64,000 bases of DNA from Acidobacteriota bacterium (GTDB taxonomy: Bacteria; Acidobacteriota; Terriglobia; Terriglobales; Acidobacteriaceae): contig JAKBHH010000001.1 of the NCBI GenBank assembly GCA_021836865.1, forward strand, positions 32,001 through 96,000, in the 5' to 3' direction. This document shows, one piece after another, positions 1 through 64,000 of this stretch. Below the pieces are notes generated by a model. The model was not told the origin of the DNA. It saw only the letters and a program-made list of their open reading frames with translations, and did no database searches. Both the position numbers and the translations under genes were made by a program. Numbering within the stretch: the first letter of the stretch is position 1; each line of letters begins with the position of its first letter.

Positions 1-2
1 GC

Positions 3-737
3 CTCCTCTGGGGAACCATGTATGTCCCCTACCGCAAGGCCTATCTCAGCGGCATGAACCCGCTCTCCTTCGTCACCATCTTCACCATCGGCGAACTCGC
101 CACCGTCCTCCTCCTCGCCCTCGCCTTCGACCCCTCCGGCGCCGCCGCCGTCCTCCACTCGCCGCGCATCCGGCCCATGCTGTTCTGGCTGTTTCTGGGC
201 GGCTTCGTCTGGGTCATCGGCGACATCTTCCAGCAGTACGCCACCAAATACCTCGGCATCGGCCGCGCCATCCCCCTTTCCAACACCAATCAGCTCTGGG
301 GACTCGCCTGGGGCGCGCTCGTCTTTGGCGAGCTGGCCCACGCCGACGCCATGCACCGCCTCTTCGTCGTCGCCGGCTCCGTCGTCATGATCCTCGGCGC
401 GCTCGCCGTCTCCACCGCCATCGCCACTGAGCGCGAACACGCCTCCACCCGCGCCGCGCTCCACCGCGAGTGCGCCCGCTACGGCCTCGATCCTGCCCTC
501 GTCCTCGCCGCCTACCTCGGCGTCGCGCCCGTCTCCGGCAGCATGCGAGCGTCTCGCGCCTGGTGGGACCTGATCATCGTCGTCGTCGCCGCCGGCCTCT
601 TCGTCACCCTCGGCCTCCACGCCGGCATCCCCGCCCTCCCGCTCAACCTCCGCTGGACCGCCGCCCTCGCCGCACTCCTCATCCTCACCGCCACCACCGC
701 CGCCTACCGCCTCTGGTCCCAAACCCGCTTCGAATAA
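3..737 (+). CDS. GRP/DMT-type sugar transporter, C-terminal part (cut by window edge)
   Basis: The reading frame is open from the first bases of the window (Leu-Leu-Trp-Gly-Thr before the first Met at 18), so this is the 3' part of a longer gene. The visible 240 residues hold hydrophobic helices at about 17-36, 54-70, 93-107, 119-136, 190-207 and 215-230 (counted from the Met). The start, WGTMYVPYRKAYLSGMNP, followed by a GELATVLLLAL helix, resembles glucose/rhamnose-uptake (GRP/RhaT-like) members of the drug/metabolite transporter superfamily. That would make it an inner-membrane sugar permease. Helices 5 and 6 are separated by a hydrophilic loop of about 50 residues. Substrate unknown. The family assignment is from motif memory only. 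Confidence 0.7.
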   Translation, partial: LLWGTMYVPYRKAYLSGMNPLSFVTIFTIGELATVLLLALAFDPSGAAAVLHSPRIRPMLFWLFLGGFVWVIGDIFQQYATKYLGIGRAIPLSNTNQLWGLAWGALVFGELAHADAMHRLFVVAGSVVMILGALAVSTAIATEREHASTRAALHRECARYGLDPALVLAAYLGVAPVSGSMRASRAWWDLIIVVVAAGLFVTLGLHAGIPALPLNLRWTAALAALLILTATTAAYRLWSQTRFE

Positions 738-1121
738 AAAATGAGGGTGCCAGAAAAAAGTGGGTGCCCCATCCATGGCGTTCGCGCAGCGGACGACATG
801 GGTGGGAGACCACGAACCTCATCCCGCCACAGAAAAGCCGGGCGCACTCTCGCTTCTGAGGCCTGAGACAGCACCCACCCCGCCCCGCCACCACCCAGGA
901 ATGGTCCGCGCGTGTTCTGGAGCACATGCGCTTCAACCTCGATAGGCAGCCATCCGCCCCCTCGACGTGACACCCATCACAGACCACGGCAATTCGCTCT
1001 GGCTTTAATGATGGGCAGACAAAAATCGATCGTCAGCCCCACAACTTCGCTCCTTCCCAGTGAGCCTGCTTTTGTTGTCCTCGCCTGCCTTGGCTGGAAC
1101 CTCCAGAGGAGGATGTCGACA
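738..1121. repeat. Gene-free stretch with a family-1 intergenic hairpin repeat
   Basis: This 384-base gap holds a family-1 repeat at about 762-808: it starts GGGTGCCCCATCCAT, has a short inverted repeat (GGCGTTCGC / GCGGACGAC) and ends ATGGGTGGGA. A degenerate second unit follows at about 840-876, related to the CTCAGAAGCGAGACC type. The remainder, 880-1104, shows no coding signal I trust. AGGAGG at 1107-1112 is the ribosome binding site of the cytochrome gene. Confidence 0.75.
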
Positions 1122-2789
1122 ATGAAGCGACTGGCTTCGCTCGTGATGCTGGGCATCCTGCTGGGTCTCTTGTCGTGCAATACGTTGCATAACAATGGAG
1201 ACAACACCGGAACGACGCCTTCCACACCCTCCCCGACCAACCCCGCGCCCGCACCAGCAGGCAACTACATCGTGACCGCCTGGAGCGAGCTGGGCATGCA
1301 CTGCATCGACGGCAAGGACTACTCCATCTTTGCCGTGCTTCCGCCGTACAACACGCTCCACGCACAGGTCATGCAGCGCGGCGATCCACCTGCACTGGTC
1401 ACCGGCGTGACGGTCACCTATCAGGCCATCCCAGATACGACCGGGTCCACCAACACCTCCAGCGCGCGCAAGACGAACTTCTGGACCTACGTCCACACGC
1501 TTTTCCTCACCAGCGCCAGCCCGGATGTGGGCTTGACCGGCAATCCCGTACAGAGCAACACACCCCGGCCCATGAGTTACAACAGCGCGTTGGGCGCGTG
1601 GGAGGCCACCGCCATTCCGACGATTCCCTACGACGACGCAGGCAACCGCAACCCGTATCCCATGGTCAAATTGGTGGCAAAGGACGCCTCGGGCAACGTC
1701 CTCGCCCGCACCACGGCTGTGCTGGCCGTGAGCGACGAGATGACCTGCTCCACATGCCACGCTTCGGGAAGCAATACCGCGGCGGAGCCAGCCTCCGGGT
1801 GGGAGAACAATCCCGATCCCGCAAAGGACGTGAAGCTGAACATCCTCAAGAAGCACGACGATCGCTGGGATGTTTCGTCCTATCTGTCCACGCTCCAGAG
1901 CGCGGGTTACACCTACCAGGCGAGTCTCTATCAGACCGCGAAAGCGGGCACGCCGATTTTGTGCGCGGCCTGCCATGCGACCAATGCCTTGAGCGCTCCC
2001 GGTCTCTCCGGCATCAAGCCTCTCACCCAGGACATGCACACCCTGCACGCCCCGGTCATCAATCCGTCCACCGGCGCCAGCCTGGACAACGCCACCACGC
2101 CCTATGCCTCCTGCTATCTCTGCCATCCTGGGCCGCAAACCAAATGCCAGCGCGGCGCGATGAACAAAACAGCCTGCTATGACTGCCACGGAAATCTCTC
2201 CGCGGTCGGCGCGGCAAACCGCGAAGGCTGGCTCGACTTACCTTCCTGTCAGATGTGCCACAACACCAGCACGCGCTACCCCACCACATTTGCTTCGCCC
2301 GGCGTGTTTCGCACCACAACGGACACAACCTTCGCCACCAATCCCAACAAGCCCTCCGCAGGCAAAAGCCTTTATCGCTTCAGCACCGGCCACGGAGGAG
2401 TCTACTGCTCCGGCTGCCACGGCGCGCAGCATGCGGAGTATCCGACCCTGCAGGCGAATGACAATTTGTACAGCACCGGCCTGCAGGGATACAACGGCAA
2501 GATCGTTGAGTGCACGGTATGCCACGTGAGCATGCCGTCCACGGCAACCGGTGGTCCGCACGGCCTGCACACCATTGGCCAGGGGTGGGTCAGCCAGCAT
2601 CCGCAGTACGCGAGCAACGGCGGCTACACAAAGTGCGCCTATTGCCACGGCTCCACGTACACGGGCTCGCCGCTCTCTGCGGTCGCCACTGCGCGCACCT
2701 TCACCGCGGGAGACAGCGGCACAAAGACCTTTGCCGCCGGTCACCAGGTGAGCTGCTACGACTGCCACAACGGCCCAACGGGAGACTGA
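1122..2789 (+). CDS. Nine-haem c-type cytochrome lipoprotein
   Basis: The start at 1122 is chosen because AGGAGG lies at 1107-1112 with 9-base spacing, and because the product then begins with a lipoprotein signal (MKRLASL..LLGLLSC, lipobox Cys at about residue 22). A Thr/Pro/Ser-rich linker follows. The mature protein of about 530 residues contains nine CXXCH haem-attachment motifs: CSTCH, CAACH, CYLCH, CYDCH, CQMCH, CSGCH, CTVCH, CAYCH and a final CYDCH near the C-terminus. Multihaem c-type cytochromes of this layout carry electrons in the periplasm or at the outer membrane. The lipid anchor points to a membrane-tethered redox protein, possibly for metal or extracellular electron transfer (inference). 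The N-terminal 200 residues carry no haem motif and may be a separate beta-rich domain. No cytochrome-maturation or partner genes lie beside it. Confidence 0.88.
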   Translation: MKRLASLVMLGILLGLLSCNTLHNNGDNTGTTPSTPSPTNPAPAPAGNYIVTAWSELGMHCIDGKDYSIFAVLPPYNTLHAQVMQRGDPPALVTGVTVTYQAIPDTTGSTNTSSARKTNFWTYVHTLFLTSASPDVGLTGNPVQSNTPRPMSYNSALGAWEATAIPTIPYDDAGNRNPYPMVKLVAKDASGNVLARTTAVLAVSDEMTCSTCHASGSNTAAEPASGWENNPDPAKDVKLNILKKHDDRWDVSSYLSTLQSAGYTYQASLYQTAKAGTPILCAACHATNALSAPGLSGIKPLTQDMHTLHAPVINPSTGASLDNATTPYASCYLCHPGPQTKCQRGAMNKTACYDCHGNLSAVGAANREGWLDLPSCQMCHNTSTRYPTTFASPGVFRTTTDTTFATNPNKPSAGKSLYRFSTGHGGVYCSGCHGAQHAEYPTLQANDNLYSTGLQGYNGKIVECTVCHVSMPSTATGGPHGLHTIGQGWVSQHPQYASNGGYTKCAYCHGSTYTGSPLSAVATARTFTAGDSGTKTFAAGHQVSCYDCHNGPTGD

Positions 2790-2846
2790 AGGCTTCGGGG
2801 TCTGGCTCGCGCACCCGCTCACCCCGCGCGCCATTACAATACACCC

Positions 2847-3785
2847 ATGACCAAGCCGCCGCTGGTTGATCTCGTCGGTGTGGGGCTCAACGCCACGGAC
2901 ACGCTCATTCCCCTCGCCACCTTTCCTGAGCGCGGCTCCAAGGTCGAGTACTCCCACTCCACCATCCTCCCCGGCGGCCAGGCCGCCTCCACCGTCATCG
3001 CCTGCCAGCTCTGGGGCCTGGCCACGCGCTACGTCGGCAAGCTCGGCGACGACCACGCCGCTGCGCTCCACCGCCGCGAGTTCGCCCGCACCGGCGTCGA
3101 TGCGCGCCTCATCACCGTGCCCAACGCCGCCAGCCCCCAGTCGCTCATCCTTGTTGATAACGGCGGCGAGCGCACCGTGCTCAATCACCGCGACGACCGC
3201 CTGCTCCTCCAGCCCGCCGACCTCGACCGCGCATGGATCACCAACGCCCGCGCTCTCCATGTCGACGGCCTTGAGACCGCCGCCGCCACCCTCGCCACAG
3301 GCTGGGCGCGCCAGGCCGGCATCCCCACCATCGCCGACCTCGACGAGCTCTACCCCGGCGTCGATGACCTCATCGCCAACATCGACTTCCTCATCGTCAG
3401 CCGCGACTTTCCCGCCCGCCTCACCGGCGAGCGCAACCTCGAGCAGGCTCTTCGCACCATCATGCGCCGCTTCGGCTGCACCGTCACCGCGGCCACCCTC
3501 GGCCAGGAGGGCGTGCTCGCATGGGACGGCGCACACTTCCATCTCCGCCCCGCCTACCAGGTGCACGTCGCAGACACCACCGGCGCCGGCGACATCTTCC
3601 ACGCCGGCTTCATCTATGGACTGCTGCAGGGATGGCCCCTCGCGCGCCGTCTCGACTTTGCCTGCGCCGCCGCCGCACTCAACTGCACCGCCACCGGCGC
3701 CCGCGGCGGCATCGGCGCAGTCGAGGCCATCGAGGCCCTCATGACTGCCACGCCCCGCTACGCCGTCGCGCCCACGCTCGACTGA
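2847..3785 (+). CDS. PfkB-family carbohydrate kinase
   Basis: A 312-residue ribokinase-fold enzyme of usual family length. It begins with the DLVGVGLNATDTL beta-strand typical of PfkB proteins, has the Gly-rich substrate loop LPGGQAAST at about 47, and the signature DTTGAGDIFHAGF at 243-255, where D249 is the expected catalytic base and GAGD forms the anion hole. It should phosphorylate a sugar or related alcohol with ATP in the cytoplasm. The substrate cannot be read from sequence. The gene has no Shine-Dalgarno: TACAAT at 2835-2840 lies exactly 6 bases before the ATG, which would give a leaderless or near-leaderless mRNA. Codons are strongly C-ending. Confidence 0.9.
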   Translation: MTKPPLVDLVGVGLNATDTLIPLATFPERGSKVEYSHSTILPGGQAASTVIACQLWGLATRYVGKLGDDHAAALHRREFARTGVDARLITVPNAASPQSLILVDNGGERTVLNHRDDRLLLQPADLDRAWITNARALHVDGLETAAATLATGWARQAGIPTIADLDELYPGVDDLIANIDFLIVSRDFPARLTGERNLEQALRTIMRRFGCTVTAATLGQEGVLAWDGAHFHLRPAYQVHVADTTGAGDIFHAGFIYGLLQGWPLARRLDFACAAAALNCTATGARGGIGAVEAIEALMTATPRYAVAPTLD

Positions 3786-3880
3786 GCCCGCAATGCACCT
3801 TCCGCCGTATTGACTTGCAGTCTCTACACTGCTACGCTCAGTCCTTGCTTGGAGAGATTAAGGTTCTGGAGAGTCTTCCT

Positions 3881-5014
3881 GTGCGCTCAAAGGGCTCCCT
3901 GCTTGTTGCCTTTCCTGTCATTCTTGTCGTTGCCTGCGGTGTTGGAAGAGACCCCGGAACCACCATCACTCTTCATGCACCCCAACCGGACATCGTCGCA
4001 TGGGGCGATTCACTCACCGGCGGTCACGAAGGGAACGTCAACACCGGTGACTACCCCGACGACCTGGCGATGCTCCTCGCGCAGACTGTCCACAATGAGG
4101 GCATTGGCGGCAACACTTCCACGCAGATAGGCGTCCGCCAGGGGGGCGTTGCCACAACAGCCACCGTTGCCGGCGGTTCCATACCCTCGTCAGGAAGCGT
4201 TGCCGTCACCTTCCCCACCGGCTATGAACCCGTCACCAATCAAGGACCGCAGAATGGCACGACCGGAACGCTGCTCGGCGTCCATGGCACGGTCACGTAT
4301 ACACCCAACGGCCTCCTCTTCACACGCGATACCGCAGCCTCAGCTGTCGCCGCTCCCAACCCCGCACCCTTCGTCGTCGATACACCCTACGCCAACGACT
4401 TGCCTATCTTTTGGGAGGGCGGGAACAACTGGTGGGTTCCTTCGCAAGTCCAGTCCGACATCGCCGCCCAGGTCGCCACCGTCAAAGCGGCAAATTACTA
4501 CATCCTCAGCCTCATCAATATGAACACCAGTGTGTTGTGGAAGACTGGCTCTGATTATCCCCGGGTTATGGCCTTGAATAATGCGCTCGCAACCACGTAT
4601 GGTGCCCATTACATCGACATTTTTTCTCCGCTAATTGCAAGCTATAATCCCTCGCTCATCACCGACGTATCCGACTACAACCACGGTGAAGTGCCCACCT
4701 CCTTGCGCGCCATCTATGGCAGCGGAACGCTCGTGGACGCAATCGGTGCCAGTGATACCACGCTCACTGTCACTTTATCGGGCACCTCTCCCACTCCGGG
4801 CGAGATCCTCACCATTGACACAGGTGCCAACGCAGAAAATGTCCAAATCTCGTCTGTCTCCGGCAACACCGTCACTGTGGTCCGCAATTTCGGCGGTAAT
4901 GACACGTCGCATCCGGCCGGCGCGCCGGTCACCGCCACAGATCCCATCCATCTCAACGCCGATGGCTACCAAATCGTCGCGAAAACCATAGACGCCAAGA
5001 TTGCAGGAAACTAG
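3881..5014 (+). CDS. Secreted SGNH/GDSL-family hydrolase with inserted beta-rich module
   Basis: The start is placed at GTG 3881, preceded by GGAGAG at 3868-3873. It gives a 377-residue lipoprotein or signal-peptide protein (hydrophobic stretch ending LVVAC). The catalytic serine sits in WGDSLTGG (S44), an oxyanion-type GGNTST follows near residue 74, and the closing Asp-His pair is DPIHLNADGY (D354, H357): the SGNH esterase/lipase block order. Between the core and the DxxH block, about residues 285-350 form a Thr/Val-rich module (starting near GTLVDAIGASDTTLTVT) that looks like an inserted beta-sandwich, perhaps a binding domain. The likely role is ester removal from polysaccharides or lipids outside the cell. 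The following gene is a secreted alpha-galactosidase, which suits carbohydrate breakdown. Confidence 0.8.
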   Translation: MRSKGSLLVAFPVILVVACGVGRDPGTTITLHAPQPDIVAWGDSLTGGHEGNVNTGDYPDDLAMLLAQTVHNEGIGGNTSTQIGVRQGGVATTATVAGGSIPSSGSVAVTFPTGYEPVTNQGPQNGTTGTLLGVHGTVTYTPNGLLFTRDTAASAVAAPNPAPFVVDTPYANDLPIFWEGGNNWWVPSQVQSDIAAQVATVKAANYYILSLINMNTSVLWKTGSDYPRVMALNNALATTYGAHYIDIFSPLIASYNPSLITDVSDYNHGEVPTSLRAIYGSGTLVDAIGASDTTLTVTLSGTSPTPGEILTIDTGANAENVQISSVSGNTVTVVRNFGGNDTSHPAGAPVTATDPIHLNADGYQIVAKTIDAKIAGN

Positions 5015-5099
5015 CGCCGCAGCTTTTCATTGCCCAATCCACCCTCGCGGGCTTACCATTCTTTCGCATTTGAAACCGTTTTCAGGAGGGTCGCTAAAA

Positions 5100-6320
5100 A
5101 TGCGTATCCATGCGTCACTGCCGCTCGCCGCTCTCGCCCTTGTTTCTCTCGCTGTTCTCTCCGAAAGGTCAGCCGCACCGCAGGTGCCCCCGCCGCAGGC
5201 GGTTGCCGCCACACCCCCCATGGGCTGGAATAGCTGGAACTACTTCGCCGAGCGCGTCACAGACAAAGACATCCGCGACTCTGCCGACCAGATCGTCGCC
5301 AGCGGTATGAAAGACGCCGGCTACATCTACGTCAACATCGACGACACATGGGAGGGCGAGCGCGACGCCAGCGGCGTCCTCCATACCAACTCCAAATTCC
5401 CTGACATGAAGGCCCTCGCCGACTACGTCCACTCCAAGGGCCTCAAGCTCGGCATCTACTCCGGCCCCGGAAACAAAACCTGCGGCGGCTATCCGGCCTC
5501 GCTCGGCCACGAAGAGCAGGACGCCAAAATGTACGCCGCATGGGGCATCGACTATCTCAAATACGACCTCTGCAGCTTCATTCCCGATGTGATGCTGAAG
5601 CAGGCCCCCAACGATCAAGCCGCGCAGATGCGCCTGATGCACGACGCCTATATCAAGATGGGCAAGGCCCTCCAGGCCACCGGCCGCCCCATCGTCTACT
5701 CGCTCTGCCAGTACGGCTGGGATTCCCCCTGGGAGTGGGCCCCCGCGCTCGGCGGCAATTCCTGGCGCACCACCGGCGACATCAACTGGCACTGGGACCG
5801 CATCTACACCATCCTTGAGCAGCAGGCAGGCCTTGAACAATACGCGGGCCCCGGCCACTGGAATGACCCCGACATGCTCGAAGTGGGCAACGGCAAGCTC
5901 ACCCTCGCTGAGAATCGAGCGCACTTCTCCATGTGGGCCATGCTCGCCTCGCCCCTGCTCGCAGGCAACGATCTGCCCAACATGAAGCCTGAGATCAAGG
6001 CCATCCTCACCAACCGCGACGTCATTGCCATCGATCAGGATTCGCTCGGCCACCAGGCCAGCCGCGTCTATGCCGACGGTGAAGTCGAAGTCTGGACGCG
6101 CTCCCTCAGCGACGGAGCCATGGCCGTCGCCATCCTCAACGCCGGCAGCGACCGCGTCTCCACCCATCCCTTCCACCTTGACCTTGCCAGGCTCGGCCTG
6201 CACGGCACGCAGCAGGGCAAAGACCTCTGGACCGGCAAGTCCGTCGAGCTCACGCAGAACATGCCCATCACTCTGCCCAGCCACGACGTGCTGCTCGTCC
6301 GCGTCGCCCAGCCAAAGTAG
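5100..6320 (+). CDS. Alpha-galactosidase, glycoside hydrolase family 27
   Basis: Start at 5100 follows AGGAGG at 5084-5089. The 406-residue product has an N-terminal signal peptide (hydrophobic to about residue 20, cleavage near residues 25-37), so it is exported. The GH27 TIM-barrel signatures are present in order: PPMGWNSWNYF at 40, INIDDTW-type strand at about 80, YLKYDLCS with the nucleophile D156, RTTGDI with the likely acid/base D227, and WNDPDMLEVG at about 254. The C-terminal part is the small beta domain usual for the family. It should release terminal alpha-galactose from galacto-oligosaccharides or galactomannan. A hairpin at 6397-6425 likely ends the transcript. Confidence 0.92.
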   Translation: MRIHASLPLAALALVSLAVLSERSAAPQVPPPQAVAATPPMGWNSWNYFAERVTDKDIRDSADQIVASGMKDAGYIYVNIDDTWEGERDASGVLHTNSKFPDMKALADYVHSKGLKLGIYSGPGNKTCGGYPASLGHEEQDAKMYAAWGIDYLKYDLCSFIPDVMLKQAPNDQAAQMRLMHDAYIKMGKALQATGRPIVYSLCQYGWDSPWEWAPALGGNSWRTTGDINWHWDRIYTILEQQAGLEQYAGPGHWNDPDMLEVGNGKLTLAENRAHFSMWAMLASPLLAGNDLPNMKPEIKAILTNRDVIAIDQDSLGHQASRVYADGEVEVWTRSLSDGAMAVAILNAGSDRVSTHPFHLDLARLGLHGTQQGKDLWTGKSVELTQNMPITLPSHDVLLVRVAQPK

Positions 6321-6396
6321 AACCCGCATTTCTCACCGCATGGAGGGTGGGCGGGTGGCCACGGTCCTGATGACGTTTTCTCAACCACGATGAAGC

Positions 6397-6425
6397 CCCC
6401 GGTCCCTCGCTTTTGGGGACCGGGG
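6397..6425 (+). terminator. Candidate terminator hairpin after the GH27 gene
   Basis: Perfect 10-base stem CCCCGGTCCC (6397-6406) and GGGACCGGGG (6416-6425) around a 9-base loop rich in T. It is followed by ATTTCG, a weak U-tract, so termination may be partial or factor-dependent. Confidence 0.55.
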
Positions 6426-6440
6426 ATTTCGATGCGATGG

Positions 6441-6522
6441 CCGGTGGCCCGGTCATCCATTTGATTGGTCACGATGAAGCTGTGCCCCGTTCATCGCGGC
6501 TGTATCGCGATGAACGGGTAGT
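6441..6522. repeat. Family-2 intergenic repeat (GTGGCCCGGTCATC ... hairpin)
   Basis: Starts GTGGCCCGGTCATCC and ends with an inverted repeat CCCGTTCATCGCG / CGCGATGAACGGG around GCTGTAT. Related copies occur at 34952, 36533, 37061 and 37637. With the terminator hairpin it accounts for most of the 333-base gene-free gap 6321-6653; the rest, up to the sdaA promoter, shows nothing I can name. Confidence 0.75.
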
Positions 6523-6653
6523 CCGCCGAAAAGTTGGGAGACCGCAGCCTCCATCAAGCACCCGGCACACCCACCCTCGACTCCGCCTCCGCTCACCCTG
6601 TTCGTCTCTGCAACGCTGTCCACTCCACGCCAACCGCGTCTACAATCTCAGAC

Positions 6654-8075
6654 GTGACGACCAGCCTCTTCGATCTCTACAAACTCGGCGTCGGTCCCTC
6701 CAGTTCTCACACCATGGGCCCCATGCGCGCGGCGCACCGCTTCGCATGCAGCCTCGTCGAACACAGCCTGCTCGATCGCGTCGTTCGCGTTCGCGCCGAG
6801 CTCTACGGCTCGCTCGCCCTCACCGGCAAAGGCCACGCCACCGACCGCGCCGTCCTCCTCGGCCTCGCCGGTCACGAGCCCGCCACCATCGACCCCGCCG
6901 CCATCGAATCCACCGTCCTCGCCATTCGCGCCGCGCACGCGTTGCCCCTCGCCGGCCTTCGCTCCATCCCTTTCGATGAAATCACCGATCTTGTCTTCGA
7001 GCGCGAGATCATGTTTCCACCCGGCGCGCACATCCAGCACCCCAACGGACTCCGCCTCACCGCATACGACGCCACCGGCGCCATCCTCGACACGCGCACC
7101 TACTTCTCCATCGGCGGCGGATTCATCATCGAGGACGGCGTCGACGCCTCAAAAGAAATCCCGGCAACGCCCGTCCCATTCCCCTTTCACACCGCAGCGG
7201 AACTCCTCGCCACAGCACACGCCAACGAGCTCTCCATCGCCCAGCTCATGCTGGAAAACGAGTGCGCCTTGCAGCACGCCGCCGCGCAAGCCGCCCATCG
7301 CGCTCCCGTCGAACTCGTCCGCGAAGGCATCGATCGTATCTGGCAAACAATGCAGCTGTGTGTCGAGCGCGGCATCGCCGCCGAAGGCATTCTGCCCGGC
7401 GGGCTCAACGTCCGCCGCCGCGCCCATCGCCTCGCCGAGCGCCTGCGTGAGAAAGAAGCCACGGGCCTCCGCGGCGATCCGCTCGCCCCGCTCGACTGGG
7501 TCACCGTCTACGCCATGGCCGTCAATGAAGAGAACGCCGCGGGCGGTCGTGTCGTCACCGCTCCCACCAACGGCGCCGCAGGCGTCGTTCCCGCCGTCCT
7601 TCTTTACTACGACCGCTTCGTCCCCGACTCCGACCACGAAGGTATCCTCCGCTTCTTCCTCACATCGGCAGCCATCGGCATTCTCTATAAAGAGAACGCA
7701 TCCATCAGCGGCGCAGAGGTCGGCTGCCAGGGTGAGGTCGGCGTCGCCTGCTCCATGGCCGCCGGCGGACTCATCGCCGCCCTCGGCGGCACCAACGGAC
7801 AAATCGAGCACGCCGCCGAGATCGCCATGGAACACAACCTCGGCATGACCTGCGACCCCATCGGCGGCCTCGTCCAGATTCCCTGCATCGAGCGCAACGC
7901 CATGGGCGCGGCCAAAGCTGTCCACGCCGCGCGCATCGCCATGAGCGAGTCGGAAGAGCACAAGGTCTCCCTCGATCAGGTCATCCGCACCATGTATCTC
8001 ACCGGCCTCGACATGCAGTCGCGTTACAAAGAGACCAGCCTGGCCGGACTGGCGTTAAACATCATCGCCTGTTAA
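6654..8075 (+). CDS. sdaA: L-serine ammonia-lyase (iron-sulfur type, single chain)
   Basis: The GTG at 6654 is chosen because family members begin at the [20 protein letters not shown] motif found right after it. An ATG at 6534 would add 40 unrelated residues. The product of 473 residues contains the beta domain (SLFDL..GPSSSHT) followed by the alpha domain. Cysteines in [14 protein letters not shown] and IPCIERN match the [4Fe-4S] ligands of bacterial serine dehydratases, which convert L-serine to pyruvate and ammonia. TACAAT at 6641-6646 lies 7 bases before the start and there is no Shine-Dalgarno, so the mRNA may be leaderless. Codons are strongly C-ending, like the neighbouring genes. Confidence 0.93.
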
Positions 8076-8122
8076 AAAAGCCGCAACTCATCTCATGGCA
8101 CAGTCGATGTAAGAGGCCCGCG

Positions 8123-8950
8123 ATGGAATTGATCCGGAACGACGCAAGTTCGCAACCGCCCATCCAGTCGCCTGCGCAAGCATCGCCGATCACCGCGATC
8201 GCGCCGGCCTGGCACACCGCGCTGCTCATCGCCGGCATCGTCGCGCTCTCCATCTCCGGCTCATCCCGCCTCGCCAGGGCGCAGGGAGTCCACAATCGTT
8301 TCGCCACCTACGCCGCTACCGCCGTCATGGAACTGCTCATGCTCGCGTGGGTCGTTTGGGGGCTGCGCATTCGTCGCGTTCCGTTGCGCAGCCTCTTCGG
8401 CAATCTCCGTGGCGGCATGCGCTCCTTCTTTCTCGATCTCGGCGTTGCCTTCGCCTTCTGGCTGGTGGCGCTCCTGGTTCTCGGCACGGCCGGCATCGCG
8501 TGGTCCCGCGTGGAATCGCTGCTCACCCCTCGTAGCGGCGCGGCACAGGCCGCGCAGGGCTCGCCGCTTTCCCCCGCGCGGAATGAGGCTTCGCGCGCGT
8601 TGATGCAGCTTGCGCCCGCCAACGCACGAGAAGCCGCTGCATGGGCCGCGCTCTGCCTGCTCGTCGGCCTCGTGGAAGAGTCCGTCTTCCGCGGATATCT
8701 TCAGCGCCAGTTCACCGCGTGGGCGCGCGGCAACGTCGCCATCGGCATCGTTTTCTCCGCACTCCTGTTCGGCGCTGCTCATGGATATCAGGGCTTGCGC
8801 AGCATGGTTCTGCTTGCCGTATTCGGCGTCCTCTTCAGTCTGCTTGCCGTCTCGCGGCGCAGTTTGCGCCCATGCATTCTCGCGCATAGCTGGAACGATT
8901 TGTTCGCTGGACTTGCCTTCGGCATCCTGAAGCTGCATCACATTCTCTAA
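8123..8950 (+). CDS. CPBP (CAAX/Abi) family intramembrane metalloprotease
   Basis: A 275-residue membrane protein with about seven hydrophobic segments. It carries the three CPBP motifs: EESVFRGY (E185, E186), FGAAHG (H220) and HSWND (H255, N258), the residues expected to bind the catalytic metal in type II CAAX-protease-like enzymes. Bacterial members act in the inner membrane, in peptide maturation or bacteriocin immunity. The substrate here is unknown and no peptide precursor gene is adjacent. The unusual Ala/Gln-rich loop at about 135-165 separates the N-terminal helices from the catalytic core. A second member of the family lies at 34.2 kb. Confidence 0.85.
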   Translation: MELIRNDASSQPPIQSPAQASPITAIAPAWHTALLIAGIVALSISGSSRLARAQGVHNRFATYAATAVMELLMLAWVVWGLRIRRVPLRSLFGNLRGGMRSFFLDLGVAFAFWLVALLVLGTAGIAWSRVESLLTPRSGAAQAAQGSPLSPARNEASRALMQLAPANAREAAAWAALCLLVGLVEESVFRGYLQRQFTAWARGNVAIGIVFSALLFGAAHGYQGLRSMVLLAVFGVLFSLLAVSRRSLRPCILAHSWNDLFAGLAFGILKLHHIL

Positions 8951-9023
8951 TTCCGTTGTGGCATGCGCGCTTCATCCATAGAAAAATTGTTGCCACTTTT
9001 TCCACTCCATCGTCGTTTTTTTC

Positions 9024-9052
9024 TTGACACTGAGCATTCGTGAATCTATACA
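9024..9052 (+). promoter_or_regulatory. Strong sigma70-type promoter for the Lys/Ala-rich small gene
   Basis: TTGACA at 9024-9029, a 17-base spacer and TATACA at 9047-9052. This is one of the closest matches to the consensus seen in the window. Transcription would start about 9059, giving a leader of about 55 nt before the ATG at 9115. Confidence 0.8.
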
Positions 9053-9114
9053 TTCTTCAACTGCAATTCTCATTGCAGCATCGATGCAACCCATCGAAAA
9101 GGGAGAATAGGCAA

Positions 9115-9186
9115 ATGGCAACGAAGAAAGCAGCCAAGAAGGCACCCGCGAAGAAGGCCGCGAAGAAAGCCGCGAAGAAGAAGTAA
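9115..9186 (+). CDS. 23-residue Lys/Ala-rich basic protein (histone H1 tail-like)
   Basis: A very short ORF starting ATG 9115 with a GGGAG ribosome binding site at 9101-9105 and ending TAA at 9184. The product consists only of Met, Ala, Thr, Lys and one Pro, in repeats of the type AAKKA, ending in three lysines. This is the composition of the C-terminal tails of H1-like and other nucleoid proteins, so binding to DNA or RNA is plausible, but no domain can be recognised at this length. The case for a real gene is unusually strong: a near-consensus promoter lies upstream and a perfect 16-bp terminator downstream, so it is a complete single-gene transcription unit, probably highly expressed. Confidence 0.8.
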   Translation: MATKKAAKKAPAKKAAKKAAKKK

Positions 9187-9208
9187 CGGGTCAACCAACC
9201 AAAAGGCA

Positions 9209-9249
9209 ACACTTCGGGGGACGCACCAAGCGTCCCCCGAAGTGTTTTT
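9209..9249 (+). terminator. Perfect intrinsic terminator after the small basic gene
   Basis: A 16-base perfect stem (9209-9224 with 9230-9245, ACACTTCGGGGGACGC and its complement) with loop ACCAA, running into TTTTT at 9245-9249. Confidence 0.92.
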
Positions 9250-9329
9250 GCGCTCAGTGTGCCCGCGCACCGCTCCACAAGCGGGGAAACGAGTAGACTG
9301 AAGGCCGCATCACCGTACGGAGAACGACC

Positions 9330-10061
9330 ATGACACGCCGCCGATGGATCGCCGAACACTGGGATGAAGCCACTGCAACACTCATGGGCGCACAGGCTGA
9401 GCACATGGCCCGCGTGCTCCGCGCACAGCCCGGCATGGAGGCTGACGTCGTCGCCGGCGGTCACGTCTTCCACGCCGTCGTTGCCGCCGTAACGCCCGGC
9501 GAAGTCCGCTTCAATCTGCTCACCGAGCTCGATGCCCAGGCTGCTCTACCCGTAACTTTGGTCATGGCCATCTACAAGTTCGATCACATGGAGTGGGCCA
9601 TCGAGAAGGCCACCGAGTTGGGCGTCGGCGTCATTGCGCCCGTCATCGCGCGCCGCACAGAAAAGCATCTCGCCCTCGCCGCAGACAAGCGCGTCGAGCG
9701 CTGGCGGCGCCTCGCGCATGAGGCCGCCCAGCAGTCGCGCCGCTCCGATGTCCCTCTCATCTACGATCCCGTCCCGCTTACCGCACGTGCCTCTGTCGCG
9801 CCAGGCGGCGCGCGCCTCGTGCTCGCGGAGCAGGAGCGCTCCACAACCCTGCGCAACGCTCTCGATGAAATTCTTCGCACGGCACAGTCTGAGTTGCCCT
9901 CGCTTGAGCTCGCCATAGGTCCTGAGGGCGGATGGGCTCCGAATGAAGAGGCGCTCTTTGACGCCAACGGATGGCGCGCCGTCTCGCTCGGCCCACGCAT
10001 CCTGCGCGCGGAAACAGCCGCCATTGCGGCCCTGTCCGTTGTCGCGTCGTTGCTGGAGTAG
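9330..10061 (+). CDS. rsmE: 16S rRNA (uracil-1498-N3)-methyltransferase
   Basis: A 243-residue protein with the RsmE layout: an N-terminal PUA-like beta domain (RRRWIAEH..., to about residue 75) and a C-terminal SPOUT domain. It has the YKFDHMEWAIEKATELGV helix and the knot motifs LAIGPEGGW (about 194-202) and SLGPRILRAETA (about 220-231) that bind S-adenosylmethionine. It methylates N3 of U1498 in helix 44 of 16S rRNA. Upstream is the terminator of the small basic gene, so it has its own promoter, and it converges with the altronate dehydratase gene. Confidence 0.95.
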   Translation: MTRRRWIAEHWDEATATLMGAQAEHMARVLRAQPGMEADVVAGGHVFHAVVAAVTPGEVRFNLLTELDAQAALPVTLVMAIYKFDHMEWAIEKATELGVGVIAPVIARRTEKHLALAADKRVERWRRLAHEAAQQSRRSDVPLIYDPVPLTARASVAPGGARLVLAEQERSTTLRNALDEILRTAQSELPSLELAIGPEGGWAPNEEALFDANGWRAVSLGPRILRAETAAIAALSVVASLLE

Positions 10062-10086
10062 CTCCGGAGCATTGCCCCGCGCCCGT

Positions 10087-11715
10087 CTACAACGACACTC
10101 CGCGCTTCCATGGAATGAAGTCGTTCTGGCCCAGCAGCTCAGCCTTGGTCAGCCGCGTGCCGCTTGCCACCTCGATGACCAGGTCGATTAGTTGCGCCGC
10201 GCATTCGGCAATCGTCGCCTCGCCCGTCACAATCCCGCCCGCGTCAAAATCGATGATGTCGCCCATCCGCTCGGCCAGAGTCGAGTTCGTCGAAATCTTC
10301 ACCACCGGCGCAATCGGATTGCCCGTCGGCGTTCCCAGCCCTGTCGTAAACAGCACCAGGTTCGCGCCCGCGCCCGCCTGCGCCGTCACGCATTCGACAT
10401 CATTGCCCGGAGTACACAGCAGGTTCAGTCCCGGCGTCGTCGCGTACTCGGGAAAATCCAGCACAGCGCGCACCGGCGAAACGCCGCCCTTCCGCGCCGC
10501 GCCCGCCGACTTGATCGCATCCGTGATCAGACCGTCCTCGATGTTCCCCGGCGACGGATTCATCTCGAATCCCGACTGCACAGCTCGCGCCCGCGCCGCA
10601 TAAGCCTGCATCAGATCGTAAAAACGCTGCGCCAGCGCATCTGTCGCGCAGCGATTGATCAGCTCCTGCTCCACGCCGTGCAGCTCGGGAAACTCGCTCA
10701 GCAGCGTCTTGCCGCCAAGCCCCACCAGCAGATCCGACAAGTATCCGATTGCCGGATTCGCCGAAATCCCGCTGAACCCGTCTGACCCGCCGCACTTCAA
10801 TCCCACCGTCAGCGCGGCCAGAGGAGCCACCGCGCGCCGCGCGCCATCCGCCTTTTCCAGCGCGGCAAAAGTCTCATTCAGCGCGCGTGCCATCAGCACG
10901 CTCTCGCGTCCGGTCTTCTGCTGATCAAAAACCAGCACCGGTTTCTCCATCTGCGGGTCGCGCGCCCGCAGCTCCTCCATCAGCATCGCGGCCTGCGCAT
11001 TCTGGCAGCCCAGGCTCAGCACCGTCGCGCCCGCCACGTTGGGATGATGAATATAGCCCGCCAGCAGCCCGCACAGCGCCTGCGCATCCTGGCGCGTGCC
11101 GCCGCAGCCGCCCTGGTGCGTCAGGAATCGGATACCGTCCACATGCGCAAACACGCGCGCCGACCGCGCCGCCGCAACCTCCGCGCTTCCATCGCCGCTC
11201 GTCCGCTGCTTCACCAGCGCTCGCACGTGCTGCCGATAGCTGCTCTGCGCATTGCCGTAACCCAGCTCTTCTTCCAGCGCTTCCTTCATCCGCTCCACGT
11301 TGCGGTTTTCGCAAAAGACCAGCGGCAGCACCAGCCAGTAGTTACGCGTGCCCACCTGCCCATCCGCGCGGTGGTAGCCCATAAATGTACGCCCCGCCCA
11401 CGGCGCAGTATCCGGCAGGTGAAAGGAAACCGGGCGCCGCGTGGCCGTGTACTCTTCCGCGCGGTGCCGCACGTTGCGCGGCGTCAGCAGTCCACCCCGC
11501 GGAATCGCCGCGGTCGCTTCGCCCACCACCATGCCGTACATGCGAATCAGATCGCCCGGCGCAAGATCCGCCAGCGCCAGCTTGTGCTTCGCGGGAATGG
11601 CTTGCGCCACCAGGCAGCGCCCTGTGGCATACTCCACTTCCATGCCCGCGGACAGCGGCGCAAGAGCTACCAGAACGTTGTCGCGCGGATCAATGTGCAG
11701 TACGGTCTCCGCCAT
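10087..11715 (-). CDS. uxaA: Altronate dehydratase family protein
   Basis: Start at 11715 is preceded on the minus strand by GAGGGAGA at good spacing. An upstream Met at 11805 would add 30 unrelated residues. The 542-residue product has an N-terminal SAF-like domain (about 1-95) and a large C-terminal dehydratase domain with MGYHRADGQVGTRNYW, HQGGCGGTR, GLKCGGSDGFSG and CTPGND. This is the arrangement of altronate/galactarate dehydratases, which use a metal to turn D-altronate into 2-keto-3-deoxygluconate. It is divergent from a zinc alcohol dehydrogenase with 151 bases between them, suggesting one shared control region for a hexuronate or aldonate pathway. Galactarate or another sugar acid cannot be excluded as substrate. 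Confidence 0.85.
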   Translation of the reverse strand: MAETVLHIDPRDNVLVALAPLSAGMEVEYATGRCLVAQAIPAKHKLALADLAPGDLIRMYGMVVGEATAAIPRGGLLTPRNVRHRAEEYTATRRPVSFHLPDTAPWAGRTFMGYHRADGQVGTRNYWLVLPLVFCENRNVERMKEALEEELGYGNAQSSYRQHVRALVKQRTSGDGSAEVAAARSARVFAHVDGIRFLTHQGGCGGTRQDAQALCGLLAGYIHHPNVAGATVLSLGCQNAQAAMLMEELRARDPQMEKPVLVFDQQKTGRESVLMARALNETFAALEKADGARRAVAPLAALTVGLKCGGSDGFSGISANPAIGYLSDLLVGLGGKTLLSEFPELHGVEQELINRCATDALAQRFYDLMQAYAARARAVQSGFEMNPSPGNIEDGLITDAIKSAGAARKGGVSPVRAVLDFPEYATTPGLNLLCTPGNDVECVTAQAGAGANLVLFTTGLGTPTGNPIAPVVKISTNSTLAERMGDIIDFDAGGIVTGEATIAECAAQLIDLVIEVASGTRLTKAELLGQNDFIPWKRGVSL

Positions 11716-11866
11716 CCATCTCCCTCGGCAATTCTCTATCGGCAGCGTGCGCATCGCGTCGCTACTGCCCAGCATACAACGTGCAGTGCGGTGCCCGTCG
11801 CGCACTCCGCCCGTCCCGCCGTATCATCAATCTTTCATCCTGAATAAATCTACGCAGGAGTCGAGC

Positions 11867-12883
11867 ATGAAAGCCGTTGTCCTTGAAGGCCCAGGTCGGG
11901 CTGCATGTCAATCCGTTCCTGAACCCGCCCCGCCCGCCGCTGATACCGTGCTCGTGCGCGTGCGCAAGGTCGGCCTCTGCGGCAGCGATCTCAACTCCTA
12001 TCGCGGCCGCAATCCGCTCGTCACCTTCCCGCGCATTCCGGGCCATGAGGTCGCCGCCACCATCGTCCAGGCCGCTCCCGCGTATCCCCAGTGGGCCGTC
12101 GGCATGGCCGTCACCCTCGCGCCTTATTCCAACTGTGGCCAGTGCCCCGCCTGCCTGCGCGGACGCCCCAACGCCTGCCAGTTCAATCAGACACTCGGCG
12201 TGCAGCGCGATGGCGCGCTCACTGAGACCATCGCCGTTCCCGCCTCGCGCCTCTTCAGCGCCAGCCTCAGTCTCAAGGAGCTCTGCCTCGTTGAGCCGCT
12301 CACCGTCGGCTTTCACGCCGCTGCGCGCGGCCGCGTCGCGCCAGAGGAGATCGTCGCCGTCATCGGCTGCGGCGGCGTCGGCCTCGGCGCAGTCGCCGGC
12401 GCGGCCTTTCGCGGTGCCACCGTCATCGCCATTGACCTCGACGACGCCAAGCTCGCCACCGCGCAAAAGGCCGGCGCCGCGCACACCATACACACCGCAC
12501 GACAGGATCTGCACGCCGCGCTCGCCGAGCTCACCGGCGGCCGCGGCCCAGACGTCGTCATTGAGGCCATCGGCCTTCCGCAGACCTTTCGCGCCGCCGT
12601 CGAAGAGGTCGCCTTCACCGGCCGCGTCGTCTACATCGGCTACGCCAAAGAACCCGTCGCCTATGAAACGCGCCTCTTCGTCCAGAAAGAGCTCGACATC
12701 CTCGGCTCGCGCAACGCGCTGCCTGAGGACTTCCGCTCCGTCATCCGCATGTTGGAGGAGCATCGCTTTCCCGTCGACGACACCGTCACGCACATTGTCC
12801 CCATGGAAGAGACGCCGGCCATCCTCGCCGCGTGGGATCGCGACCCCGCCCGCTTCACCAAAATCATGATCGACGTCAGCTAA
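11867..12883 (+). CDS. Zinc-dependent alcohol/polyol dehydrogenase (MDR family)
   Basis: ATG 11867 has AGGAG at 11856-11860. The 338-residue product is a medium-chain dehydrogenase: catalytic zinc ligands C38 (in LCGSD) and H60-E61 (PGHE), the structural zinc lobe CGQCPACLRGRPNAC at about 90-104, and the Rossmann motif GCGGVGLGAV with an acidic residue (AIDLDD) after the second strand, which favours NAD. Closest in style to sorbitol or L-galactonate/L-threonine-type dehydrogenases. Being divergent from uxaA, it may oxidise a sugar acid or alditol that feeds altronate or tagaturonate (inference). Confidence 0.88.
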   Translation: MKAVVLEGPGRAACQSVPEPAPPAADTVLVRVRKVGLCGSDLNSYRGRNPLVTFPRIPGHEVAATIVQAAPAYPQWAVGMAVTLAPYSNCGQCPACLRGRPNACQFNQTLGVQRDGALTETIAVPASRLFSASLSLKELCLVEPLTVGFHAAARGRVAPEEIVAVIGCGGVGLGAVAGAAFRGATVIAIDLDDAKLATAQKAGAAHTIHTARQDLHAALAELTGGRGPDVVIEAIGLPQTFRAAVEEVAFTGRVVYIGYAKEPVAYETRLFVQKELDILGSRNALPEDFRSVIRMLEEHRFPVDDTVTHIVPMEETPAILAAWDRDPARFTKIMIDVS

Positions 12884-12898
12884 GAGACCTTACCCAAC

Positions 12899-13095
12899 CG
12901 GGTGCCGGGTGCCCCATTCAAGGTTTCCACGTAAGTGGAGACCTTGGGTGGGAGAGCACAACCCTGAATCGAGATGGAGCCGCATCGCCACTTTCGGCCA
13001 AGGTGTGAAACGCACAACCTGAGCTCACCACTCAACCGTGTGCCCCATCCATTTTGTCTGCATCAGCAGACGAAATGGGTGGGCGTGAGACATCC
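12899..13095. repeat. Two family-1 intergenic hairpin repeats
   Basis: First unit at about 12909-12957: GTGCCCCATTC, stem AAGGTTTCCAC / GTGGAGACCTT, TGGGTGGGA. Second at about 13041-13083: GTGCCCCATCC, stem TTTTGTCTGC / GCAGACGAAA, TGGGTGGG. The conserved ends are the same but the stems are different sequences that still pair, so structure rather than sequence is conserved. Confidence 0.85.
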
Positions 13096-13097
13096 CA

Positions 13098-13826
13098 CTA
13101 CACATGCGCCAGCCGCAGCAGCACCCCCGCCAGCACGCCGCCCACCAGCGGCCCCAGCACAGGAATCGCCGCATAGCTCCAGTTCGATCCGCCCTTGCCG
13201 GGAATCGGCGCCAGCGCATGAATCAGTCTCGGCCCCAGGTCGCGCGCCGGGTTAATCGCGTAGCCTGTCGTCCCGCCGAGCGAAAGGCCAATGCCCCACA
13301 CCAGGCTCGCCACCAGCCACTGCCCCACGCCCGCCGCCGGCCCCGTCGCAGACACACCATGCGAGCCGATCGACCCCGCCACCACCACCAGCACCATCGT
13401 GCCAATCACTTCGCCCAGAAAATTGAACACCGGGCTCCGCACCGCGCCGTTGGTGCAGAAGATGCCCAGCTTCGCTCCGGCGTCGGGCGTCAGCTTCCAG
13501 TGCGGGCCATAGTGCACCACCGTCAGCGCCGCGCCGCACATGCCGCCCAGCAACTGCGCCAGCCACAGGCTCAGCATGTGCGAGTAGTCGCCGCTTGAAA
13601 CCGCGCTCGCCAGCGTAATCGCCGGATTCAGATTCGCCCCCGGACTGCCGAAGGCCTGCGCCACCAGCACGCCGCACAGCACCGCCAGCGCCCATCCCGT
13701 CGTCACCACCATCCAGCCCGCGTCGGCCGCATACGACTTGCGCAGCGTCACGCCCGCGCAAACGCCATTGCCCAGCAGCACCAGAACCAGCGTGCCTATC
13801 CATTCGCCAAACCACACCGAGTGCAT
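13098..13826 (-). CDS. Aquaporin / glycerol uptake facilitator (MIP family)
   Basis: Starts at ATG 13826 (a TTG one codon earlier is unnecessary) with AGAGGAAG upstream on the minus strand. The 242-residue protein has six transmembrane helices and the two pore half-helices: ANLNPAIT with N67-P68-A69 and YAINPARDLGPR with N192-P193-A194. The Asp after NPAR (D196) is the residue typical of glycerol facilitators rather than strict water channels. It should passively transport glycerol or related small polyols through the inner membrane. No glycerol kinase is adjacent. Confidence 0.92.
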   Translation of the reverse strand: MHSVWFGEWIGTLVLVLLGNGVCAGVTLRKSYAADAGWMVVTTGWALAVLCGVLVAQAFGSPGANLNPAITLASAVSSGDYSHMLSLWLAQLLGGMCGAALTVVHYGPHWKLTPDAGAKLGIFCTNGAVRSPVFNFLGEVIGTMVLVVVAGSIGSHGVSATGPAAGVGQWLVASLVWGIGLSLGGTTGYAINPARDLGPRLIHALAPIPGKGGSNWSYAAIPVLGPLVGGVLAGVLLRLAHV

Positions 13827-14008
13827 CAAGGCTTCCTCTTGACCCTCTCACGCGCCGGGCATGCACACACGCTCCGCCTGGCCGCAATCGAAAGTTGAAT
13901 TCTCTGAACCCTCGCATTCTCCAGCACGCGGCCCCGCATCGCCAAGAGCCGGCAACCTGTCAAGTCCCGCGCCTCACCGTGCAAGGCTCAAATCATTGAA
14001 AACACGGG
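13827..14008. other. Gene-free stretch between glpF-type gene and the phage cluster
   Basis: About 180 bases with no coding signal or recognised repeat. It borders the conserved element that begins at 14009 and the further non-coding leader up to 14268. Confidence 0.5.
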
Positions 14009-14065
14009 TTGAAAAACTTGCTCCGAGTTTGCAGGTTAATTCCCTCCATTTCGCTATCCTGAATA
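14009..14065 (+). promoter_or_regulatory. Conserved upstream element, copy A
   Basis: A ~57-base block containing GAAAAACTTGCTCCGAG, TTTGCAGGTTAATTCCC and TTTCGCTATC. It matches, with small gaps, a block at 22763-22820. Both copies sit 200 bases or so upstream of a gene run of the phage cluster, so a shared promoter or regulator site is likely. Similarity is seen directly; function is inferred. Confidence 0.6.
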
Positions 14066-14268
14066 CATTCCAGAAACAGAAGCAAGGCTAAAGGAGAGCG
14101 CGTGTTGCTCTTCTCATTCTTTTCGGACTCCTGCCGCGGACTCTGTGCCGTCGAAATGAGCCTGAAAGCAACGGCGCGGATCGCGACTCCGGCGCGGAGT
14201 CGCTGGGCAAACCATCCGCTGCACCGGGTCACAACCGCGGAAGGCTGTCCGGGATTGGCGGACAGAAA

Positions 14269-14622
14269 ATGGAAACGCAGAACAAATTCGTGGGGATGCA
14301 ATCGCCACGCATATCGGAAACGGAACAGGAACCACCCGTACTCAACGGCGCTGAGCAAATGCGACTTGCCGCGGACATCGTCCTGCGGGAAAAAAGCCTT
14401 GACATCGCAGACGCGCTGGCAGACAGCAGTAAGCAGGGCCACATCCAGTGTGCCAGGTTCCTCTATGACCTCGCCGAGCGCTACGGAGCAATCGCGCAAA
14501 AGCAGACGGAGGAGCAAGACCAAAGCATCGCTGCCCAGTGGGCGGCGGAGGCTGAGTGGACGGGGCAAAGCTGTGAAGAAAATGCGGAAACAAACGGCGG
14601 GTGCCGCGAGCCCGAGGGCTGA
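14269..14622 (+). CDS. Conserved-looking small protein, unknown function
   Basis: A 117-residue soluble, acidic, helix-rich protein with no signal peptide. The central part (EKSLDIADALADSSKQGHIQ, then CARFLYDLAERYG) looks like a structured helical pair and is the kind of small protein repeatedly seen in Acidobacteria. I cannot name a function. There is no strong Shine-Dalgarno, and the start could be a few codons different. It is the first gene after conserved element A and precedes the tail-fibre-like gene, so it may be co-transcribed with the phage cluster. Confidence 0.6.
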   Translation: METQNKFVGMQSPRISETEQEPPVLNGAEQMRLAADIVLREKSLDIADALADSSKQGHIQCARFLYDLAERYGAIAQKQTEEQDQSIAAQWAAEAEWTGQSCEENAETNGGCREPEG

Positions 14623-14682
14623 GCGGCTCGCGCCGGATTGTTCCCAGGCATCAAACCTCAACAGGAACGGTCCAACACAACT

Positions 14683-14740
14683 GGGCCATCGCCTGCGGGG
14701 CGCGGCAGTCAAGTGCCGCGCAACCTGACGACGATGGCCC
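14683..14740 (+). terminator. Long hairpin before the tail-fibre gene
   Basis: Outer stem GGGCCATCG (14683-14691) with CGATGGCCC (14732-14740), and an inner perfect stem CGCGGCA (14701-14707) with TGCCGCG (14714-14720). No T-run follows (TTCGGGC), so it is a structured leader or weak terminator rather than a clear stop. Confidence 0.45.
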
Positions 14741-14770
14741 TTCGGGCTATAACCGCAGAAGGAAGATAAG

Positions 14771-17700
14771 ATGAACCTCACGAAACTCGATTCGATGCGC
14801 GCCGCCAGGTGGCTCGCCACTGGCCTGCTCGGCATGGCGCTTGCGGGTCTGGCCTGCGCGCAGGGCGTCACCACAACCACCGTGCAGGGAACCGTCTATC
14901 TGGCCAACGGCCAGCCGGGCTCGGGAACCGTCCTCATCAGTTGGCCCTCCTTCACCACCGCCGGCGGCGCGCTCGTCGCAGCCGGCAACACAACCGCCAC
15001 CATCGGCGCGGATGGCTTCCTCAGTGTGAACCTCGCGCCCAATCTCGGCTCATCGCCCGCCGGACTCTTTTACACAGCCGTCTTTCAAATGAGCGACGGC
15101 TCCTACAGCACGCAATACTGGGTCGTGCCCGCCGCATCGCAGGCCGCCCTCGCCGCCGTCCAGTCGCAGATCATGCCCTCCGTGCAGGCCGTGCAGGCTG
15201 TCAACAAGGCCTATGTCGATCAGGCCATCCAGGCCGTCACCGCCAGCACGCTCGCGCCTTCCGGCGGCACCCTCACCGGCCCGCTCTACCTCAGCGGCGA
15301 CCCCACACAATCCCTTCAGGCCGCGGACAAGCACTACGTCGACGCCTCCTTCAGTCAGGCCCTGCCGCTCACCGGCGGCACGCTCACCGGCCCCGTTACC
15401 GCCACGCAAATCGGCGCAGCGATTCAGGTCGATCAGATGTCCGGCGCCGACTTCGGCGCAAAGCTGCAATCCTGCCTGGCCGGCATCAGCAGCACCTACG
15501 GCGGCACATGTGACGCGCGCAACTTCTCCGGCGCCCTCGCCATGGCCGCCAATGTCACCATCTCCACCGCCAACACCACCGTGCTTCTGCCCTGCGCCAC
15601 CATCAACACTGCGGATCAAATCCTCGTCACCGCGGGCACGCGCAATGTCTCGCTGCGCGGCTGCGCGCTGCGCGGTTCCAGCGCTGCCAGCGGCACACTC
15701 GGCGGCACCGTCTTCGCGTACTCCGGCTCAGCCGCCATGATCCAGGTTGGCGACCCCACCTACGCCGCCGACACGCAGGGCTTCCATCTCGACAACGCCG
15801 TCCTCAACACCACCGCCTCCGCCAGCGCCACCGCGCAGGGCCTCCGGGCCTACCGCACGCAGGAGCTCGACCTCGAAAGCCTCTACTTCCAGGGCAACTC
15901 CAACCAGACCGCCCTCACCCTCGACGGCACCGGGAACTACACCGGCGGCACCTTCTATGACGACGCCTTCACCGGCTTCCTCATCGCCGTCAACGCCATC
16001 GGCCACCAGGTCGCGAATCCCGCCACCACGGACTGGCTCAACGCCAGCACCTTCGTCCGCCTTCACATCGACTGCCCTACCGCAAGCGGCAATCCCATCC
16101 CAGGCGCCACCGGCATCAACCTGGCGCAGGGCGACGGCAACACCTTCACCGGTGGCGATGTCGAAGGCTGCTCCACCGCGCTGCACCTCGGCCCCAACGC
16201 GCAAAACAATACCATCGTCGGCCTGCGCAATGAGAACTCCGCAAGCCAGGTCATCGCCGACGTCGGCAGCGCCTACAACAACTGGATCACCGGCGGCACC
16301 ATGTTCTCCGGCAAACTCACTGACAACGGCACGCGCAACAGCTTCCTTGATACCTTCCATCGCAGCTTCAACGGCATCAACGGCGACTGGTACGGCTCGC
16401 AGCAGGACGCAACCGTCACCAACCACTTCCGCCTCGGCACCGGCGCCGGCAACGAGCGCGGCCTTCTGGATCGCTACCAGACCGACTCCGGCTATCGCTG
16501 GACAGCCGGCCTCAGCGACGCCGCCGCGGGCGAGCAGTTCTACCAGGTGCTCGACGAGCTGAACAACGTCTATCGCCTCTCCATCGGCCAGTACAACAAC
16601 GGCCAGTCCAGCACCAACAACCAGACCGTCCTCAACGCCGCGGGCTCCGGTGCCGTCGTCCTCAACGGCTCCAGCAACTCCGGCACCGGCGGCGTCATCT
16701 TCGGCTCCGGCGGACCCAGCGAAGCCACCGTCGCCACCATCAGCAACACCGGCAACGCCCAGTTCAACGGGACGTTGCAGGTCGCGGGCCCATCCACCTT
16801 CACCTCATCCGCCACCGTGCGCAACCAGGCCGATGCCGAGATCGACGCATTGCTATGGGCCGGCCTCACCGCAGAGCAGAAGGAGTCCTTCATCTACAAG
16901 GACCACACCGGTCTGAGCCAGTGGTACATGGTCAAGGACGCAAGTAACAACTGGGCCCTCAACTCCGCCACCGGCGGCCTTGACAGCATCAAGGCGTATC
17001 AGAGCACCAACTCCGGCGACACTTACATCAACGCCTCCAACGCAGCCGGCGTCGTGCGCGTCAACTACGAGCCCGGCGCAGGCACGGCCTTCAACGTCTA
17101 CGGCGGCGGCAGCAGCGCGCTCTACGCCAGCTTCAGCGGCACAAAGGCCATCAAGCTGCCCGGCCTTGCCGCGGCCAGCGGAACGAACTGTCTGCAGATC
17201 GACAACTCCGGCTACATCACCAACACCGGCGCGGCCTGCGGCTCCGCCAGCACCACCGGCACCGTCAATGGAGGCTCCGCCGGACAGATCGCCTTCTACA
17301 ACTCCACCGGCACCGCCATCAGCGGCATGAGCGCCGTCCCCGTCAGCGCAGGCGGAACCGGCACCACCACGCCGGCGGGAGCACTGGCAAACCTGGGTGG
17401 CCTTCCCCTTGCCGGCGGTACCCTCACCGGTCCACTCATCGCCAGCGTCAATGAGCAGTTCAACGTGATGGCCCCTCCCTACAACGCCAAAGGCGATGGC
17501 GTTACAGACGACACTGCAGCAATCAACTCCGCTATTACGGCGGCGGGCGCTGCGGGCGTTGTGGTTCTGCCGCCCGGCTACGCATTTAAGGTAAGCGCAC
17601 TCACCTTGCAGAACTACACAAAGATCAGCGCGAGCGGCGCGAAGCTGATTCCGTCCACTGCCAATCAGACGCTACTCACGATTCCAGCAGGCCCAAGCTT

Positions 17701-19228
17701 GCAGACCAACGGGAAACTCATCATCTCAGGCCTTGAAATCGACGGAAGCAGCCAGAGCGGAACAACGGGGATCGCCGCCGGTAACAACGCTCAGGTGATT
17801 CTCGACAAGGTAAACATCCATGATTGCGCGGTAGGAGCGGCACTAACCGCAACCCAGTTCGCCGACTTTTATTCCCTGCGCCTCTATAACAACGGCGTCG
17901 GAATGAAGGTTTATTCAGACCCTTCAGCCGGAGGAGGAAACAGCATCAACTTCTTTGGAGGGCAGATCGTAGGAAACACAGTCGGCGTGATCTTTGCGAC
18001 TTCAAACATGGGACAGGGGTCAAACTACTTCTATAACACTTCGTTCCTCAGCAACCAGGTTGCAGCCGTCGCAGCCTTCGGTGTCTCCGCTATGGCCGAG
18101 CAAGTGTATTTCTACGGCGCCACGCCGGAGGACAACGCTGTCTCAACAGCGCCCGCCAGCACCACGGTAGACGGTCATGTCATCCAACGCGCCGCGTTCT
18201 TCGGGAGTGCGGCCATGTTTAACTTCGAGTCAACGTTTGTAGCGGATGCGCTGGCAAACCCGTGGATGATCCTGACCAACGGTTCCATCGCCAGTCTGTA
18301 CGATCTTTCAGGATATGGCCAGCCTTATGGGGTGCTCGTTCAGGCCGACGCAACAAGCTCGGTGAAATTCAATGGATATGATGGGGCAATTGGCATCGTT
18401 GACAACATCGCCAAGTGGCCTCCCAGCCTGATACTGAGTACCGGCTGGCAGGGCTACGGCGCTGCTCTTTATGAGCCTTCAGCGATTCAGAATAACTTGA
18501 ATGGCACGCCTTCATCCCCCTACCTTTTCACTACGGGTGTTGCTTCGACGGGAACCGATAACGACCCCGTGTACGGCGTGGTCAACAATGTGACATTCGC
18601 TGCTTCCGCTGGAACGTCGGAGACGAATCGGGCGATACTTCCTGCCTTTTCCTCCGTGCCCACAGTGGCCTCCGATGTCGCCGTAAGCATTCTGGCGAAG
18701 TCCAACATCAATTGCAGCGTGCGTTACGGCAACTACCCCACCAACCCCTACGGTGTGACAGTCCCTCTTGCCGCTGGAATATGGACGCGCATGGTCTTCA
18801 CCATCGCTGATCTGGCAGCCAATACGAACGTAGACCCGATGCTCTACGCTGCCGATGCTTCCGGCTGTACCGTTGACCTGGCCAGAATGCAGATCACCGC
18901 AGGGCCGACCGGAACGCCCGCAACCCAGAGCGCAATTGCTCAAGTGATCGCAACAGGTGCCGTAGGGGGTGTCGGGTTGTCCTTGACGGGCACAACCGGA
19001 AGCATCGGCGGGTCAGCTCTGGCCGCGGGGGCCTGCACCAGCGGGACCGTAGCGGTTACGGGTGCAACGACAGGAATGTCGGTCGCGGCGTCGCCTGTTA
19101 CGTATCCCGGCGATGGCATCGCGTGGCGTGCCTATGTCTCATCGTCCGGCGTCGTCACCGTCAAGGTCTGCGCGGATGTGGCGGCAACTCCCGCGGTCAG
19201 CGCGTATAACGTGCGTGTCCTGCAGTAA
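14771..19228 (+). CDS. Exported tail-fibre-like protein with pectate-lyase-type beta-helix
   Basis: GAAGGAAG at 14758-14765 supports ATG 14771. The 1485-residue product begins with a Sec signal peptide (hydrophobic core at about 16-28, AxA-type site near ACAQG). The N-terminal half has phage tail-fibre features: VNKAYVDQAIQAV, AADKHYVDASF, and LTGGTLTGPL repeats at three places (near residues 170, 200 and 880). A beta-helix domain starts at about residue 905 with YNAKGDGVTDDTAAINSAI, the pectate-lyase-3/depolymerase signature, and a C-terminal module follows. Family knowledge suggests receptor or polysaccharide binding, perhaps with depolymerase activity. Third codon positions are almost all C in the first 2.7 kb but mixed after about 17,450, so the C-terminal half looks acquired separately. 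Confidence 0.75.
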   Translation: MNLTKLDSMRAARWLATGLLGMALAGLACAQGVTTTTVQGTVYLANGQPGSGTVLISWPSFTTAGGALVAAGNTTATIGADGFLSVNLAPNLGSSPAGLFYTAVFQMSDGSYSTQYWVVPAASQAALAAVQSQIMPSVQAVQAVNKAYVDQAIQAVTASTLAPSGGTLTGPLYLSGDPTQSLQAADKHYVDASFSQALPLTGGTLTGPVTATQIGAAIQVDQMSGADFGAKLQSCLAGISSTYGGTCDARNFSGALAMAANVTISTANTTVLLPCATINTADQILVTAGTRNVSLRGCALRGSSAASGTLGGTVFAYSGSAAMIQVGDPTYAADTQGFHLDNAVLNTTASASATAQGLRAYRTQELDLESLYFQGNSNQTALTLDGTGNYTGGTFYDDAFTGFLIAVNAIGHQVANPATTDWLNASTFVRLHIDCPTASGNPIPGATGINLAQGDGNTFTGGDVEGCSTALHLGPNAQNNTIVGLRNENSASQVIADVGSAYNNWITGGTMFSGKLTDNGTRNSFLDTFHRSFNGINGDWYGSQQDATVTNHFRLGTGAGNERGLLDRYQTDSGYRWTAGLSDAAAGEQFYQVLDELNNVYRLSIGQYNNGQSSTNNQTVLNAAGSGAVVLNGSSNSGTGGVIFGSGGPSEATVATISNTGNAQFNGTLQVAGPSTFTSSATVRNQADAEIDALLWAGLTAEQKESFIYKDHTGLSQWYMVKDASNNWALNSATGGLDSIKAYQSTNSGDTYINASNAAGVVRVNYEPGAGTAFNVYGGGSSALYASFSGTKAIKLPGLAAASGTNCLQIDNSGYITNTGAACGSASTTGTVNGGSAGQIAFYNSTGTAISGMSAVPVSAGGTGTTTPAGALANLGGLPLAGGTLTGPLIASVNEQFNVMAPPYNAKGDGVTDDTAAINSAITAAGAAGVVVLPPGYAFKVSALTLQNYTKISASGAKLIPSTANQTLLTIPAGPSLQTNGKLIISGLEIDGSSQSGTTGIAAGNNAQVILDKVNIHDCAVGAALTATQFADFYSLRLYNNGVGMKVYSDPSAGGGNSINFFGGQIVGNTVGVIFATSNMGQGSNYFYNTSFLSNQVAAVAAFGVSAMAEQVYFYGATPEDNAVSTAPASTTVDGHVIQRAAFFGSAAMFNFESTFVADALANPWMILTNGSIASLYDLSGYGQPYGVLVQADATSSVKFNGYDGAIGIVDNIAKWPPSLILSTGWQGYGAALYEPSAIQNNLNGTPSSPYLFTTGVASTGTDNDPVYGVVNNVTFAASAGTSETNRAILPAFSSVPTVASDVAVSILAKSNINCSVRYGNYPTNPYGVTVPLAAGIWTRMVFTIADLAANTNVDPMLYAADASGCTVDLARMQITAGPTGTPATQSAIAQVIATGAVGGVGLSLTGTTGSIGGSALAAGACTSGTVAVTGATTGMSVAASPVTYPGDGIAWRAYVSSSGVVTVKVCADVAATPAVSAYNVRVLQ

Positions 19229-19295
19229 TCCATCCCCATCAACCAACCACCGCAGGCGCGCACCGCGGCGTGCGCGCCGCAGGGAGCGCCGCGCC

Positions 19296-20810
19296 ATGAT
19301 TTCAAATGAACAGCCGTTGCGCCGCCTGGCAATGGATCGCGAAGAGCTGATGCGTCTCGGACGCATCCTCGATCATCGCCCCGCGAGCCTGCAGGGCGAG
19401 ACCGTCGCCATGGCGCTCGCCGCGCGCCTGCTGCGCGTGCGCACTCGCGACGGCGCCTCAGCCCCGCTCCGTCCCAACCCCGCGCAGCGCGCCTTTGAGC
19501 AGCGGCGCGGCCAGCGCAACATCGTCCTCAAGGCGCGGCAGATGGGCCTTACTACATGGGCCGCCGCGCGCTTCTTCCTCAAGACCATCACCCAGCCCGG
19601 CACGCTCACCTTGGAGGTCGCGCACACCCAGGAGGCCGCCGAAGAGATCTTTCGCATCGTGCATCGCTTTCTCAGCCGCCTCCCCGCCGCGCTGCGCGAA
19701 GGACCGCTTAGAACCTCGCGCGCCAACGTGCGCCAGATTGCCTTTCCGCGCATCGACGCGCAGTATCTCGTCGTCTCCGCCGGCGACCGCAACGCCGGCC
19801 GCGGCCTCACCGTGCAGAACCTGCACTGCAGCGAGCTGGCCCGCTGGCCCGGCGACCCCGCTGAAACCCTCGCCGGCCTGCGCGCGGCGCTTGCGCCCAG
19901 CGGCGAAACCATTCTCGAGTCCACGCCCGACGGCGTCGGCGGCTGCTTTCATGAGGAATGGCTCAAGGCCGCTGAAACCGGCTTCGTGCGGCACTTCCTG
20001 CCCTGGTGGATTGAACCGCGCTATCGCGCCGCCGCCGTCGATGCTGCACCTCTTACCGAGGAAGAGCGCGACCTCTGCGCACGCCACAACCTCGACCTCG
20101 AGCAGATTGCCTTTCGCCGCCGGTTGCGCGCCGGCTTTCGCGGCCTCGCGCGCCAGGAGTATGCCGAGGACAGCGCCAGTTGCTTCCTCGCGAGCGGCGA
20201 GTCTGTCTTCGAGCTTGCGGCGATCGACGCGCGCCTCGCCACCGTCCCGCCTCCCGCCGAAACGCGCCGCAACGGCACGCTCGAAATCTGGCTGCCGCCG
20301 GTGACGGGCAAACAGTATCTGGTTGCCGTGGACCCGACCGGCGGCGGCAGCGAGGGCGACTACTCCGCCGCGCAGGTGGTTGAGTTGCACACCGGTCTGC
20401 AGTGCGCCGAGTTTGCCGGCCACGTCGGCGGCCTCGAACTGGCGCGTCTCATCACCGATCTTGCCCGCGAGTACAACCACGCCCTGCTCGTCATCGAGCG
20501 CAACAACCACGGCGCGGGCGTGCTGGCCCTGGCCGATACGGCCTGCGCCTACTCGCGCATCTATGCGCAGCGCGGCCAGCCCGGCTGGCTCACCACTACC
20601 GTCACGCGCCCCGCCGTGCTCGGCCACCTCGACGCCGCGTTGGTCGAAAACTCCGACCGCTTCATGAGCCGTCGTCTGCTGGCCGAGTGCCGCAGCTTTG
20701 TGCGCCTGCCCAACGGCGGCACCGGCGCCCGCGCCGGCACGCACGACGACCGCGTGATGGCCATGGCCATCGCCCTCGGCGCGCGGGCCGAGCTGCTGGC
20801 CAGGCCGTAA
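19296..20810 (+). CDS. Phage terminase large subunit
   Basis: ATG 19296 has AGGGAG at 19281-19286. The frame is open further upstream but overlaps the preceding gene. The 504-residue protein has an ATPase domain with a deviant Walker A (LKARQMGLTTWAA, about 78-90) and an acidic box in LHCSELARWP. It then has an RNase-H-type nuclease domain with VAVDPTGGGSEGD (Asp at about 346), a middle acidic residue in LLVIERNNHG, and DDRVMAMAIA near 485. Terminases cut concatemeric DNA and pump it through the portal into the prohead. The small subunit was not recognised. The stop codon is one base before the next ATG. Confidence 0.9.
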   Translation: MISNEQPLRRLAMDREELMRLGRILDHRPASLQGETVAMALAARLLRVRTRDGASAPLRPNPAQRAFEQRRGQRNIVLKARQMGLTTWAAARFFLKTITQPGTLTLEVAHTQEAAEEIFRIVHRFLSRLPAALREGPLRTSRANVRQIAFPRIDAQYLVVSAGDRNAGRGLTVQNLHCSELARWPGDPAETLAGLRAALAPSGETILESTPDGVGGCFHEEWLKAAETGFVRHFLPWWIEPRYRAAAVDAAPLTEEERDLCARHNLDLEQIAFRRRLRAGFRGLARQEYAEDSASCFLASGESVFELAAIDARLATVPPPAETRRNGTLEIWLPPVTGKQYLVAVDPTGGGSEGDYSAAQVVELHTGLQCAEFAGHVGGLELARLITDLAREYNHALLVIERNNHGAGVLALADTACAYSRIYAQRGQPGWLTTTVTRPAVLGHLDAALVENSDRFMSRRLLAECRSFVRLPNGGTGARAGTHDDRVMAMAIALGARAELLARP

Positions 20811-20811
20811 A

Positions 20812-21720
20812 ATGCTGGTAGACATTCAGGCAGGCGCGGGGAGACTCTTGGCGGTTCTGGCAGTGCAGCATATCCGGCGGATGCGGGGCGGTGCCCAGGG
20901 CCAGTTGATGCTCGGCGCTGACGGTCACGCCTACGTCGTCAAGTTCCAGAACAACCCGCAGCACATGCGCGTGCTGGCCAACGAGCTGCTCGCCTCGCGC
21001 CTCGCCCTCGCCGCCGGCCTCACCGCGCCGCACGCCGAGCTCATTGAAGTCTCGCCCTGGCTCATCGACAACACCCCCGAGCTGGAGGTCGATCTCGGCC
21101 GCCGCCGCGAGCGCTGCACGCCCGGCCTCCAGTTCGGCTCGCGCTTCGTCGGCGGGCTCATGCCCGGCCAGGTCGTCGACTACCTGCCCGAAGACCAGCT
21201 CGGCGAACTGCGTAACGGGTCCGAGTTCGCCGGCATCCTCGCGCTCGACAAGTGGACCGGCAACGCCAACGGCCGCCAGGCCGTCTTTGCGCGCAAGCAG
21301 CGCGAGCGCCGCTACCGCGCCGTCTTCATCGACTACGGATACTGTTTTCACGCCGGCGACTGGAAGTTCGAGGACACTCCCCTGCGCGGCGTCTATTATC
21401 GCAACGACGTTTACCGCTCCGTCACCGGCTGGGAGTCTTTCGAGCCCTGGCTCGCGCGCATGGAGACGATGCCGCCCGAGACGCTCTGGGCCGCGGCCAA
21501 CGAGGTTCCGCCCGAGTGGTACGGCGGCGACCTCGCGGAGATGGAGACGCTCATCGAAGCGCTCCTCGCCCGCCGCGGCCGCATCCGCGATCTCATCGAC
21601 GCCTTCGCCCGTTCCGATCGCCATCCCTTTCCCAATTGGGGCATGCGCCGCGCAGATTGTGCCGCCGAACCGTGGCCTTCTCCGCCGTTCGGCGCTAGCA
21701 TCGCTGGGAGGGTCCAGTAA
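20812..21720 (+). CDS. HipA-like protein kinase, inserted between terminase and portal
   Basis: A 302-residue protein whose residues 20-195 match the compact HipA/PI3-4-kinase-like fold: YVVKF with ATP-binding K44, NELLASRLA with E58, a catalytic loop DKWTGNAN (D146, N151) and metal-binding FIDYG (D174). All key positions are intact, so it is probably an active kinase. It lacks the full HipA length (about 440) and N-terminal subdomain. It begins one base after the terminase stop, so it is translationally coupled, and is followed by a DUF3037 protein, a pairing I recall from other genomes. HipA kinases phosphorylate tRNA synthetases or other proteins to stop growth; here no HipB-like repressor is visible. 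Role in defence, lysogeny or dormancy is inference. Confidence 0.75.
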   Translation: MLVDIQAGAGRLLAVLAVQHIRRMRGGAQGQLMLGADGHAYVVKFQNNPQHMRVLANELLASRLALAAGLTAPHAELIEVSPWLIDNTPELEVDLGRRRERCTPGLQFGSRFVGGLMPGQVVDYLPEDQLGELRNGSEFAGILALDKWTGNANGRQAVFARKQRERRYRAVFIDYGYCFHAGDWKFEDTPLRGVYYRNDVYRSVTGWESFEPWLARMETMPPETLWAAANEVPPEWYGGDLAEMETLIEALLARRGRIRDLIDAFARSDRHPFPNWGMRRADCAAEPWPSPPFGASIAGRVQ

Positions 21721-21797
21721 GACCAGGGAAGAGGGACTAAGGGACGGTGGACTGAGGGACCAAAGGGCGGCGAAGACCGGCCCGGAAAGGAGCGCGC

Positions 21798-22640
21798 ATG
21801 ACCGACATCGCATCGAAACACAGCCGCCGCACCTGCGCCTTTCAGCTCCTGCGCTATGTGCCCGACGCGGTACGCAATGAGTACGTCCACATCGGCGTTG
21901 TGCTGCGCGAGCAGGGCGGCGCGGGCGGCCTCGAGCTGCGCTTCACGCGCGACTGGCGCCGCGTCCGCTGCCTCGACCCCGACGCCGACACCGCGCTCCT
22001 TGAATCCATGGAGGCCGAGCTGCGCCAGCGCCTCGCCGCGGACGCCGACGGCAAGCTGCGCCGCATCCTCGAAGAGTCGCTCTCGCTCAATGTGCAGATC
22101 ACCGAGCCGAAGGCGTATCTCGCCGAGAGCCTGCAGGCCGGGGTCGAAGAGCTGATGCGCCTCTACATCGATCCTCCCGCCCGCGAACGCGCGCAGCGCC
22201 TCAGCGGCCGCGCGGCGATTCATCAACAGATGCGCGCCGGATTCGAGCGCGCCGGGGTCTGGGACTTGTTGCGCAAGAGAATCCCCGCCTCCGACTACAC
22301 CCGCCCCGGCGATCCGTTGCGCATCGACGCGGGTTACCGGCCTAACGGCATCATCCGCATGTTTCACGCCGTCTCGCTCGAGCCCGGCGTGGAGATGGCC
22401 AAGGTGCTGGCCTTCTCCGCCGCCAGCCTCCGCGCGGGCGTCGAGCGCGTCGAGAAGGCCAAGCTCGAACTCACCGCCATCATCGAACCCGTGGCAAAGC
22501 TCGCTACGGAAGACGAACCGGACCGCCTCGCCCTCTACCGCTTCGGCGTCGAGACCATGGAAGAGCACCAGATTCGCGTGCTCACCACCGCCGATATGGA
22601 GCGCGTGGCCGAGACTGCGCGCCGCGAACTCAAGGTCTGA
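21798..22640 (+). CDS. DUF3037-family protein, partner of the HipA-like kinase
   Basis: GAAAGGAG just upstream supports ATG 21798. The 280-residue soluble protein opens with CAFQLLRYVPDAVRNEYVHIGVVL, the signature I associate with DUF3037, followed by a helix-rich middle and C-terminal region. No catalytic motif can be pointed out. The gene lies 77 bases after the HipA-like kinase on the same strand and inside the phage structural cluster. It could be the substrate, an inhibitor or an adaptor of that kinase. The gene is GC-rich and matches its neighbours in codon use. Confidence 0.75.
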   Translation: MTDIASKHSRRTCAFQLLRYVPDAVRNEYVHIGVVLREQGGAGGLELRFTRDWRRVRCLDPDADTALLESMEAELRQRLAADADGKLRRILEESLSLNVQITEPKAYLAESLQAGVEELMRLYIDPPARERAQRLSGRAAIHQQMRAGFERAGVWDLLRKRIPASDYTRPGDPLRIDAGYRPNGIIRMFHAVSLEPGVEMAKVLAFSAASLRAGVERVEKAKLELTAIIEPVAKLATEDEPDRLALYRFGVETMEEHQIRVLTTADMERVAETARRELKV

Positions 22641-22762
22641 ATCGCAGCGCACAAGCTCACAGAAACTTCTTCCCGCGCCTGAGGAAAAAATCTTGTCCAG
22701 TCTTTTTCTTTTCCACCGCCCCGAAGGACTCCCCTAACTGTCCTATAACTCGTCACTTACAG
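22641..22762. other. Start of the non-coding gap before the portal gene
   Basis: The 356-base gap 22641-22996 has no gene. Its first part is AT-richer than its surroundings (TTGTCCAGTCTTTTTCTTTTCC at about 22692) and leads into conserved element B, a GC palindrome CGGCCGCGG / CCGCGGCCG (22871-22903) and the attenuator-like hairpin. Confidence 0.6.
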
Positions 22763-22820
22763 GAGAAAAATATTTTCCGATATTTTGCATGTTAATTCCC
22801 GCGTTTCGCTAACATAGATT
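22763..22820 (+). promoter_or_regulatory. Conserved upstream element, copy B
   Basis: Contains GAGAAAAATATTTTCCGA, TTTTGCATGTTAATTCCC and TTTCGCTAAC, aligning with copy A at 14009-14065 over almost its whole length. It precedes the portal-capsid-tail gene run by about 180 bases. Confidence 0.6.
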
Positions 22821-22937
22821 TTGTAGAGAGAAATCAGGTGCTGTTGAGCCTGGTTCCTCTCCTTCATCTTCGGCCGCGGCTGTCGATTCCGACTCCGCGG
22901 CCGCAACCTTTTCAAGGCAGCAAACACGAAACACACC

Positions 22938-22976
22938 AGGCATGGCACTCCGCGCGAGGCCATGCCTTTGTTGTTT
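22938..22976 (+). terminator. Attenuator-like hairpin just upstream of the portal gene
   Basis: Perfect 9-base stem AGGCATGGC (22938-22946) and GCCATGCCT (22959-22967), followed by TTGTTGTTTC. It stands between conserved element B and the portal start codon, so transcription from B must pass it. Confidence 0.6.
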
Positions 22977-22996
22977 CTCCCACAAGGAAGGTGCGC

Positions 22997-24280
22997 GTGA
23001 ACGTGCGAGAGCAGTTGCGAGAGATCTGGCGGCAGGCCACCCATCAACCCAACGGTCGCAGGACCGATATGGCGGCAGGCGCCGTGGACGCCGAGGCGGA
23101 GCGCAAAACGCTGGCGCTTCCGGCCATCCTCAGCCCGGTGCAGTTCCCCGGCAAGCTGTTGCCCAAGCCCACGCCGATGAACCTGCGCCGCTTTGCCGAG
23201 ACGCCCGTCGTGCGCCGCGCCATCAACGTCATCAAGGACCGCATCGCGGCCATGGACTGGCAGGTGCGCGTCCGCCGCGGTGTCCTGCCCGGCGCGGTCC
23301 TTGACGCGCGCGAAAAGCTTCGCGCGCTAAGACGCACCCTCGAAGAGCCAAACGCGGTGGACAGCTTCCGCACCCTCATCGAGCAGGTCATTGAAGACGC
23401 CCTCACCGGCGGCTACGGCGCCATCGAGATGGAGCCTACCGGCGACGAAGAGCGGCCCGCGATGCTCTGGCCCGTGGACGGCGCGTCCATCCGCATCAAC
23501 GCGCGCTGGGACGGCCAGCCGGAGACGCCGCGCTATGCACAGGCCATGCCCGGCCAGCTCGACGGCGTCGATCTGCGCGACGACCAGCTCATGTACATCC
23601 GCATGAATCCGCGCAGCTTCACCCCCTTCGGCCTCGGCCCGCTGGAGGTCGCCTTTGAAACGGTCAACGAGTTTCTCTCCGCGCATCGTTTCGCGGCCAA
23701 GCTCGCGGCCAACTCCGTCGCGCAATACGCGCTCTGGCTCAACGAGGCCACGCCCGCGCAGCACGACCGCCTCATCCGCTGGTGGCAGGACGAGATTGAA
23801 GGCACGGGGCGTGTGCCGCTGCTCTCGACCGAACAGAAGCCCGAGGTGCTTCGCTTTGCGCAGGGCACAGACGCCGATCTGCGGCTGGAGTGGCAGCAGT
23901 TCCTCATTCGCATGGTCGCCAACGCCTTCGGCCTGCCGCCCATGCTGCTCGGCCTGGAGGGCGACGTGAACCGCGCCACCGCAGCGGAACTGGCCGACGA
24001 GGCCTTCCGCGGCGCCATTCTCCCGCTGGCGCAGTTGCTCGCCGATCACATCACACGCGACCTGTTCGCGAAATGTATCGGCTGGCGCGAATTCGAGTTT
24101 GCCTTCAACGATCTGAATGCGAGAGACGAGGAGACCGAGCTGGCCGTGCAGGTGCAATTGCTGCAGGCGGGCGTGCTCACCGTCAACGAGGTGCGGGCCA
24201 TGCGGGGACTGGCGCCGCTGGGTCCCGGTGGAGTGGCGCAACTGGCGGGCGAGGCAGAAGCGCACCAACAGGATGAGTAA
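22997..24280 (+). CDS. Phage portal protein
   Basis: GTG 22997 is chosen because AAGGAAG at 22984-22990 gives normal spacing; GTG codons at 22991 and 23003 are alternatives. The 427-residue protein shows the HK97-type portal order: RFAETPVVRRAINVIKDRIA near the start, a beta-rich wing, LMYIRMNPRSFTPFGLGPLE, the helix EFLSAHRFAAKLAANS, and ANAFGLPPMLLGLEGDVNRATA leading to the C-terminal clip helices. Portals form the dodecameric ring through which DNA enters the head. The C-terminus ends in an acidic Glu/Gln tail. Followed by the protease-like, scaffold and capsid genes. Confidence 0.88.
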   Translation: MNVREQLREIWRQATHQPNGRRTDMAAGAVDAEAERKTLALPAILSPVQFPGKLLPKPTPMNLRRFAETPVVRRAINVIKDRIAAMDWQVRVRRGVLPGAVLDAREKLRALRRTLEEPNAVDSFRTLIEQVIEDALTGGYGAIEMEPTGDEERPAMLWPVDGASIRINARWDGQPETPRYAQAMPGQLDGVDLRDDQLMYIRMNPRSFTPFGLGPLEVAFETVNEFLSAHRFAAKLAANSVAQYALWLNEATPAQHDRLIRWWQDEIEGTGRVPLLSTEQKPEVLRFAQGTDADLRLEWQQFLIRMVANAFGLPPMLLGLEGDVNRATAAELADEAFRGAILPLAQLLADHITRDLFAKCIGWREFEFAFNDLNARDEETELAVQVQLLQAGVLTVNEVRAMRGLAPLGPGGVAQLAGEAEAHQQDE

Positions 24281-24330
24281 GTCAGAACGCATTCCGCCGC
24301 CGTTCCAACCAGGCGGCGCGCGGAGCGCAA

Positions 24331-24852
24331 ATGCAGATGGGTGGAGAGCGCATGCGACTGGAAGCGATGGCGGTGAAGATACCGCATGTAGACGGGCATC
24401 CCAACCGGGTGTCCTTTGAGGGAGTGTTAACAGTGGTGAACGCGGCCAGCGATAAAGCCCCGGCCGGGGCCCGCGGGCATCGCGTCCTGCTTACGCGCGA
24501 GGCGGCGCATCAGGCATTGCCATCTCTGCTGGGCATGGCGGTGGACTACCGGCCGGGATGGGACGGACACGATGCAAGGCGCAAGATCGGCCTGCTGACG
24601 GAGGCCAACCTTGCCGGAAACAAGTTAGTGGTGCGCGGCTACCTGTATGCGCGCGACTTTCCTGAGGTTGCACGGGCAATCCAGGCACAGGCTCCCGAAG
24701 CGCTCGGCATGAGTTATGAGTTAGCCGATGCGCGGGTGGAAGATATGCGGGCCGAGATATGGAAGCTGACCCGCGTGACCTTTACCGGAGCGGCCATCCT
24801 GTTGCGGGATAAAGCGGCTTACCGGGCCACAAGCTTCCGTATGGCAAGCTGA
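24331..24852 (+). CDS. Prohead protease-like protein
   Basis: A 173-residue protein in the position where head-maturation proteases are found, between portal and scaffold/capsid. It has the overall pattern of U35-type proteases: FEGVLTVVNAASDKAP, a His-Asp in WDGHDARRKIGLLTEA (H80), ALGMSYEL with S128, and the closing WKLTRVTFTGAAILL strand that resembles the LxEVSLVTxPA end of the family. An active-site His/Ser pair is therefore plausible. ATG 24331 follows GGAG at 24322-24325. The assignment rests on pattern and gene order, not on a match search. Confidence 0.6.
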   Translation: MQMGGERMRLEAMAVKIPHVDGHPNRVSFEGVLTVVNAASDKAPAGARGHRVLLTREAAHQALPSLLGMAVDYRPGWDGHDARRKIGLLTEANLAGNKLVVRGYLYARDFPEVARAIQAQAPEALGMSYELADARVEDMRAEIWKLTRVTFTGAAILLRDKAAYRATSFRMAS

Positions 24853-24862
24853 CCAACCTGTA

Positions 24863-24928
24863 CGTCAGCCGGGAAGCAGAACAGGCTCCGCACAACCATG
24901 CGGGGCCTGCCCTGTTTCCCGGCTGACG
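24863..24928 (+). other. Long perfect hairpin between protease and scaffold genes
   Basis: A 13-base perfect outer stem CGTCAGCCGGGAA (24863-24875) with TTCCCGGCTGACG (24916-24928), and an inner CCGC / GCGG pairing around CACAACCAT. No T-run follows. Together with hairpins at 14683, 22938 and 26443 it shows that several gaps in this cluster are strongly structured. Confidence 0.65.
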
Positions 24929-24958
24929 CAACGTACCCAACCTTGAGAGAGGAATGGC

Positions 24959-25357
24959 ATGGAAGAGAAACAGATGCAAACCGAACAACGGCTGGAAGCC
25001 GCGGCCACTCTGCTGGAGCGCACGCTCAGCCTGCTGGAAGAGCGGCAAAGCGCGATCACCGGCGAGGTGGAGCGCATCTCGGCCACCGTGGAGCAGAGCC
25101 GCCGCGAGGCGGAGTTGGCCGAGAAGCTGGCCGCCGCCGAGCGCGAATTGGCCGGGGTGAAAGCCTCCGCCGCACAGAACGTGCTCAACCCGCTGCGCAA
25201 GACGGTGCCCGCGGCCACCTCGGAGATGCTCGCCAAGCACGGCATCGGCGACGCTCCGGTGGATGTGCGCACGCTCGATGCAGCCCTTGCGGGCCTCAGC
25301 CTCGAACAGCGCATCGCGGTGAAGAGCCAGTTGCTGCGCGCCGGCGCCATCGCCTGA
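24959..25357 (+). CDS. Coiled-coil protein, candidate capsid scaffold
   Basis: GAGAGAGGA at 24945-24953 supports ATG 24959. The 132 residues are predominantly charged heptad-like helix at about 5-75 (Glu/Arg/Ala/Leu rich), then a short C-terminal domain ending RAGAIA. Size, charge and position directly before the major capsid gene fit a phage scaffolding protein, which guides prohead assembly and is removed by the protease. No sequence motif proves this. Confidence 0.6.
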   Translation: MEEKQMQTEQRLEAAATLLERTLSLLEERQSAITGEVERISATVEQSRREAELAEKLAAAERELAGVKASAAQNVLNPLRKTVPAATSEMLAKHGIGDAPVDVRTLDAALAGLSLEQRIAVKSQLLRAGAIA

Positions 25358-25416
25358 GGTCAACCGCTCACCACTCAACCATGAACCACGGCCCCATGGA
25401 GGGGGCGAAAGAGCCT

Positions 25417-26385
25417 ATGAACGCAACTTTTGCAGATATTCACGCGGCAGCCGATTTCATCGGGCCGGGCGCCATTGAAGTTCCCTTGTATCAGACGGAG
25501 ATCTTCGACATCTGCCGCCGGTCCAGCCCCTTCGGGCAGCGCATCAAGCAGGTGCCGGCCACCGGCCATCCCTCCCGCTTCTTTGAGGAGACGGCGATTC
25601 CCAATCCCGGCGCAGCCGGCTTTGTGAATCCGCGCAGCATCACCGCGCCCGTGGTGAGCCCCACGCGCGTCGAGCGCAGTGTGCCGCTCAAGGCCATCGT
25701 CTCGCAGATCAACTACAACCTCTTCGACATCGAGCTCGGCAATCAGCAGCAGCAGTTCGCTTACCTGCAGGCCAAGGACCTGGTGGACACCGTCAGCGGC
25801 GTGATGGTCACCCACGACGTGGCGCTGTGGAACGGCAACGATACCAGCCTCAGCTCGCCCACGACCACGCAGTATATGGGCGCCATCGGCCAGATTGTGG
25901 CCGGCGGAAACACCACCACCATCGGCACCACGGCGTCGATTGTGGACGGCATGAAGTCCGCGGTGGCGCAGATGGTGGCCAACAACGGCTACCAGGTGCG
26001 GCCCACCGCCATCTACGCCAACCCGGTGCTGCTTGACCTGATTGATCGCGAAATGAAGACCGACTTCAACGTCGTACTGCAGACCGACCAGATCACCGGC
26101 GGCTTTCGCGTGAAGATGCTCTCCACGCAGGCCGGCGATCTGCCGCTGATCCCCGACTGGAGCCTGAGCTACACGGGCACGCCGGGCTCGGGCACCGCGG
26201 TGCTGCCGGCCTACATCGTCACGGAAGACCTGATCGAGTACCACTGGCTGGGCGATCCCACGCCGCGCATCTTCCAGCTTGGGTTGCCCGGCTCGCTCAC
26301 CTACCAATATGTCGCAGTCAAGTTCGGCGGCGTGGTGGTCAAGGGCGCAAGCTACGCGCATTACCAGGTGCTGGTCGATCGCTAG
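25417..26385 (+). CDS. Major capsid protein (HK97-fold candidate)
   Basis: A 322-residue protein (334 if the ATG at 25381 is used; neither start has an ideal Shine-Dalgarno, GGAGGGGG lies at 25398-25405). It has the layout of HK97-type capsid proteins: an N-terminal arm, RFFEETAIPNPGAA and VERSVPLKAIVSQINYN (E-loop/P-domain strand), the spine helix QFAYLQAKDLVDTVSGVMVTHD, WNGNDTS, then YQVRPTAIYANPVLLDLIDRE and a C-terminal beta domain ending with VAVKFGG. Position between scaffold and adaptor genes and a strong terminator after it, which would allow high separate expression, support the call. Confidence 0.75.
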   Translation: MNATFADIHAAADFIGPGAIEVPLYQTEIFDICRRSSPFGQRIKQVPATGHPSRFFEETAIPNPGAAGFVNPRSITAPVVSPTRVERSVPLKAIVSQINYNLFDIELGNQQQQFAYLQAKDLVDTVSGVMVTHDVALWNGNDTSLSSPTTTQYMGAIGQIVAGGNTTTIGTTASIVDGMKSAVAQMVANNGYQVRPTAIYANPVLLDLIDREMKTDFNVVLQTDQITGGFRVKMLSTQAGDLPLIPDWSLSYTGTPGSGTAVLPAYIVTEDLIEYHWLGDPTPRIFQLGLPGSLTYQYVAVKFGGVVVKGASYAHYQVLVDR

Positions 26386-26442
26386 TCCGCAACACAGCCG
26401 CTCCGGCGGCTGATGCACAGAGCACGTCTCCTTGGGTGGATG

Positions 26443-26502
26443 GCCCATGCCTTCTGCGCTTCCTCTTGGACAGGGAAGCGCGGCGGGCATGGGCTCTTTT
26501 TT
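26443..26502 (+). terminator. Strong intrinsic terminator after the major capsid gene
   Basis: Two stacked perfect stems: GCCCATGCC (26443-26451) with GGCATGGGC (26486-26494), and GCGCTTCC (26456-26463) with GGAAGCGC (26474-26481), followed by TCTTTTTT. A clear terminator inside the structural operon. Confidence 0.88.
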
Positions 26503-26540
26503 CAAGCAGCAGTTTCACTTCGCAACAGGAAGGGTGAGGT

Positions 26541-27164
26541 ATGGCATATCTGCAGCCAGCGGATTACCCGAATTATGGATTGCCGGCTGGAACCTCGGCG
26601 GACTGGATCACGGCCGCCACCGCATTGATCAACAGCTTCTGCAGGCGGCCGGACCTGAACGTGATCCAGTACACGGAGCGCCTGCGTGTCGTGACCGGCT
26701 CGCAGACCGTGCGCCTGAGTTATCTGCCTCTGGCGCCGCTGGGCGCGGCTACGTCGCCACTAGTCTCTCTCGAAGGTCGCTACACCAAGCCGCGCCGCGG
26801 CGAGATCCTGAGCGACCCGGTCTTTGAGATCGTGTGGGCGTTTTCTCTACCCGGTCAGTGGACCACGATTGATCCCACGCTGGTGGACTTCGATCCCAAC
26901 ACGGGGGAGCTCACGTTGCCCTGGAACATCCTCGGGCTGCCGTTCAACGAGGTTGCGGCGACCTACACCGCGGGACTGACAACCATCGGCGATAACGTGA
27001 AGTCGGCCTGCGCGCAGATTGTGCGCAATGCCCAATCGACGCCCGCGCTGAACGCGAGCCGCTCGCGCATGGACACGATGTGGATGGAGTACTTCTCAAG
27101 TTCGCTGCTCGACGAGACCGTGCAGGCGTGGCTGCGCCCGTACGTTGCGAACAGGCTGGGGTGA
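26541..27164 (+). CDS. Phage head-tail adaptor-like protein
   Basis: A 207-residue protein starting 38 bases after the capsid terminator, with GGAAGGGTGAGGT upstream. The N-terminal half is helical then beta-rich with RLRVVTGSQTVRLSYLPLAPL. The C-terminal half, with LPFNEVAATYTAGLTTIGDNVKSACAQIVRN, resembles gp6-type head-tail connectors, in which a beta strand region precedes a C-terminal helical pair. It probably attaches below the portal. Family name not certain. Confidence 0.55.
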   Translation: MAYLQPADYPNYGLPAGTSADWITAATALINSFCRRPDLNVIQYTERLRVVTGSQTVRLSYLPLAPLGAATSPLVSLEGRYTKPRRGEILSDPVFEIVWAFSLPGQWTTIDPTLVDFDPNTGELTLPWNILGLPFNEVAATYTAGLTTIGDNVKSACAQIVRNAQSTPALNASRSRMDTMWMEYFSSSLLDETVQAWLRPYVANRLG

Positions 27165-27167
27165 GCG

Positions 27168-27602
27168 ATGAGCGATACAGCGCCGCGTAATCCGGTAGGT
27201 GCGCCGCAGATGCTGGCCGATGCGCTGCTGCGCAGCGTTGCAGGAGCCTCAGCACTGCTGCGCGTGACAGGGGCGAACGCGCCCAACAGCCAGTCTGAAG
27301 TGGGACTGGTGGCGACAACTTTCTCTGACGTGGTCGTCAGTCCCGTGGTGATGCGCAGGGTGAGACCCACGTGGGAGAGCGATGGGCAGCCGCAGTGGGA
27401 GATGTTTGTCTCCGCGACATCCATTGAAGCGCAGGTCAGCGCGCTTGACTTCGGCTCGGCGCAGGCGTTGTTGGCCGCCACGCTGGCCATCACGGTGGGC
27501 GGCCAGGACTACCTCATTGAGTCGATGACGGCCAACGAAGCCTTCGGCCAGGTGTATCTCTACCGGCTGCTGGTGCGCGAGGCGCGTCCGCAGGCGGTGT
27601 GA
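27168..27602 (+). CDS. Putative head-completion / tail-joining protein
   Basis: A 144-residue protein beginning 3 bases after the previous stop, so co-translated. The N-terminal third is helical (MLADALLRSVAGASALLRV) and the rest beta-rich, ending with GGQDYLIESMTANEAFGQVYLYRLLVREARP. The last strand resembles the closing strand of phage head-closure/stopper proteins. Function is inferred from place and size only. Confidence 0.5.
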   Translation: MSDTAPRNPVGAPQMLADALLRSVAGASALLRVTGANAPNSQSEVGLVATTFSDVVVSPVVMRRVRPTWESDGQPQWEMFVSATSIEAQVSALDFGSAQALLAATLAITVGGQDYLIESMTANEAFGQVYLYRLLVREARPQAV

Positions 27603-27671
27603 GGAAGTCAGCTACTAGCTTCCAGCTCGATTACGGGCAGCGCTGGATCAACAGGGAACAAGGAAAACGCA

Positions 27672-28157
27672 ATGCAAAACGCGAAGGACTCTTTTTACAT
27701 GGCGCTGCGTATGCGGCTGGCGGCGATCAATCCGAATCGCACCATCCTGCTGCGCGGCGCGCTGCGGCCCGGCATCTTTGTGGAAGAGGCCGAAGCGCCG
27801 TATGCGCAACTGCCCAACGATGTCTTTGTGCTGCGCTGGCTGGCGATGGGCATCGAGGTGAATCTGCCCGCGACGATGGCAGCGCAGGAGTGCGAGGTGA
27901 TCTACCAGACCTGCGGCACAGAGGCCTTTGGCGGGCTGGATCGCGGCCGCCAGCTGAGCGAGATGGACGAAGAGCTGGTGGAGATGCTGCAGCCGTTTCA
28001 AACGCCCAAGATGAACTACGCCATGCAGCCCGCGGCAGCGATGCTGACGCAGGTCTTCTGGGACGAGCCGCAGTTCGCGCCGGTGCAGGCGCAGCGCGAC
28101 CGGATCACGCGCTCGGCAAAGATGGTGATCTACAGCTACCAGGAGCAGGGGGAATAG
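27672..28157 (+). CDS. Putative tail-completion protein
   Basis: A 161-residue protein, 69 bases downstream of the previous gene and with GGGAACAAGGAAAACGC upstream. It opens with a helix (KDSFYMALRMRLAAINPNRT) and continues with alternating strands, ending TRSAKMVIYSYQEQG. Size and position fit a tail terminator or completion protein. Its stop codon abuts the next start (TAGATG), indicating coupling. Confidence 0.45.
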   Translation: MQNAKDSFYMALRMRLAAINPNRTILLRGALRPGIFVEEAEAPYAQLPNDVFVLRWLAMGIEVNLPATMAAQECEVIYQTCGTEAFGGLDRGRQLSEMDEELVEMLQPFQTPKMNYAMQPAAAMLTQVFWDEPQFAPVQAQRDRITRSAKMVIYSYQEQGE

Positions 28158-29132
28158 ATGGCCGCGAACTGGTTTCAAGCGCCGGCGCCGGTGGCGCGCC
28201 GGGTGCGTGCGTATTTTGCGCCGGTCAATCGTGCGTCGCAGACGCCGGTGCTGTTTGACGCATCGCAGCAGGGTGCGTTCAGTTTGAGCGCTCCGCCCAC
28301 GCCGTGGATGGACTTGGGATTCATCCAGAACTTTGCGCGCAAGCCTCTGAGCAAGAGCGCGCCGGTGATGACGGGCATTCCCGCCGCGCCGCTCGACCAG
28401 GTGCGCGAGACGCTGGAGGCGCAGGTGAGCTTCGAGTTCCTGAGCTGGACGAAGCTCACGATGGCGCTGGCGACAGGCTCGCAGCACATGAACCTGCTGG
28501 CTCCCGCGACAGGCGCAACACCGGCCGCCGATGGGGCCACGGCCGCGACGGCCGTGGTAGTGCAGAGCGGGTCCACAGCGACGAACATTGTGCTCGCATC
28601 GACGGACGCGGCGAAGTTCGCAGCAGGACAGATTGTCACGGTGGATGTGGACAACACCGGGCAGACGGGCTTTGTAGGCGCGCCGGTAGCAGGCGCGTAT
28701 CTGCGACAGGCGGTGACGGATGTGGACTACATCCGGCGCGTAACCTTCAACGTGGCGCTCGTCTCCGCGGTGAGCACAACGGGGCTGACGCTGACCACAC
28801 CGCTGCCCGGCGGCGCGCCCGCAGCGAATGCGAAGCTGCAGGCTCTGACGGGATTTGTGGACCGCGAGGGCGGCAGCTTCTATCAGGAGTGGTCGGCGCT
28901 GTTTCTGCTACATGGTGGGCAGGGCGAGCGCATCTTCTTCCACTATCCGCGGCTGCAGGCGATGAACGGCGCGGAAGAACTGGGCGTGCCGATGGATGCG
29001 AAGAACAAGCTGGGTATGCAGCGCGTGCTGCTGAAGGCGCAATTCACGGCGATGCCGGTGACGGACCCGCTGGATGGCGAGCGTGTGCTGTGCTATCGGA
29101 GCTTCCTGCCCGCTGTGAATGCGGTGGTGTGA
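28158..29132 (+). CDS. Putative major tail (tube) protein, unknown family
   Basis: A 324-residue beta-rich protein without signal peptide, rich in Ala, Thr, Val and Gly. It has an internal module at about 125-180 (AATAVVVQSGSTATNIVLAS...VDVDNTGQTGF) that looks like an inserted beta domain, and a conserved-looking C-terminal part EEWSA-type strand, GERIFFHYPRLQAM. Position after the tail-completion candidate suits the tail tube. I do not recognise a named family. Codons are mostly G-ending here, in contrast to the C-ending genes at the left of the window. Confidence 0.45.
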   Translation: MAANWFQAPAPVARRVRAYFAPVNRASQTPVLFDASQQGAFSLSAPPTPWMDLGFIQNFARKPLSKSAPVMTGIPAAPLDQVRETLEAQVSFEFLSWTKLTMALATGSQHMNLLAPATGATPAADGATAATAVVVQSGSTATNIVLASTDAAKFAAGQIVTVDVDNTGQTGFVGAPVAGAYLRQAVTDVDYIRRVTFNVALVSAVSTTGLTLTTPLPGGAPAANAKLQALTGFVDREGGSFYQEWSALFLLHGGQGERIFFHYPRLQAMNGAEELGVPMDAKNKLGMQRVLLKAQFTAMPVTDPLDGERVLCYRSFLPAVNAVV

Positions 29133-29145
29133 GGAAGCGATCTAT

Positions 29146-29232
29146 CCCAGGTCTCAGAAGCGAGACCTGGGGCGCTCGGTTTGTGATTTCCACCCATTTC
29201 GCCTGCTGACGCAGACGAAATGGATGGGGCAC
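29146..29232. repeat. Family-1 repeat pair inside the phage cluster
   Basis: A short GGTCTC/GAGACC unit (CCCAGGTCTCAGAAGCGAG, 29148-29166) followed by a longer unit whose stem TTTCGCCTGC / GCAGACGAAA ends in ATGGATGGGGCACAC. Host-type repeats have settled between two tail genes. Confidence 0.85.
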
Positions 29233-29283
29233 ACCTGTAAGTCAGTGAGTCAGTACGCAAGAAAGGAAGCGGCGAGGAGCACG

Positions 29284-31596
29284 ATGAAGATTACGATCCA
29301 GGGGCAGGACTACACGGCGGCGTTGGATGCGGCGCATCCGCTGACGATTGCGCGTACGCTGAATGAGCCCACGGCGTGCAGGCTGTGGCTGAGCCTGCCC
29401 GCGGACGAGGCGCTGGCCGTGCCGGCGCGCTACCAGACTGTGGCCGTGACGGGCGATGACGGCACGAGCTACTTCACCGGTTACATTGCTGTAACTCCGC
29501 TGCCGGAGTATGCGGGCGTGAGTCTGCGCGGGCCGCGGTATCGCATCGCGATTGAAGCGATCAGCGACGAGCTGCTGCTGGATCAACTGACGGTAGCGCC
29601 GAGCAAGACGGCGGCTGGCGTGACGGCGGGCAGCGTGCTGAGCGCACTCGTGCAGCACACGGACGCGACGTCGCTCTCAACCACAGGGCTGACGCTGACG
29701 ACGCCTGTAGCGAGCTTTGAGCCGGAGCCGGGCGCGCCGTGGAGCAAGAGCGCGGGTTTGATTGCGTCGGGTGCGCGCGCTGCGTATCGCGCGATGAATG
29801 GCGCGCTGACGGTGGCGTCGGCTCAATCGACTGTGCACCCGCTGAACGAGACGGATGGCAGCCTGACGCTGGGTGCGCTCACACTAAACGGCACGGCGAA
29901 GCGCGCGCTGGCGAATGATGTGACGGTGTGCGGCGCTGCCGAGCCTCAAGCATACGTGACGGAATATTTTCTGGGCGATGGCGTGACGACGCAGTTCTTT
30001 CTCGCCGAGGACCCGTACTTTCCGCCAGCGTCGAAGGCGATTCTGATTCACGAGCTGTTCAATGAGCCGGCAATTGATGCGCGGATCTGGACGAACTCCG
30101 GCGGCGTGGGCTACCTGACGCTGGGCGCGGGCGGCCTGGCGATGCAGGGTGGAAACGGCATTGACGGCGACACGATGCTGACATGGATGGATCCGATTGA
30201 GATGGCAGGCACGCTGCTGCTGGAAGCGACAGGGGTCTCGCTGGCCGCGGGAAGCACGGGAATTCTGGCGGGCATGTTTACAGGTACGGAGACGCTGGCC
30301 GGATGCACGGCAGGGTTTCAGGCGACAGCGGCGACGGGCACGGGCACTGTAACGCTGCAGCCGGTGGTGCAGGGCGTGGCGACGGGGACAACATACACGG
30401 TGAATCCCGCGAACCAGTATGCGCTCCGCGTGCGCGTGCACTGTCCCGAGGCGGCGCGCGGCGGGCAGGTGTACTCGAGTTACGACGACAACGGCGTGGT
30501 GACCTATGGGGGCGCGTGGAACCTGGCGCCGGGCAAGCTGCTGTTTGAGCTGCAGGAGTTTGTGAACGGCGTGGGCGGGATGCCGGTGGTGTTGTATGAC
30601 GGCGCGGTGGCAAACCTGCCGGGGACGAGCGTGGTGGCGGCGGTGAGCAGCATCAATCTGCAGGGTTCGATGCGCGAGCTGAATCTGAACAACCTGGGCT
30701 CGGGGTGGGTGGTGTGTACGCCGTCGGGAGGGGCGGCGTACACGCGGCGCGTGGGCACAACGGCGCAGGCGGGCGAGTGCCACCTGTTGCGCACGGGCAA
30801 GCTGGTGTTCTACACGGGCTTTGCGCCGCCGGTGGGCGAGCAGATAGCGGTGAGTTACCGCACGGTGGGCAGAGCGGTAGGGCGCGCGGTGAATGCGGCG
30901 AGCCAGCAGGCGATGGCCGCGGCGGGTCTTCCGCCCATTGCGGCATGGATGGGGTCGGTGACGAATCCCGCGGCGCGCTGCTCGGCGGATTGCAGAAGTG
31001 CGGCGCAGGCGATGGCGCAGGCGGCGGCGAGCGTGAGTGCGCTGTGGAGCGGCACATACAAGGGCACGCGCGCGAGCTTTGCCGCGGACGTGTGGCCGGG
31101 CGATGCGCTGCTGCTGAATGCTCCGTCAACGAGCCTGAACGCGCAGGTGGTGGTGCGCACGGTGAAGGTGAGTTACAAGGCCAGCGATCCGGACCAGGTG
31201 GAATATGCGATCACCTTTGCCAATGACTGGGCCGAGGACCTGGCGATCAGGACGAATGCAACGGTGCCGCCGGCGACCTGGCTGCCGGCGCTGGTGAATC
31301 CCGTGTTTGCGGCGAACCTGAGCGGGCTGGCGATGACCGCGATGAGCGGCAGCACGGTGACGATTGCGACGGGCGCGACGCCGCCAACCGGCGGCGGCAT
31401 TGAGATTCGGCGGCGGGACTGGTGCTTCCAGCCGGGCGAGGATACGGACCTGGTGATGCGCGGGTCGCAATCGACGCTGACGTTTACGCGGGTGGCGGCG
31501 AGCGACCGGTTTTACATCAGGATGTATGACGGGGCAACGCCGCCGAATTACTCGGAGTTCTCGGCGGCGCTGTTTTTTAATTTGCCCCTGGCGTGA
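29284..31596 (+). CDS. Large phage tail / baseplate-hub-like protein
   Basis: ATG 29284 has AGGAG at 29275-29279. The 770-residue protein opens with MKITIQGQDYTAALDAAHP and LNEPTACRLWLSLP, a pattern of baseplate-hub or distal-tail proteins in which a small N-terminal beta barrel binds the tube. The middle (about 260-500) resembles a concanavalin-like carbohydrate-binding beta sandwich (DARIWTNSGG..., LLFELQEFVNG). The C-terminal part contains EVRRRD-type strands IEIRRRDWCF and FYIRMYDGATPPNYS, similar to fibronectin-III-like ends of tail hubs. It may link tail tip and receptor binding. No tape-measure protein was found before it. Confidence 0.55.
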   Translation: MKITIQGQDYTAALDAAHPLTIARTLNEPTACRLWLSLPADEALAVPARYQTVAVTGDDGTSYFTGYIAVTPLPEYAGVSLRGPRYRIAIEAISDELLLDQLTVAPSKTAAGVTAGSVLSALVQHTDATSLSTTGLTLTTPVASFEPEPGAPWSKSAGLIASGARAAYRAMNGALTVASAQSTVHPLNETDGSLTLGALTLNGTAKRALANDVTVCGAAEPQAYVTEYFLGDGVTTQFFLAEDPYFPPASKAILIHELFNEPAIDARIWTNSGGVGYLTLGAGGLAMQGGNGIDGDTMLTWMDPIEMAGTLLLEATGVSLAAGSTGILAGMFTGTETLAGCTAGFQATAATGTGTVTLQPVVQGVATGTTYTVNPANQYALRVRVHCPEAARGGQVYSSYDDNGVVTYGGAWNLAPGKLLFELQEFVNGVGGMPVVLYDGAVANLPGTSVVAAVSSINLQGSMRELNLNNLGSGWVVCTPSGGAAYTRRVGTTAQAGECHLLRTGKLVFYTGFAPPVGEQIAVSYRTVGRAVGRAVNAASQQAMAAAGLPPIAAWMGSVTNPAARCSADCRSAAQAMAQAAASVSALWSGTYKGTRASFAADVWPGDALLLNAPSTSLNAQVVVRTVKVSYKASDPDQVEYAITFANDWAEDLAIRTNATVPPATWLPALVNPVFAANLSGLAMTAMSGSTVTIATGATPPTGGGIEIRRRDWCFQPGEDTDLVMRGSQSTLTFTRVAASDRFYIRMYDGATPPNYSEFSAALFFNLPLA

Positions 31597-31609
31597 GGTG
31601 GGGCTTGGT

Positions 31610-31770
31610 GGTTTCCCAGATCTCAGAAGCGAGACCTGGGGCACCCGGCGTGAGGTTGGGTGAAGTGGTTTCCCACCCATGCCGCCCGCTGCGGGCGGAC
31701 GTCATGGATGGGGCACCCAGAGTTGCTGTGCTGCGGAACTCGCAACGCGTATGGATGGGGCACCAACAGG
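31610..31770. repeat. Cluster of family-1 repeats
   Basis: Three units: CCCAGATCTC...GAGACCTGGGGCACCC (about 31613-31649), a unit with stem CCGCCCGC / GCGGGCGG between CCCACCCATG and CATGGATGGGGCACCC (about 31673-31722), and a truncated ATGGATGGGGCACC at 31751-31764. They fill most of the gap 31597-31800. Confidence 0.8.
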
Positions 31771-31800
31771 GGATGAAATGTTGGAGATGGAGCTGGGTAC

Positions 31801-32028
31801 ATGCGGATGATGAATGAATTTGAGGCGCAGGTGCTGAGCGACTTGTGCGTGCTGAAGACGCAGATGAATGGACTGATGGGCGACGGGAACGGCGGGCGCC
31901 TTGCCGAACTGGAGCGGCGCATGGAGCGGCACGAGCAGGACTGGCAGCGCGCGAAGGGCGTGCTGGCGGCAGCGAGTGTGGTGTTTGCGGTGATCGAAGT
32001 GGCGGTGGAGACGTGGCTGCGGCGGTGA
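31801..32028 (+). CDS. Small coiled-coil plus one transmembrane helix (XhlA-like candidate)
   Basis: A 75-residue protein. Residues 5-50 form an amphipathic coiled coil (FEAQVLSDLCVLKTQMNGL, then LAELERRMERHEQDW) and residues 52-70 one membrane segment (VLAAASVVFAVIEVAVETW) followed by Arg. This order is that of XhlA-type phage lysis/holin-associated proteins. It is the only lysis-like gene seen; no endolysin is nearby. It could also be a generic small membrane protein. Confidence 0.6.
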   Translation: MRMMNEFEAQVLSDLCVLKTQMNGLMGDGNGGRLAELERRMERHEQDWQRAKGVLAAASVVFAVIEVAVETWLRR

Positions 32029-32098
32029 GGGGGCCGTTTGGTCGCGGAGTGGGTTGCGGGTGCGTGTACACTGCCCATGAGTGGGAGGTTACGGACCT

Positions 32099-32866
32099 AT
32101 GCAGACACAGATTCAGGGCACAACGATGCCGGTGCTGAATGTGCAGCTGGAGCCGAATGAGAGCGTGTTCTCAGAGAGCGGCGAGCTGTCGTGGATGACG
32201 GCTTCAATCCAGATGATGACACACACGCAGATGGGCGGCGGCGGAGGGCTGTTTGGCGTGCTGAAGCGCGTGGCCGGCGGCGGCAGCATCTTCATGACGG
32301 AGTACCGGGCGATGCAGTACCCCGGCGTGGTGTCATTTGCGACCAAGGTGCCGGGACACATTGTGCCGGTGCCGGTGGGTCCGGGGCAGGAGTACCTGGT
32401 GCATCGGCATGGCTTTTTATGCGCGACGCCGCAGGTGACGATCGGCGTGGGCTTTCAGCAGTCGCTGGGCGCGGGCATCTTTGGCGGAGACGGGTTTTTG
32501 CTGCAGCGCATCGCAGGCGGCGGGACGGCGTGGCTGGAACTTTCCGGCGAACTGAACCAGAAAGATCTGGCGCCGGGCGAAGTGCTGCGCGTGCATCCGG
32601 GACACGTGGGTGCGTTTCAGGCATCGGTGGGGTTCCAGATTATGACGGTGCCGGGAATCAAGAACATGATCTTCGGCGGGGACGGGATTTTTCTGGCGGT
32701 GCTGCAGGGACCGGGAACGGTGTGGCTGCAGACGCTGCCGATTTCGCGGCTGGCGCACCAGATCAGCGAGTATCTGCCGCGGCCGGAGAGCCGGCAGGTG
32801 GGACCTGCGGCGGGCGGGGCGCTGCTGGGCGGCATTGTGGGGTCGATTCTGGGCGGGGATCAGTAG
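32099..32866 (+). CDS. AIM24-family protein
   Basis: GGGAGG at 32083-32088 sets the start at ATG 32099 (the GTG at 32081 lies in that Shine-Dalgarno region). The 255-residue product has the repeating beta pattern of the AIM24/TIGR00266 family: MQTQIQGTTMPVLNVQL, SWMTASIQMMTHTQ, the Gly-rich turn MGGGGGLFG, VGFQQSLGAGIFGGDGFLLQRI and a hydrophobic Gly-rich C-terminus ALLGGIVGSILGG. The fold is a trimeric double-stranded beta helix. In mitochondria AIM24 affects inner-membrane organisation; in bacteria the role is unknown, probably membrane-associated. TACACT at 32067-32072 may be its -10 box. Confidence 0.85.
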   Translation: MQTQIQGTTMPVLNVQLEPNESVFSESGELSWMTASIQMMTHTQMGGGGGLFGVLKRVAGGGSIFMTEYRAMQYPGVVSFATKVPGHIVPVPVGPGQEYLVHRHGFLCATPQVTIGVGFQQSLGAGIFGGDGFLLQRIAGGGTAWLELSGELNQKDLAPGEVLRVHPGHVGAFQASVGFQIMTVPGIKNMIFGGDGIFLAVLQGPGTVWLQTLPISRLAHQISEYLPRPESRQVGPAAGGALLGGIVGSILGGDQ

Positions 32867-32869
32867 ATG

Positions 32870-33130
32870 AGTCCCAACTTAACCGCTGCGCAAGGAGCGC
32901 GCAGCGCCGAAGGTGGGGTACCCGGTGGTGAGTGCGCGGTGCGGGTTCGTGGATTCCCACCCATGTCGCCCGCTGAAGCGGACGTCATGGATGGGGCACC
33001 CAGAGTTGTTCTGGTACCGAAAGCCCAAAGCTGATGGATGGGTCAACCGGTGGTGAGTGCGCGGTGAGGGTTTGTGGATTCCCACCCATGTCGCCCGCTG
33101 AAGCGGACGCCATGGATGGGGCACCCCGGT
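32870..33130. repeat. Array of family-1 repeats
   Basis: The 318-base gap 32867-33184 is filled by a variant unit with stem CGCTGCGC / GCGCAGCG (about 32882-32912), then two nearly identical blocks (about 32925-33002 and 33047-33126). Each of these has GGTGGTGAGTGCGCGGTG, a GGATTCCCACCCATGTCGCC start and a stem ended by CATGGATGGGGCACCC. The two blocks look like a local duplication. Confidence 0.85.
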
Positions 33131-33184
33131 GTAGTGGCTGTCACGGATCGATGCGGTGCGTGGATCCGATCCTCTGAGCGTGCG

Positions 33185-33604
33185 TTATGGCGTGTCGCGG
33201 GGTGGTTGGACGTAGCTCTCGGCGAAGGACTCGTCGGGCGAGGTGGCGGGCCAGCCGGCGATGACGAAGAAGACATCGAGCACGAAGAGCGCGATGGCGA
33301 GGTCGTTGTAGAGGTTGGCGCGCGGGGAGCTGGGCCAGAGCTGATTGGCGGCCCAGAGCAGGAAGGCGATGGAGAGCAGCGCTGCCTTGAAGAGCTCGGC
33401 CGGGCCGGGGCGGCGGATGGTCTGATAGATGAGATAGGCGACGGCGATGAGGGCGAGGGGCAATGCGCCCAGAAGATCATGCGCGCGGGCGGGGAAGAGC
33501 GCGGGGACTGCGTCCCAGACGAGCAAGACGGCCACAGCGATGAGAGTGAGGATACCGAGAAGCAGTGGGGCGGCGCGGTGGGCGCGGTCAAGATGCGACT
33601 TCAT
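33185..33604 (-). CDS. Small multi-pass membrane protein, unknown function
   Basis: Start at ATG 33604. The 139-residue protein has four hydrophobic segments (about 13-30, 43-61, 71-86 and 100-117) and hydrophilic ends, with a Pro/Ser-rich cytoplasmic tail. No family recognised. On the minus strand TACAGT (33611-33616) ends exactly 6 bases before the ATG, so transcription may start at or next to the start codon. GGAAAG between them could alternatively serve as a weak ribosome binding site. Confidence 0.65.
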   Translation of the reverse strand: MKSHLDRAHRAAPLLLGILTLIAVAVLLVWDAVPALFPARAHDLLGALPLALIAVAYLIYQTIRRPGPAELFKAALLSIAFLLWAANQLWPSSPRANLYNDLAIALFVLDVFFVIAGWPATSPDESFAESYVQPPRDTP

Positions 33605-33672
33605 CTTTCCACTGTAGCAATTGGGAGACAAAGGAGGGTGGTGCAGGCCGCCGGGCAATGCCGCATCCGCGC

Positions 33673-33711
33673 GGGACAAGAAGAAGGCCCATCGTTGCCG
33701 GGACGGGCCTT
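33673..33711 (-). terminator. Terminator hairpin after the 69-residue ORF
   Basis: On the minus strand AAGGCCC (33711-33705) and GGGCCTT (33690-33684) form a stem, followed by CTTCTTGTC. Placed about 30 bases after the stop codon at 33742. Confidence 0.55.
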
Positions 33712-33741
33712 GCTGGTTGTCGGGTGGATGCGTGAGGTTGC

Positions 33742-33951
33742 CTACTTCTTGCCCCAGAAGTCGGGCGATGAGGGAAGCCAGGAATCAGGAACGTAGCTGA
33801 TTTCGGGACCAAGAGCGAAGAGATCACTCGGAGAGATTTCGACCGCTGCGGACAAGCTTTTTCTGACCACATCGAGCTGATCTTCGCCCACGGCCTCACG
33901 GAATTTCCTGCCGTTTTCGTGCATCCCGTCGACGGCCGAGAGTGATTCCAT
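33742..33951 (-). CDS. Small unknown protein (69 residues)
   Basis: The product has a structured-looking helical part (FREAVGEDQLDVVRKSLSAAVE) and an acidic, Pro/Trp-rich end (ISYVPDSWLPSSPDFWGKK). There is no Shine-Dalgarno and the frame could be the 3' remnant of a larger gene. A hairpin terminator follows on the same strand, which supports expression. No function can be given. Confidence 0.4.
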   Translation of the reverse strand: MESLSAVDGMHENGRKFREAVGEDQLDVVRKSLSAAVEISPSDLFALGPEISYVPDSWLPSSPDFWGKK

Positions 33952-34157
33952 CGGGGTGACGAGGATACAGGCTCACACTCAGGAGCGATGCGCGGGCCAC
34001 CTGCCCGACGCACCCGGCTTCCGGCGGACAACGCCCGCGCAGCAGGGTTAAAGCCTGATACAGCCTGCTCGATTGATGGGAACCGGTATATCTACGCATG
34101 CGTAGTACCTCCTGATCCGGCATCTTAGTCCAAACTTGCTAAAGGGAGCAGGAGGCT

Positions 34158-34897
34158 ATGCCAGAACCGACTCCTAAAACTGCTAACAAGTTCGCAAATC
34201 GACTGCATGGGTTGAAGGACTGATTCTCGGTCTGTCGATTCCGATCGCTATTGTTTTGCTCCAGTTCGCTGTCCGTCAGTTAGGAGCACTGTGGCCTGGA
34301 GATGCGATCCAGCGCTATTGCCTCGCCGTAACTGCCCTCTGCGGCGGCGAATGGCTCGTGATGGCTGGCTTCTTCTGGTGGTGGAAGCCAAGTCGTAAGC
34401 GCATGGCAGAGATCGGATTCAAAGGTGCTGGAACGATGAGCGCCTGGATTGTGGCTCTCGGCATCACTCTCCTTTCCGTGGTGAATGGCGTGAGTCTGAT
34501 GCGGCGCTTCGGAATTCCGGTTGCGGACTTGTGGATGTTGCGCGGCTACCATGTGTATGCATCCCTGCTTATGGGTGGTACTGCCGCTTTTTGTGAAGAG
34601 ACGATCTTCCGTGGATTCCTGATGACGGAGTTCGCAAAGGCGGGTTATGGCAAAGCATCCCAGGTTGTCATCCCTGGGGTGTTCTTTGGTCTGGCGCATC
34701 TCGCCGTTCTGGAGCACGGGATCGCGGTAGGACTAGGAACCATCATTCCCACCACAATGATGGGCATGATCTGGGGCATTGCTTTCCTGCTAGGCCGGCG
34801 CAGCGTCGTGCCCACGGTCGTGTCGCACTTCCTGAATGATGCGACGGTCCTTCCATGGATCCTGTTCTTCTCGGTCACACATGCCAGACCGCACTAG
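34158..34897 (+). pseudogene. CPBP intramembrane protease, apparently frameshifted near its start
   Basis: The main frame (34187-34897) encodes helices and the CPBP motifs EETIFRGF, FGLAHL and HFLND near its C-terminus, so the family is clear. Its only possible starts are weak (TTG 34256, CTG 34220). The good start, ATG 34158 after GGGAG at 34144-34148 and AGGAGG at 34150-34155, is in another frame and stops after 21 codons at 34221. Joining MPEPTPKTANKFA to STAWVEGLILGLSIP needs a -1 shift at about 34194-34198 and restores a natural N-terminus with a first membrane helix. So the gene is either disrupted by one base, mis-sequenced, or starts at TTG 34256 as a shortened protein. Confidence 0.65.
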
Positions 34898-35434
34898 AGC
34901 GCGTTTCATAATTAGGTTCGGCCTCAAGGCAGGGACTTACGTTTGAGGGCAAGTGGCCCGGTCATCGATTCCGAATCTGGGCCTTGAGGCCCTGGGAGTG
35001 TGTGCCCCGTGTATCGCGGCCGTTTGGCGATGAGCGGGCTGCATGCCTCTCGTTTGGTCAGCCTGAGAAATTCCGGGGAAAGTCCTGTGCAGAAACCGCT
35101 TGACTTGCTCCTTCAGCGGACTGCATACTGCGACCACTGTCCGTTCAAAACAGACCGGCACGATTGCTCGATTCTCCCCCCGGAACTTTAACTCCTGGCC
35201 TCAGGCAGTGGATGGGTTTTGCTCCATTCTTCGGCTGAGTTTGTGTGGCTGTGCGCCTCACCGGTAAGAACGACCCGATGACGATGCGAGATCGATCTGT
35301 GCGGAGCGGCCGCATCCTGCTTTTCGGCAAACCGCGGTGCGCTCGCGCCGTTGAACCGGTTTTCGTCTGCTTGCCCCTACGATGGCACAGCCTTCACAAG
35401 AGACACGAGAGCACATTTCAACCTGGAGGAACGT
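34898..35434. repeat. Gene-free stretch with a family-2 repeat
   Basis: The 537-base gap holds a family-2 repeat at about 34952-35040: GTGGCCCGGTCATCG, TTCCGAATCTGGGCCTTGAGG, GGGAGTGTGTGCCCCGT, then an imperfect hairpin around ATCGCGGCC...GGCGATGAGCGGG. The remainder (35041-35420) has no ORF or motif I trust. GGAGGA at 35425-35430 serves the next gene. Confidence 0.7.
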
Positions 35435-36190
35435 ATGTTTCATTTGCGCAATGTCATAATTTGCCTTGGCTGTGCAACGCTTCTGGTTGCCGCCGCGCCT
35501 TGCCTGCGTGCAGATGCTTCAGCAGACGCGCAGGCCGCGCTCACCAAAGACCTGCTTGGCAAAGATGTCAAACCTCTGATGGACATGCCTGCCTACAAAG
35601 AAGGCATCGACATTTACTATGTGGCGCCCAAGGGCAAGCGCTCCGATGACCGCGGCATTGACCTGCAGGGCCTGACCAAGTGGCTCAAGGCCAAAGGTGT
35701 CGGCATCGAAAAGGGTGAGGACGTCGTCATTACCAATGTCAAGGTGGATGCGGATAAGGTGGAGATTCACCTGGGCGGGGGCGGCGAGGGCCGCAGGGGA
35801 AGCAACCACGCAAACAAGGTGAACGCAGGCTTCAAGCGCGCCGGCGGTTCCCGCATCAACTTCCGCTACCAGGCGCCGGTAACGGACCTGGACCTGCAGC
35901 CTGCGATGTTCCTCAAGTTCATGTCGCGCATCCTGGATGTGAGCGAAATTGAGGGCGCGGTCGAGACCCAGCAGATGCCGGCCGATGACAAAGCCGCCAT
36001 TGAGTCGCACACCGTCATCCAGGGAATGACGTATCAGATGGCCATATTGAGCTTCGGCGAGCCCGAGCAAAAGAAGATTGACGACAGCAACGATAACTCG
36101 CTTCGGGAGACCTGGTACTACCTGAAAGACGGTCACCGCTGGGTGTTGCATTTTGTCAACGGCAAGCTCGACAAAATTCAGACATTCTGA
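35435..36190 (+). CDS. Exported protein of unknown function with BamE/SmpA-like C-terminus
   Basis: GGAGGA at 35425-35430 and ATG 35435 give a 251-residue product with a signal peptide (VIICLGCATLLVAAAPCLRADA, cleavage near residue 26). The mature part has a charged helical region with DLLGKDVKPLMDMP, a Gly-rich turn, and a C-terminal pattern ILSFGEPEQKKI, ETWYYLKDGHRWVLHF, VNGKLDKIQTF. That last pattern recalls the BamE/SmpA small lipoprotein domain (Gly-Pro turn, Trp-Tyr strand, F-x-x-GK). It is probably periplasmic. No partner genes adjacent. Confidence 0.7.
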   Translation: MFHLRNVIICLGCATLLVAAAPCLRADASADAQAALTKDLLGKDVKPLMDMPAYKEGIDIYYVAPKGKRSDDRGIDLQGLTKWLKAKGVGIEKGEDVVITNVKVDADKVEIHLGGGGEGRRGSNHANKVNAGFKRAGGSRINFRYQAPVTDLDLQPAMFLKFMSRILDVSEIEGAVETQQMPADDKAAIESHTVIQGMTYQMAILSFGEPEQKKIDDSNDNSLRETWYYLKDGHRWVLHFVNGKLDKIQTF

Positions 36191-36608
36191 CGGAGCGGGT
36201 GCATTTTCTCAGAAGGGTGAAGGCGATCAATCCCCGTCCTATCGGATGCAGCCATTGCGGCATCCAGCCAGGGTCGGCTGCGGAATCCGGAGTTGTGTCC
36301 TGGGCGCCCCGCGAATCTTCGACGCGCCACAGCATTGCTGTCCACTCCGACTTGATCTCCGCCACGCCCCGCATGCCGGTAGCGTAGTGGCTGACGCTGC
36401 TCCAGCGCGCCTTGGACTATATCCACGATTCCCGGTGCTTCAAGGAACGGAAGACGGTGAAAACAACTGAAGGGGATGAAGCGGAGAGTCTCCGCTTTCT
36501 GAAACCGCCTCAGGCCGTACGGGATGGAGCTATGGTGGCCGAGCCTGGGGCCGACGGCCCGCTCATCGCGATAAGGCCGCGATGAACGGGGCACCTGCCC
36601 GATCTCGA
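36191..36608. repeat. Gene-free stretch with hairpin and family-2 repeat
   Basis: AAGCGG / CCGCTT hairpin at 36479-36497 and a family-2 repeat at about 36533-36600 (GTGGCCGAGCC, then GCTCATCGCG...CGCGATGAACGGGGCACC). The first ~280 bases have no feature I can support. Confidence 0.65.
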
Positions 36609-37016
36609 TCACTTTCGTTCAATCCATTTTCGAAACGAATCAATATTTGAGTTCACGACCGCTGCCCAAGTGAAGTGCGGACGCGACGTGTCTTGATATA
36701 GAGGATCATCAGAGTCGGATGTAGTTACAAACATCGAAACCTCTGGCTTAGAGGTTCCGTTGAGCAGAACGTCGCGAGCGACAAAATGTATTATCAGGTC
36801 CGCCGATTTCCGATCAGAGACAACCTTAAAATGTCCCCACTTTTCTAAGTCTCCGTAGGCGGAATCTTCAATTTTCTGAATACCTGTCTGATTCAGGATG
36901 TAGACGGTTTTCGCGTGAGCAACAGCCTCTGGAACGGGAGCGTGCTTACTTGCGCCCAGAGCCCGGCCCGAAAGACAGAGCAGCAGGCAAAAGACGAGGA
37001 CTCTCAAATCGTTCAC
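36609..37016 (-). CDS. Small exported protein, unknown function
   Basis: A 135-residue product with a clear signal peptide (LRVLVFCLLLCLSGRALGAS) and a mature domain of about 113 residues with alternating helix and strand: AKTVYILNQTGIQKIEDSAYG, KWGHFKVVSDRKSADLIIHF, then a polar tail. The pattern resembles the small periplasmic DUF4136-like or ribosome-anti-association folds but I cannot name it. Flanked by family-2 repeats on both sides. The gene uses AT-richer codons than most of the window. Confidence 0.65.
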   Translation of the reverse strand: MNDLRVLVFCLLLCLSGRALGASKHAPVPEAVAHAKTVYILNQTGIQKIEDSAYGDLEKWGHFKVVSDRKSADLIIHFVARDVLLNGTSKPEVSMFVTTSDSDDPLYQDTSRPHFTWAAVVNSNIDSFRKWIERK

Positions 37017-37060
37017 CTATGGCAATTTACAAATTGGCCACAGTATAACTCCGGCGGGTG

Positions 37061-37203
37061 GCGGGCACATTGCTTCCGAATTTACGCCGTAAATTTTGGG
37101 AGAGTGTGTCCCGCTCATCGCAAAAAACCGCGATCAAGGGAGCATACACTCCAGAATCCTCAGGATGTATACTCGGGGGCGATAAGCGGGGCACCTGCTC
37201 GGT
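37061..37203. repeat. Family-2 repeat with an internal extra hairpin
   Basis: Begins GGGCACATTGCTTCCGAATT, contains GGGAGAGTGTGTCCCGCTCATCGC and ends GATAAGCGGGGCACC. Between the arms lies an extra segment with AGCATACACTCCAGAATCC / GGATGTATACTC, absent from other copies, as if a smaller element was inserted into the loop. Confidence 0.65.
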
Positions 37204-37267
37204 TGAAATATCCGCATATGAAAAGGTCGGATTGCCGCTGAAATTCGATGTGCCGGAGTAACGGGTA

Positions 37268-37633
37268 ATGGGAAGCGTCGGGCCGTGGATCACCGCACAT
37301 TGGACCACTTGGTTAGTCCCGTTACTAACCTGGATATTCGGAAACTTCACGGGCGCCGCCTTTCGATGGTTCTACCCGAGCCGGAAGGAATGGAAGGAAG
37401 AGCGGAAAGCGAGAGAAGACGGAAGATCCGATGAAAAAGTCATCCGCGCGTTGTTCGTTGGCGGGATGGCAACCGGCATCTTCGATTCATGGCAGATTTC
37501 ACAACGGACCCACTTGGACCATGAAACTGTCTGCGATAGCTTGGAGCGGTTAAGAGCGCGGGGCATAGTTACTCGGGCCGGTGGCGGTACGCTTGACCAC
37601 CCTGCGCCAGGTTGGATGTACCTTGACCGCTAA
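37268..37633 (+). CDS. Membrane-anchored protein with winged-helix-like C-terminus
   Basis: A 121-residue protein. The N-terminal 40 residues are hydrophobic with many Trp (WITAHWTTWLVPLLTWIFGNF), a membrane anchor; then a charged linker (YPSRKEWKEERKAREDG). About residues 55-121 resemble a winged helix-turn-helix (VIRALFVGG, DSWQISQRTHLDHETVCDSL, ERLRARGIVTRAG, then LDHPAPGWMYL wing). It could be a membrane-bound transcription factor or sensor fragment. No named family. The Shine-Dalgarno is weak. Confidence 0.6.
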   Translation: MGSVGPWITAHWTTWLVPLLTWIFGNFTGAAFRWFYPSRKEWKEERKAREDGRSDEKVIRALFVGGMATGIFDSWQISQRTHLDHETVCDSLERLRARGIVTRAGGGTLDHPAPGWMYLDR

Positions 37634-37636
37634 AGG

Positions 37637-37732
37637 CAGGTGGCCCGGTCATCGCTTCTGAATCTACACCTTGAGGTTTCGGAGTGTGTGCCCCGTTCAT
37701 ATCGGCCTTATCGCGATGACACGGGGCACACG
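37637..37732. repeat. Family-2 intergenic repeat
   Basis: GTGGCCCGGTCATCGCTTC, TGAATCTACACCTTGAGG, GGAGTGTGTGCCCCGTTCAT then ATCGCGATGACACGGGGCACAC: the most complete copy, starting just after a stop codon. Confidence 0.8.
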
Positions 37733-37824
37733 GATGATTCCCAAGAATCGAAGGTAATGGAACGGTGTGTGTTCGCACAGAATGGTGATGGGCGTGTCTG
37801 GTAGACTCGCTGCAAATACACTCC

Positions 37825-39384
37825 ATGCTCTTTAAAGCTCTCAGCGCTGCTGTCTACGGAATCGACGCCAATCTGATTGATGTGGAAGTTGACTACAGCG
37901 GCGTAGTCACGGACCAGGATCATTTTCATACGGTGGGGCTGCCGGATGCGGCGGTGCGGGAGAGTCGCGACCGCGTGCGCGCGGCGATCAAGAACTCCGG
38001 CTACCTGATTCCGCCGACGCATATCACGATCAACCTGGCGCCCGCGGACCTGAAAAAGGAAGGCTCGGGCTTTGATCTGCCGATCGCGCTGGGTATTCTG
38101 GGCGCGTATGGCGCGCTGCAGGTGAGCGATGTCAGCAATTTTCTGATGGTGGGCGAGCTGGGGCTGGACGGCGGCGTGCGCGCGGTGCCGGGAATGCTGC
38201 CGGTGGCGATTCTTGCGCGGGAACGCGGGATTGCGAATCTGATTTTGCCGGCGGCGAACGCGGCCGAGGCGGCGGTGGTGGAGGGCGTGAATGTCTACCC
38301 GGTGTCGTCGCTGCTGGATGTGATCGAGCTGCTGAACTCGGCGGTGCTGGGCGTGATCCAGCGGGAGCCGTTTCGCGTTTCAACGGAGACGCTGCTGGGC
38401 GAGCTGCAGCACTTTGCCGTGGACTTCAAGGACGTGCGCGGGCAGCAGACGGCGAAGCGCGCGCTGGAGGTGGCGGCGGCGGGCAGCCACAATATATTGA
38501 TGATCGGGCCGCCGGGCTCGGGCAAGACGATGCTGGCGAAGAGGCTCCCATCGATTCTGGCGCCGCTGACGTTTGACGAGGCGCTGGAGACGACGAAGAT
38601 TCACTCGGTGGCCGGCGTGCTGGATGCGGCGGCGGGGCTGGTGACGCAGAGGCCGTTCCGGTCGCCGCACCATACGATCTCAGACGCGGGGCTGATTGGC
38701 GGGGGGATTGTGCCGCGGCCGGGCGAGGTGTCGCTGGCGCACAACGGGCTGTTGTTTCTGGACGAGCTGCCGGAGTTTCCGCGCAACGTGCTGGAGGTGA
38801 TGCGGCAGCCGCTGGAAGACCACACGGTGACGATTGCGCGGGCATCGATGTCGCTGAGCTTTCCGGCGCGGTTCATGCTGGCGGCGGCGATGAATCCCTG
38901 CCCTTGCGGGTACTTCAATGACAAGTCGCGGGAGTGCCAGTGCACGCCGCCGGTGATTCAGCGCTATATTGCGAAGATTTCAGGGCCACTGCTGGACCGT
39001 ATCGATATTCACATCGAGGTGCCGGCCGTTCAATATAAGGAGCTGCGCGGCGGAGCGGCGGCGGAGGGTTCGGCGGAGATTCGCGGGCGGGTGCTGACGG
39101 CGCGGGAGCGGCAGCGGGCGCGGTTCAAAAAGCACGGGGAGAAGATCTACTCGAATGCCCAGATGACGACGCGGCAGATTCGCGTGCACTGCGAGCTGGG
39201 ACCGGACGCCGAGCGGCTGCTGGAGCGGGCGATGCAGCAGCAGGGGCTGACGGCGCGGGCGCATGACCGGATTTTGAAGGTGGCGCGGACGATTGCCGAT
39301 CTGGAGGGTGCGGAGAGCCTGACGGTGGCGCACCTGGCCGAGGCTATCCAATATAGGACGCTGGACCGAAGCTACTGGGCGTAA
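37825..39384 (+). CDS. comM: ComM/YifB-family Mg-chelatase-like AAA+ ATPase
   Basis: A 519-residue protein with the full ComM layout: an N-terminal Lon-protease-like domain ([21 protein letters not shown]..., [20 protein letters not shown]), an AAA+ core with Walker [11 protein letters not shown] (about 228-237) and Walker [11 protein letters not shown], the Mg-chelatase-type [15 protein letters not shown] zinc-like insert, [12 protein letters not shown], and a C-terminal lid. ComM proteins are hexameric helicases that promote branch migration during natural transformation. Length is normal. Codons are strongly G-ending. TAGACT at 37802-37807 could be a -10 box. Confidence 0.95.
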
Positions 39385-39975
39385 GGGGGCTTCGGCGAGC
39401 ATGGTCAGAGCGGAATTTGCGGGTAGTATCCGGCAGAATGGACCACATGGTGAAACGCCCGGACACTGCCCCGAGGCGGAGTCTCTATTGCAAGTGATTG
39501 ATATGGAATATGTTAATCGACTTTCTGATAGCGTTTGCAGAGTGAGTCGCAGTATCAAGATCGCGTAAAAAAATGTTGACCCACAACGGGAGCGGGTATA
39601 GATTCGAGGGTGCCATCCACTAGGGCAGATTGCACAACGCGATCCTGCGTAAATCTGTCGTGTCCCGCGTCAGTCTTGAGCCAGGGCTCAGCCGTTGATG
39701 CATCGGTGTGTGAAGATCGTACGAACCGAAATGGCACGATGGGGCGGACCAATTCCGGTTCGACAGTTTGAATCCCTGACAGGTAATTTGCCTGTACCCT
39801 TTAGCACGGAACTGCGTCAAATGTTTTTGGAACCGTAAAACTTGATGAGTACGTATTGCGTCTAAGCAATTGGACGGGGGTCGTGGGAGCGGCTCAACAC
39901 TGTATGACTGCCAGTCGCACCGGAGGCGCCAAGGAGCTCCATCCGGCGACTGAATGAGAGAAGGAGAAACATATC
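39385..39975 (+). other. Long non-coding leader or RNA region before the rpoZ-like gene
   Basis: The 591-base gap has no convincing ORF. A promoter-like pair lies at 39576-39604 and predicts a transcript leader of about 365 nt. Within it, CAGTCGCACCGGA (39914-39926) and TCCGGCGACTG (39942-39952) form a bulged hairpin just before the ribosome binding site GAGAAGGAGAAAC. I see no tRNA, tmRNA or known riboswitch. Confidence 0.5.
39576..39604 (+). promoter_or_regulatory. Promoter-like elements upstream of rpoZ
   Basis: TTGACC (39576-39581), a 17-base spacer and TAGATT (39599-39604); TATAGA two bases earlier is an alternative -10. Followed by the long untranslated leader. Confidence 0.55.
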
Positions 39976-40197
39976 ATGCGTTCTGATCTTGTATTTGGGG
40001 CACTATCTCATGTGTCCAACCGTTACCAGCTCTGCCAGTTGGCCAGCAAGGCGACTCGTAAGCTCCACAAGCCAAACTCGCGGCTTCAGGAAACGACCAA
40101 CGAAGTCCTGGTCCGCTTTCACTCCACCAATCCAGCCTCTGCAGCGCCTGTAAAGGCGTCCGTGGAGCCACCCGTCCAGGCGCGTCGCGCGGCCTGA
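39976..40197 (+). CDS. rpoZ: RNA polymerase omega-subunit-like protein
   Basis: A 73-residue protein with a strong AAGGAG ribosome binding site at 39961-39966. The segment SNRYQLCQLASKATRKLHKP followed by ETTNEVLVRF matches the omega pattern NRYxLvxxAaxRAr...n.pvtiA/vRF, and short proteins of this form are what I recall being annotated as RpoZ in Acidobacteria. Omega assists assembly of the beta-prime subunit. The C-terminal 25 residues are Pro/Ala-rich and probably disordered. It lies 223 bases upstream of rho and may share its transcript. The assignment is moderately sure. Confidence 0.65.
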   Translation: MRSDLVFGALSHVSNRYQLCQLASKATRKLHKPNSRLQETTNEVLVRFHSTNPASAAPVKASVEPPVQARRAA

Positions 40198-40420
40198 TCC
40201 TCACTCGCCCTTGGCATAGAGTCAAGCTACCGCCAGCAATTGTGACAGCACGCAAGATGTGCAAAGCGCGATCTGGCCTGTGCGGGTAGCCTTGCCTGGT
40301 CAAGAGAGACCGGAAAGTATTGAACGCTGCCGTTCAAAGCAAATCCCTCCTGAACGTTCCCAGAGCACTTCCCCCTCTTGGACCTCCTCTACCTCCTATC
40401 TTGTCCGACCGCAGGTGAAC

Positions 40421-41671
40421 ATGACCATCGCTGAACTCAAAGAAAAGAACATTACGGAACTGAGCCGCATTGCGCGCACCCTGGAGATTCCGGGCGCGAG
40501 CGGTCTTCGCAAGCAAGACCTGATCTTCAAGATTCTTCAGGCACAGAGCGAAAAGGAAGGCCACATCTTCGCCGATGGTGTGCTGGAGATTCTGCCCGAC
40601 GGCTATGGCTTCCTGCGTTCTCCTGACTACAACTACCTGCCCGGCCCGGACGATATTTATGTTTCGCCCTCGCAGATTCGCAAGTTTGACCTGAAGACCG
40701 GCGACTCGATCAGCGGCAATGTGCGGCCGCCGCATGAAGGGGAGAAGTATTTCGCGCTGGTGAAGATCGAGGCGATCAATTTTGAGTCGCCCGAGGAGAC
40801 GCGCAACAAGATCCTCTTCGACAACCTGACGCCGCTCTATCCGCAGGAGCGCATCAAGCTGGAGACGACGCGCGAGGCCGTGAGCGGCCGCGTGATGGAC
40901 CTGCTGACCCCGGTGGGCAAGGGCCAGCGCGGACTGATTGTCGCTCCGCCGCGGACCGGCAAGACGATGCTGCTGCAGTCGCTGGCGAACTCCATCACCG
41001 CCAACCAGCCTGAAGTGGTGCTGATTGTGCTGCTCATCGACGAGCGGCCGGAAGAAGTGACGGATATGCAGCGCTCGGTGAAGGGCGAAGTGATCAGCTC
41101 GACCTTTGACGAGCCGGCGGCGCGGCACGTGCAGGTGGCCGAGATGGTGATTGAAAAGGCCAAGCGGCTGGTGGAGCACAAGCGCGATGTGGTGATTCTG
41201 CTGGACTCGATTACGCGCCTGGCGCGCGCTTACAACACCATTGTGCCGCCTTCGGGCAAGGTGCTCTCAGGCGGCGTGGACTCGAACGCGCTGCAGCGGC
41301 CGAAGCGGTTCTTCGGCGCGGCGCGCAACATTGAAGAAGGCGGATCGCTGACGATTATCGCGACGGCGCTGGTGGATACGGGCTCGCGCATGGACGAAGT
41401 GATCTTCGAGGAGTTCAAGGGCACGGGCAACATGGAAATCATTCTGGACCGGAAGCTGGTGGACAAGCGTGTCTTCCCGGCCATCGACATCCAGCGCTCG
41501 GGCACGCGCAAGGAAGAGCTGCTCATCCCCAAGGAAGACCTGCAGCGCATCTGGGTTCTGCGCAAGGTGCTCAACCCGCTATCGCCTGTGGAAGCCATGG
41601 AGCTGCTGATCAGCCGCCTGGAAAAGGTGCGGAACAACGCCGAGTTCCTGCAGAACATGAACCAGCTCTAG
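40421..41671 (+). CDS. rho: Transcription termination factor Rho
   Basis: CAGGTG upstream supports ATG 40421, which gives the normal 416 residues. Rho domains are in order: N-terminal helical part with [21 protein letters not shown], cold-shock-like RNA-binding domain ([21 protein letters not shown]), and ATPase with Walker [14 protein letters not shown] at about 174-186, Walker [18 protein letters not shown]-loop [21 protein letters not shown] and R-loop [11 protein letters not shown]. It threads along rut-containing nascent RNA and stops RNA polymerase. A clean intrinsic terminator follows. The long leader could serve autoregulation, as known for rho in other bacteria. Confidence 0.98.
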
Positions 41672-41693
41672 CGCAACAGACAGAGGAAGCAGA

Positions 41694-41722
41694 GGCCGGG
41701 GCTTGTCCCCGGCCGTTTGCTT
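41694..41722 (+). terminator. Intrinsic terminator after rho
   Basis: GGCCGGGG (41694-41701) and CCCCGGCC (41707-41714) with loop CTTGT, followed by GTTTGCTTTTT. Confidence 0.85.
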
Positions 41723-41906
41723 TTTGGGGTTTCGAAGCGCCGTCGAAGCGGCTTGAACTCCGTCCATGAGCATTTTGGATTTCATCGCCACGGTACTCAA
41801 CAGCGTCCCGGCAGTGATTCAGTAGCCTCTTGTTGTTTGGCGATTCTTCCGATAACCATCTGCTGCCGTGCATGGGGAAGGCACAGGGCGCATGCGTGCG
41901 CGACGA

Positions 41907-44900
41907 CTAATGAAAATCATGCGAGGTTAATTGCAAGGCGCCGTCTGCAAGAGCGATCAGGCGAGTTGCCTTTACGTGGATCACGGTGTCCTGGTTCTGG
42001 AGCGGGCCTTCGACGAGCAGGAATCTGCCTCGCGAGACGATGACGCGGTTCTGTTCGTAGAGGTCGGGTGTGACGATGATGTTGGCGATGCCGGTTTCGT
42101 CTTCCATCGAGAGGAAGAGGAAGCCTTTTGCGGTTCCGGGGCGTTGGCGGGCGATGACGCACCCGGCGGTGCGCACGAATTCGCCGTTGCGCCGGGTGCG
42201 TAATTCCTGAGCCGTCAGGACATGGCTCTGGCGGAGCGCCTCACGGCGATAGTACATCGGGTGCCTGCCGATGGTGAGGCCGGTTCCGGCGTAGTCGGCG
42301 ATCAACCGCTCTTCGACGTTCATCTGCCGCAGAGGAAGGGAAGCGGAGTCTTCGCGCATTCTCTCGCTCGACTGGCGGAGGAGCGGACCTTCCGGCTTGC
42401 CCGCGCGCTCGACCTGCCAGAGCGCGTCGCGGCGGTGACGGATGCCATCGAGCTGATTCAATGCGCCGATTTCGGCGAGACGGGCGAGATCGCGTGGTGT
42501 GAGCGCCGGGACACGGTGTACAAGGTCATCAACGGAACGGAACGCTCCATCGCGGTTGCGCGCAGCAACAAGCGACTCTGCGGCACGCTTGCCGAGGCCT
42601 TTGGCGTAACCGAGGCCGAGGCGGACAGACAAGGACGCATCCGGCTCGTGCTCGATGGTGCAGGGCCAGTCCGATTGTTGTACATCAATGGGTCGAACCC
42701 GCAGGCCATGCCGCTGCGCGTCTTTGACGAGCACGGCGGGCGAGTAGAATCCCATCGGTTGATTGTTGAGAATTGCGCATGTAAACGCGGCGAGGTACTT
42801 CACCTTGAGATAGGCCGAGGCGTAGGCGATGAGGGCAAAGCTGGCCGCGTGCGACTCCGGAAAGCCATAGAGCGCGAACGAGCTGATTTGCTGGACGATG
42901 TTCTCCTGCGTGGCCGGGTCGATTCCGTTGGCGGCCATACCGGCGCGCAGACGGCCTTCGAGATTTTTCATGCGTTCCCAGGAGCGGCGCATGCCGACGG
43001 CGCGGCGCAACTCTTCAGCCTCAGCGCCGATAAAGTTGGCCACAGTCATGGCGATGCGCAGCAACTGCTCCTGAAAGAGCGGAACGCCGAGGGTGCGTTT
43101 GAGCACCGGCTCCAGCGAGGGATGCGGATAGGTTACAGCCTCTTTCTTCTGGCGTCGGCGCATGTATGGGTGCATCATCTTGCCGACGATAGGGCCGGGG
43201 CGAATGATGGCCACCTGTACGACGAGGTCGTAAAATCTTTTTGGATAATTTCTGGGCAGGGAGGCCATCTGGGCGCGGCTTTCAACCTGAAACATGCCCA
43301 CGGTGTCTGCCTTTTGCAGGGTGCGATAGACCTCGTCCTCCTCGGGCAGATGCGCGAGGTCGATCGGTTTGCCGTAGTGTTGGGGAATCAGCTCGATACA
43401 ATCCTTGAGGACGGCCATCATGCCGAGTCCGAGCAGGTCCACCTTGATGATGCCGAGGTCGGCGCAGTCTTCCTTGTCCCACTGCACGACAGAGCGGCCC
43501 GGCATGGAGGCGCGCTCGAGCGGAACAACCTTGTTGAGCGAGCCCTGGCAGATGACCATGCCGCCTGAGTGCTGGCCGAGGTGACGGGGCAGGTCCTCGA
43601 TGCGCATGGACAGCTCGAGATATTTGGCGATGCGTGGATGGCGAAGGTCGAACCCGGCGTGCTTGAACGAGTGCTGCATGGTGTCAGACTTGCCGCGCCA
43701 CTCCCACTGGCTGACGAGGCCCGACAAACGACTCAGCATCTCCTCATCGAAGCCCAGGGCCTTTCCGGTTTCACGCGCGGCGGACTTTCCGCGGTAGGTG
43801 ATAACGTTCGCCGTCATCGCGGCGCCAAGCTCGCCATAGCGGCGGTAGACATACTGGATCGCCTGCTCGCGCTTGTCTTCCGAAGGCAGGTCGAGGTCGA
43901 TGTCCGGCCACTCCTTGCGGTTCTCGCTGAGGAAGCGCTCAAACAACAGCTCCATGCCGACCGGATCGATGGCTGTGATTTCCAGCGCATAGCAGACGGC
44001 GGAGTTGGCGGCGCTGCCCCGGCCCTGCACCAGAATGCCGTGCTCTTTGCAGAACTGAATGATGTCCCAGACGATGAGGAAGTATCCGGCGAAGCCGAGG
44101 CGCGCAATGAGCGCAAGCTCATGGTCGACCTGTCTTTTCGCCCGCTGAAGCAGGGCGGGATTGTTCTTTGGCCCATAGCGGCGCTGGACTCCTTCAGCAA
44201 CACGGTTTGCGAGGAAGCTGTCCATCGTCTCGCCGTCGGGTACGGGATAGCGGGGAAACTCGTAGCCGAGATCGCTCAAGGCAAAGGCGAGGCGGGACGA
44301 GAGTTCGACGGTGTTTTCGACTGCGCCGGCAACGTCGTGGAAGAGCGCGGCCATCTCGCGCGCACCGCGCAGATGACGGGCGCTGTTGACGGCGAGCAGG
44401 CGGCCTGCCTGCTCGAGCGGGACATGGTGGCGGATGGCGGTAAAGAGATCGAGAATCTCACGGTCGCGGGCGCGCGCATAGCGAACGCCGTTGGTGGCTA
44501 TCACGGGCAGCTTGAGCGAGCGGGCGATGCGGAGCGCGGCCTGATTGCGCCACTCCTCTTCGCGTTCCTGATGCCGCTGCAACTCGACGTAGACACAATC
44601 GCGGCCAAAGATGCGGGTTAGATCTTCGACCACGGCTCGGCCTTCAGCCTCGCCGCCACGGATAAGCGCCGCGGCGAGCGGGCCTTCATTGCCGCCCGTG
44701 AGACAGATAAGGCCCGCCGCATACTGGCGCAGATCGTCGAGCGTTGCCGCGCCCTCGGCCTTTGCCGGCTCACGCATTTTGAACTGCGTGATGAGCCGGC
44801 AGAGGTTCTGGTATCCCGCGCGGGAAGCGCAGAGCACGGGCAGGCGCGACGGTTCCGGCTTGTGCTGCTGCGGGAGCCAGGCAGGCGGAGTGAGACGCGG

Positions 44901-45125
44901 AGCAAAACTCGCGACGGCGATCTCAGCGCCCACGCGTGCGCGAACCCCGTTGCGCTGGGCGCCGGTATGAAAGCGGGCCGCGCCATAGACACCGTTGCGG
45001 TCAAGCAGCGCCATAGCGGGCATCTCCAATTCGACGGCGCGATCCACGTGAGACTCCGGCTGCGAAGCGCCTTCAAGAAAACTGAAGGCGCTGGCTGCAT
45101 GCAGCTCGATGTATTGCTCAGTCAT
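41907..45125 (-). CDS. dnaE2: Error-prone DNA polymerase, C-family (DnaE2/ImuC)
   Basis: Start at ATG 45125, overlapping the last codons of imuB (ATGACTGA), gives 1072 residues, usual for DnaE2. It has an N-terminal PHP domain (MTEQYIELHAASAFSFLEGAS), the palm with QGRGSAANSAVCYALEIT and PDIDLDLPSE (catalytic acids), VDLLGLGMM, the fingers with YGFPESHAASFALIAYAS and a C-terminal OB-fold region with FVRTAGCVIARQRPGTAKGF. DnaE2 lacks the tau-binding tail of DnaE1. With ImuA and ImuB it carries out damage-induced mutagenic translesion synthesis. It is the last gene of the three-gene operon. Confidence 0.95.
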   Translation of the reverse strand: MTEQYIELHAASAFSFLEGASQPESHVDRAVELEMPAMALLDRNGVYGAARFHTGAQRNGVRARVGAEIAVASFAPRLTPPAWLPQQHKPEPSRLPVLCASRAGYQNLCRLITQFKMREPAKAEGAATLDDLRQYAAGLICLTGGNEGPLAAALIRGGEAEGRAVVEDLTRIFGRDCVYVELQRHQEREEEWRNQAALRIARSLKLPVIATNGVRYARARDREILDLFTAIRHHVPLEQAGRLLAVNSARHLRGAREMAALFHDVAGAVENTVELSSRLAFALSDLGYEFPRYPVPDGETMDSFLANRVAEGVQRRYGPKNNPALLQRAKRQVDHELALIARLGFAGYFLIVWDIIQFCKEHGILVQGRGSAANSAVCYALEITAIDPVGMELLFERFLSENRKEWPDIDLDLPSEDKREQAIQYVYRRYGELGAAMTANVITYRGKSAARETGKALGFDEEMLSRLSGLVSQWEWRGKSDTMQHSFKHAGFDLRHPRIAKYLELSMRIEDLPRHLGQHSGGMVICQGSLNKVVPLERASMPGRSVVQWDKEDCADLGIIKVDLLGLGMMAVLKDCIELIPQHYGKPIDLAHLPEEDEVYRTLQKADTVGMFQVESRAQMASLPRNYPKRFYDLVVQVAIIRPGPIVGKMMHPYMRRRQKKEAVTYPHPSLEPVLKRTLGVPLFQEQLLRIAMTVANFIGAEAEELRRAVGMRRSWERMKNLEGRLRAGMAANGIDPATQENIVQQISSFALYGFPESHAASFALIAYASAYLKVKYLAAFTCAILNNQPMGFYSPAVLVKDAQRHGLRVRPIDVQQSDWPCTIEHEPDASLSVRLGLGYAKGLGKRAAESLVAARNRDGAFRSVDDLVHRVPALTPRDLARLAEIGALNQLDGIRHRRDALWQVERAGKPEGPLLRQSSERMREDSASLPLRQMNVEERLIADYAGTGLTIGRHPMYYRREALRQSHVLTAQELRTRRNGEFVRTAGCVIARQRPGTAKGFLFLSMEDETGIANIIVTPDLYEQNRVIVSRGRFLLVEGPLQNQDTVIHVKATRLIALADGALQLTSHDFH

Positions 45126-46632
45126 AGAGCGCCGCCATGGTCCAGGCGGTGCTCGCCGGTTCACGCTCGATGCAGCAGCAGAACAGCGAGTTCTGCGGAG
45201 AACGGGCAATCAAGTCCCACTGCTCGCTGCTCCAGCGAGTCGCGCTCCACCAGTCGCCATCGCCGAACCACGGACCGTAGGCGCTTTCGATGGTATAGCA
45301 CCTCTCGCGAAACACAAACGCCGCGGGGCGATTATCTTCCAAGGCGACCGAGATCGTTTCTCGCGGCCGGAGTCTTCGCAGTGCAGGGCGAATTGCGGTG
45401 TGTGGAGCATCTGAAGGGCGCGCGGGGCGAATGCGAAATGGTTCGACATGAAATGCGCCGGGCCGCTGCGCATCCTTGAGAACGGGGCGGCCCACCTGCT
45501 CTTCGCCGACGATGGCGCGGATGCGGGCCAGTGTCAGATCGAGCCGCGAAGGCTCCGGCGTCTGCGGAGCAAACAATCCAAGCTGTACCTTGCCGGTTCT
45601 GCCTGGCTCGGCTTCAAGCGTAACGGCAAGGATGGCGGCCTGGGGAGGATGGGCTTCGAGATCGAGGTGCAGCAGTTTCAGCCAGAGCTGACGATCGTCG
45701 GTGGGCAGCGCAGGACGGACGGTGCGGACATGGTTCGCGCGCCTGTGAAGCCGGAGCGTGAGAGAGACAGAAACGAGAGCAAGGATGCGGGCATTCGCTC
45801 GAAGGATGAGTTGTTCGAGCATGCGATTCACGGCAAAAAGCAGGGCATCGAGCGATTCAACAGGCGCATCGAATTCCATCGTCTCCCGTAGCGGAAACGG
45901 CGCCTCTGCCGGGCGAAACAGGTGGGGCAGATGGCCGCGCGCTGACTGGCGCAGGCGTTTGCCCTGCTGCCCCATGCGCGCGATCAACTCCACTTCAGGC
46001 AGTGCCGCCAACATGCCGAGGGTGCGGATGCCCCATCGCGCGAACGTCTCCGCCTGTTCTGTGCTCAGGTTGAGTACACCCAGCGGCAGGGGCGCAAGAA
46101 CGGCACTCTCATCGCCGGCAGCCATGACCTCGACTCGCGCGGGAGAGGTGATTCCTTTGGCCAGCGCGATCGCCGCATGGAAGTTGCCGCTGACGGCGGC
46201 GCAGGCATGGATGCGCAGATCACGGGCACGGTTGAGGAGAGTTTGCGCCAGAGTCGCCGGCGGTCCAAAGAGCTTTTCCGTGCCCACAATATCGAGGACG
46301 CAGAGAAATGCATTGGGCTCCGAGCAATCTTCGACACGCGGCGTAAAACTGCCGACGCAATCAAGCAGGGCGGAGCGTGCGGCCTCTTCTTCGCGCTCTG
46401 ATCGCGCCAGCATAGTGACAGCCGGAAATGCCTCCACCTCAACCCTGCTCATGCCATGTTGCACGCCGAGGGCACGCGCCCTGCGATGGATCGAACACAC
46501 TTGCTCGGACGGCGGTTCGCCCTCCATCACCACGCAGGGCTCGCCGTCGAGTTCAGGACGCAGACGCGACAGCGCCTGGGCTAAAAACTCCGGTACGTAA
46601 ACACACAGATACATCTCCGCGGTCTTCGTCAT
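45118..46632 (-). CDS. imuB: ImuB, inactive Y-family DNA polymerase
   Basis: ATG 46632 overlaps the imuA stop by four bases (ATGA), so the two are translationally coupled. The 504-residue product has the Y-family fold with a palm, a little finger and a C-terminal extension. The first catalytic motif reads YLCVYVPEFLAQAL, with no Asp where active polymerases have one, and the SIDE motif is missing (ending LDIVGTEKLFG). It is therefore very probably catalytically dead, as known ImuB proteins are. Its role would be to connect DnaE2 with the beta clamp. A beta-clamp motif was not pinned down. Confidence 0.93.
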   Translation of the reverse strand: MTKTAEMYLCVYVPEFLAQALSRLRPELDGEPCVVMEGEPPSEQVCSIHRRARALGVQHGMSRVEVEAFPAVTMLARSEREEEAARSALLDCVGSFTPRVEDCSEPNAFLCVLDIVGTEKLFGPPATLAQTLLNRARDLRIHACAAVSGNFHAAIALAKGITSPARVEVMAAGDESAVLAPLPLGVLNLSTEQAETFARWGIRTLGMLAALPEVELIARMGQQGKRLRQSARGHLPHLFRPAEAPFPLRETMEFDAPVESLDALLFAVNRMLEQLILRANARILALVSVSLTLRLHRRANHVRTVRPALPTDDRQLWLKLLHLDLEAHPPQAAILAVTLEAEPGRTGKVQLGLFAPQTPEPSRLDLTLARIRAIVGEEQVGRPVLKDAQRPGAFHVEPFRIRPARPSDAPHTAIRPALRRLRPRETISVALEDNRPAAFVFRERCYTIESAYGPWFGDGDWWSATRWSSEQWDLIARSPQNSLFCCCIEREPASTAWTMAALYD

Positions 46633-47411
46633 CGCGGGCCTGCCCATGCGGCCCGGCTGCGCCACTCGGCCATGTGCGCGCTCTGCGGCGGCTTGCGCAT
46701 GGGGATGACGGATGGGTCAGTGAATCGTCTGCGCTCGACCTCCAGCGCATACTCGACTCCGGCAAAGACGGTTGCCTCGCTGTTGCGCGCCGAGGCGGAA
46801 CGAAAACGCAGGAGTAGATCCGCACTGCTTTTTGCGCAGGGATGTTGCGTCAGCAAAAGAAGACAGGTCTGCGTCCGCTCCGCAGCGGCGCGATAGCGGA
46901 ACCATGTGGCCAGAGGCACGCGCGACGGATACTCGGGATCAAGACTCGCCATGTCGAGTACGATGGCGCGGAAGCCTCCGGCCTGGAGCAGCAGATCGGC
47001 GACGCGAAGTCCCTGCTCGATGCGCGGCCACGGCTTCGAGCGATGCACTCGCGCGTGCCCCGCAACCGTCCCGCACCGCACCCAGAGCAGTTGGGACAGC
47101 TCCACTCCCGCAGCGGCCGCCGATTCCGGATCAAGCGCATCGGTTACGTCGATCCATGCCGCGACATTGCCGGCGTGGGTCGTTTTTGCCAGGAAGGAAT
47201 AGGCAAGCGAGGTGCGCCCGCTCGACTCCGGCCCGGTCATCTCTGTGATTGTGCCGACCGGCAGGCCGCCCGCGAGCAGTGTGTCCACCTCCGCCACGCC
47301 GGTAGACGCAATGGGCCGGATCGCCCTTTGCGCCGGGGTCAGCGCGGAAGGGATGCGATCAGCCAGCGCGGATTCGATCTGGAGGCGAAGGGCAGCAGCG
47401 GCAGGTTTCAT
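46629..47411 (-). CDS. imuA: ImuA, RecA-like protein of the mutagenesis cassette
   Basis: A 260-residue RecA-fold protein with Walker A GPESSGRTS (60-68), RIVLDM-like Walker B (AIVLDMASLDP) and a C-terminal polar tail. In ImuABC cassettes it works with ImuB and DnaE2 in damage-induced mutagenesis. The Shine-Dalgarno is weak. The start codon is 10 bases from the first of two ATTC-N7-ATTC repeats, so the promoter is likely repressed by a LexA-type regulator. The divergent gene is the DNA-protein-crosslink enzyme yedK. Confidence 0.9.
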   Translation of the reverse strand: MKPAAAALRLQIESALADRIPSALTPAQRAIRPIASTGVAEVDTLLAGGLPVGTITEMTGPESSGRTSLAYSFLAKTTHAGNVAAWIDVTDALDPESAAAAGVELSQLLWVRCGTVAGHARVHRSKPWPRIEQGLRVADLLLQAGGFRAIVLDMASLDPEYPSRVPLATWFRYRAAAERTQTCLLLLTQHPCAKSSADLLLRFRSASARNSEATVFAGVEYALEVERRRFTDPSVIPMRKPPQSAHMAEWRSRAAWAGPR

Positions 47412-47421
47412 GGCGCTCGAT

Positions 47422-47455
47422 ATTCGCCTTATATTCGCCTATTCTGAGGCTATTC
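47422..47455 (-). promoter_or_regulatory. Candidate SOS operator: two ATTC-N7-ATTC direct repeats
   Basis: On the plus strand ATTC occurs at 47422, 47433, 47441 and 47452, making two boxes ATTC-N7-ATTC (47422-47436 and 47441-47455). Both halves of the first share TATTCGCCT and both of the second CTATTCTG. The form copies the alphaproteobacterial LexA box GTTC-N7-GTTC with one base changed. It lies directly before imuA, over the expected promoter. Confidence 0.65.
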
Positions 47456-47561
47456 TGTCAACCGCCGAGCGCACCAGTTTCAGTGCATTCGAGGGCTAAA
47501 TCCGGCGATTGATTGCAGATAAAAATCGTACTATCCTGCACGGTTCTTCTACACTGGGCTC

Positions 47562-48197
47562 ATGTGCGGACGTTATCGCCGACGCTCGGACAAGCAGCGC
47601 ATTGCCGAGGCCTTTGACGCAGGGATCGGATTGGATGATCTGTATCTGGAGCCCGACGACGATATCGCGCCGGGTTCGATTCAGCCGGTGGTGGTGGCGC
47701 ATCCGGACGGGGAGCGGCAGATTGAGCCGATGCGCTGGGGTTTCAAGACACCGGAGCGGCTGCTCTTCAACGCGCGCAGCGAAGGCGTTGCGACTGCCAA
47801 TTTCTGGAAAGAAGCCTTCGTGCAGCGGCGCTGCATCGTTCCCGCGGACAGCTTTTATGAGTGGGCGAAAGTGAAGAGCGGCAAAAAGCCGAAGTATGAA
47901 TTCACCGTGCGTGACCGCGCACCCTTCGGGATGGCCGGCGTATGGTCGCTGTGGAAGAATGCGAAGACCGGAGAACGGGAGCCGACCTTCGCCATTCTGA
48001 CTTCAGAAGCCAACGGCATCATGCGCCCCATCCACGACCGCCAACCCACGATCCTTGAGCCGCGCGACTACCGGGAATGGCTTGCTGCAAGCGAGCGCCC
48101 GCCGGTGCATCTGCTGCGTCTGCTGCCAGATGAAGCGATGCAGGCGAAACCGATTGAGCGAGCGGCAGAAGCCACCCTCTTCGACGATCCTGCGTGA
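47562..48197 (+). CDS. yedK: SRAP / YedK-type abasic-site DNA-protein crosslinking protein
   Basis: A 211-residue SOS-response-associated peptidase. The catalytic residues are all present: C2 (crosslinks abasic sites after Met removal), N70 (FNARSE), E100 (DSFYEW) and H158 (IHDRQP). Such proteins shield abasic sites in single-stranded DNA as a thiazolidine crosslink. TACACT at 47550-47555 lies exactly 6 bases before the ATG and there is no Shine-Dalgarno, so a leaderless transcript is likely. Divergent from imuA with 150 bases between, which hold the ATTC-N7-ATTC boxes, so both may be damage-induced. Confidence 0.95.
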   Translation: MCGRYRRRSDKQRIAEAFDAGIGLDDLYLEPDDDIAPGSIQPVVVAHPDGERQIEPMRWGFKTPERLLFNARSEGVATANFWKEAFVQRRCIVPADSFYEWAKVKSGKKPKYEFTVRDRAPFGMAGVWSLWKNAKTGEREPTFAILTSEANGIMRPIHDRQPTILEPRDYREWLAASERPPVHLLRLLPDEAMQAKPIERAAEATLFDDPA

Positions 48198-48477
48198 AGA
48201 AATGCTGGATAGAGTGCTTTGCTGTCACCGAATATGGTGAAATGCTGCCACTGCCGGAATGGGCTGAAAGGTAGGAGTCTCCGCTGGTCCACCGAGCTGA
48301 GGCCTCCTGCCCGGAGGTGTTTACCAAGTGGTTATCCTGGGCGCTACGCTCACGCTTTCGAACAGCCATTCAGCTGTGGGCGGGGCCTGGAAATGCCGCA
48401 GAAAAGGCGCAAAACCTCGAAGTCCCGGGCGAAGAGCCTTCAAAGGTCAGCATGGCCGACGATGCAGAACCTGTGCC
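48198..48477. other. Gap between yedK and the VWA gene, nothing recognised
   Basis: 280 bases, convergent intergenic region. No repeat of either family and no clear terminator were recognised; small ORFs here lack ribosome binding sites. Confidence 0.45.
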
Positions 48478-49497
48478 TCATTTTGGAGGCGTCCACCAGT
48501 AAGCGCGTCTGGCGGTGACTTGTAGTCTTGAAGGATTGACCTGTATGTCGATGTGGTGGAACCCGACTATATGGTGACTTGGCTGGAATCCCAAAGTGAT
48601 TCCATTGTGGAAGTCCGAAATCGCTTCAAGCATCGCAGAGTTGAAACCACGCTGATCGTCAAACCGGAAATCACTGCCTCCAGTTAACGCCGCGATTTCT
48701 CCAGCCGTATGGTCGCTAAGTGCTCTGCTCGTTCTCTCCAACACTCCGTCCATGCCACTTGCGTGCCTCGCTTTGCGCACCCGCCCGGCATCCATTTCTC
48801 CCCCGGGGAATGTCAGGCTATAAACAACTGTGCTCGATGTTCCGAGGTGCTCAACCAATGATCGCGGAGAGATCGAGCTTCCTACATCTCTTCCTTGGCT
48901 GAGCAGGAGAACAACCCGACGAAATCGGCCCGGTTCACCCTCTAGCTGTCGGACTGCGATCGCTACCGCATCAATGATCGCAGCACCCTTGTTGCCGGGT
49001 TGTTGATGCGTTAGCGCGTAGCTGAGGCCATCTGTTCGAGCGGGAAAGGGCCAAATCTCCTCCACGCGGCTGTCAAAGGTGACCAGTGTGATTTCGTGAA
49101 CCGAACCGCCGGCAAAACGGCCGATTAACTCAGGCAAGTCTGCGTAGTTCGAAAGAAAGTGGCCCGCCGCCCCGCCGGTCTGCATGAGAATGACCAGGGA
49201 TACGGGAAGCCCATCCGTATTGATTTCTGTCACCTTCTCGGGATTGCCGTTGTCCACCAGATGAAAGCGACTGACGTCTATGTCACTCAACGTCCCGCCA
49301 TTCTCAGTTTTCACGAGGGCAGGAACCCAAACAAACGTGCTGTCGACCCTCAGAAGAGGAGATGCGTCTGCGGCTGCGTCCCGCGACTGTGACTTGCTCG
49401 ACACGGACACAATTGCCACGAATAGGATCGTGAGACTGCGAGCTATTAGGCTGGATTTCACTGAATCTTGTTGGCGCTTTCGTGTCTTGTAGAACAT
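48478..49497 (-). CDS. Exported VWA-domain-related protein
   Basis: ATG 49497 gives a 339-residue product with a signal peptide (SLTILFVAIVSVSSKSQS, residues about 20-38). The mature part follows the Acidobacteria VWFA-related pattern: a beta domain with FHLVDNGNPEKVTEI, then VSLVILMQTGGAAGHFL where a VWA MIDAS (DxSxS) would be, ITLVTFDSRVEEIWPF, RRVVLLLSQGRDVGS and TVVYSLTFPGG. The metal site looks lost (QTGG instead of DxSxS), so ligand binding may not depend on metal. The C-terminal part HHIDIQVNPSRLQVTARRAYWW is typical for this group. Role unknown. Confidence 0.75.
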   Translation of the reverse strand: MFYKTRKRQQDSVKSSLIARSLTILFVAIVSVSSKSQSRDAAADASPLLRVDSTFVWVPALVKTENGGTLSDIDVSRFHLVDNGNPEKVTEINTDGLPVSLVILMQTGGAAGHFLSNYADLPELIGRFAGGSVHEITLVTFDSRVEEIWPFPARTDGLSYALTHQQPGNKGAAIIDAVAIAVRQLEGEPGRFRRVVLLLSQGRDVGSSISPRSLVEHLGTSSTVVYSLTFPGGEMDAGRVRKARHASGMDGVLERTSRALSDHTAGEIAALTGGSDFRFDDQRGFNSAMLEAISDFHNGITLGFQPSHHIVGFHHIDIQVNPSRLQVTARRAYWWTPPK

Positions 49498-49695
49498 GGT
49501 ACCGGACGCTTCTCTAGGCTGACACTTCGGCGCGAAGAATCTTGGCCTTTGAGGGCTCCGGTCGTGTAACCGTCGATGCTTACCTTTGCCGCGTTGACCA
49601 GTTTGACAACTCAGGGGCATTGTCTCCATGGCGACGATCCAGGAGCAAGAGCAGTTCTGTTGCAGACGCATTGCGATGGAGCTAGACTCCCGATC

Positions 49696-50208
49696 ATGCG
49701 CTTCTATGGCAGACAGGTTTCAAAGTGGTGGCTGTTTCTGCTGCTGCCAATTGCGATGCTTGGCGCATTGATGTTGCCCCTTCTGTTCTTCGCGGGCAAC
49801 AATTTTGCTGGCGCGATCATTGGGCCCCCTGCGATCTGGAATCGTCCCATTCATGCTCCTGCCCAGGCAGATTTAGTGGGCCGGTATGTTGAGACAAAAC
49901 GCACCTGGGAACGCGATGAAAACGGCCCCAAGGCTGTGCTTGAGTTAAAGAGTGACGGCACGATGACGGTTCGCGCGCTTCCGGATGACAGAATCACGAG
50001 CTTGTGCACGCTGTCCGGGTCAGGTACGTGGAAGGCAGACGGTCAAGTAATTAATCTCGATTTCATCTCCGACGGCACACCAGGCGCTTGCGAATCGGCC
50101 AGTATGGGAGGCAATCCGCAGATCACAGGACGCTCTAAGCCGTATGAGCTTTACTGGATTTTAGGGGACCCCGACTCGGGCACGGGCATTTGGCTAAAGC
50201 GACAGTGA
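49696..50208 (+). CDS. Membrane-anchored protein of unknown function
   Basis: ATG 49696 yields 170 residues. One transmembrane helix (WWLFLLLPIAMLGALMLPLLFF, about 11-32) is followed by an extracytoplasmic beta-rich domain with ADLVGRYVETKRTWE, AVLELKSDGTMTVRAL, CTLSGSGTWKADGQVINLDF and YELYWILGDPDSGTGIWL. This looks like a lipocalin-like or DUF-type calycin barrel in which strands frame a ligand site. It is divergent from the VWA gene. GGAG lies 14 bases upstream. Confidence 0.6.
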   Translation: MRFYGRQVSKWWLFLLLPIAMLGALMLPLLFFAGNNFAGAIIGPPAIWNRPIHAPAQADLVGRYVETKRTWERDENGPKAVLELKSDGTMTVRALPDDRITSLCTLSGSGTWKADGQVINLDFISDGTPGACESASMGGNPQITGRSKPYELYWILGDPDSGTGIWLKRQ

Positions 50209-50814
50209 CGAGCTTTTCGAATGTCCGTGAGGTCAGCACGCGACGGCAATAGCCGAGTTCTGGGCGGTTGACCGGCCGTCGTGAATTGGAGCACGGGCCT
50301 GGTTAACCGCCAATGCGGAGATTACAAAGTAGTCAACATTTGGGTCGCCTCCGGCGGGATGAGGTCACCTCTGGTATTCAAGCTTCCGGCGGCAGGCTTC
50401 GAGTATCAGCGGTGGCGGCAAACGACTCTATTGGTTGGCAGGGTTGGACCTTATTGAGTGGCAGAATTGAGTCCATTCGGCAAAGAAGGATTGAATTGCA
50501 CGGGATGGGTCTCTCTCAAGAGATACTCGTCCCACAGGGATTGAGAGCGACTGAGGATGCGGGTAACCGGCGGCTTTCTTCAGGCTCATGTTGGATTGGA
50601 AAAGACCAGCAGGGACCCGCCAGCCGTAGCCCTTCATGCTGTACCATCTGAGGATGCAGGAGTTAGCCTTTGGCTGACGCACTGCGCCAGCGAATCTTCC
50701 GGTCATCGGGAGAGCGGGTTCCGGCTAGGATCAAGAGGGACTTCGAAGCTGCGCGTTCTGCCCGGGCGGCGTATATCGAATTCGACTGCTGCTGCACGGC
50801 CTGTTGAAAGCATC
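50209..50814. other. Gene-free stretch before the PgsA-type gene
   Basis: 606 bases with no repeat of either family and no ORF with a ribosome binding site and plausible protein pattern. A decayed gene is possible but I cannot identify one. Confidence 0.45.
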
Positions 50815-51411
50815 ATGACGGACGATACGAAACTCCGGCTCAATCCCTTCCGCTCGGCGCCGAATATTCTGACTCTTCTGCGGATTTGCCTGGCGCCGTT
50901 TCTGGTAGCAGCGGTGCTGGATAACCGCTACCGGGCGGGATTCATCCTGTTCGTCGCCGCAGGGTTGAGCGATGCGCTTGACGGTGTGCTGGCGCGCAAG
51001 CTCAAGCAACACACCTTGCTGGGCGAGTACCTTGACCCCGTTGCGGATAAGCTTCTGCTGAGTGCGCTGTTCCTTGTTCTGATGTACAAGGGGCTCATTC
51101 CGCTGGAAGTTACAGTCATGGTCTTCGGGCGGGACATCGGCATCCTGCTTGTCTCGGCTATCCTTTTTGCCGTCGCGGGCCGCCGCGAGTTTCATCCCAG
51201 CCTGTTTGGCAAAGCCAACACGCTGGTGCAGATTGTCGCGGTTGCCGTGGTGCTTCTGCATCAGCTCACACAAGCCACATGGGTGGTCGTGCTGCGAGCC
51301 GCGGCGCTGGATGGAACCATGATTCTTACGGTGATCTCTGGCCTGCACTACGCCTGGCTTGTGGCCCGGCGCGGCAACCCGGCCGCCACGGGTGGGCCCG
51401 CGGCGCACTGA
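50815..51411 (+). CDS. pgsA: CDP-alcohol phosphatidyltransferase (PgsA-like)
   Basis: ATG 50815 gives 198 residues with about five transmembrane helices. The CDP-alcohol phosphatidyltransferase signature D-x2-D-G-x2-A-R-x8-G-x3-D-x3-D is complete (D53, D56, G57, A60, R61, G70, D74, D78). Most likely phosphatidylglycerophosphate synthase, joining CDP-diacylglycerol and glycerol-3-phosphate, but the polar alcohol cannot be told from sequence. It has no recognisable operon partner. GAAAG precedes the start. Confidence 0.88.
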   Translation: MTDDTKLRLNPFRSAPNILTLLRICLAPFLVAAVLDNRYRAGFILFVAAGLSDALDGVLARKLKQHTLLGEYLDPVADKLLLSALFLVLMYKGLIPLEVTVMVFGRDIGILLVSAILFAVAGRREFHPSLFGKANTLVQIVAVAVVLLHQLTQATWVVVLRAAALDGTMILTVISGLHYAWLVARRGNPAATGGPAAH

Positions 51412-51493
51412 GCCGGGCCGGGCGGCTTGCTAAGCCCGCAGGCCCTTCGCTTGTCAGGAAGCCCTTGTCGTCAGGAAGCGATCCCTCAGGTGC

Positions 51494-51658
51494 TCATTCG
51501 TCTTCTGCGGCCGGTTGCTCTTCGGTCGATTCTTCAATCTCCATGTCGTGAAACTCTTCGGCGTCAAAGACTTCGCCACACTCCAGGCACTCGACATATT
51601 CAGTGTCCTCGTGCCGGGAGACGATTCGTACCCTGGGATGTTTGCAGGCGGTTGCCAT
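51494..51658 (-). CDS. 54-residue acidic zinc-ribbon-like protein
   Basis: A short ORF starting at ATG 51658 and ending TGA at 51494. The first 30 residues resemble a small zinc ribbon: MATACKHPRVRIVSRHED, then YVECLECGEVFD, with potential ligands C5, H7, C24 and C27. The tail is a run of Glu/Asp (EEFHDMEIEESTEE). No strong ribosome binding site. It has the feel of a conserved small protein, perhaps a nucleic-acid or protein adaptor. It converges with pgsA and is divergent from the iscR promoter. Confidence 0.6.
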   Translation of the reverse strand: MATACKHPRVRIVSRHEDTEYVECLECGEVFDAEEFHDMEIEESTEEQPAAEDE

Positions 51659-51804
51659 CGGTTTGTTGTTGGTTTGATTTTTCAGGTGCTCTTCCCGCAG
51701 ATTGTAGCGGCCTTTGCGGCTTTTTCAAGCGTCATTTTCGTGAATCGTATCCCACTGGTCATGCGGGGCGTGCCGAGGGGTCCTGCGGGGTTTTCCAGCC
51801 CGGC

Positions 51805-51848
51805 TTGAAATGCGGACGGATTCGGTCGTATACTGAATACGGACCGAA
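51805..51848 (+). promoter_or_regulatory. iscR promoter with overlapping palindromic operator
   Basis: TTGAAA (51805-51810), an 18-base spacer and TATACT (51829-51834). A nearly perfect inverted repeat covers the -10 box and start site: TTCGGTC-GTAT (51821-51831) with ATACGGACCGAA (51837-51848), differing by one extra base. This is the expected place for IscR autoregulation. Confidence 0.75.
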
Positions 51849-51863
51849 GAAGTCGCATATTCC

Positions 51864-52322
51864 ATGCTCAAACTGACCAAGAAGGCCGATTACGGACTGA
51901 TGGCGCTCAAGTACCTTGCCGAGCACCCGGAGACGGCCGCGTTGAGCGCCAAGGATATTGCCGATGCCTACGGGATTCCTGCCCAGTTGCTGGCCAAGAT
52001 TCTGCAGCAGCTTACCAAGTCCGGCCTGCTTAAGTCTCACGCCGGCATGAATGGCGGTTACGCGCTTTCGCGCGACGCCCGCGAGATTTCGGCCTACGAG
52101 GTGATTCACTCCATCGACGGCCCGTTTTTCATTACCTCCTGCACCAAGGGCGCCAAGGGTTGCGAACTGACCCCGAGCTGCACGATCAAGGAACCCCTGG
52201 CGCGCGTGAACGAGACCATCGCCGGCGTCCTGAAGAGCATCAGCATTCAAGACCTGGCCGAACACGAACACCCAGCGAGCCAGGCGCATGAAGCCAACTC
52301 GCTGGTTTCCCTAACGCTTTAG
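51864..52322 (+). CDS. iscR: Rrf2-family Fe-S regulator IscR
   Basis: A 152-residue Rrf2 protein with an N-terminal winged helix (LTKKADYGLMALKYLAEH, wing GMNGGYALSR) and three conserved cysteines C93, C100 and C106 (SCTKGAKGCELTPSC) for a [2Fe-2S] cluster. IscR senses cluster demand and controls isc expression. It stands first in the operon with its own promoter and palindromic operator. The C-terminal ~35 residues are variable. No Shine-Dalgarno is visible before ATG 51864 (AATACGG...CATATTCC). Confidence 0.93.
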   Translation: MLKLTKKADYGLMALKYLAEHPETAALSAKDIADAYGIPAQLLAKILQQLTKSGLLKSHAGMNGGYALSRDAREISAYEVIHSIDGPFFITSCTKGAKGCELTPSCTIKEPLARVNETIAGVLKSISIQDLAEHEHPASQAHEANSLVSLTL

Positions 52323-52390
52323 CACTGGATTATTCCTCCGCTCCAACGTAACAGGAAGTGTGGAGCGGCAACGAAGGATGGAGACCTGAG

Positions 52391-53644
52391 ATGAGTACCG
52401 TTGGCAGCCAGATTGAAGTACCGGCAGGCGTGAGCTTGCCCATCTATATGGATAATCACGCGACCAGCCCGATGGATCCCCGCGTGCTGGAAGCGATGAT
52501 GCCCTTCTTCACGCAGAAGTTCGGCAATGCGGCCAGCCGCAACCACTCCTTTGGCTGGGAGGCGGAGCAGGCTGTGGAGACGGCCCGCGAGCAGATTGCG
52601 AAACTGATTGGCGCGACGGCGAAGGAGATCATCTTCACGTCCGGCGCTACGGAGTCGAACAACCTGGCGATCAAGGGCATCGCGGAGATGTATCGCGAGC
52701 GCGGCAACCACATCATCACCCAGGTCACCGAACACAAGGCCGTGCTGGACACCTGCAAGCGGCTGGAGAAGTACGGCTACCGCGTGACGTATCTGCCTGT
52801 GAAGGCCGATGGGCTGATTGATCTTGAAGACCTGAAGCGCGCCATCGATGACAAGACGATTCTGGTTACGATCATGGCGGCCAACAACGAAATCGGCGTG
52901 CTGCAGCCGATTCGCGAGATCGGCAAGATCTGTCATGAGAAGGGTGTGCTCTTCCACAGTGACGCTGTGCAGGCCGTGGGCAAAGTTCCGGTGAACGTGA
53001 TTGCCGACAACATCGATGTGCTTTCGCTGACGGCGCACAAGATTTACGGGCCGAAGGGCGTGGGCGCCTTGTATGTGCGACGGCGCAATCCGCGCGTGCA
53101 GATTGCGGCGCAGATTGACGGCGGCGGGCACGAGCGTGGCATGAGGTCCGGGACGCTGAATGTTCCCGGCATTGTAGGCCTGGGCAAGGCATGCGAGATC
53201 GCGATGAACGAGATGGAGAACGAAGCCGCCTATCTGCGTGGGCTGCGCGACCGGCTGAAGGCCAAGCTGGAGTCGGAGCTGGACTACGTGCATGTGAACG
53301 GCTCGTGGGAACACAGGCTGCCGGGCAACCTGAACATGAGCTTTGTGTATGTCGAGGGCGAGTCGCTGCTGATGGGCATCAATGATGTGGCGGTGTCGAG
53401 CGGTTCGGCCTGCACGTCGGCGACGCTGGAACCCAGCTACGTGCTGAAGGCGCTGGGGCTGGGCGACGATGTGGCGCATAGTTCGATTCGTTTTGGTCTG
53501 GGCCGCTTCAACACGCAGGCGGAAGTCGACTACGTGGCCGCCAAGGTGATCGATATTGTGAAGCATCTGCGTGAGCTTTCACCGCTCTACGAGATGGTGA
53601 AGGAAGGGATTGACCTGACCAAGATCGAGTGGCAGGCGCACTAA
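52391..53644 (+). CDS. iscS: Cysteine desulfurase IscS
   Basis: ATG 52391 with GGAG at 52379-52382; 417 residues. PLP-fold signatures: [49 protein letters not shown], the PLP lysine K217 in [11 protein letters not shown], and the catalytic cysteine C341 in [11 protein letters not shown], with the long IscS-type loop. It takes sulfur from L-cysteine for cluster assembly on IscU. A 68-base gap separates it from iscR, and 133 bases separate it from iscU. Confidence 0.97.
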
Positions 53645-53777
53645 CCACCTGCGGTGGGGCGGACGCCGCTTGCGCGGCAGAAGTCAGGTGCCTGACATGG
53701 TTTTGAACGAATCGGCGGCGGTGGCCGCCGAATCAAACAGAGTGAACGCGGCTTCCCCCGCACAAGGAGACGGACAC

Positions 53778-54197
53778 ATGGCATACAGCGATAAGGTCGT
53801 AGACCACTACAACAATCCCCGCAACGTAGGCACTCTGGACAAGAGTTCGGCCGAGGTCGGCACCGGCCTGGTGGGCGCGCCGGAGTGCGGCGACGTGATG
53901 CGGCTGCAAATCCGCGTGAACCCTGAGACGCAGGTGATCGAAGAAGCCAAGTTCAAGACCTTCGGCTGCGGCTCGGCCATCGCGAGCTCATCGCTCGCGA
54001 CCGAGTGGATCAAGGGCCGCAAGGTGGAAGAGGCTCTGACCATCAAGAACACGGACATTGTGAAGGAGCTATCGCTGCCGCCGGTGAAGATTCACTGCTC
54101 GGTGCTGGCCGAGGATGCCATTCGCGCGGCCATCGGCGACTGGAAGAAGAAGAACGGCGTTGCGGAGACCGAGCAGGCAGCGGTCTCGGCAAATTAA
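53778..54197 (+). CDS. iscU: Fe-S cluster scaffold IscU
   Basis: AAGGAGA at 53764-53770 sets the start at ATG 53778; 139 residues. Cluster ligands C37, D39, C64 and C107 are conserved (APECGDVM, FGCGSAIA, IHCSV), and the HscA-recognition motif LPPVK is at 100-104. It holds the nascent [2Fe-2S] cluster made from IscS-derived sulfur. The frame is open upstream for 36 residues, but the upstream part lacks IscU sequence and the ribosome binding site favours the shorter form. Confidence 0.97.
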   Translation: MAYSDKVVDHYNNPRNVGTLDKSSAEVGTGLVGAPECGDVMRLQIRVNPETQVIEEAKFKTFGCGSAIASSSLATEWIKGRKVEEALTIKNTDIVKELSLPPVKIHCSVLAEDAIRAAIGDWKKKNGVAETEQAAVSAN

Positions 54198-54221
54198 GCG
54201 GAACTAACTGGACAGGAAACC

Positions 54222-54641
54222 ATGTCGAATATAGTGTCCATTGAAGCAAAGCCCGCGCAGGGCGCATTTGCTGCGCAGCCTCAACAGGCTGTGCCGCAGG
54301 CGCCCGCGCAGGGCATTCTGCTCACGGAGAACGCCATCAAGCGCGTTCGCCTGGCCATGGCCAAGGAAGGCATCTCGCCGGAGCAGGGCGGGCTGCGCCT
54401 GGGCGTAACGGGCGGCGGATGCTCCGGACTTTCTTACGCCATCAAATTCGATACGCAACCCCGCGAGCGCGACCGCGTTTATGAGTTCGACGGCGTTCGC
54501 GTCTTCATCGATCCCAAGTCGTTTCTATACCTGCACGGCATGACGCTGGACTACGAAGAGACACTGATGCGGCAGGGCTTCAACTTCATCAATCCGAACT
54601 CCTCGCGTTCCTGCGGCTGCGGTTCGTCCTTCACGTCGTAG
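54222..54641 (+). CDS. iscA: A-type Fe-S carrier IscA
   Basis: A 139-residue A-type carrier with ligands C67 (GGGCSGLSY), C131 and C133 (SCGCGSSF). The first 30 residues are a Gln/Pro/Ala-rich extension not usual in short IscA proteins and probably disordered; the core starts at ILLTENAIKRVR. It delivers iron or clusters to target proteins. Immediately after it a small GC hairpin with a short T-run (54649-54664) may attenuate transcription before the fucosidase gene. Confidence 0.93.
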   Translation: MSNIVSIEAKPAQGAFAAQPQQAVPQAPAQGILLTENAIKRVRLAMAKEGISPEQGGLRLGVTGGGCSGLSYAIKFDTQPRERDRVYEFDGVRVFIDPKSFLYLHGMTLDYEETLMRQGFNFINPNSSRSCGCGSSFTS

Positions 54642-54648
54642 CTTTTTC

Positions 54649-54664
54649 CCGGAGCCGGGTTTTT
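54649..54664 (+). terminator. Possible weak terminator between iscA and the fucosidase gene
   Basis: CCCG-GAGC-CGGG followed by TTTT. The stem is only four to five pairs, so it is at best partial. Confidence 0.35.
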
Positions 54665-54750
54665 GCGCCATTTCTGGATGAAATGATGAAGATGGAAGAC
54701 GCTTGCGTTGCCGGAGAAACCTGCAGGGTGAGGCTGCGATGGGAGAAAAG

Positions 54751-56139
54751 ATGAACAAAGCGGTTCGTAATCCGAGATTTGTTTGTTTTCTATTCGCCAT
54801 TTTTTTTGTTTCATCGCATGCTCAGGCGCAATGGGCGCAGATGGTCTCCGATCAGGACGCGGCGGCACGCATTGCCTGGTGGCGGGATGCCAAATTCGGC
54901 CTCTTCATTCACTGGGGAGTTTACTCGATCCCAGGACGGGGCGAATGGGTTCAATGGCAGGAACAGATTCCCGTTGAAGAGTACGCCAAGCTGGCGGAGC
55001 AGTTCCATCCCGATCACTTCGATCCGAATGCATGGGCAGAGCTGGCCGAAGCAGCAGGCATGAAGTACACAGTGCTGACCGCGCGCCACCATGACGGGTT
55101 TGCGCTCTTCGACGATCCTGAATCCAACTTTACGGCGGTCAAATCCGCCGCGCATCGCGATATTGTTGCCGAATATGTGACCGCCATGCACAAGGCCGGG
55201 CTTCATGTCGGGCTCTATTATTCTCCGTTGGATTGGCGTTACCCCGGCTTTTTCTTTCCCGGCATTTACCGGGCCAGCGCCGAAGCGATGCGCGCACAGT
55301 ACCATCGTCAGTTGAACGAGCTGGCCTCGCATTATGGCAAGGTCGACATATTGTGGTTTGACGGTGGCGGCGGCGATTGGCTGGGTTTTGGCGGAGTCCA
55401 CTTTACCGGCAGCGGATGGGCCGCGCGCCCCAAGGATCAGCGCTATACCGGGTCCTTTAGCTGGCAGGACGATGAAGCGGTCAGCAATCTGAGAAAGCTG
55501 CAACCCTCGGTCATCATCAACGACCGCACCGATGCCGCGGCGGATTTCCGTTCCCGCGAAGGCGACGGAGCGCTGGGCGATTTTGAGAGCCGCTATCCAT
55601 GGGAGCTCTGCACCACCATTACCGCAGGGGCCTGGGGATACCAGCCGAACGCGAAGGTCAAGCCGTTCGACACCCTCATTCGCCTGCTGATCTCCGCCGC
55701 CGGGCGCGACGGAAACTTCATCCTCAACGTCGGTCCCCGGCCCGACGGGCAGATTGACCCGGCACAGGCAGCGCGGCTGCGGGAGATCGGCGCCTGGCTT
55801 CATCAGAATGGCGCCAGCATCTACTCGACGCGCGGCGGCCCTTATCTGCCCGGCGACTTTGGAGTCTCAACGTATCGCGGCAACACGATCTTTCTGCATA
55901 TTCTCAACCCGGCCGGTGCAACGCTTACTCTTCCTGCCCTGCCGGTAAAAGTCCTCGGCTGCTCTCTTCTCGGCGGCGGCAGTCTCGCCTGCAGGCAGAG
56001 CGAGAACGGCGTGGAAGTGAGTCTGGGGAGCAAACCGGATGCGGTTGATACGATCGTCGAGATGACTCTTGAATCTCCGGCGGTGGAGATCAAGCCGATT
56101 CCCACTCCGCTAACCGCAAAGCCGGCCGTTGGAGAGTAA
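54751..56139 (+). CDS. Secreted alpha-L-fucosidase, glycoside hydrolase family 29
   Basis: GGGAG at 54741-54745 favours ATG 54751 (ATG 54739 is an alternative). The 462-residue product has a signal peptide (FVCFLFAIFFVSSHAQAQ, cleavage at about residue 27). GH29 signatures follow: WWRDAKFGLFIHWGVYSIPG, LTARHHDGFALF, GLYYSPLDW and the nucleophile D204 in DILWFDGGGG, with ILNVGPRPDGQI near residue 330 and a C-terminal beta domain. It should release L-fucose from polysaccharides outside the cytoplasm. It sits on the same strand between iscA (109 bases) and hscB (85 bases), with no obvious link to Fe-S assembly, so it appears to be a later insertion into the isc operon. Confidence 0.93.
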   Translation: MNKAVRNPRFVCFLFAIFFVSSHAQAQWAQMVSDQDAAARIAWWRDAKFGLFIHWGVYSIPGRGEWVQWQEQIPVEEYAKLAEQFHPDHFDPNAWAELAEAAGMKYTVLTARHHDGFALFDDPESNFTAVKSAAHRDIVAEYVTAMHKAGLHVGLYYSPLDWRYPGFFFPGIYRASAEAMRAQYHRQLNELASHYGKVDILWFDGGGGDWLGFGGVHFTGSGWAARPKDQRYTGSFSWQDDEAVSNLRKLQPSVIINDRTDAAADFRSREGDGALGDFESRYPWELCTTITAGAWGYQPNAKVKPFDTLIRLLISAAGRDGNFILNVGPRPDGQIDPAQAARLREIGAWLHQNGASIYSTRGGPYLPGDFGVSTYRGNTIFLHILNPAGATLTLPALPVKVLGCSLLGGGSLACRQSENGVEVSLGSKPDAVDTIVEMTLESPAVEIKPIPTPLTAKPAVGE

Positions 56140-56224
56140 CAGGGCTTGCCGGCGCCCCTGTGTCACGAGTGAATGAGAGATTCATTTTACGAAGTTGTCC
56201 TGGAAAGAATGTAAGGGTTCAGTC

Positions 56225-56926
56225 ATGCTTAAAATTCTCGATTCCGCAGTCCCGGTTGCGTGCTGGTCCTGCTCTGTGGCGCACAATGACGCCACGCTTT
56301 TCTGCCCGCATTGCAGCAAGATTCAGCCGCCTCCGGGCGGCGATTTCTTCTCTGTCTTCGGGTTGAAGCCATGCCTGAATCTTGACCTTATGGGACTGGA
56401 GCACGAGTTTCATCGCCTGAGCCGCAAGCTGCATCCCGATCGTTTTGCCCGCTCGGGCGAGCACGAGCGAGAGTGGAGTCTGGCCGATACGGCGCTGCTC
56501 AACGACGCTTATCGCACTCTCAAGGATCCGATTCATCGCACGGAATATCTGCTCAAGCTGCACGGCGCTGAAATCGGCGAAGAGCACGCCGGCAAAGACC
56601 GCAAAGGGAAAGTGGATACATCTCGCGTGCCAGCCGATCTGCTGGAAGAGGTCTTTGACCTGAACATGCAGCTGGAAGAGATGCGCATGGCCAGGAAGAT
56701 GGGCGAAGAGGATCCCGCGCTGCAGGTGAGTCTGGAGCAGGCAAAGCGCAAATTTGACGGCCTGCTCGATGAAGTCGACGACGAGCTGCGCGCCGAGTGG
56801 AAGAAGTGGGACGAGGGCGATGCAGGAGTGCGCTCTGGAGCCCAAAAGACCATGGTGGCACTGCTTGACCGGCGGCGCTACCTCAGCAATCTGGTCCGCG
56901 ATGTGACCGAGACATTGGGAGATTAA
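56225..56926 (+). CDS. hscB: Co-chaperone HscB with N-terminal zinc-ribbon
   Basis: AAGGG at 56212-56216 precedes ATG 56225; 233 residues. Residues 12-31 form a CWSC...CPHC zinc-ribbon (C13, C16, C27, C30) as in human HSCB and unlike E. coli HscB. The J domain carries HPD at 70-72 (RKLHPDRF) and the C-terminal helical domain binds IscU. HscB stimulates HscA ATPase to release clusters from IscU. Nine bases separate it from hscA. Confidence 0.93.
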   Translation: MLKILDSAVPVACWSCSVAHNDATLFCPHCSKIQPPPGGDFFSVFGLKPCLNLDLMGLEHEFHRLSRKLHPDRFARSGEHEREWSLADTALLNDAYRTLKDPIHRTEYLLKLHGAEIGEEHAGKDRKGKVDTSRVPADLLEEVFDLNMQLEEMRMARKMGEEDPALQVSLEQAKRKFDGLLDEVDDELRAEWKKWDEGDAGVRSGAQKTMVALLDRRRYLSNLVRDVTETLGD

Positions 56927-56935
56927 AAGAGAATC

Positions 56936-58876
56936 ATGGCGGAAGGACGCATAGTAGGAATCGACCTGGGAACCACCAACTCCCTCGTTGCATATATGCA
57001 GGGCGAAGCGCCGGTGGTCATTCCGGGGGTGGACGGCTCCAATCTGGTGCCGTCTGTCGTCGCGCTCGATCCCATCCCGGCCGACGGCAGCCGGCCCACT
57101 GTAACCGTGGGCAACAGCGCGCGCCGAGTGCTGATCGAGACGCCGGAGCGCGTCATTTACTCCGTCAAGCGCCTTATGGGCCGCGGTCTGTCTGAAGTGC
57201 AAAGCGAGCTCAAGTTCTTTCCGTTCCAGCTTGCCGACGATGTGCAGGAGGGCGAAGTGCCGCGCATTCAGCTGGGCGAACTGCGCTTCACTCCGCCGGA
57301 GATCTCCGCCTACATTCTGCGTCAGCTGAAGCGCAACGCCGAGCGATTTTTCGGCGCGCCGGTCACGCAGGCCGTCATCACCGTGCCTGCGTACTTTAAC
57401 GATGCGCAGCGCCAGGCCACCAAGGACGCGGGCCGCATGGCCGGACTGCAGGTGCTGCGGCTGGTGAATGAGCCGACAGCTGCGGCGCTGGCGTATGGTC
57501 TGGATCGCGCGAAGGAAGGCACGATTGCGGTTTATGATCTGGGCGGCGGCACCTTTGACATCTCCATCCTCAAGCTGCGCGACGGAATCTTTGAGGTGCA
57601 GTCCACCAACGGCGACACACATCTGGGCGGCGACGACATTGACAATCTTCTGCTGACCATCGCGCTCGATGAGATTCACGCCGAGCATGGAGTGGATCTG
57701 CGCAAGCATCCCGGCGCCGTACAGGCCGTGCGCAAGGCCGCCATTGAAGCCAAAATCAGTCTCTCGACGGAGGCCGCCGCGCAGTTCGACATCGAGCTGC
57801 CCAACGGCGACCGCTATCAACGCGAGATTCCGCGCGCGGTTTTCGAGCAACTGATCGAGTCTATCCTCGAGCGCACGGCGGGCCCGTGCAAACAGGCTAT
57901 TGCCGATGCGGGCATCACGCCCGCACAGATCGATGAGGTCGTGATGGTGGGCGGGTCAACGCGCATCCCCGCGGTCCGCCAGCTTGTGGACGATCTCTTC
58001 CATCTGAGCGAGCGCGGCAAGAAGCCCCACATCGAACTCAACCCCGACGAAGTTGTTGCGCTGGGCGCCGCGGTGCAGGCCGACATTCTAGCCGGCACCT
58101 CCAAGAGCACGGAGGAGATGCTGCTGCTTGACGTCACGCCGCTCTCGCTGGGCATTGAGGCCCTCGGCGGAACGGTTGCGCGCATCATCCAGCGCAACTC
58201 CACCATTCCGGCCTCGGCCACGGAGCACTTCACCACCGGCGTCGATGGCCAGACCAACGTTGCGATTCACGTTGTGCAGGGCGAGCGCGAACTTGCCGCC
58301 GATTGCCGTTCGCTGGCGCGCTTCGATCTCAAAGGTATTCCGCCCATGTCAGCCGGTCTGCCGCGCATCGAGGTGAAATTTCTCATCGACGCCGACGGGA
58401 TTCTGCAGGTTTCCGCGCGCGAGCAACGCAGCGGCAAGGCCGCGCAGATTGAGGTGAAGCCCACCTACGGTTTGACGGACGAACAGGTCGAGAGCATGAT
58501 TCTGGAATCCTTCGACCACGCCGAAGAAGACTTTGCCGCGCGCCTGCTCATCGAAGCGCGCAATGAGGCGGAGACGATTCTTTCCGCCGTTGAGCGCGCG
58601 CCCGGCAGCCCGGCGTGGGCTAACCTGACCAACGACGAGCGGACGGCGATCGGTCTGGCCCGCGACTACCTGATCAAGGCCAAGAAGACCGAAGACTCGG
58701 CTGCCATCCGCGAGGCAACGCTGATTCTTGACCATGCCACGCGCCGCTTTGCCGAACTGATGATGGAGGCCGCCGTTACTGCGGCCATACGCGGCAAGAC
58801 GATGGATGCTGCCGGAGAAGAACTCGGCGACGAGCTGACCGCACCGCACCCCATGGCGCCCGCGGAGTTCAAATAG
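56936..58876 (+). CDS. hscA: Hsp70-type chaperone HscA
   Basis: A 646-residue Hsp70 protein: [13 protein letters not shown] at the start, [33 protein letters not shown], the substrate domain from [17 protein letters not shown] and a helical lid. Its isc context and adjacent hscB identify it as HscA rather than DnaK. It recognises IscU LPPVK and drives cluster transfer. The C-terminus is not the EEVD type. Length is slightly above E. coli HscA (616). Confidence 0.95.
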
Positions 58877-58919
58877 CGAGTGGCCGCAAGACGGCAGCCA
58901 ACTGCCAAGGAAGAATCCT

Positions 58920-59336
58920 ATGAGCGAAGCGAATACGAAAAACATTCCCGCCGACAAGCTGGTTCGCGTCACCTTTCAGCCGGAAGGCAAGACCGTCGAG
59001 TTTGAGTATGGCACCATGCCCTACGATCACCATGGAAAACCCATGTCGTTTCTGGATGTCGCGGAGAACTTCGGCATCTTTCTCGACCATGCCTGCGGCG
59101 GCTCCTGCGCCTGCACCACTTGTCACATCTGGGTCAAGGAAGGCACGCCGGGCATCAGCGAAGCTGAGGACGACGAACTCGACCGGCTCGACATGGCCGC
59201 CGATCAGCAGTTGAACTCGCGACTCGGTTGCCAGGCCGTCATCACGGGCCCCGGCGAGTATGTCGTGGAGATTCCCAAGTGGAATCGCAACTACACCTCC
59301 GAGGGCAAGCCGCTGGATATGGCCGTGCAGAAGTAG
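58920..59336 (+). CDS. fdx: [2Fe-2S] ferredoxin of the isc operon
   Basis: AAGGAAG precedes ATG 58920. The 138-residue protein has the vertebrate/ISC-type ferredoxin cysteine pattern: C59, C65, C68 and C104 (HACGGSCACTTCHIW, LGCQAV) with an extra C63. It supplies electrons for cluster assembly. The C-terminal tail of about 20 residues is longer than usual. Confidence 0.95.
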   Translation: MSEANTKNIPADKLVRVTFQPEGKTVEFEYGTMPYDHHGKPMSFLDVAENFGIFLDHACGGSCACTTCHIWVKEGTPGISEAEDDELDRLDMAADQQLNSRLGCQAVITGPGEYVVEIPKWNRNYTSEGKPLDMAVQK

Positions 59337-59413
59337 TTCCGTCGAGTGCTCATCTTTCGCTTTTGTGAGATGGGCAACCTCCCCCCCAATGCAAACCAGC
59401 GAACGAGGGAAAT

Positions 59414-59632
59414 ATGCCGCGCGAAATTCTATGGACTGACGCCGAAGAGATCGGCATTCAATTGCAGGAGAAGTTTCCTGACCTCGATCCGTTGACGGTC
59501 CGCTTCACTGACCTGCATCGTTACGTCACGGAGCTGCCCGGCTTCGCCGACGACCCCGCAAAATCCAACGAGCCGCGCCTTGAGGCTATCCAGATGGCCT
59601 GGCATGAGGAGCACGAGGACGCGAAGGGTTAG
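59414..59632 (+). CDS. iscX: IscX (YfhJ) Fe-S assembly protein
   Basis: A 72-residue acidic protein with the IscX pattern LWTDAEEIGIQLQEKFPDLDPLTVRFTDL, LPGF and EAIQMAWHEE. IscX binds IscS and iron and modulates cluster assembly. Last gene of the operon, converging with the histidine kinase gene 13 bases further on; the ribosome binding site is AGGGA at 59406-59410. Confidence 0.95.
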   Translation: MPREILWTDAEEIGIQLQEKFPDLDPLTVRFTDLHRYVTELPGFADDPAKSNEPRLEAIQMAWHEEHEDAKG

Positions 59633-59644
59633 GCTCGCACCGTC

Positions 59645-61057
59645 TTACCCGCGCGGCAGGCGCACTTTCACTGTTGTTCCCTTGCCGGTCTCACTCGTCA
59701 GCCCGATGGCGCCGCCGGCTCTCTCCACCACAGCTTTACAAATCGCGAGGCCGAGTCCGGCGCCGCCGGTCGAGCGCGCGCGCGAGGGATCGCCGCGATA
59801 GAAGCGATCGAAGACGCGCGGCTGCACGGCGGGATCAATGCCGTCGCCGTGGTCTTCCACCGCCAGTTCGACTGCGTCGCCCTGCTCGTGCAGGCGCAGC
59901 TGCACCTCTGACTCCGGCGGGCTGTGCTGCAGCGCATTCAGGAGCAGATTTGAAAGCACCAGCAGGCAATCGTCACTCGCCATCGGCACACGCGCAACTT
60001 CCGGCGCAGTCACAAGCACGCGCACCCGGCGCAGCGCCGCGACGGTCTGCAATTCACTCACCGCGGCGTATGCGCAGGCCGCCATGTCGCAGGTCATCTC
60101 CGTGCCCGCTGGAGTCACTCCGCTCTCCACGCGCGCCAGGGTCAGCATCTTGGCCACCAGCTCTTCCAATCGCGCCGTATCGGAAAGGCATCGCTCGAGC
60201 CCTGCCTCATACTCGGCTGCGGTGCGCGGCCGCAGACCCAGCAGTTGCAGCGAGGACTTCACCACGGCCACCGCCGTCTTCAGCTCATGCGCCGCGTCGG
60301 AGACAAAGGTGCGCTGCTGCACAAACGCCCGCTCCAGCCGTTGCAGCACGCTCTCAATCGCATGGGTCAACGGAGCCAGCTCCGGGGTTGCGCGCGCACT
60401 CTCAGGCGGAGAAAACTCCCACGCGTCAATGGAAACCTTGGATGCCAGCGCCGCCAACTGGCGCAGCGGCAGCAGTCCGCGATGCAGCAGCCATGCGATC
60501 AGAGGCCCGGTGACGAGTAGGAGCAACAGGCTGCCCGCCGCATAAAACTCCACCGCCCTGCGAATCGCGTGCCACACCAGCTCCGTGGGTGCGCCATAGA
60601 GAACCGTCACCTGCCGCAGTGTGCCGCCGCCCGGCTCGCCGGGATCCACGATGCGCGAGCCGTGCAGCCGCATCAGGCGATAGTGCCGCCCGTTGACCAT
60701 GCTTCGCACGATGCCGTTGTGTTCCTGTGCCGCATAGCCCTCGCCGCTGCCCTGCCAGTTCGGCGAGCGCCCCAGCAACTGCCCGCGCTCATCGTAGACC
60801 TCGTACACATCGTCGGGGGGCAGATGGAGATCCGCACGGTCCAGCATGACATTGTCGGCCTGGTCTTCCGCATCCTGCACCGCGCCCAGCACTGTGTCCG
60901 CCCGTCCATGCAGCATCACGTCAAACGCGCGAAAGTGCGCGTGCCGCTCGTAGCCCCAGGAGAGAAAGATCACCAGCACCGCGGAGACCAGCTCCACCGC
61001 AAGCACTGCCGCAATCAGCCGGAACGCAATCGATCTGGTCTTGCTCGAACTCATCAT
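59645..61057 (-). CDS. Sensor histidine kinase, OmpR/QseC-type partner
   Basis: A 470-residue kinase beginning at two successive ATGs. Transmembrane helices lie at about 13-33 and 173-191, with a 140-residue periplasmic sensor between them. HAMP-like segment follows, then the phosphoacceptor H257 in VSDAAHELKT, and the ATP lid with LLLNALQHSPPES, GDGIDP, DRFYRG and GGAGLGLAICKAV. It should autophosphorylate and pass phosphate to the adjacent regulator, whose gene lies 27 bases upstream. Ligand unknown. Confidence 0.92.
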   Translation of the reverse strand: MMSSSKTRSIAFRLIAAVLAVELVSAVLVIFLSWGYERHAHFRAFDVMLHGRADTVLGAVQDAEDQADNVMLDRADLHLPPDDVYEVYDERGQLLGRSPNWQGSGEGYAAQEHNGIVRSMVNGRHYRLMRLHGSRIVDPGEPGGGTLRQVTVLYGAPTELVWHAIRRAVEFYAAGSLLLLLVTGPLIAWLLHRGLLPLRQLAALASKVSIDAWEFSPPESARATPELAPLTHAIESVLQRLERAFVQQRTFVSDAAHELKTAVAVVKSSLQLLGLRPRTAAEYEAGLERCLSDTARLEELVAKMLTLARVESGVTPAGTEMTCDMAACAYAAVSELQTVAALRRVRVLVTAPEVARVPMASDDCLLVLSNLLLNALQHSPPESEVQLRLHEQGDAVELAVEDHGDGIDPAVQPRVFDRFYRGDPSRARSTGGAGLGLAICKAVVERAGGAIGLTSETGKGTTVKVRLPRG

Positions 61058-61084
61058 GGCCTATTCTGCTTCAGTCTTTCGCGC

Positions 61085-61774
61085 TTATTGCGTTTCGCCC
61101 GTCGCCAGCCTGTATCCGCGTCCGCGCATTGTCTCAATCACCGGCTCGGCATCCGGATGCGCACCATCCAGCTTCTTGCGCAGGTTTGACACGTGCGCTT
61201 CAATCACGTTCGAATGGTGCTCCCAGTTGTAGTCGTAGAGGTGCTCCAGCAGCTCGCGCTTGCTCACAATCTTGCGCGGATGGTGAATCAGATACTCAAG
61301 GATGCGGTATTCGGTCGGCGACAGGTCAACCAATGCGCCCGCGCGCCGCACGGTCTGCTCCAGCGTGTTCAGCTCCACATCGAGCGCCGCGAGCATGGGG
61401 TGCGCTGCGCCCTTGCCGCGACGGATCAGCGCCTTGGCCCGAGCAATCAGCTCACCCAGATCAAAGGGCTTGGCCAGATAGTCATCCGCGCCCGCATTCA
61501 GCAGCTCGACGATGGCGGCTTTGCCTTCTTTTGCGGTGAGGATGAGAACCGGCGTTACATCCTTGCGCGCGCGCAGGCGCCTGAGCAGGCCCAGGCCATC
61601 GAGTCTGGGCAACATCAGGTCCAGAATCACGAGGTCATAGACGCCGCCGCGCGCAAACTCGTCGCCCGCCTCGCCGTCCTCGGCCCAGTCCACCGCGAAG
61701 CCTGGCCCGTCGCGCAGGGCCGCCGCCAAGTTGTCCGCGAGCCGAACCTCGTCTTCCACCAGGAGCACGCGCAT
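61085..61774 (-). CDS. OmpR-family response regulator
   Basis: ATG 61774 with GAGAGGCAGG upstream; 229 residues. The receiver domain has the acidic pair E7-D8, phosphoacceptor D52 (VILDLMLP), Thr in ILTAKEGK and Lys in YLAKPF. The C-terminal winged helix ends with HVSNLRKKL and GRGYRLA. First gene of the two-component operon and divergent from the glycosyltransferase gene. Confidence 0.95.
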   Translation of the reverse strand: MRVLLVEDEVRLADNLAAALRDGPGFAVDWAEDGEAGDEFARGGVYDLVILDLMLPRLDGLGLLRRLRARKDVTPVLILTAKEGKAAIVELLNAGADDYLAKPFDLGELIARAKALIRRGKGAAHPMLAALDVELNTLEQTVRRAGALVDLSPTEYRILEYLIHHPRKIVSKRELLEHLYDYNWEHHSNVIEAHVSNLRKKLDGAHPDAEPVIETMRGRGYRLATGETQ

Positions 61775-61899
61775 GGTGAACCTGCCTCTCCCACTGCCAT
61801 TATTGTTGCAGCAAGATTAAATGAGCCTGAAGCAGAGCGGCCCACCCCCATGCATTACCCTCATATCTGCAAGTACCATCACCGCTCACGGACGTACCA

Positions 61900-63183
61900 G
61901 TGCGCATCGTTCTCTCGAACATCGGCACCTTCGGCGACATTAACCCGCTGATTGCCCTGGCCCTTGAACTCAAGCGCCGAGGTCACACGCCTGTGCTTGC
62001 CCTGCCCGCGCTTTACCGGCCGAAGATTGTGCCGCTGGGTCTCGAGTTCCACGCCACCCGCCCGGACATTGATGCTGCCAACGCCTCTCTTGTCGCGATG
62101 ATCTACGACGCGAAGCACGGCACGGAGCACGGTCTGCGCAACTTCCTCTTTCCTGCGCTGCGGCAGACCTATGACGACCTGCTTACCGCGGCCACAGAGC
62201 CGACGCGCGCCGACCTGATGCTGCTGGGCGAGCTGAACTACGCAGGCCCGCTTGTCGCAGAGATCACCGGCATTCCGTGGGCCAGCTACGTACTCGCGCC
62301 GCTCTCGTTCTTCTCCGCCCTGGATCCGCCGGTGCTGCCGCCGTTCCCGCTGCTGGCGCATGTGGACAAGTTCCCCGGCATGGGTTGGGGGATGAAGCAA
62401 CTGGCGCGGTTCACCACGCGCAACTGGCACGAGCCCATCGGCAGCCTGCGCCGCGCACTCGGCCTGCCGCCTGGCACAAACCCGCTCTTCGATGCGAAGC
62501 ACTCGCCCGACCTTGTGCTCGCGCTCTTCTCGCGCGTTCTAGGCGTGGAGCAGAAGGACTGGCCGGCCAATGTGCTGATCACCGGCTTCTGCTTTTACGA
62601 TTCCGACGCGGGCAATGCCGCGCTTCCGGCGCATCTTGAGGAGTTTCTCGCCGCGGGTCAGCCGCCTGTGGTCTTCACGCTGGGCTCGGCGGCCGTGCTG
62701 GCCGCGGGCAACTTCTATGAGGTTTCAGCGGAAGCCGCCGTCAGTATGGGCCTACGCGCTGTGCTGCTGATCGGGTCCGATCCGCGCAACCGCCCGCCGC
62801 AGAGGCTGCCCTCTTCGATCTGCGTGGCGGAATATGCACCCTACTCCGCGCTGCTGCCGCGCGCCGCGCTGGTGGTCCATCAGGGCGGCGTGGGCACTAC
62901 GGCGCAGTGTCTGCGGGCTGGAAAGCCGATGCTGATCATGCCCTACTCGCACGACCAGCCGGATAATGCCCGGCGCATGACGCGGCTCGGTCTGGCACGC
63001 ACCATCCGGAAGCCCAACTACACCGCGGAGCGCGTGGCGGCGACGATCAAGGCGATGCTCGCGGAGCCGGACTTCGCGCAACATGCGCAATCCGCAGCCG
63101 CACAACTGAGCCTCGAAGATGGCGTGAAGACCGCGTGCGATGCGCTGGAGGCGCTACATGCGCGACGCAGAGGGATGAAGTAG
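61900..63183 (+). CDS. GT1 (UGT/MGT-type) glycosyltransferase
   Basis: GTG 61900 starts VRIVLSNIGTFGDINPLIALA, the usual beginning of UGT-type enzymes; 427 residues of normal length. The donor-binding motif at about 325-350 reads VVHQGGVGTTAQCLRAGKP then MPYSHDQPDNARR, where HQGG binds the diphosphate and D-Q the sugar. It transfers a sugar from a nucleotide donor to a lipid, polyketide or small acceptor. The acceptor is unknown. No Shine-Dalgarno is visible. Confidence 0.9.
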   Translation: MRIVLSNIGTFGDINPLIALALELKRRGHTPVLALPALYRPKIVPLGLEFHATRPDIDAANASLVAMIYDAKHGTEHGLRNFLFPALRQTYDDLLTAATEPTRADLMLLGELNYAGPLVAEITGIPWASYVLAPLSFFSALDPPVLPPFPLLAHVDKFPGMGWGMKQLARFTTRNWHEPIGSLRRALGLPPGTNPLFDAKHSPDLVLALFSRVLGVEQKDWPANVLITGFCFYDSDAGNAALPAHLEEFLAAGQPPVVFTLGSAAVLAAGNFYEVSAEAAVSMGLRAVLLIGSDPRNRPPQRLPSSICVAEYAPYSALLPRAALVVHQGGVGTTAQCLRAGKPMLIMPYSHDQPDNARRMTRLGLARTIRKPNYTAERVAATIKAMLAEPDFAQHAQSAAAQLSLEDGVKTACDALEALHARRRGMK

Positions 63184-63210
63184 CTACTCTGGCCAGTTCG
63201 CCGGCCGGTA

Positions 63211-63999
63211 TTATCCGCCGCAGCCGCAGTGGCGGGCGAGGACTTCAGCGAAGTGCAGCGCCTGGGTGTGGCCGAGCTGATGAATCTGCTCGCGGCAACT
63301 GAAGCCGTCGGCGACGACGACGGTGGTGGAAGCGGCGGAACGGATGGCAGGCAGCAGGCCGTCTTCCGCGATGGCTTTGGAGACTTCGAACTTGTCGGCT
63401 TCAAAACCAAATGGTCCGGCCATGCCGCAGCAGCCGGCCTGGATAGGTTCGACGACGGCGCCGGCGCGCTGGAAGAGTGCGATTTCACTAGCCGCGCCGC
63501 CGAAGACGGCTTTGTGGTGGCAGTGGCCGTGGACGAGGATGTGCGCGCCGGTGAGGCCGGTGGGCGCGAAGTGCGGCGCGTGGGCGGCGAGCCAGTCGGC
63601 GAGGAGCCAGACCTGCTGGCTGAGTTTTTGTGCGTGGGCATCGCCGGGGAAGATTTCGAGCAGCTCGTCTTTGAAGACGCTGGCACAACTCGGCTCAAGG
63701 AAGATGAAGGGCAGACCGGCGTCGATCTGCGGGGCCATGCGATCGAGAACGCTGCGCAGATAGCGGCGCGCGGCGTCGAGCAGGCCGAAGTCGTAGAGCG
63801 GGCGGCCGCAGCAGATGTGTCCGCGTGGGACTTCAACGCGGAAGCCGGCTTCCGTGAGGACTTTTTCCGCGGAGGCGAGGGTTTGCGGATGGTAGTAGTT
63901 GTTCCAGGTGTCGGGCCAAAGGACCACCGTGGTCGCGGGGAACGGTGACGGCCCAGGGCCTGTCGATTCCCAGGTCTCAGAATCGAGACCTGGGGCACC
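63211..63999 (-). CDS. FAD/Fe-S oxidoreductase, C-terminal part with CCG domain (cut by right edge)
   Basis: From 63927 to the stop at 63211 this reads TTVVLWPDTWNNYYHPQTL..., HICCGRPLYDFGLL, EPSCASVFKDELLE, HGHCHHKAVFGG and QAGCCGMAGPFGFE: the two cysteine-rich CCG domains of heterodisulfide-reductase/GlcF-like proteins. In large D-lactate/FAD-linked oxidases of this type they form the last quarter of a ~1000-residue protein. The frame remains open to the window edge, but the sequence between 63960 and 63999 is a family-1 repeat read in frame (GAPGLDSETWES). So either the repeat sits in a linker of the full protein, or only a fragment from GTG 63927 remains. Confidence 0.8.
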   Translation of the reverse strand, partial: GAPGLDSETWESTGPGPSPFPATTVVLWPDTWNNYYHPQTLASAEKVLTEAGFRVEVPRGHICCGRPLYDFGLLDAARRYLRSVLDRMAPQIDAGLPFIFLEPSCASVFKDELLEIFPGDAHAQKLSQQVWLLADWLAAHAPHFAPTGLTGAHILVHGHCHHKAVFGGAASEIALFQRAGAVVEPIQAGCCGMAGPFGFEADKFEVSKAIAEDGLLPAIRSAASTTVVVADGFSCREQIHQLGHTQALHFAEVLARHCGCGG

Positions 64000-64000
64000 C
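63969..64000. repeat. Family-1 repeat (GGTCTC type) at the right edge
   Basis: CCCAGGTCTC (63969-63978), AGAATC, then GAGACCTGGGGCACCC to the end of the window. It lies in the open reading frame of the oxidoreductase gene. Confidence 0.85.

Follow-up and report, generated by a model that had tools for sequence, protein, structure and literature searches.

A HipA-like kinase/DUF3037 gene pair within a probably domesticated capsid gene cluster of the Acidobacteriaceae

Introduction

Why do a HipA-like kinase gene and a gene for a DUF3037 protein lie, both intact, amid phage packaging genes, namely between those for the terminase large subunit (TerL) and the portal protein, in a member of the Acidobacteriaceae? 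The question is raised by a stretch of 64,000 nucleotides (contig JAKBHH010000001.1 of assembly GCA_021836865.1, positions 32,001 to 96,000; the whole stretch is called the window below) and concerns the Acidobacteria, bacteria that dominate many soils. An earlier note on the window had correctly described this arrangement and had read the pair as prophage cargo that could represent an undescribed toxin-regulator, anti-phage or packaging-control system.

Results

The kinase and its DUF3037 partner

The kinase is encoded by an intact ORF of 302 aa (20812-21720). TerL, with a stop codon that extends to 20810, precedes it, and the portal ORF (22838-24280) comes after it and its partner, all on the plus strand. 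The kinase was identified by Pfam, PADLOC, catalytic residues and an AF2 model. HipA_2 (PF20613) scores 35.2 bits (cut-off 27), with residues 21-118 as the best stretch, and PADLOC PDC-M66A matches at 3.2e-8 over a best stretch of only about 110 residues; the PDC-M66 matches are weak (31-33 bits) and partial in coverage, with no curated cut-off shown. The active site is complete, as the earlier note had stated: all 71 aligned kinases share K44, D146, N151 and D174, and the position of E58 holds E in 70 of them and D in one. By the usual kinase motifs, these residues include the catalytic Lys, Asp and Asn and the Mg-binding Asp. The AF2 model predicts a HipA/CtkA-type fold, and the kinase family profile gave zero sequence matches to solved structure chains at E 0.1.

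That the kinase starts a single base past the terminase stop is true of the ORF (20812 versus 20810) and probably not of the gene. Since the conserved N-terminus of the family (consensus MAVLAVQ) aligns with the TTG at codon 13 (20848), which has GGGGAGA ahead of it, and since the kinase has 289-290 aa in many close relatives, translation probably begins at 20848. The gap between TerL and the kinase has a median of 158 bp in 39 genomes of relatives.

The partner (21798-22640, plus strand, 280 aa) was assigned by Pfam DUF3037 (60.5 bits, cut-off 22.6), PADLOC PDC-M66B (1.5e-8, partial coverage), a structure model and conserved columns. For residues 136-280 the model suggests a PD-(D/E)XK-like domain. 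Nucleases of this type carry the signature D ... (D/E)-x-K; in the DUF3037 C-terminus D172 and D177 are invariant (67 of 67), yet the strand that follows reads FHAVSL and the D/E-x-K motif is absent. Compared with solved structures, the DUF3037 profile gave one match, at E 0.84. A C-terminal DUF1829 identity was rejected, as Pfam finds no such match in this part of the protein.

Published relatives of the pair

The pair itself is already known, and what is new is its chromosomal and capsid-cluster setting. The word 'undescribed' was dropped because PDC-M66 in PADLOC and papers on Sda1 and HipAD/DS-6 cover the module type. According to the part of the text available from PMC12548924, DUF3037 is strongly tied to HipA-like proteins, and the Sda1 operon loses its defence against Bas51 when the kinase is missing and becomes toxic when DUF3037 is missing. 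PDC-M66/Retron-Sda1 likewise combines a HipA-like kinase gene with a DUF3037 gene, and its PADLOC models match both window proteins. However, the Sda1 pair adjoins a retron, whereas the pair described here keeps one locus, be it inside or without a capsid cluster; in the same excerpt the C-terminus of the Sda1 DUF3037 protein is similar to a DNA-binding protein of a type III-A1 retron, whereas that of the window is modelled as PD-(D/E)XK-like.

The accessible part of PMC13092281 describes DS-6, there renamed HipAD, as a HipA-family kinase with DUF3037 and without HipB, and reports that mutation of a kinase residue abolishes defence. DS-6B additionally contains DUF1829, which Pfam does not match in the window protein, and an anti-phage role of the window pair would follow by analogy. 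HipBA, HipT and CtkA share fold and catalytic residues with the window kinase. In HipBA a HipB-type HTH antitoxin is adjacent, whereas the genes adjoining the window kinase are TerL and DUF3037, and no HipB was found beside it in the window. The conserved pairing without a neighbouring HipB stood up to scrutiny, and by analogy with these systems a toxin-regulator function is plausible.

The capsid gene cluster of the window

All genes of the cluster lie on the plus strand. Its left end is a tail-spike/fibre-like protein with a pectate-lyase-like domain (14771..19228; PF12708 at 3e-7, above cut-off, and End_N_terminal at 6e-5, below the Pfam cut-off), homologues of which occupy the equivalent position in relatives. 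TerL (19296..20810; phrog_2 at 1.1e-24) is collinear in relatives as well. Behind the kinase pair follow the portal ORF (PF04860 at 7e-57, phrog_2662), in which the conserved part begins roughly 150-230 bases in, a 173-aa conserved head-region protein (24331..24852) without a Pfam match and a 132-aa conserved protein (24959..25357), the latter two with collinear homologues. The putative major capsid protein (25417..26385) was named by position, size and conservation only; it has zero Pfam or PHROG matches and is 70-94% identical across the fetched host-family genomes in tblastn. Next come a head-tail adaptor (26541..27164; phrog_442 at 2.6e-12), three more genes (27168-27602, 27672-28157 and 28158-29132) and a large protein of about 770-825 aa (29119..31596) without a family match, all but the adaptor assigned to the cluster by collinear homologues. 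The right end is a 73-aa protein (31807..32028) with homologues equally placed in many fetched relatives. For several of these later genes the Pfam and PHROG family models give zero matches.

The neighbours of the cluster are an aquaporin-family (MIP) gene (13098-13826) and an AIM24 gene (32099-32866). Because these genes, and not the usual host genes, flank it, the cluster seems to have moved in the window species; none of the host flank genes common in relatives is present on the 96-kb contig of this genome, and a repressor homologue sits on a different contig.

Occurrence in the host family

The look for co-occurrence proposed in the earlier note turned out positive. Of 150 host-family genomes, 109 have a match for the kinase, 103 for DUF3037, 91 for the portal protein and 85 for TerL (146 for rho, searched as a control), the kinase being present in 91 of the 110 good assemblies, and the pair also occurs in other families of the class. 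The adjacency of TerL and kinase is not due to chance, because the kinase follows directly, at most 1.2 kb downstream and on the same strand, in 78 of the 85 genomes with TerL; in the remaining ones it lies elsewhere (three) or has no match (four). A further 28 genomes carry the kinase without TerL. At the level of loci from named genomes, for which the best 80 of 287 matches were used and 27 were too short to judge, 41 of the 53 judgeable loci have TerL before and the portal gene after the pair, three have TerL only, three the portal gene only and six neither.

Regions were fetched from 46 host-family genomes, including that of the window, which were picked mostly for good assembly. In the 39 with TerL, a capsid cluster of about 17 kb is collinear, with TerL, kinase, DUF3037, portal and then the later genes in constant order, and the spike gene usually precedes TerL. 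Three genomes of genus g34 have part of the block shifted upstream, and here too TerL and portal enclose the pair. Six of the 46 regions hold the pair without adjoining capsid genes, and in G143 TerL is on another contig. Some copies of the cluster contain a few stop codons inside matches.

Several genomes depart from this order. In G032 the cluster is present and the TerL-portal gap (1,452 bp) is filled by unrelated ORFs instead of the kinase pair, and in G141 a TerL fragment is joined to late genes and no kinase match was obtained. As the pair is gone from G141 and missing from the cluster of G032, neither the pair nor the cluster is essential. In G008, TerL, portal and pair are spread over three contigs. 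Two genomes of genus g54 (G054 and G108; loci L295, L296 and L297) have the kinase and an adjoining DSP phosphatase gene apart from a lone DUF3037 gene near purK-purE. G134 of genus g50 combines a CI-like repressor, a DSP phosphatase, the kinase and DUF3037 within 7 kb (L298), with no capsid genes, and has nine kinase matches in its genome.

A shared chromosomal place

On the right-hand side, 34 of the 46 fetched genomes, from 24 genera, have purE-purK and/or odhB in the same orientation, 31 of them with capsid genes and three without (G128, G148 and G050). The other 12, among them the genome of the window, lack these common right-hand genes, and some of their regions end early. The flanking host genes are, as we take them to be from reading their protein sequences, gfo/idh, purE, purK, odhB, pdhA, pdhB, lipB and lpdA. 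At G128, G148, L083 and G058 a capsid-free pair lies between the Gfo/Idh-like gene and purE, thus with common genes on both sides, and at G050 a capsid-free pair has the common host genes on its right. L045 contains the left capsid half alone, and purE directly follows DUF3037. As the pair holds the same chromosomal place even without the shell genes, the latter are likely a tamed phage.

Near the left end of the 46 regions, a CI-like repressor homologue (HTH_26; S24 in one copy) occurs in 22, a protein with weak similarity to sigma-70 region 4 in 30 and a DSP phosphatase in 14, and an endolysin gene lies on the right side in four. Varied insertion sites, as expected of a mobile temperate prophage, were not what we found, given the common right-hand host genes of the 34 genomes. 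Among the integrase (PF00589) matches listed for 30 genomes, none lies, by eye, within 50 kb of the cluster.

Inheritance within the class

In a sample of 121 genomes of the class that are at least 90% complete (11 families, labelled with f numbers below), the kinase is found in 95 genomes, 86 of which have a single match, and in eight of the 11 families; the genomes listed for f3, f8 and f9 yielded no match. TerL is found in 26, of which 24 belong to the host family and two to f6. In 20 kinase-bearing genomes from outside the host family, which we chose ourselves and for which the regions were fetched, DUF3037 follows the kinase in 11 (f2, f4, f6 and f11), and our own profile detects none beside it in seven f5 genomes, one f7 genome and one f4 genome (G201). 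All eight f5 genomes searched keep the kinase; Pfam matches DUF3037 in none of seven and off-contig in the eighth (G153). The kinase directly follows one common gene in 12 of the 20 (f4, f5, f6 and f11), and the G208 copy of this gene has SLT and LysM domains and is of the lytic-transglycosylase type.

In five genomes (two of f4 and three of f6) the pair is followed by odhB, pdhB, pdhA, lipB and lpdA, and genomes of these two families hold it capsid-free between common host genes on either side. In G248 (f6) those left- and right-hand genes enclose the repressor, TerL, the pair, the portal gene and the rest of the cluster. By comparison of G248 with the capsid-free f6 loci, both flanks of the pair are hence known filled and empty within one family. 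Elsewhere, a CI-like repressor homologue is directly divergent from the pair in G217 (f11; L286), where TerL and portal have no match in the region, and a DSP phosphatase homologue lies about 1 kb upstream of the kinase, on the other strand, in G163 (f7; L285), where DUF3037 has no match.

In the kinase tree, from which three long-branch rows were left out (G201, G163 and G197), f1, f4, f5 and f6 form one clade each; when these rows are included, the G201 kinase of f4 is placed among f1. Module distances correlate moderately with those of rho (r 0.51-0.62, permutation p 0.0005). The label 'with capsid genes', which was also given to G235 with its inverted TerL 8 kb off, needs seven changes on the tree; this would fit one gain and several losses, and from these comparisons the kinase appears to be older or more durable than the capsid genes.

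These data bear on the idea that the pair is abortive-infection cargo of the PDC-M66/HipAD type, borne by a prophage and shielding the lysogen from phage. The matches of both PADLOC models, the position amid phage genes and, in the published excerpts, the dependence of defence by Sda1 and DS-6 on the kinase speak for it, whereas the locus is common to many genomes, the kinase tree follows the families, the kinase is widely present in single copy in the class and most of the searched f5 genomes lack DUF3037. Wide vertical inheritance is unusual for defence cargo, and we regard this explanation as possible, if somewhat unlikely. Neither protein matched any of 50,697 phage records, which likewise counts against phage cargo. 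The expression 'prophage cargo' used in the earlier note is misleading, as in most of the fetched genomes the pair sits at one chromosomal locus that also occurs capsid-free and the kinase tree follows families.

No other result speaks as strongly against an obligate toxin-antitoxin pair as the f5 kinases that persist in the absence of DUF3037, unless another partner exists. One could imagine that the kinase is instead a house-keeping regulator of the class, perhaps linked to the turnover of the cell wall, rather than a toxin or a protein for defence. Its wide single-copy presence, its position behind a lytic-transglycosylase-type gene in 12 of the 20 genomes and the searched f5 genomes, most of which lack DUF3037, would agree with this. 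However, 26 of the 121 genomes gave no kinase match and relatives of the kinase behave as toxins, so that we consider a purely house-keeping role rather doubtful.

A probably fixed element resembling gene transfer agents

Within genera (seven pairs), dN/dS is about 0.02-0.25 for the kinase, DUF3037, TerL, the portal gene and the putative capsid gene, some values being upper bounds only, since dS is saturated; for pair-only copies of genus g31 it is 0.04-0.05. Because the cluster is collinear, because 34 of 46 genomes have common right-hand host genes and because five genes are under purifying selection, it fits better as a fixed inherited element than as a moving prophage. An ordinary defective prophage in slow decay, in which the pair survives by chance, could account for the partial clusters and the stop codons in some copies, yet it is very unlikely in view of the low dN/dS of five genes, the presence of TerL in 85 of 150 genomes and the strong conservation of the putative capsid gene.

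Gene transfer agents (GTAs), such as RcGTA and others, are small inherited capsid clusters without an integrase and under purifying selection. The cluster is like them in being a small inherited set of capsid genes under purifying selection. Like them it has a shared locus and vertical inheritance, with exceptions that include the window genome, G032 and G008, and its structural genes are constrained in the seven within-genus pairs. Unlike GTAs, many copies adjoin a CI-like repressor and a kinase module lies inside. We know of no gene transfer agent in Acidobacteria. Among the literature matches listed for gene transfer agents and Acidobacteria, as far as their text was available, no acidobacterial GTA is reported; matches for HipA and gene transfer agents contained, by title, nothing on such a kinase-bearing cluster, and a search for domesticated prophages, Acidobacteria and kinase found nothing.

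The cluster has been recorded as viral before. In the accessible text of Eichorst et al. (2018; PMC5900883), acidobacterial 'prophage cluster 153' is listed and most of the prophages are predicted to be active; the interval given for Terracidiphilus gabretensis (LAIJ01000009, 700-740 kb) covers our locus L050 (712-729 kb). Cluster 153 is taken as prophages there, and neither the kinase pair nor the shared locus appears in that text. In IMG/VR, 15 loci on 'viral' contigs (L002-L016) all have TerL, kinase, DUF3037 and portal in order. Because these contigs are only 6-22 kb long and all show the four-gene order, they may be pieces of chromosome.

In 78 of 85 genomes the kinase follows TerL immediately, and the repressor, the protein with weak similarity to sigma-70 region 4 and the DSP phosphatase adjoin the cluster in 22, 30 and 14 of the 46 regions, respectively. 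This raises the further possibility that the kinase, with the CI-like repressor and in some genera the phosphatase, times the production of tamed-phage particles or DNA packaging. We hold this to be unlikely, as the pair is constrained in capsid-free lineages and G032 has a cluster without the pair. The packaging-control role considered in the earlier note is weakened on the same grounds, since the pair is kept and constrained where packaging genes are lacking and, in G032, the packaging genes persist without it.

Discussion

From our point of view, the locus is best explained by a resident kinase/DUF3037 growth-brake module that keeps one locus across several families of the class and is bracketed here by a domesticated, GTA-like capsid cluster, a reading to which we assign a probability of roughly 0.6. 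Its first half is likely by analogy, as it draws on what is published about relatives and on the invariance of the active site, and its second half is likely from the shared place, the inheritance and the selection found by comparing genomes.

According to this explanation, the HipA_2 kinase/DUF3037 module would stay at one chromosomal locus in several families, the window genome being an exception, and in the host family a conserved capsid cluster, presumably a GTA-like former phage under purifying selection, would bracket it. A single old cluster, the capsid halves of which were lost repeatedly, would fit the tree. By analogy with Sda1 and DS-6/HipAD, the kinase would phosphorylate a host protein and thereby stop growth, and DUF3037 would restrain the kinase, perhaps via a catalytically degenerate nuclease-fold domain that touches DNA. 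The kinase might then be freed from DUF3037 when a phage infects the cell or when the cluster is induced.

One could further speculate that in most Acidobacteriaceae the cluster is a working GTA built around an ancestral kinase/DUF3037 switch, including in some genera the DSP phosphatase and the CI-like repressor, which chooses and arrests the particle-making cells and which became a free-standing growth control wherever the particles were lost. Taken as a whole, this extension is a tentative one that we would not yet expect to hold.

If the family-fixed capsid cluster is confirmed, it would represent a DNA-exchange route for these bacteria, and it would also account for 'prophages', and perhaps for viral contigs, that in truth belong to the chromosome. 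Lastly, since the kinase is inherited across eight of the 11 sampled families, both with and without its supposed antitoxin, it becomes testable whether such a kinase originated as a toxin or as an ordinary regulator.
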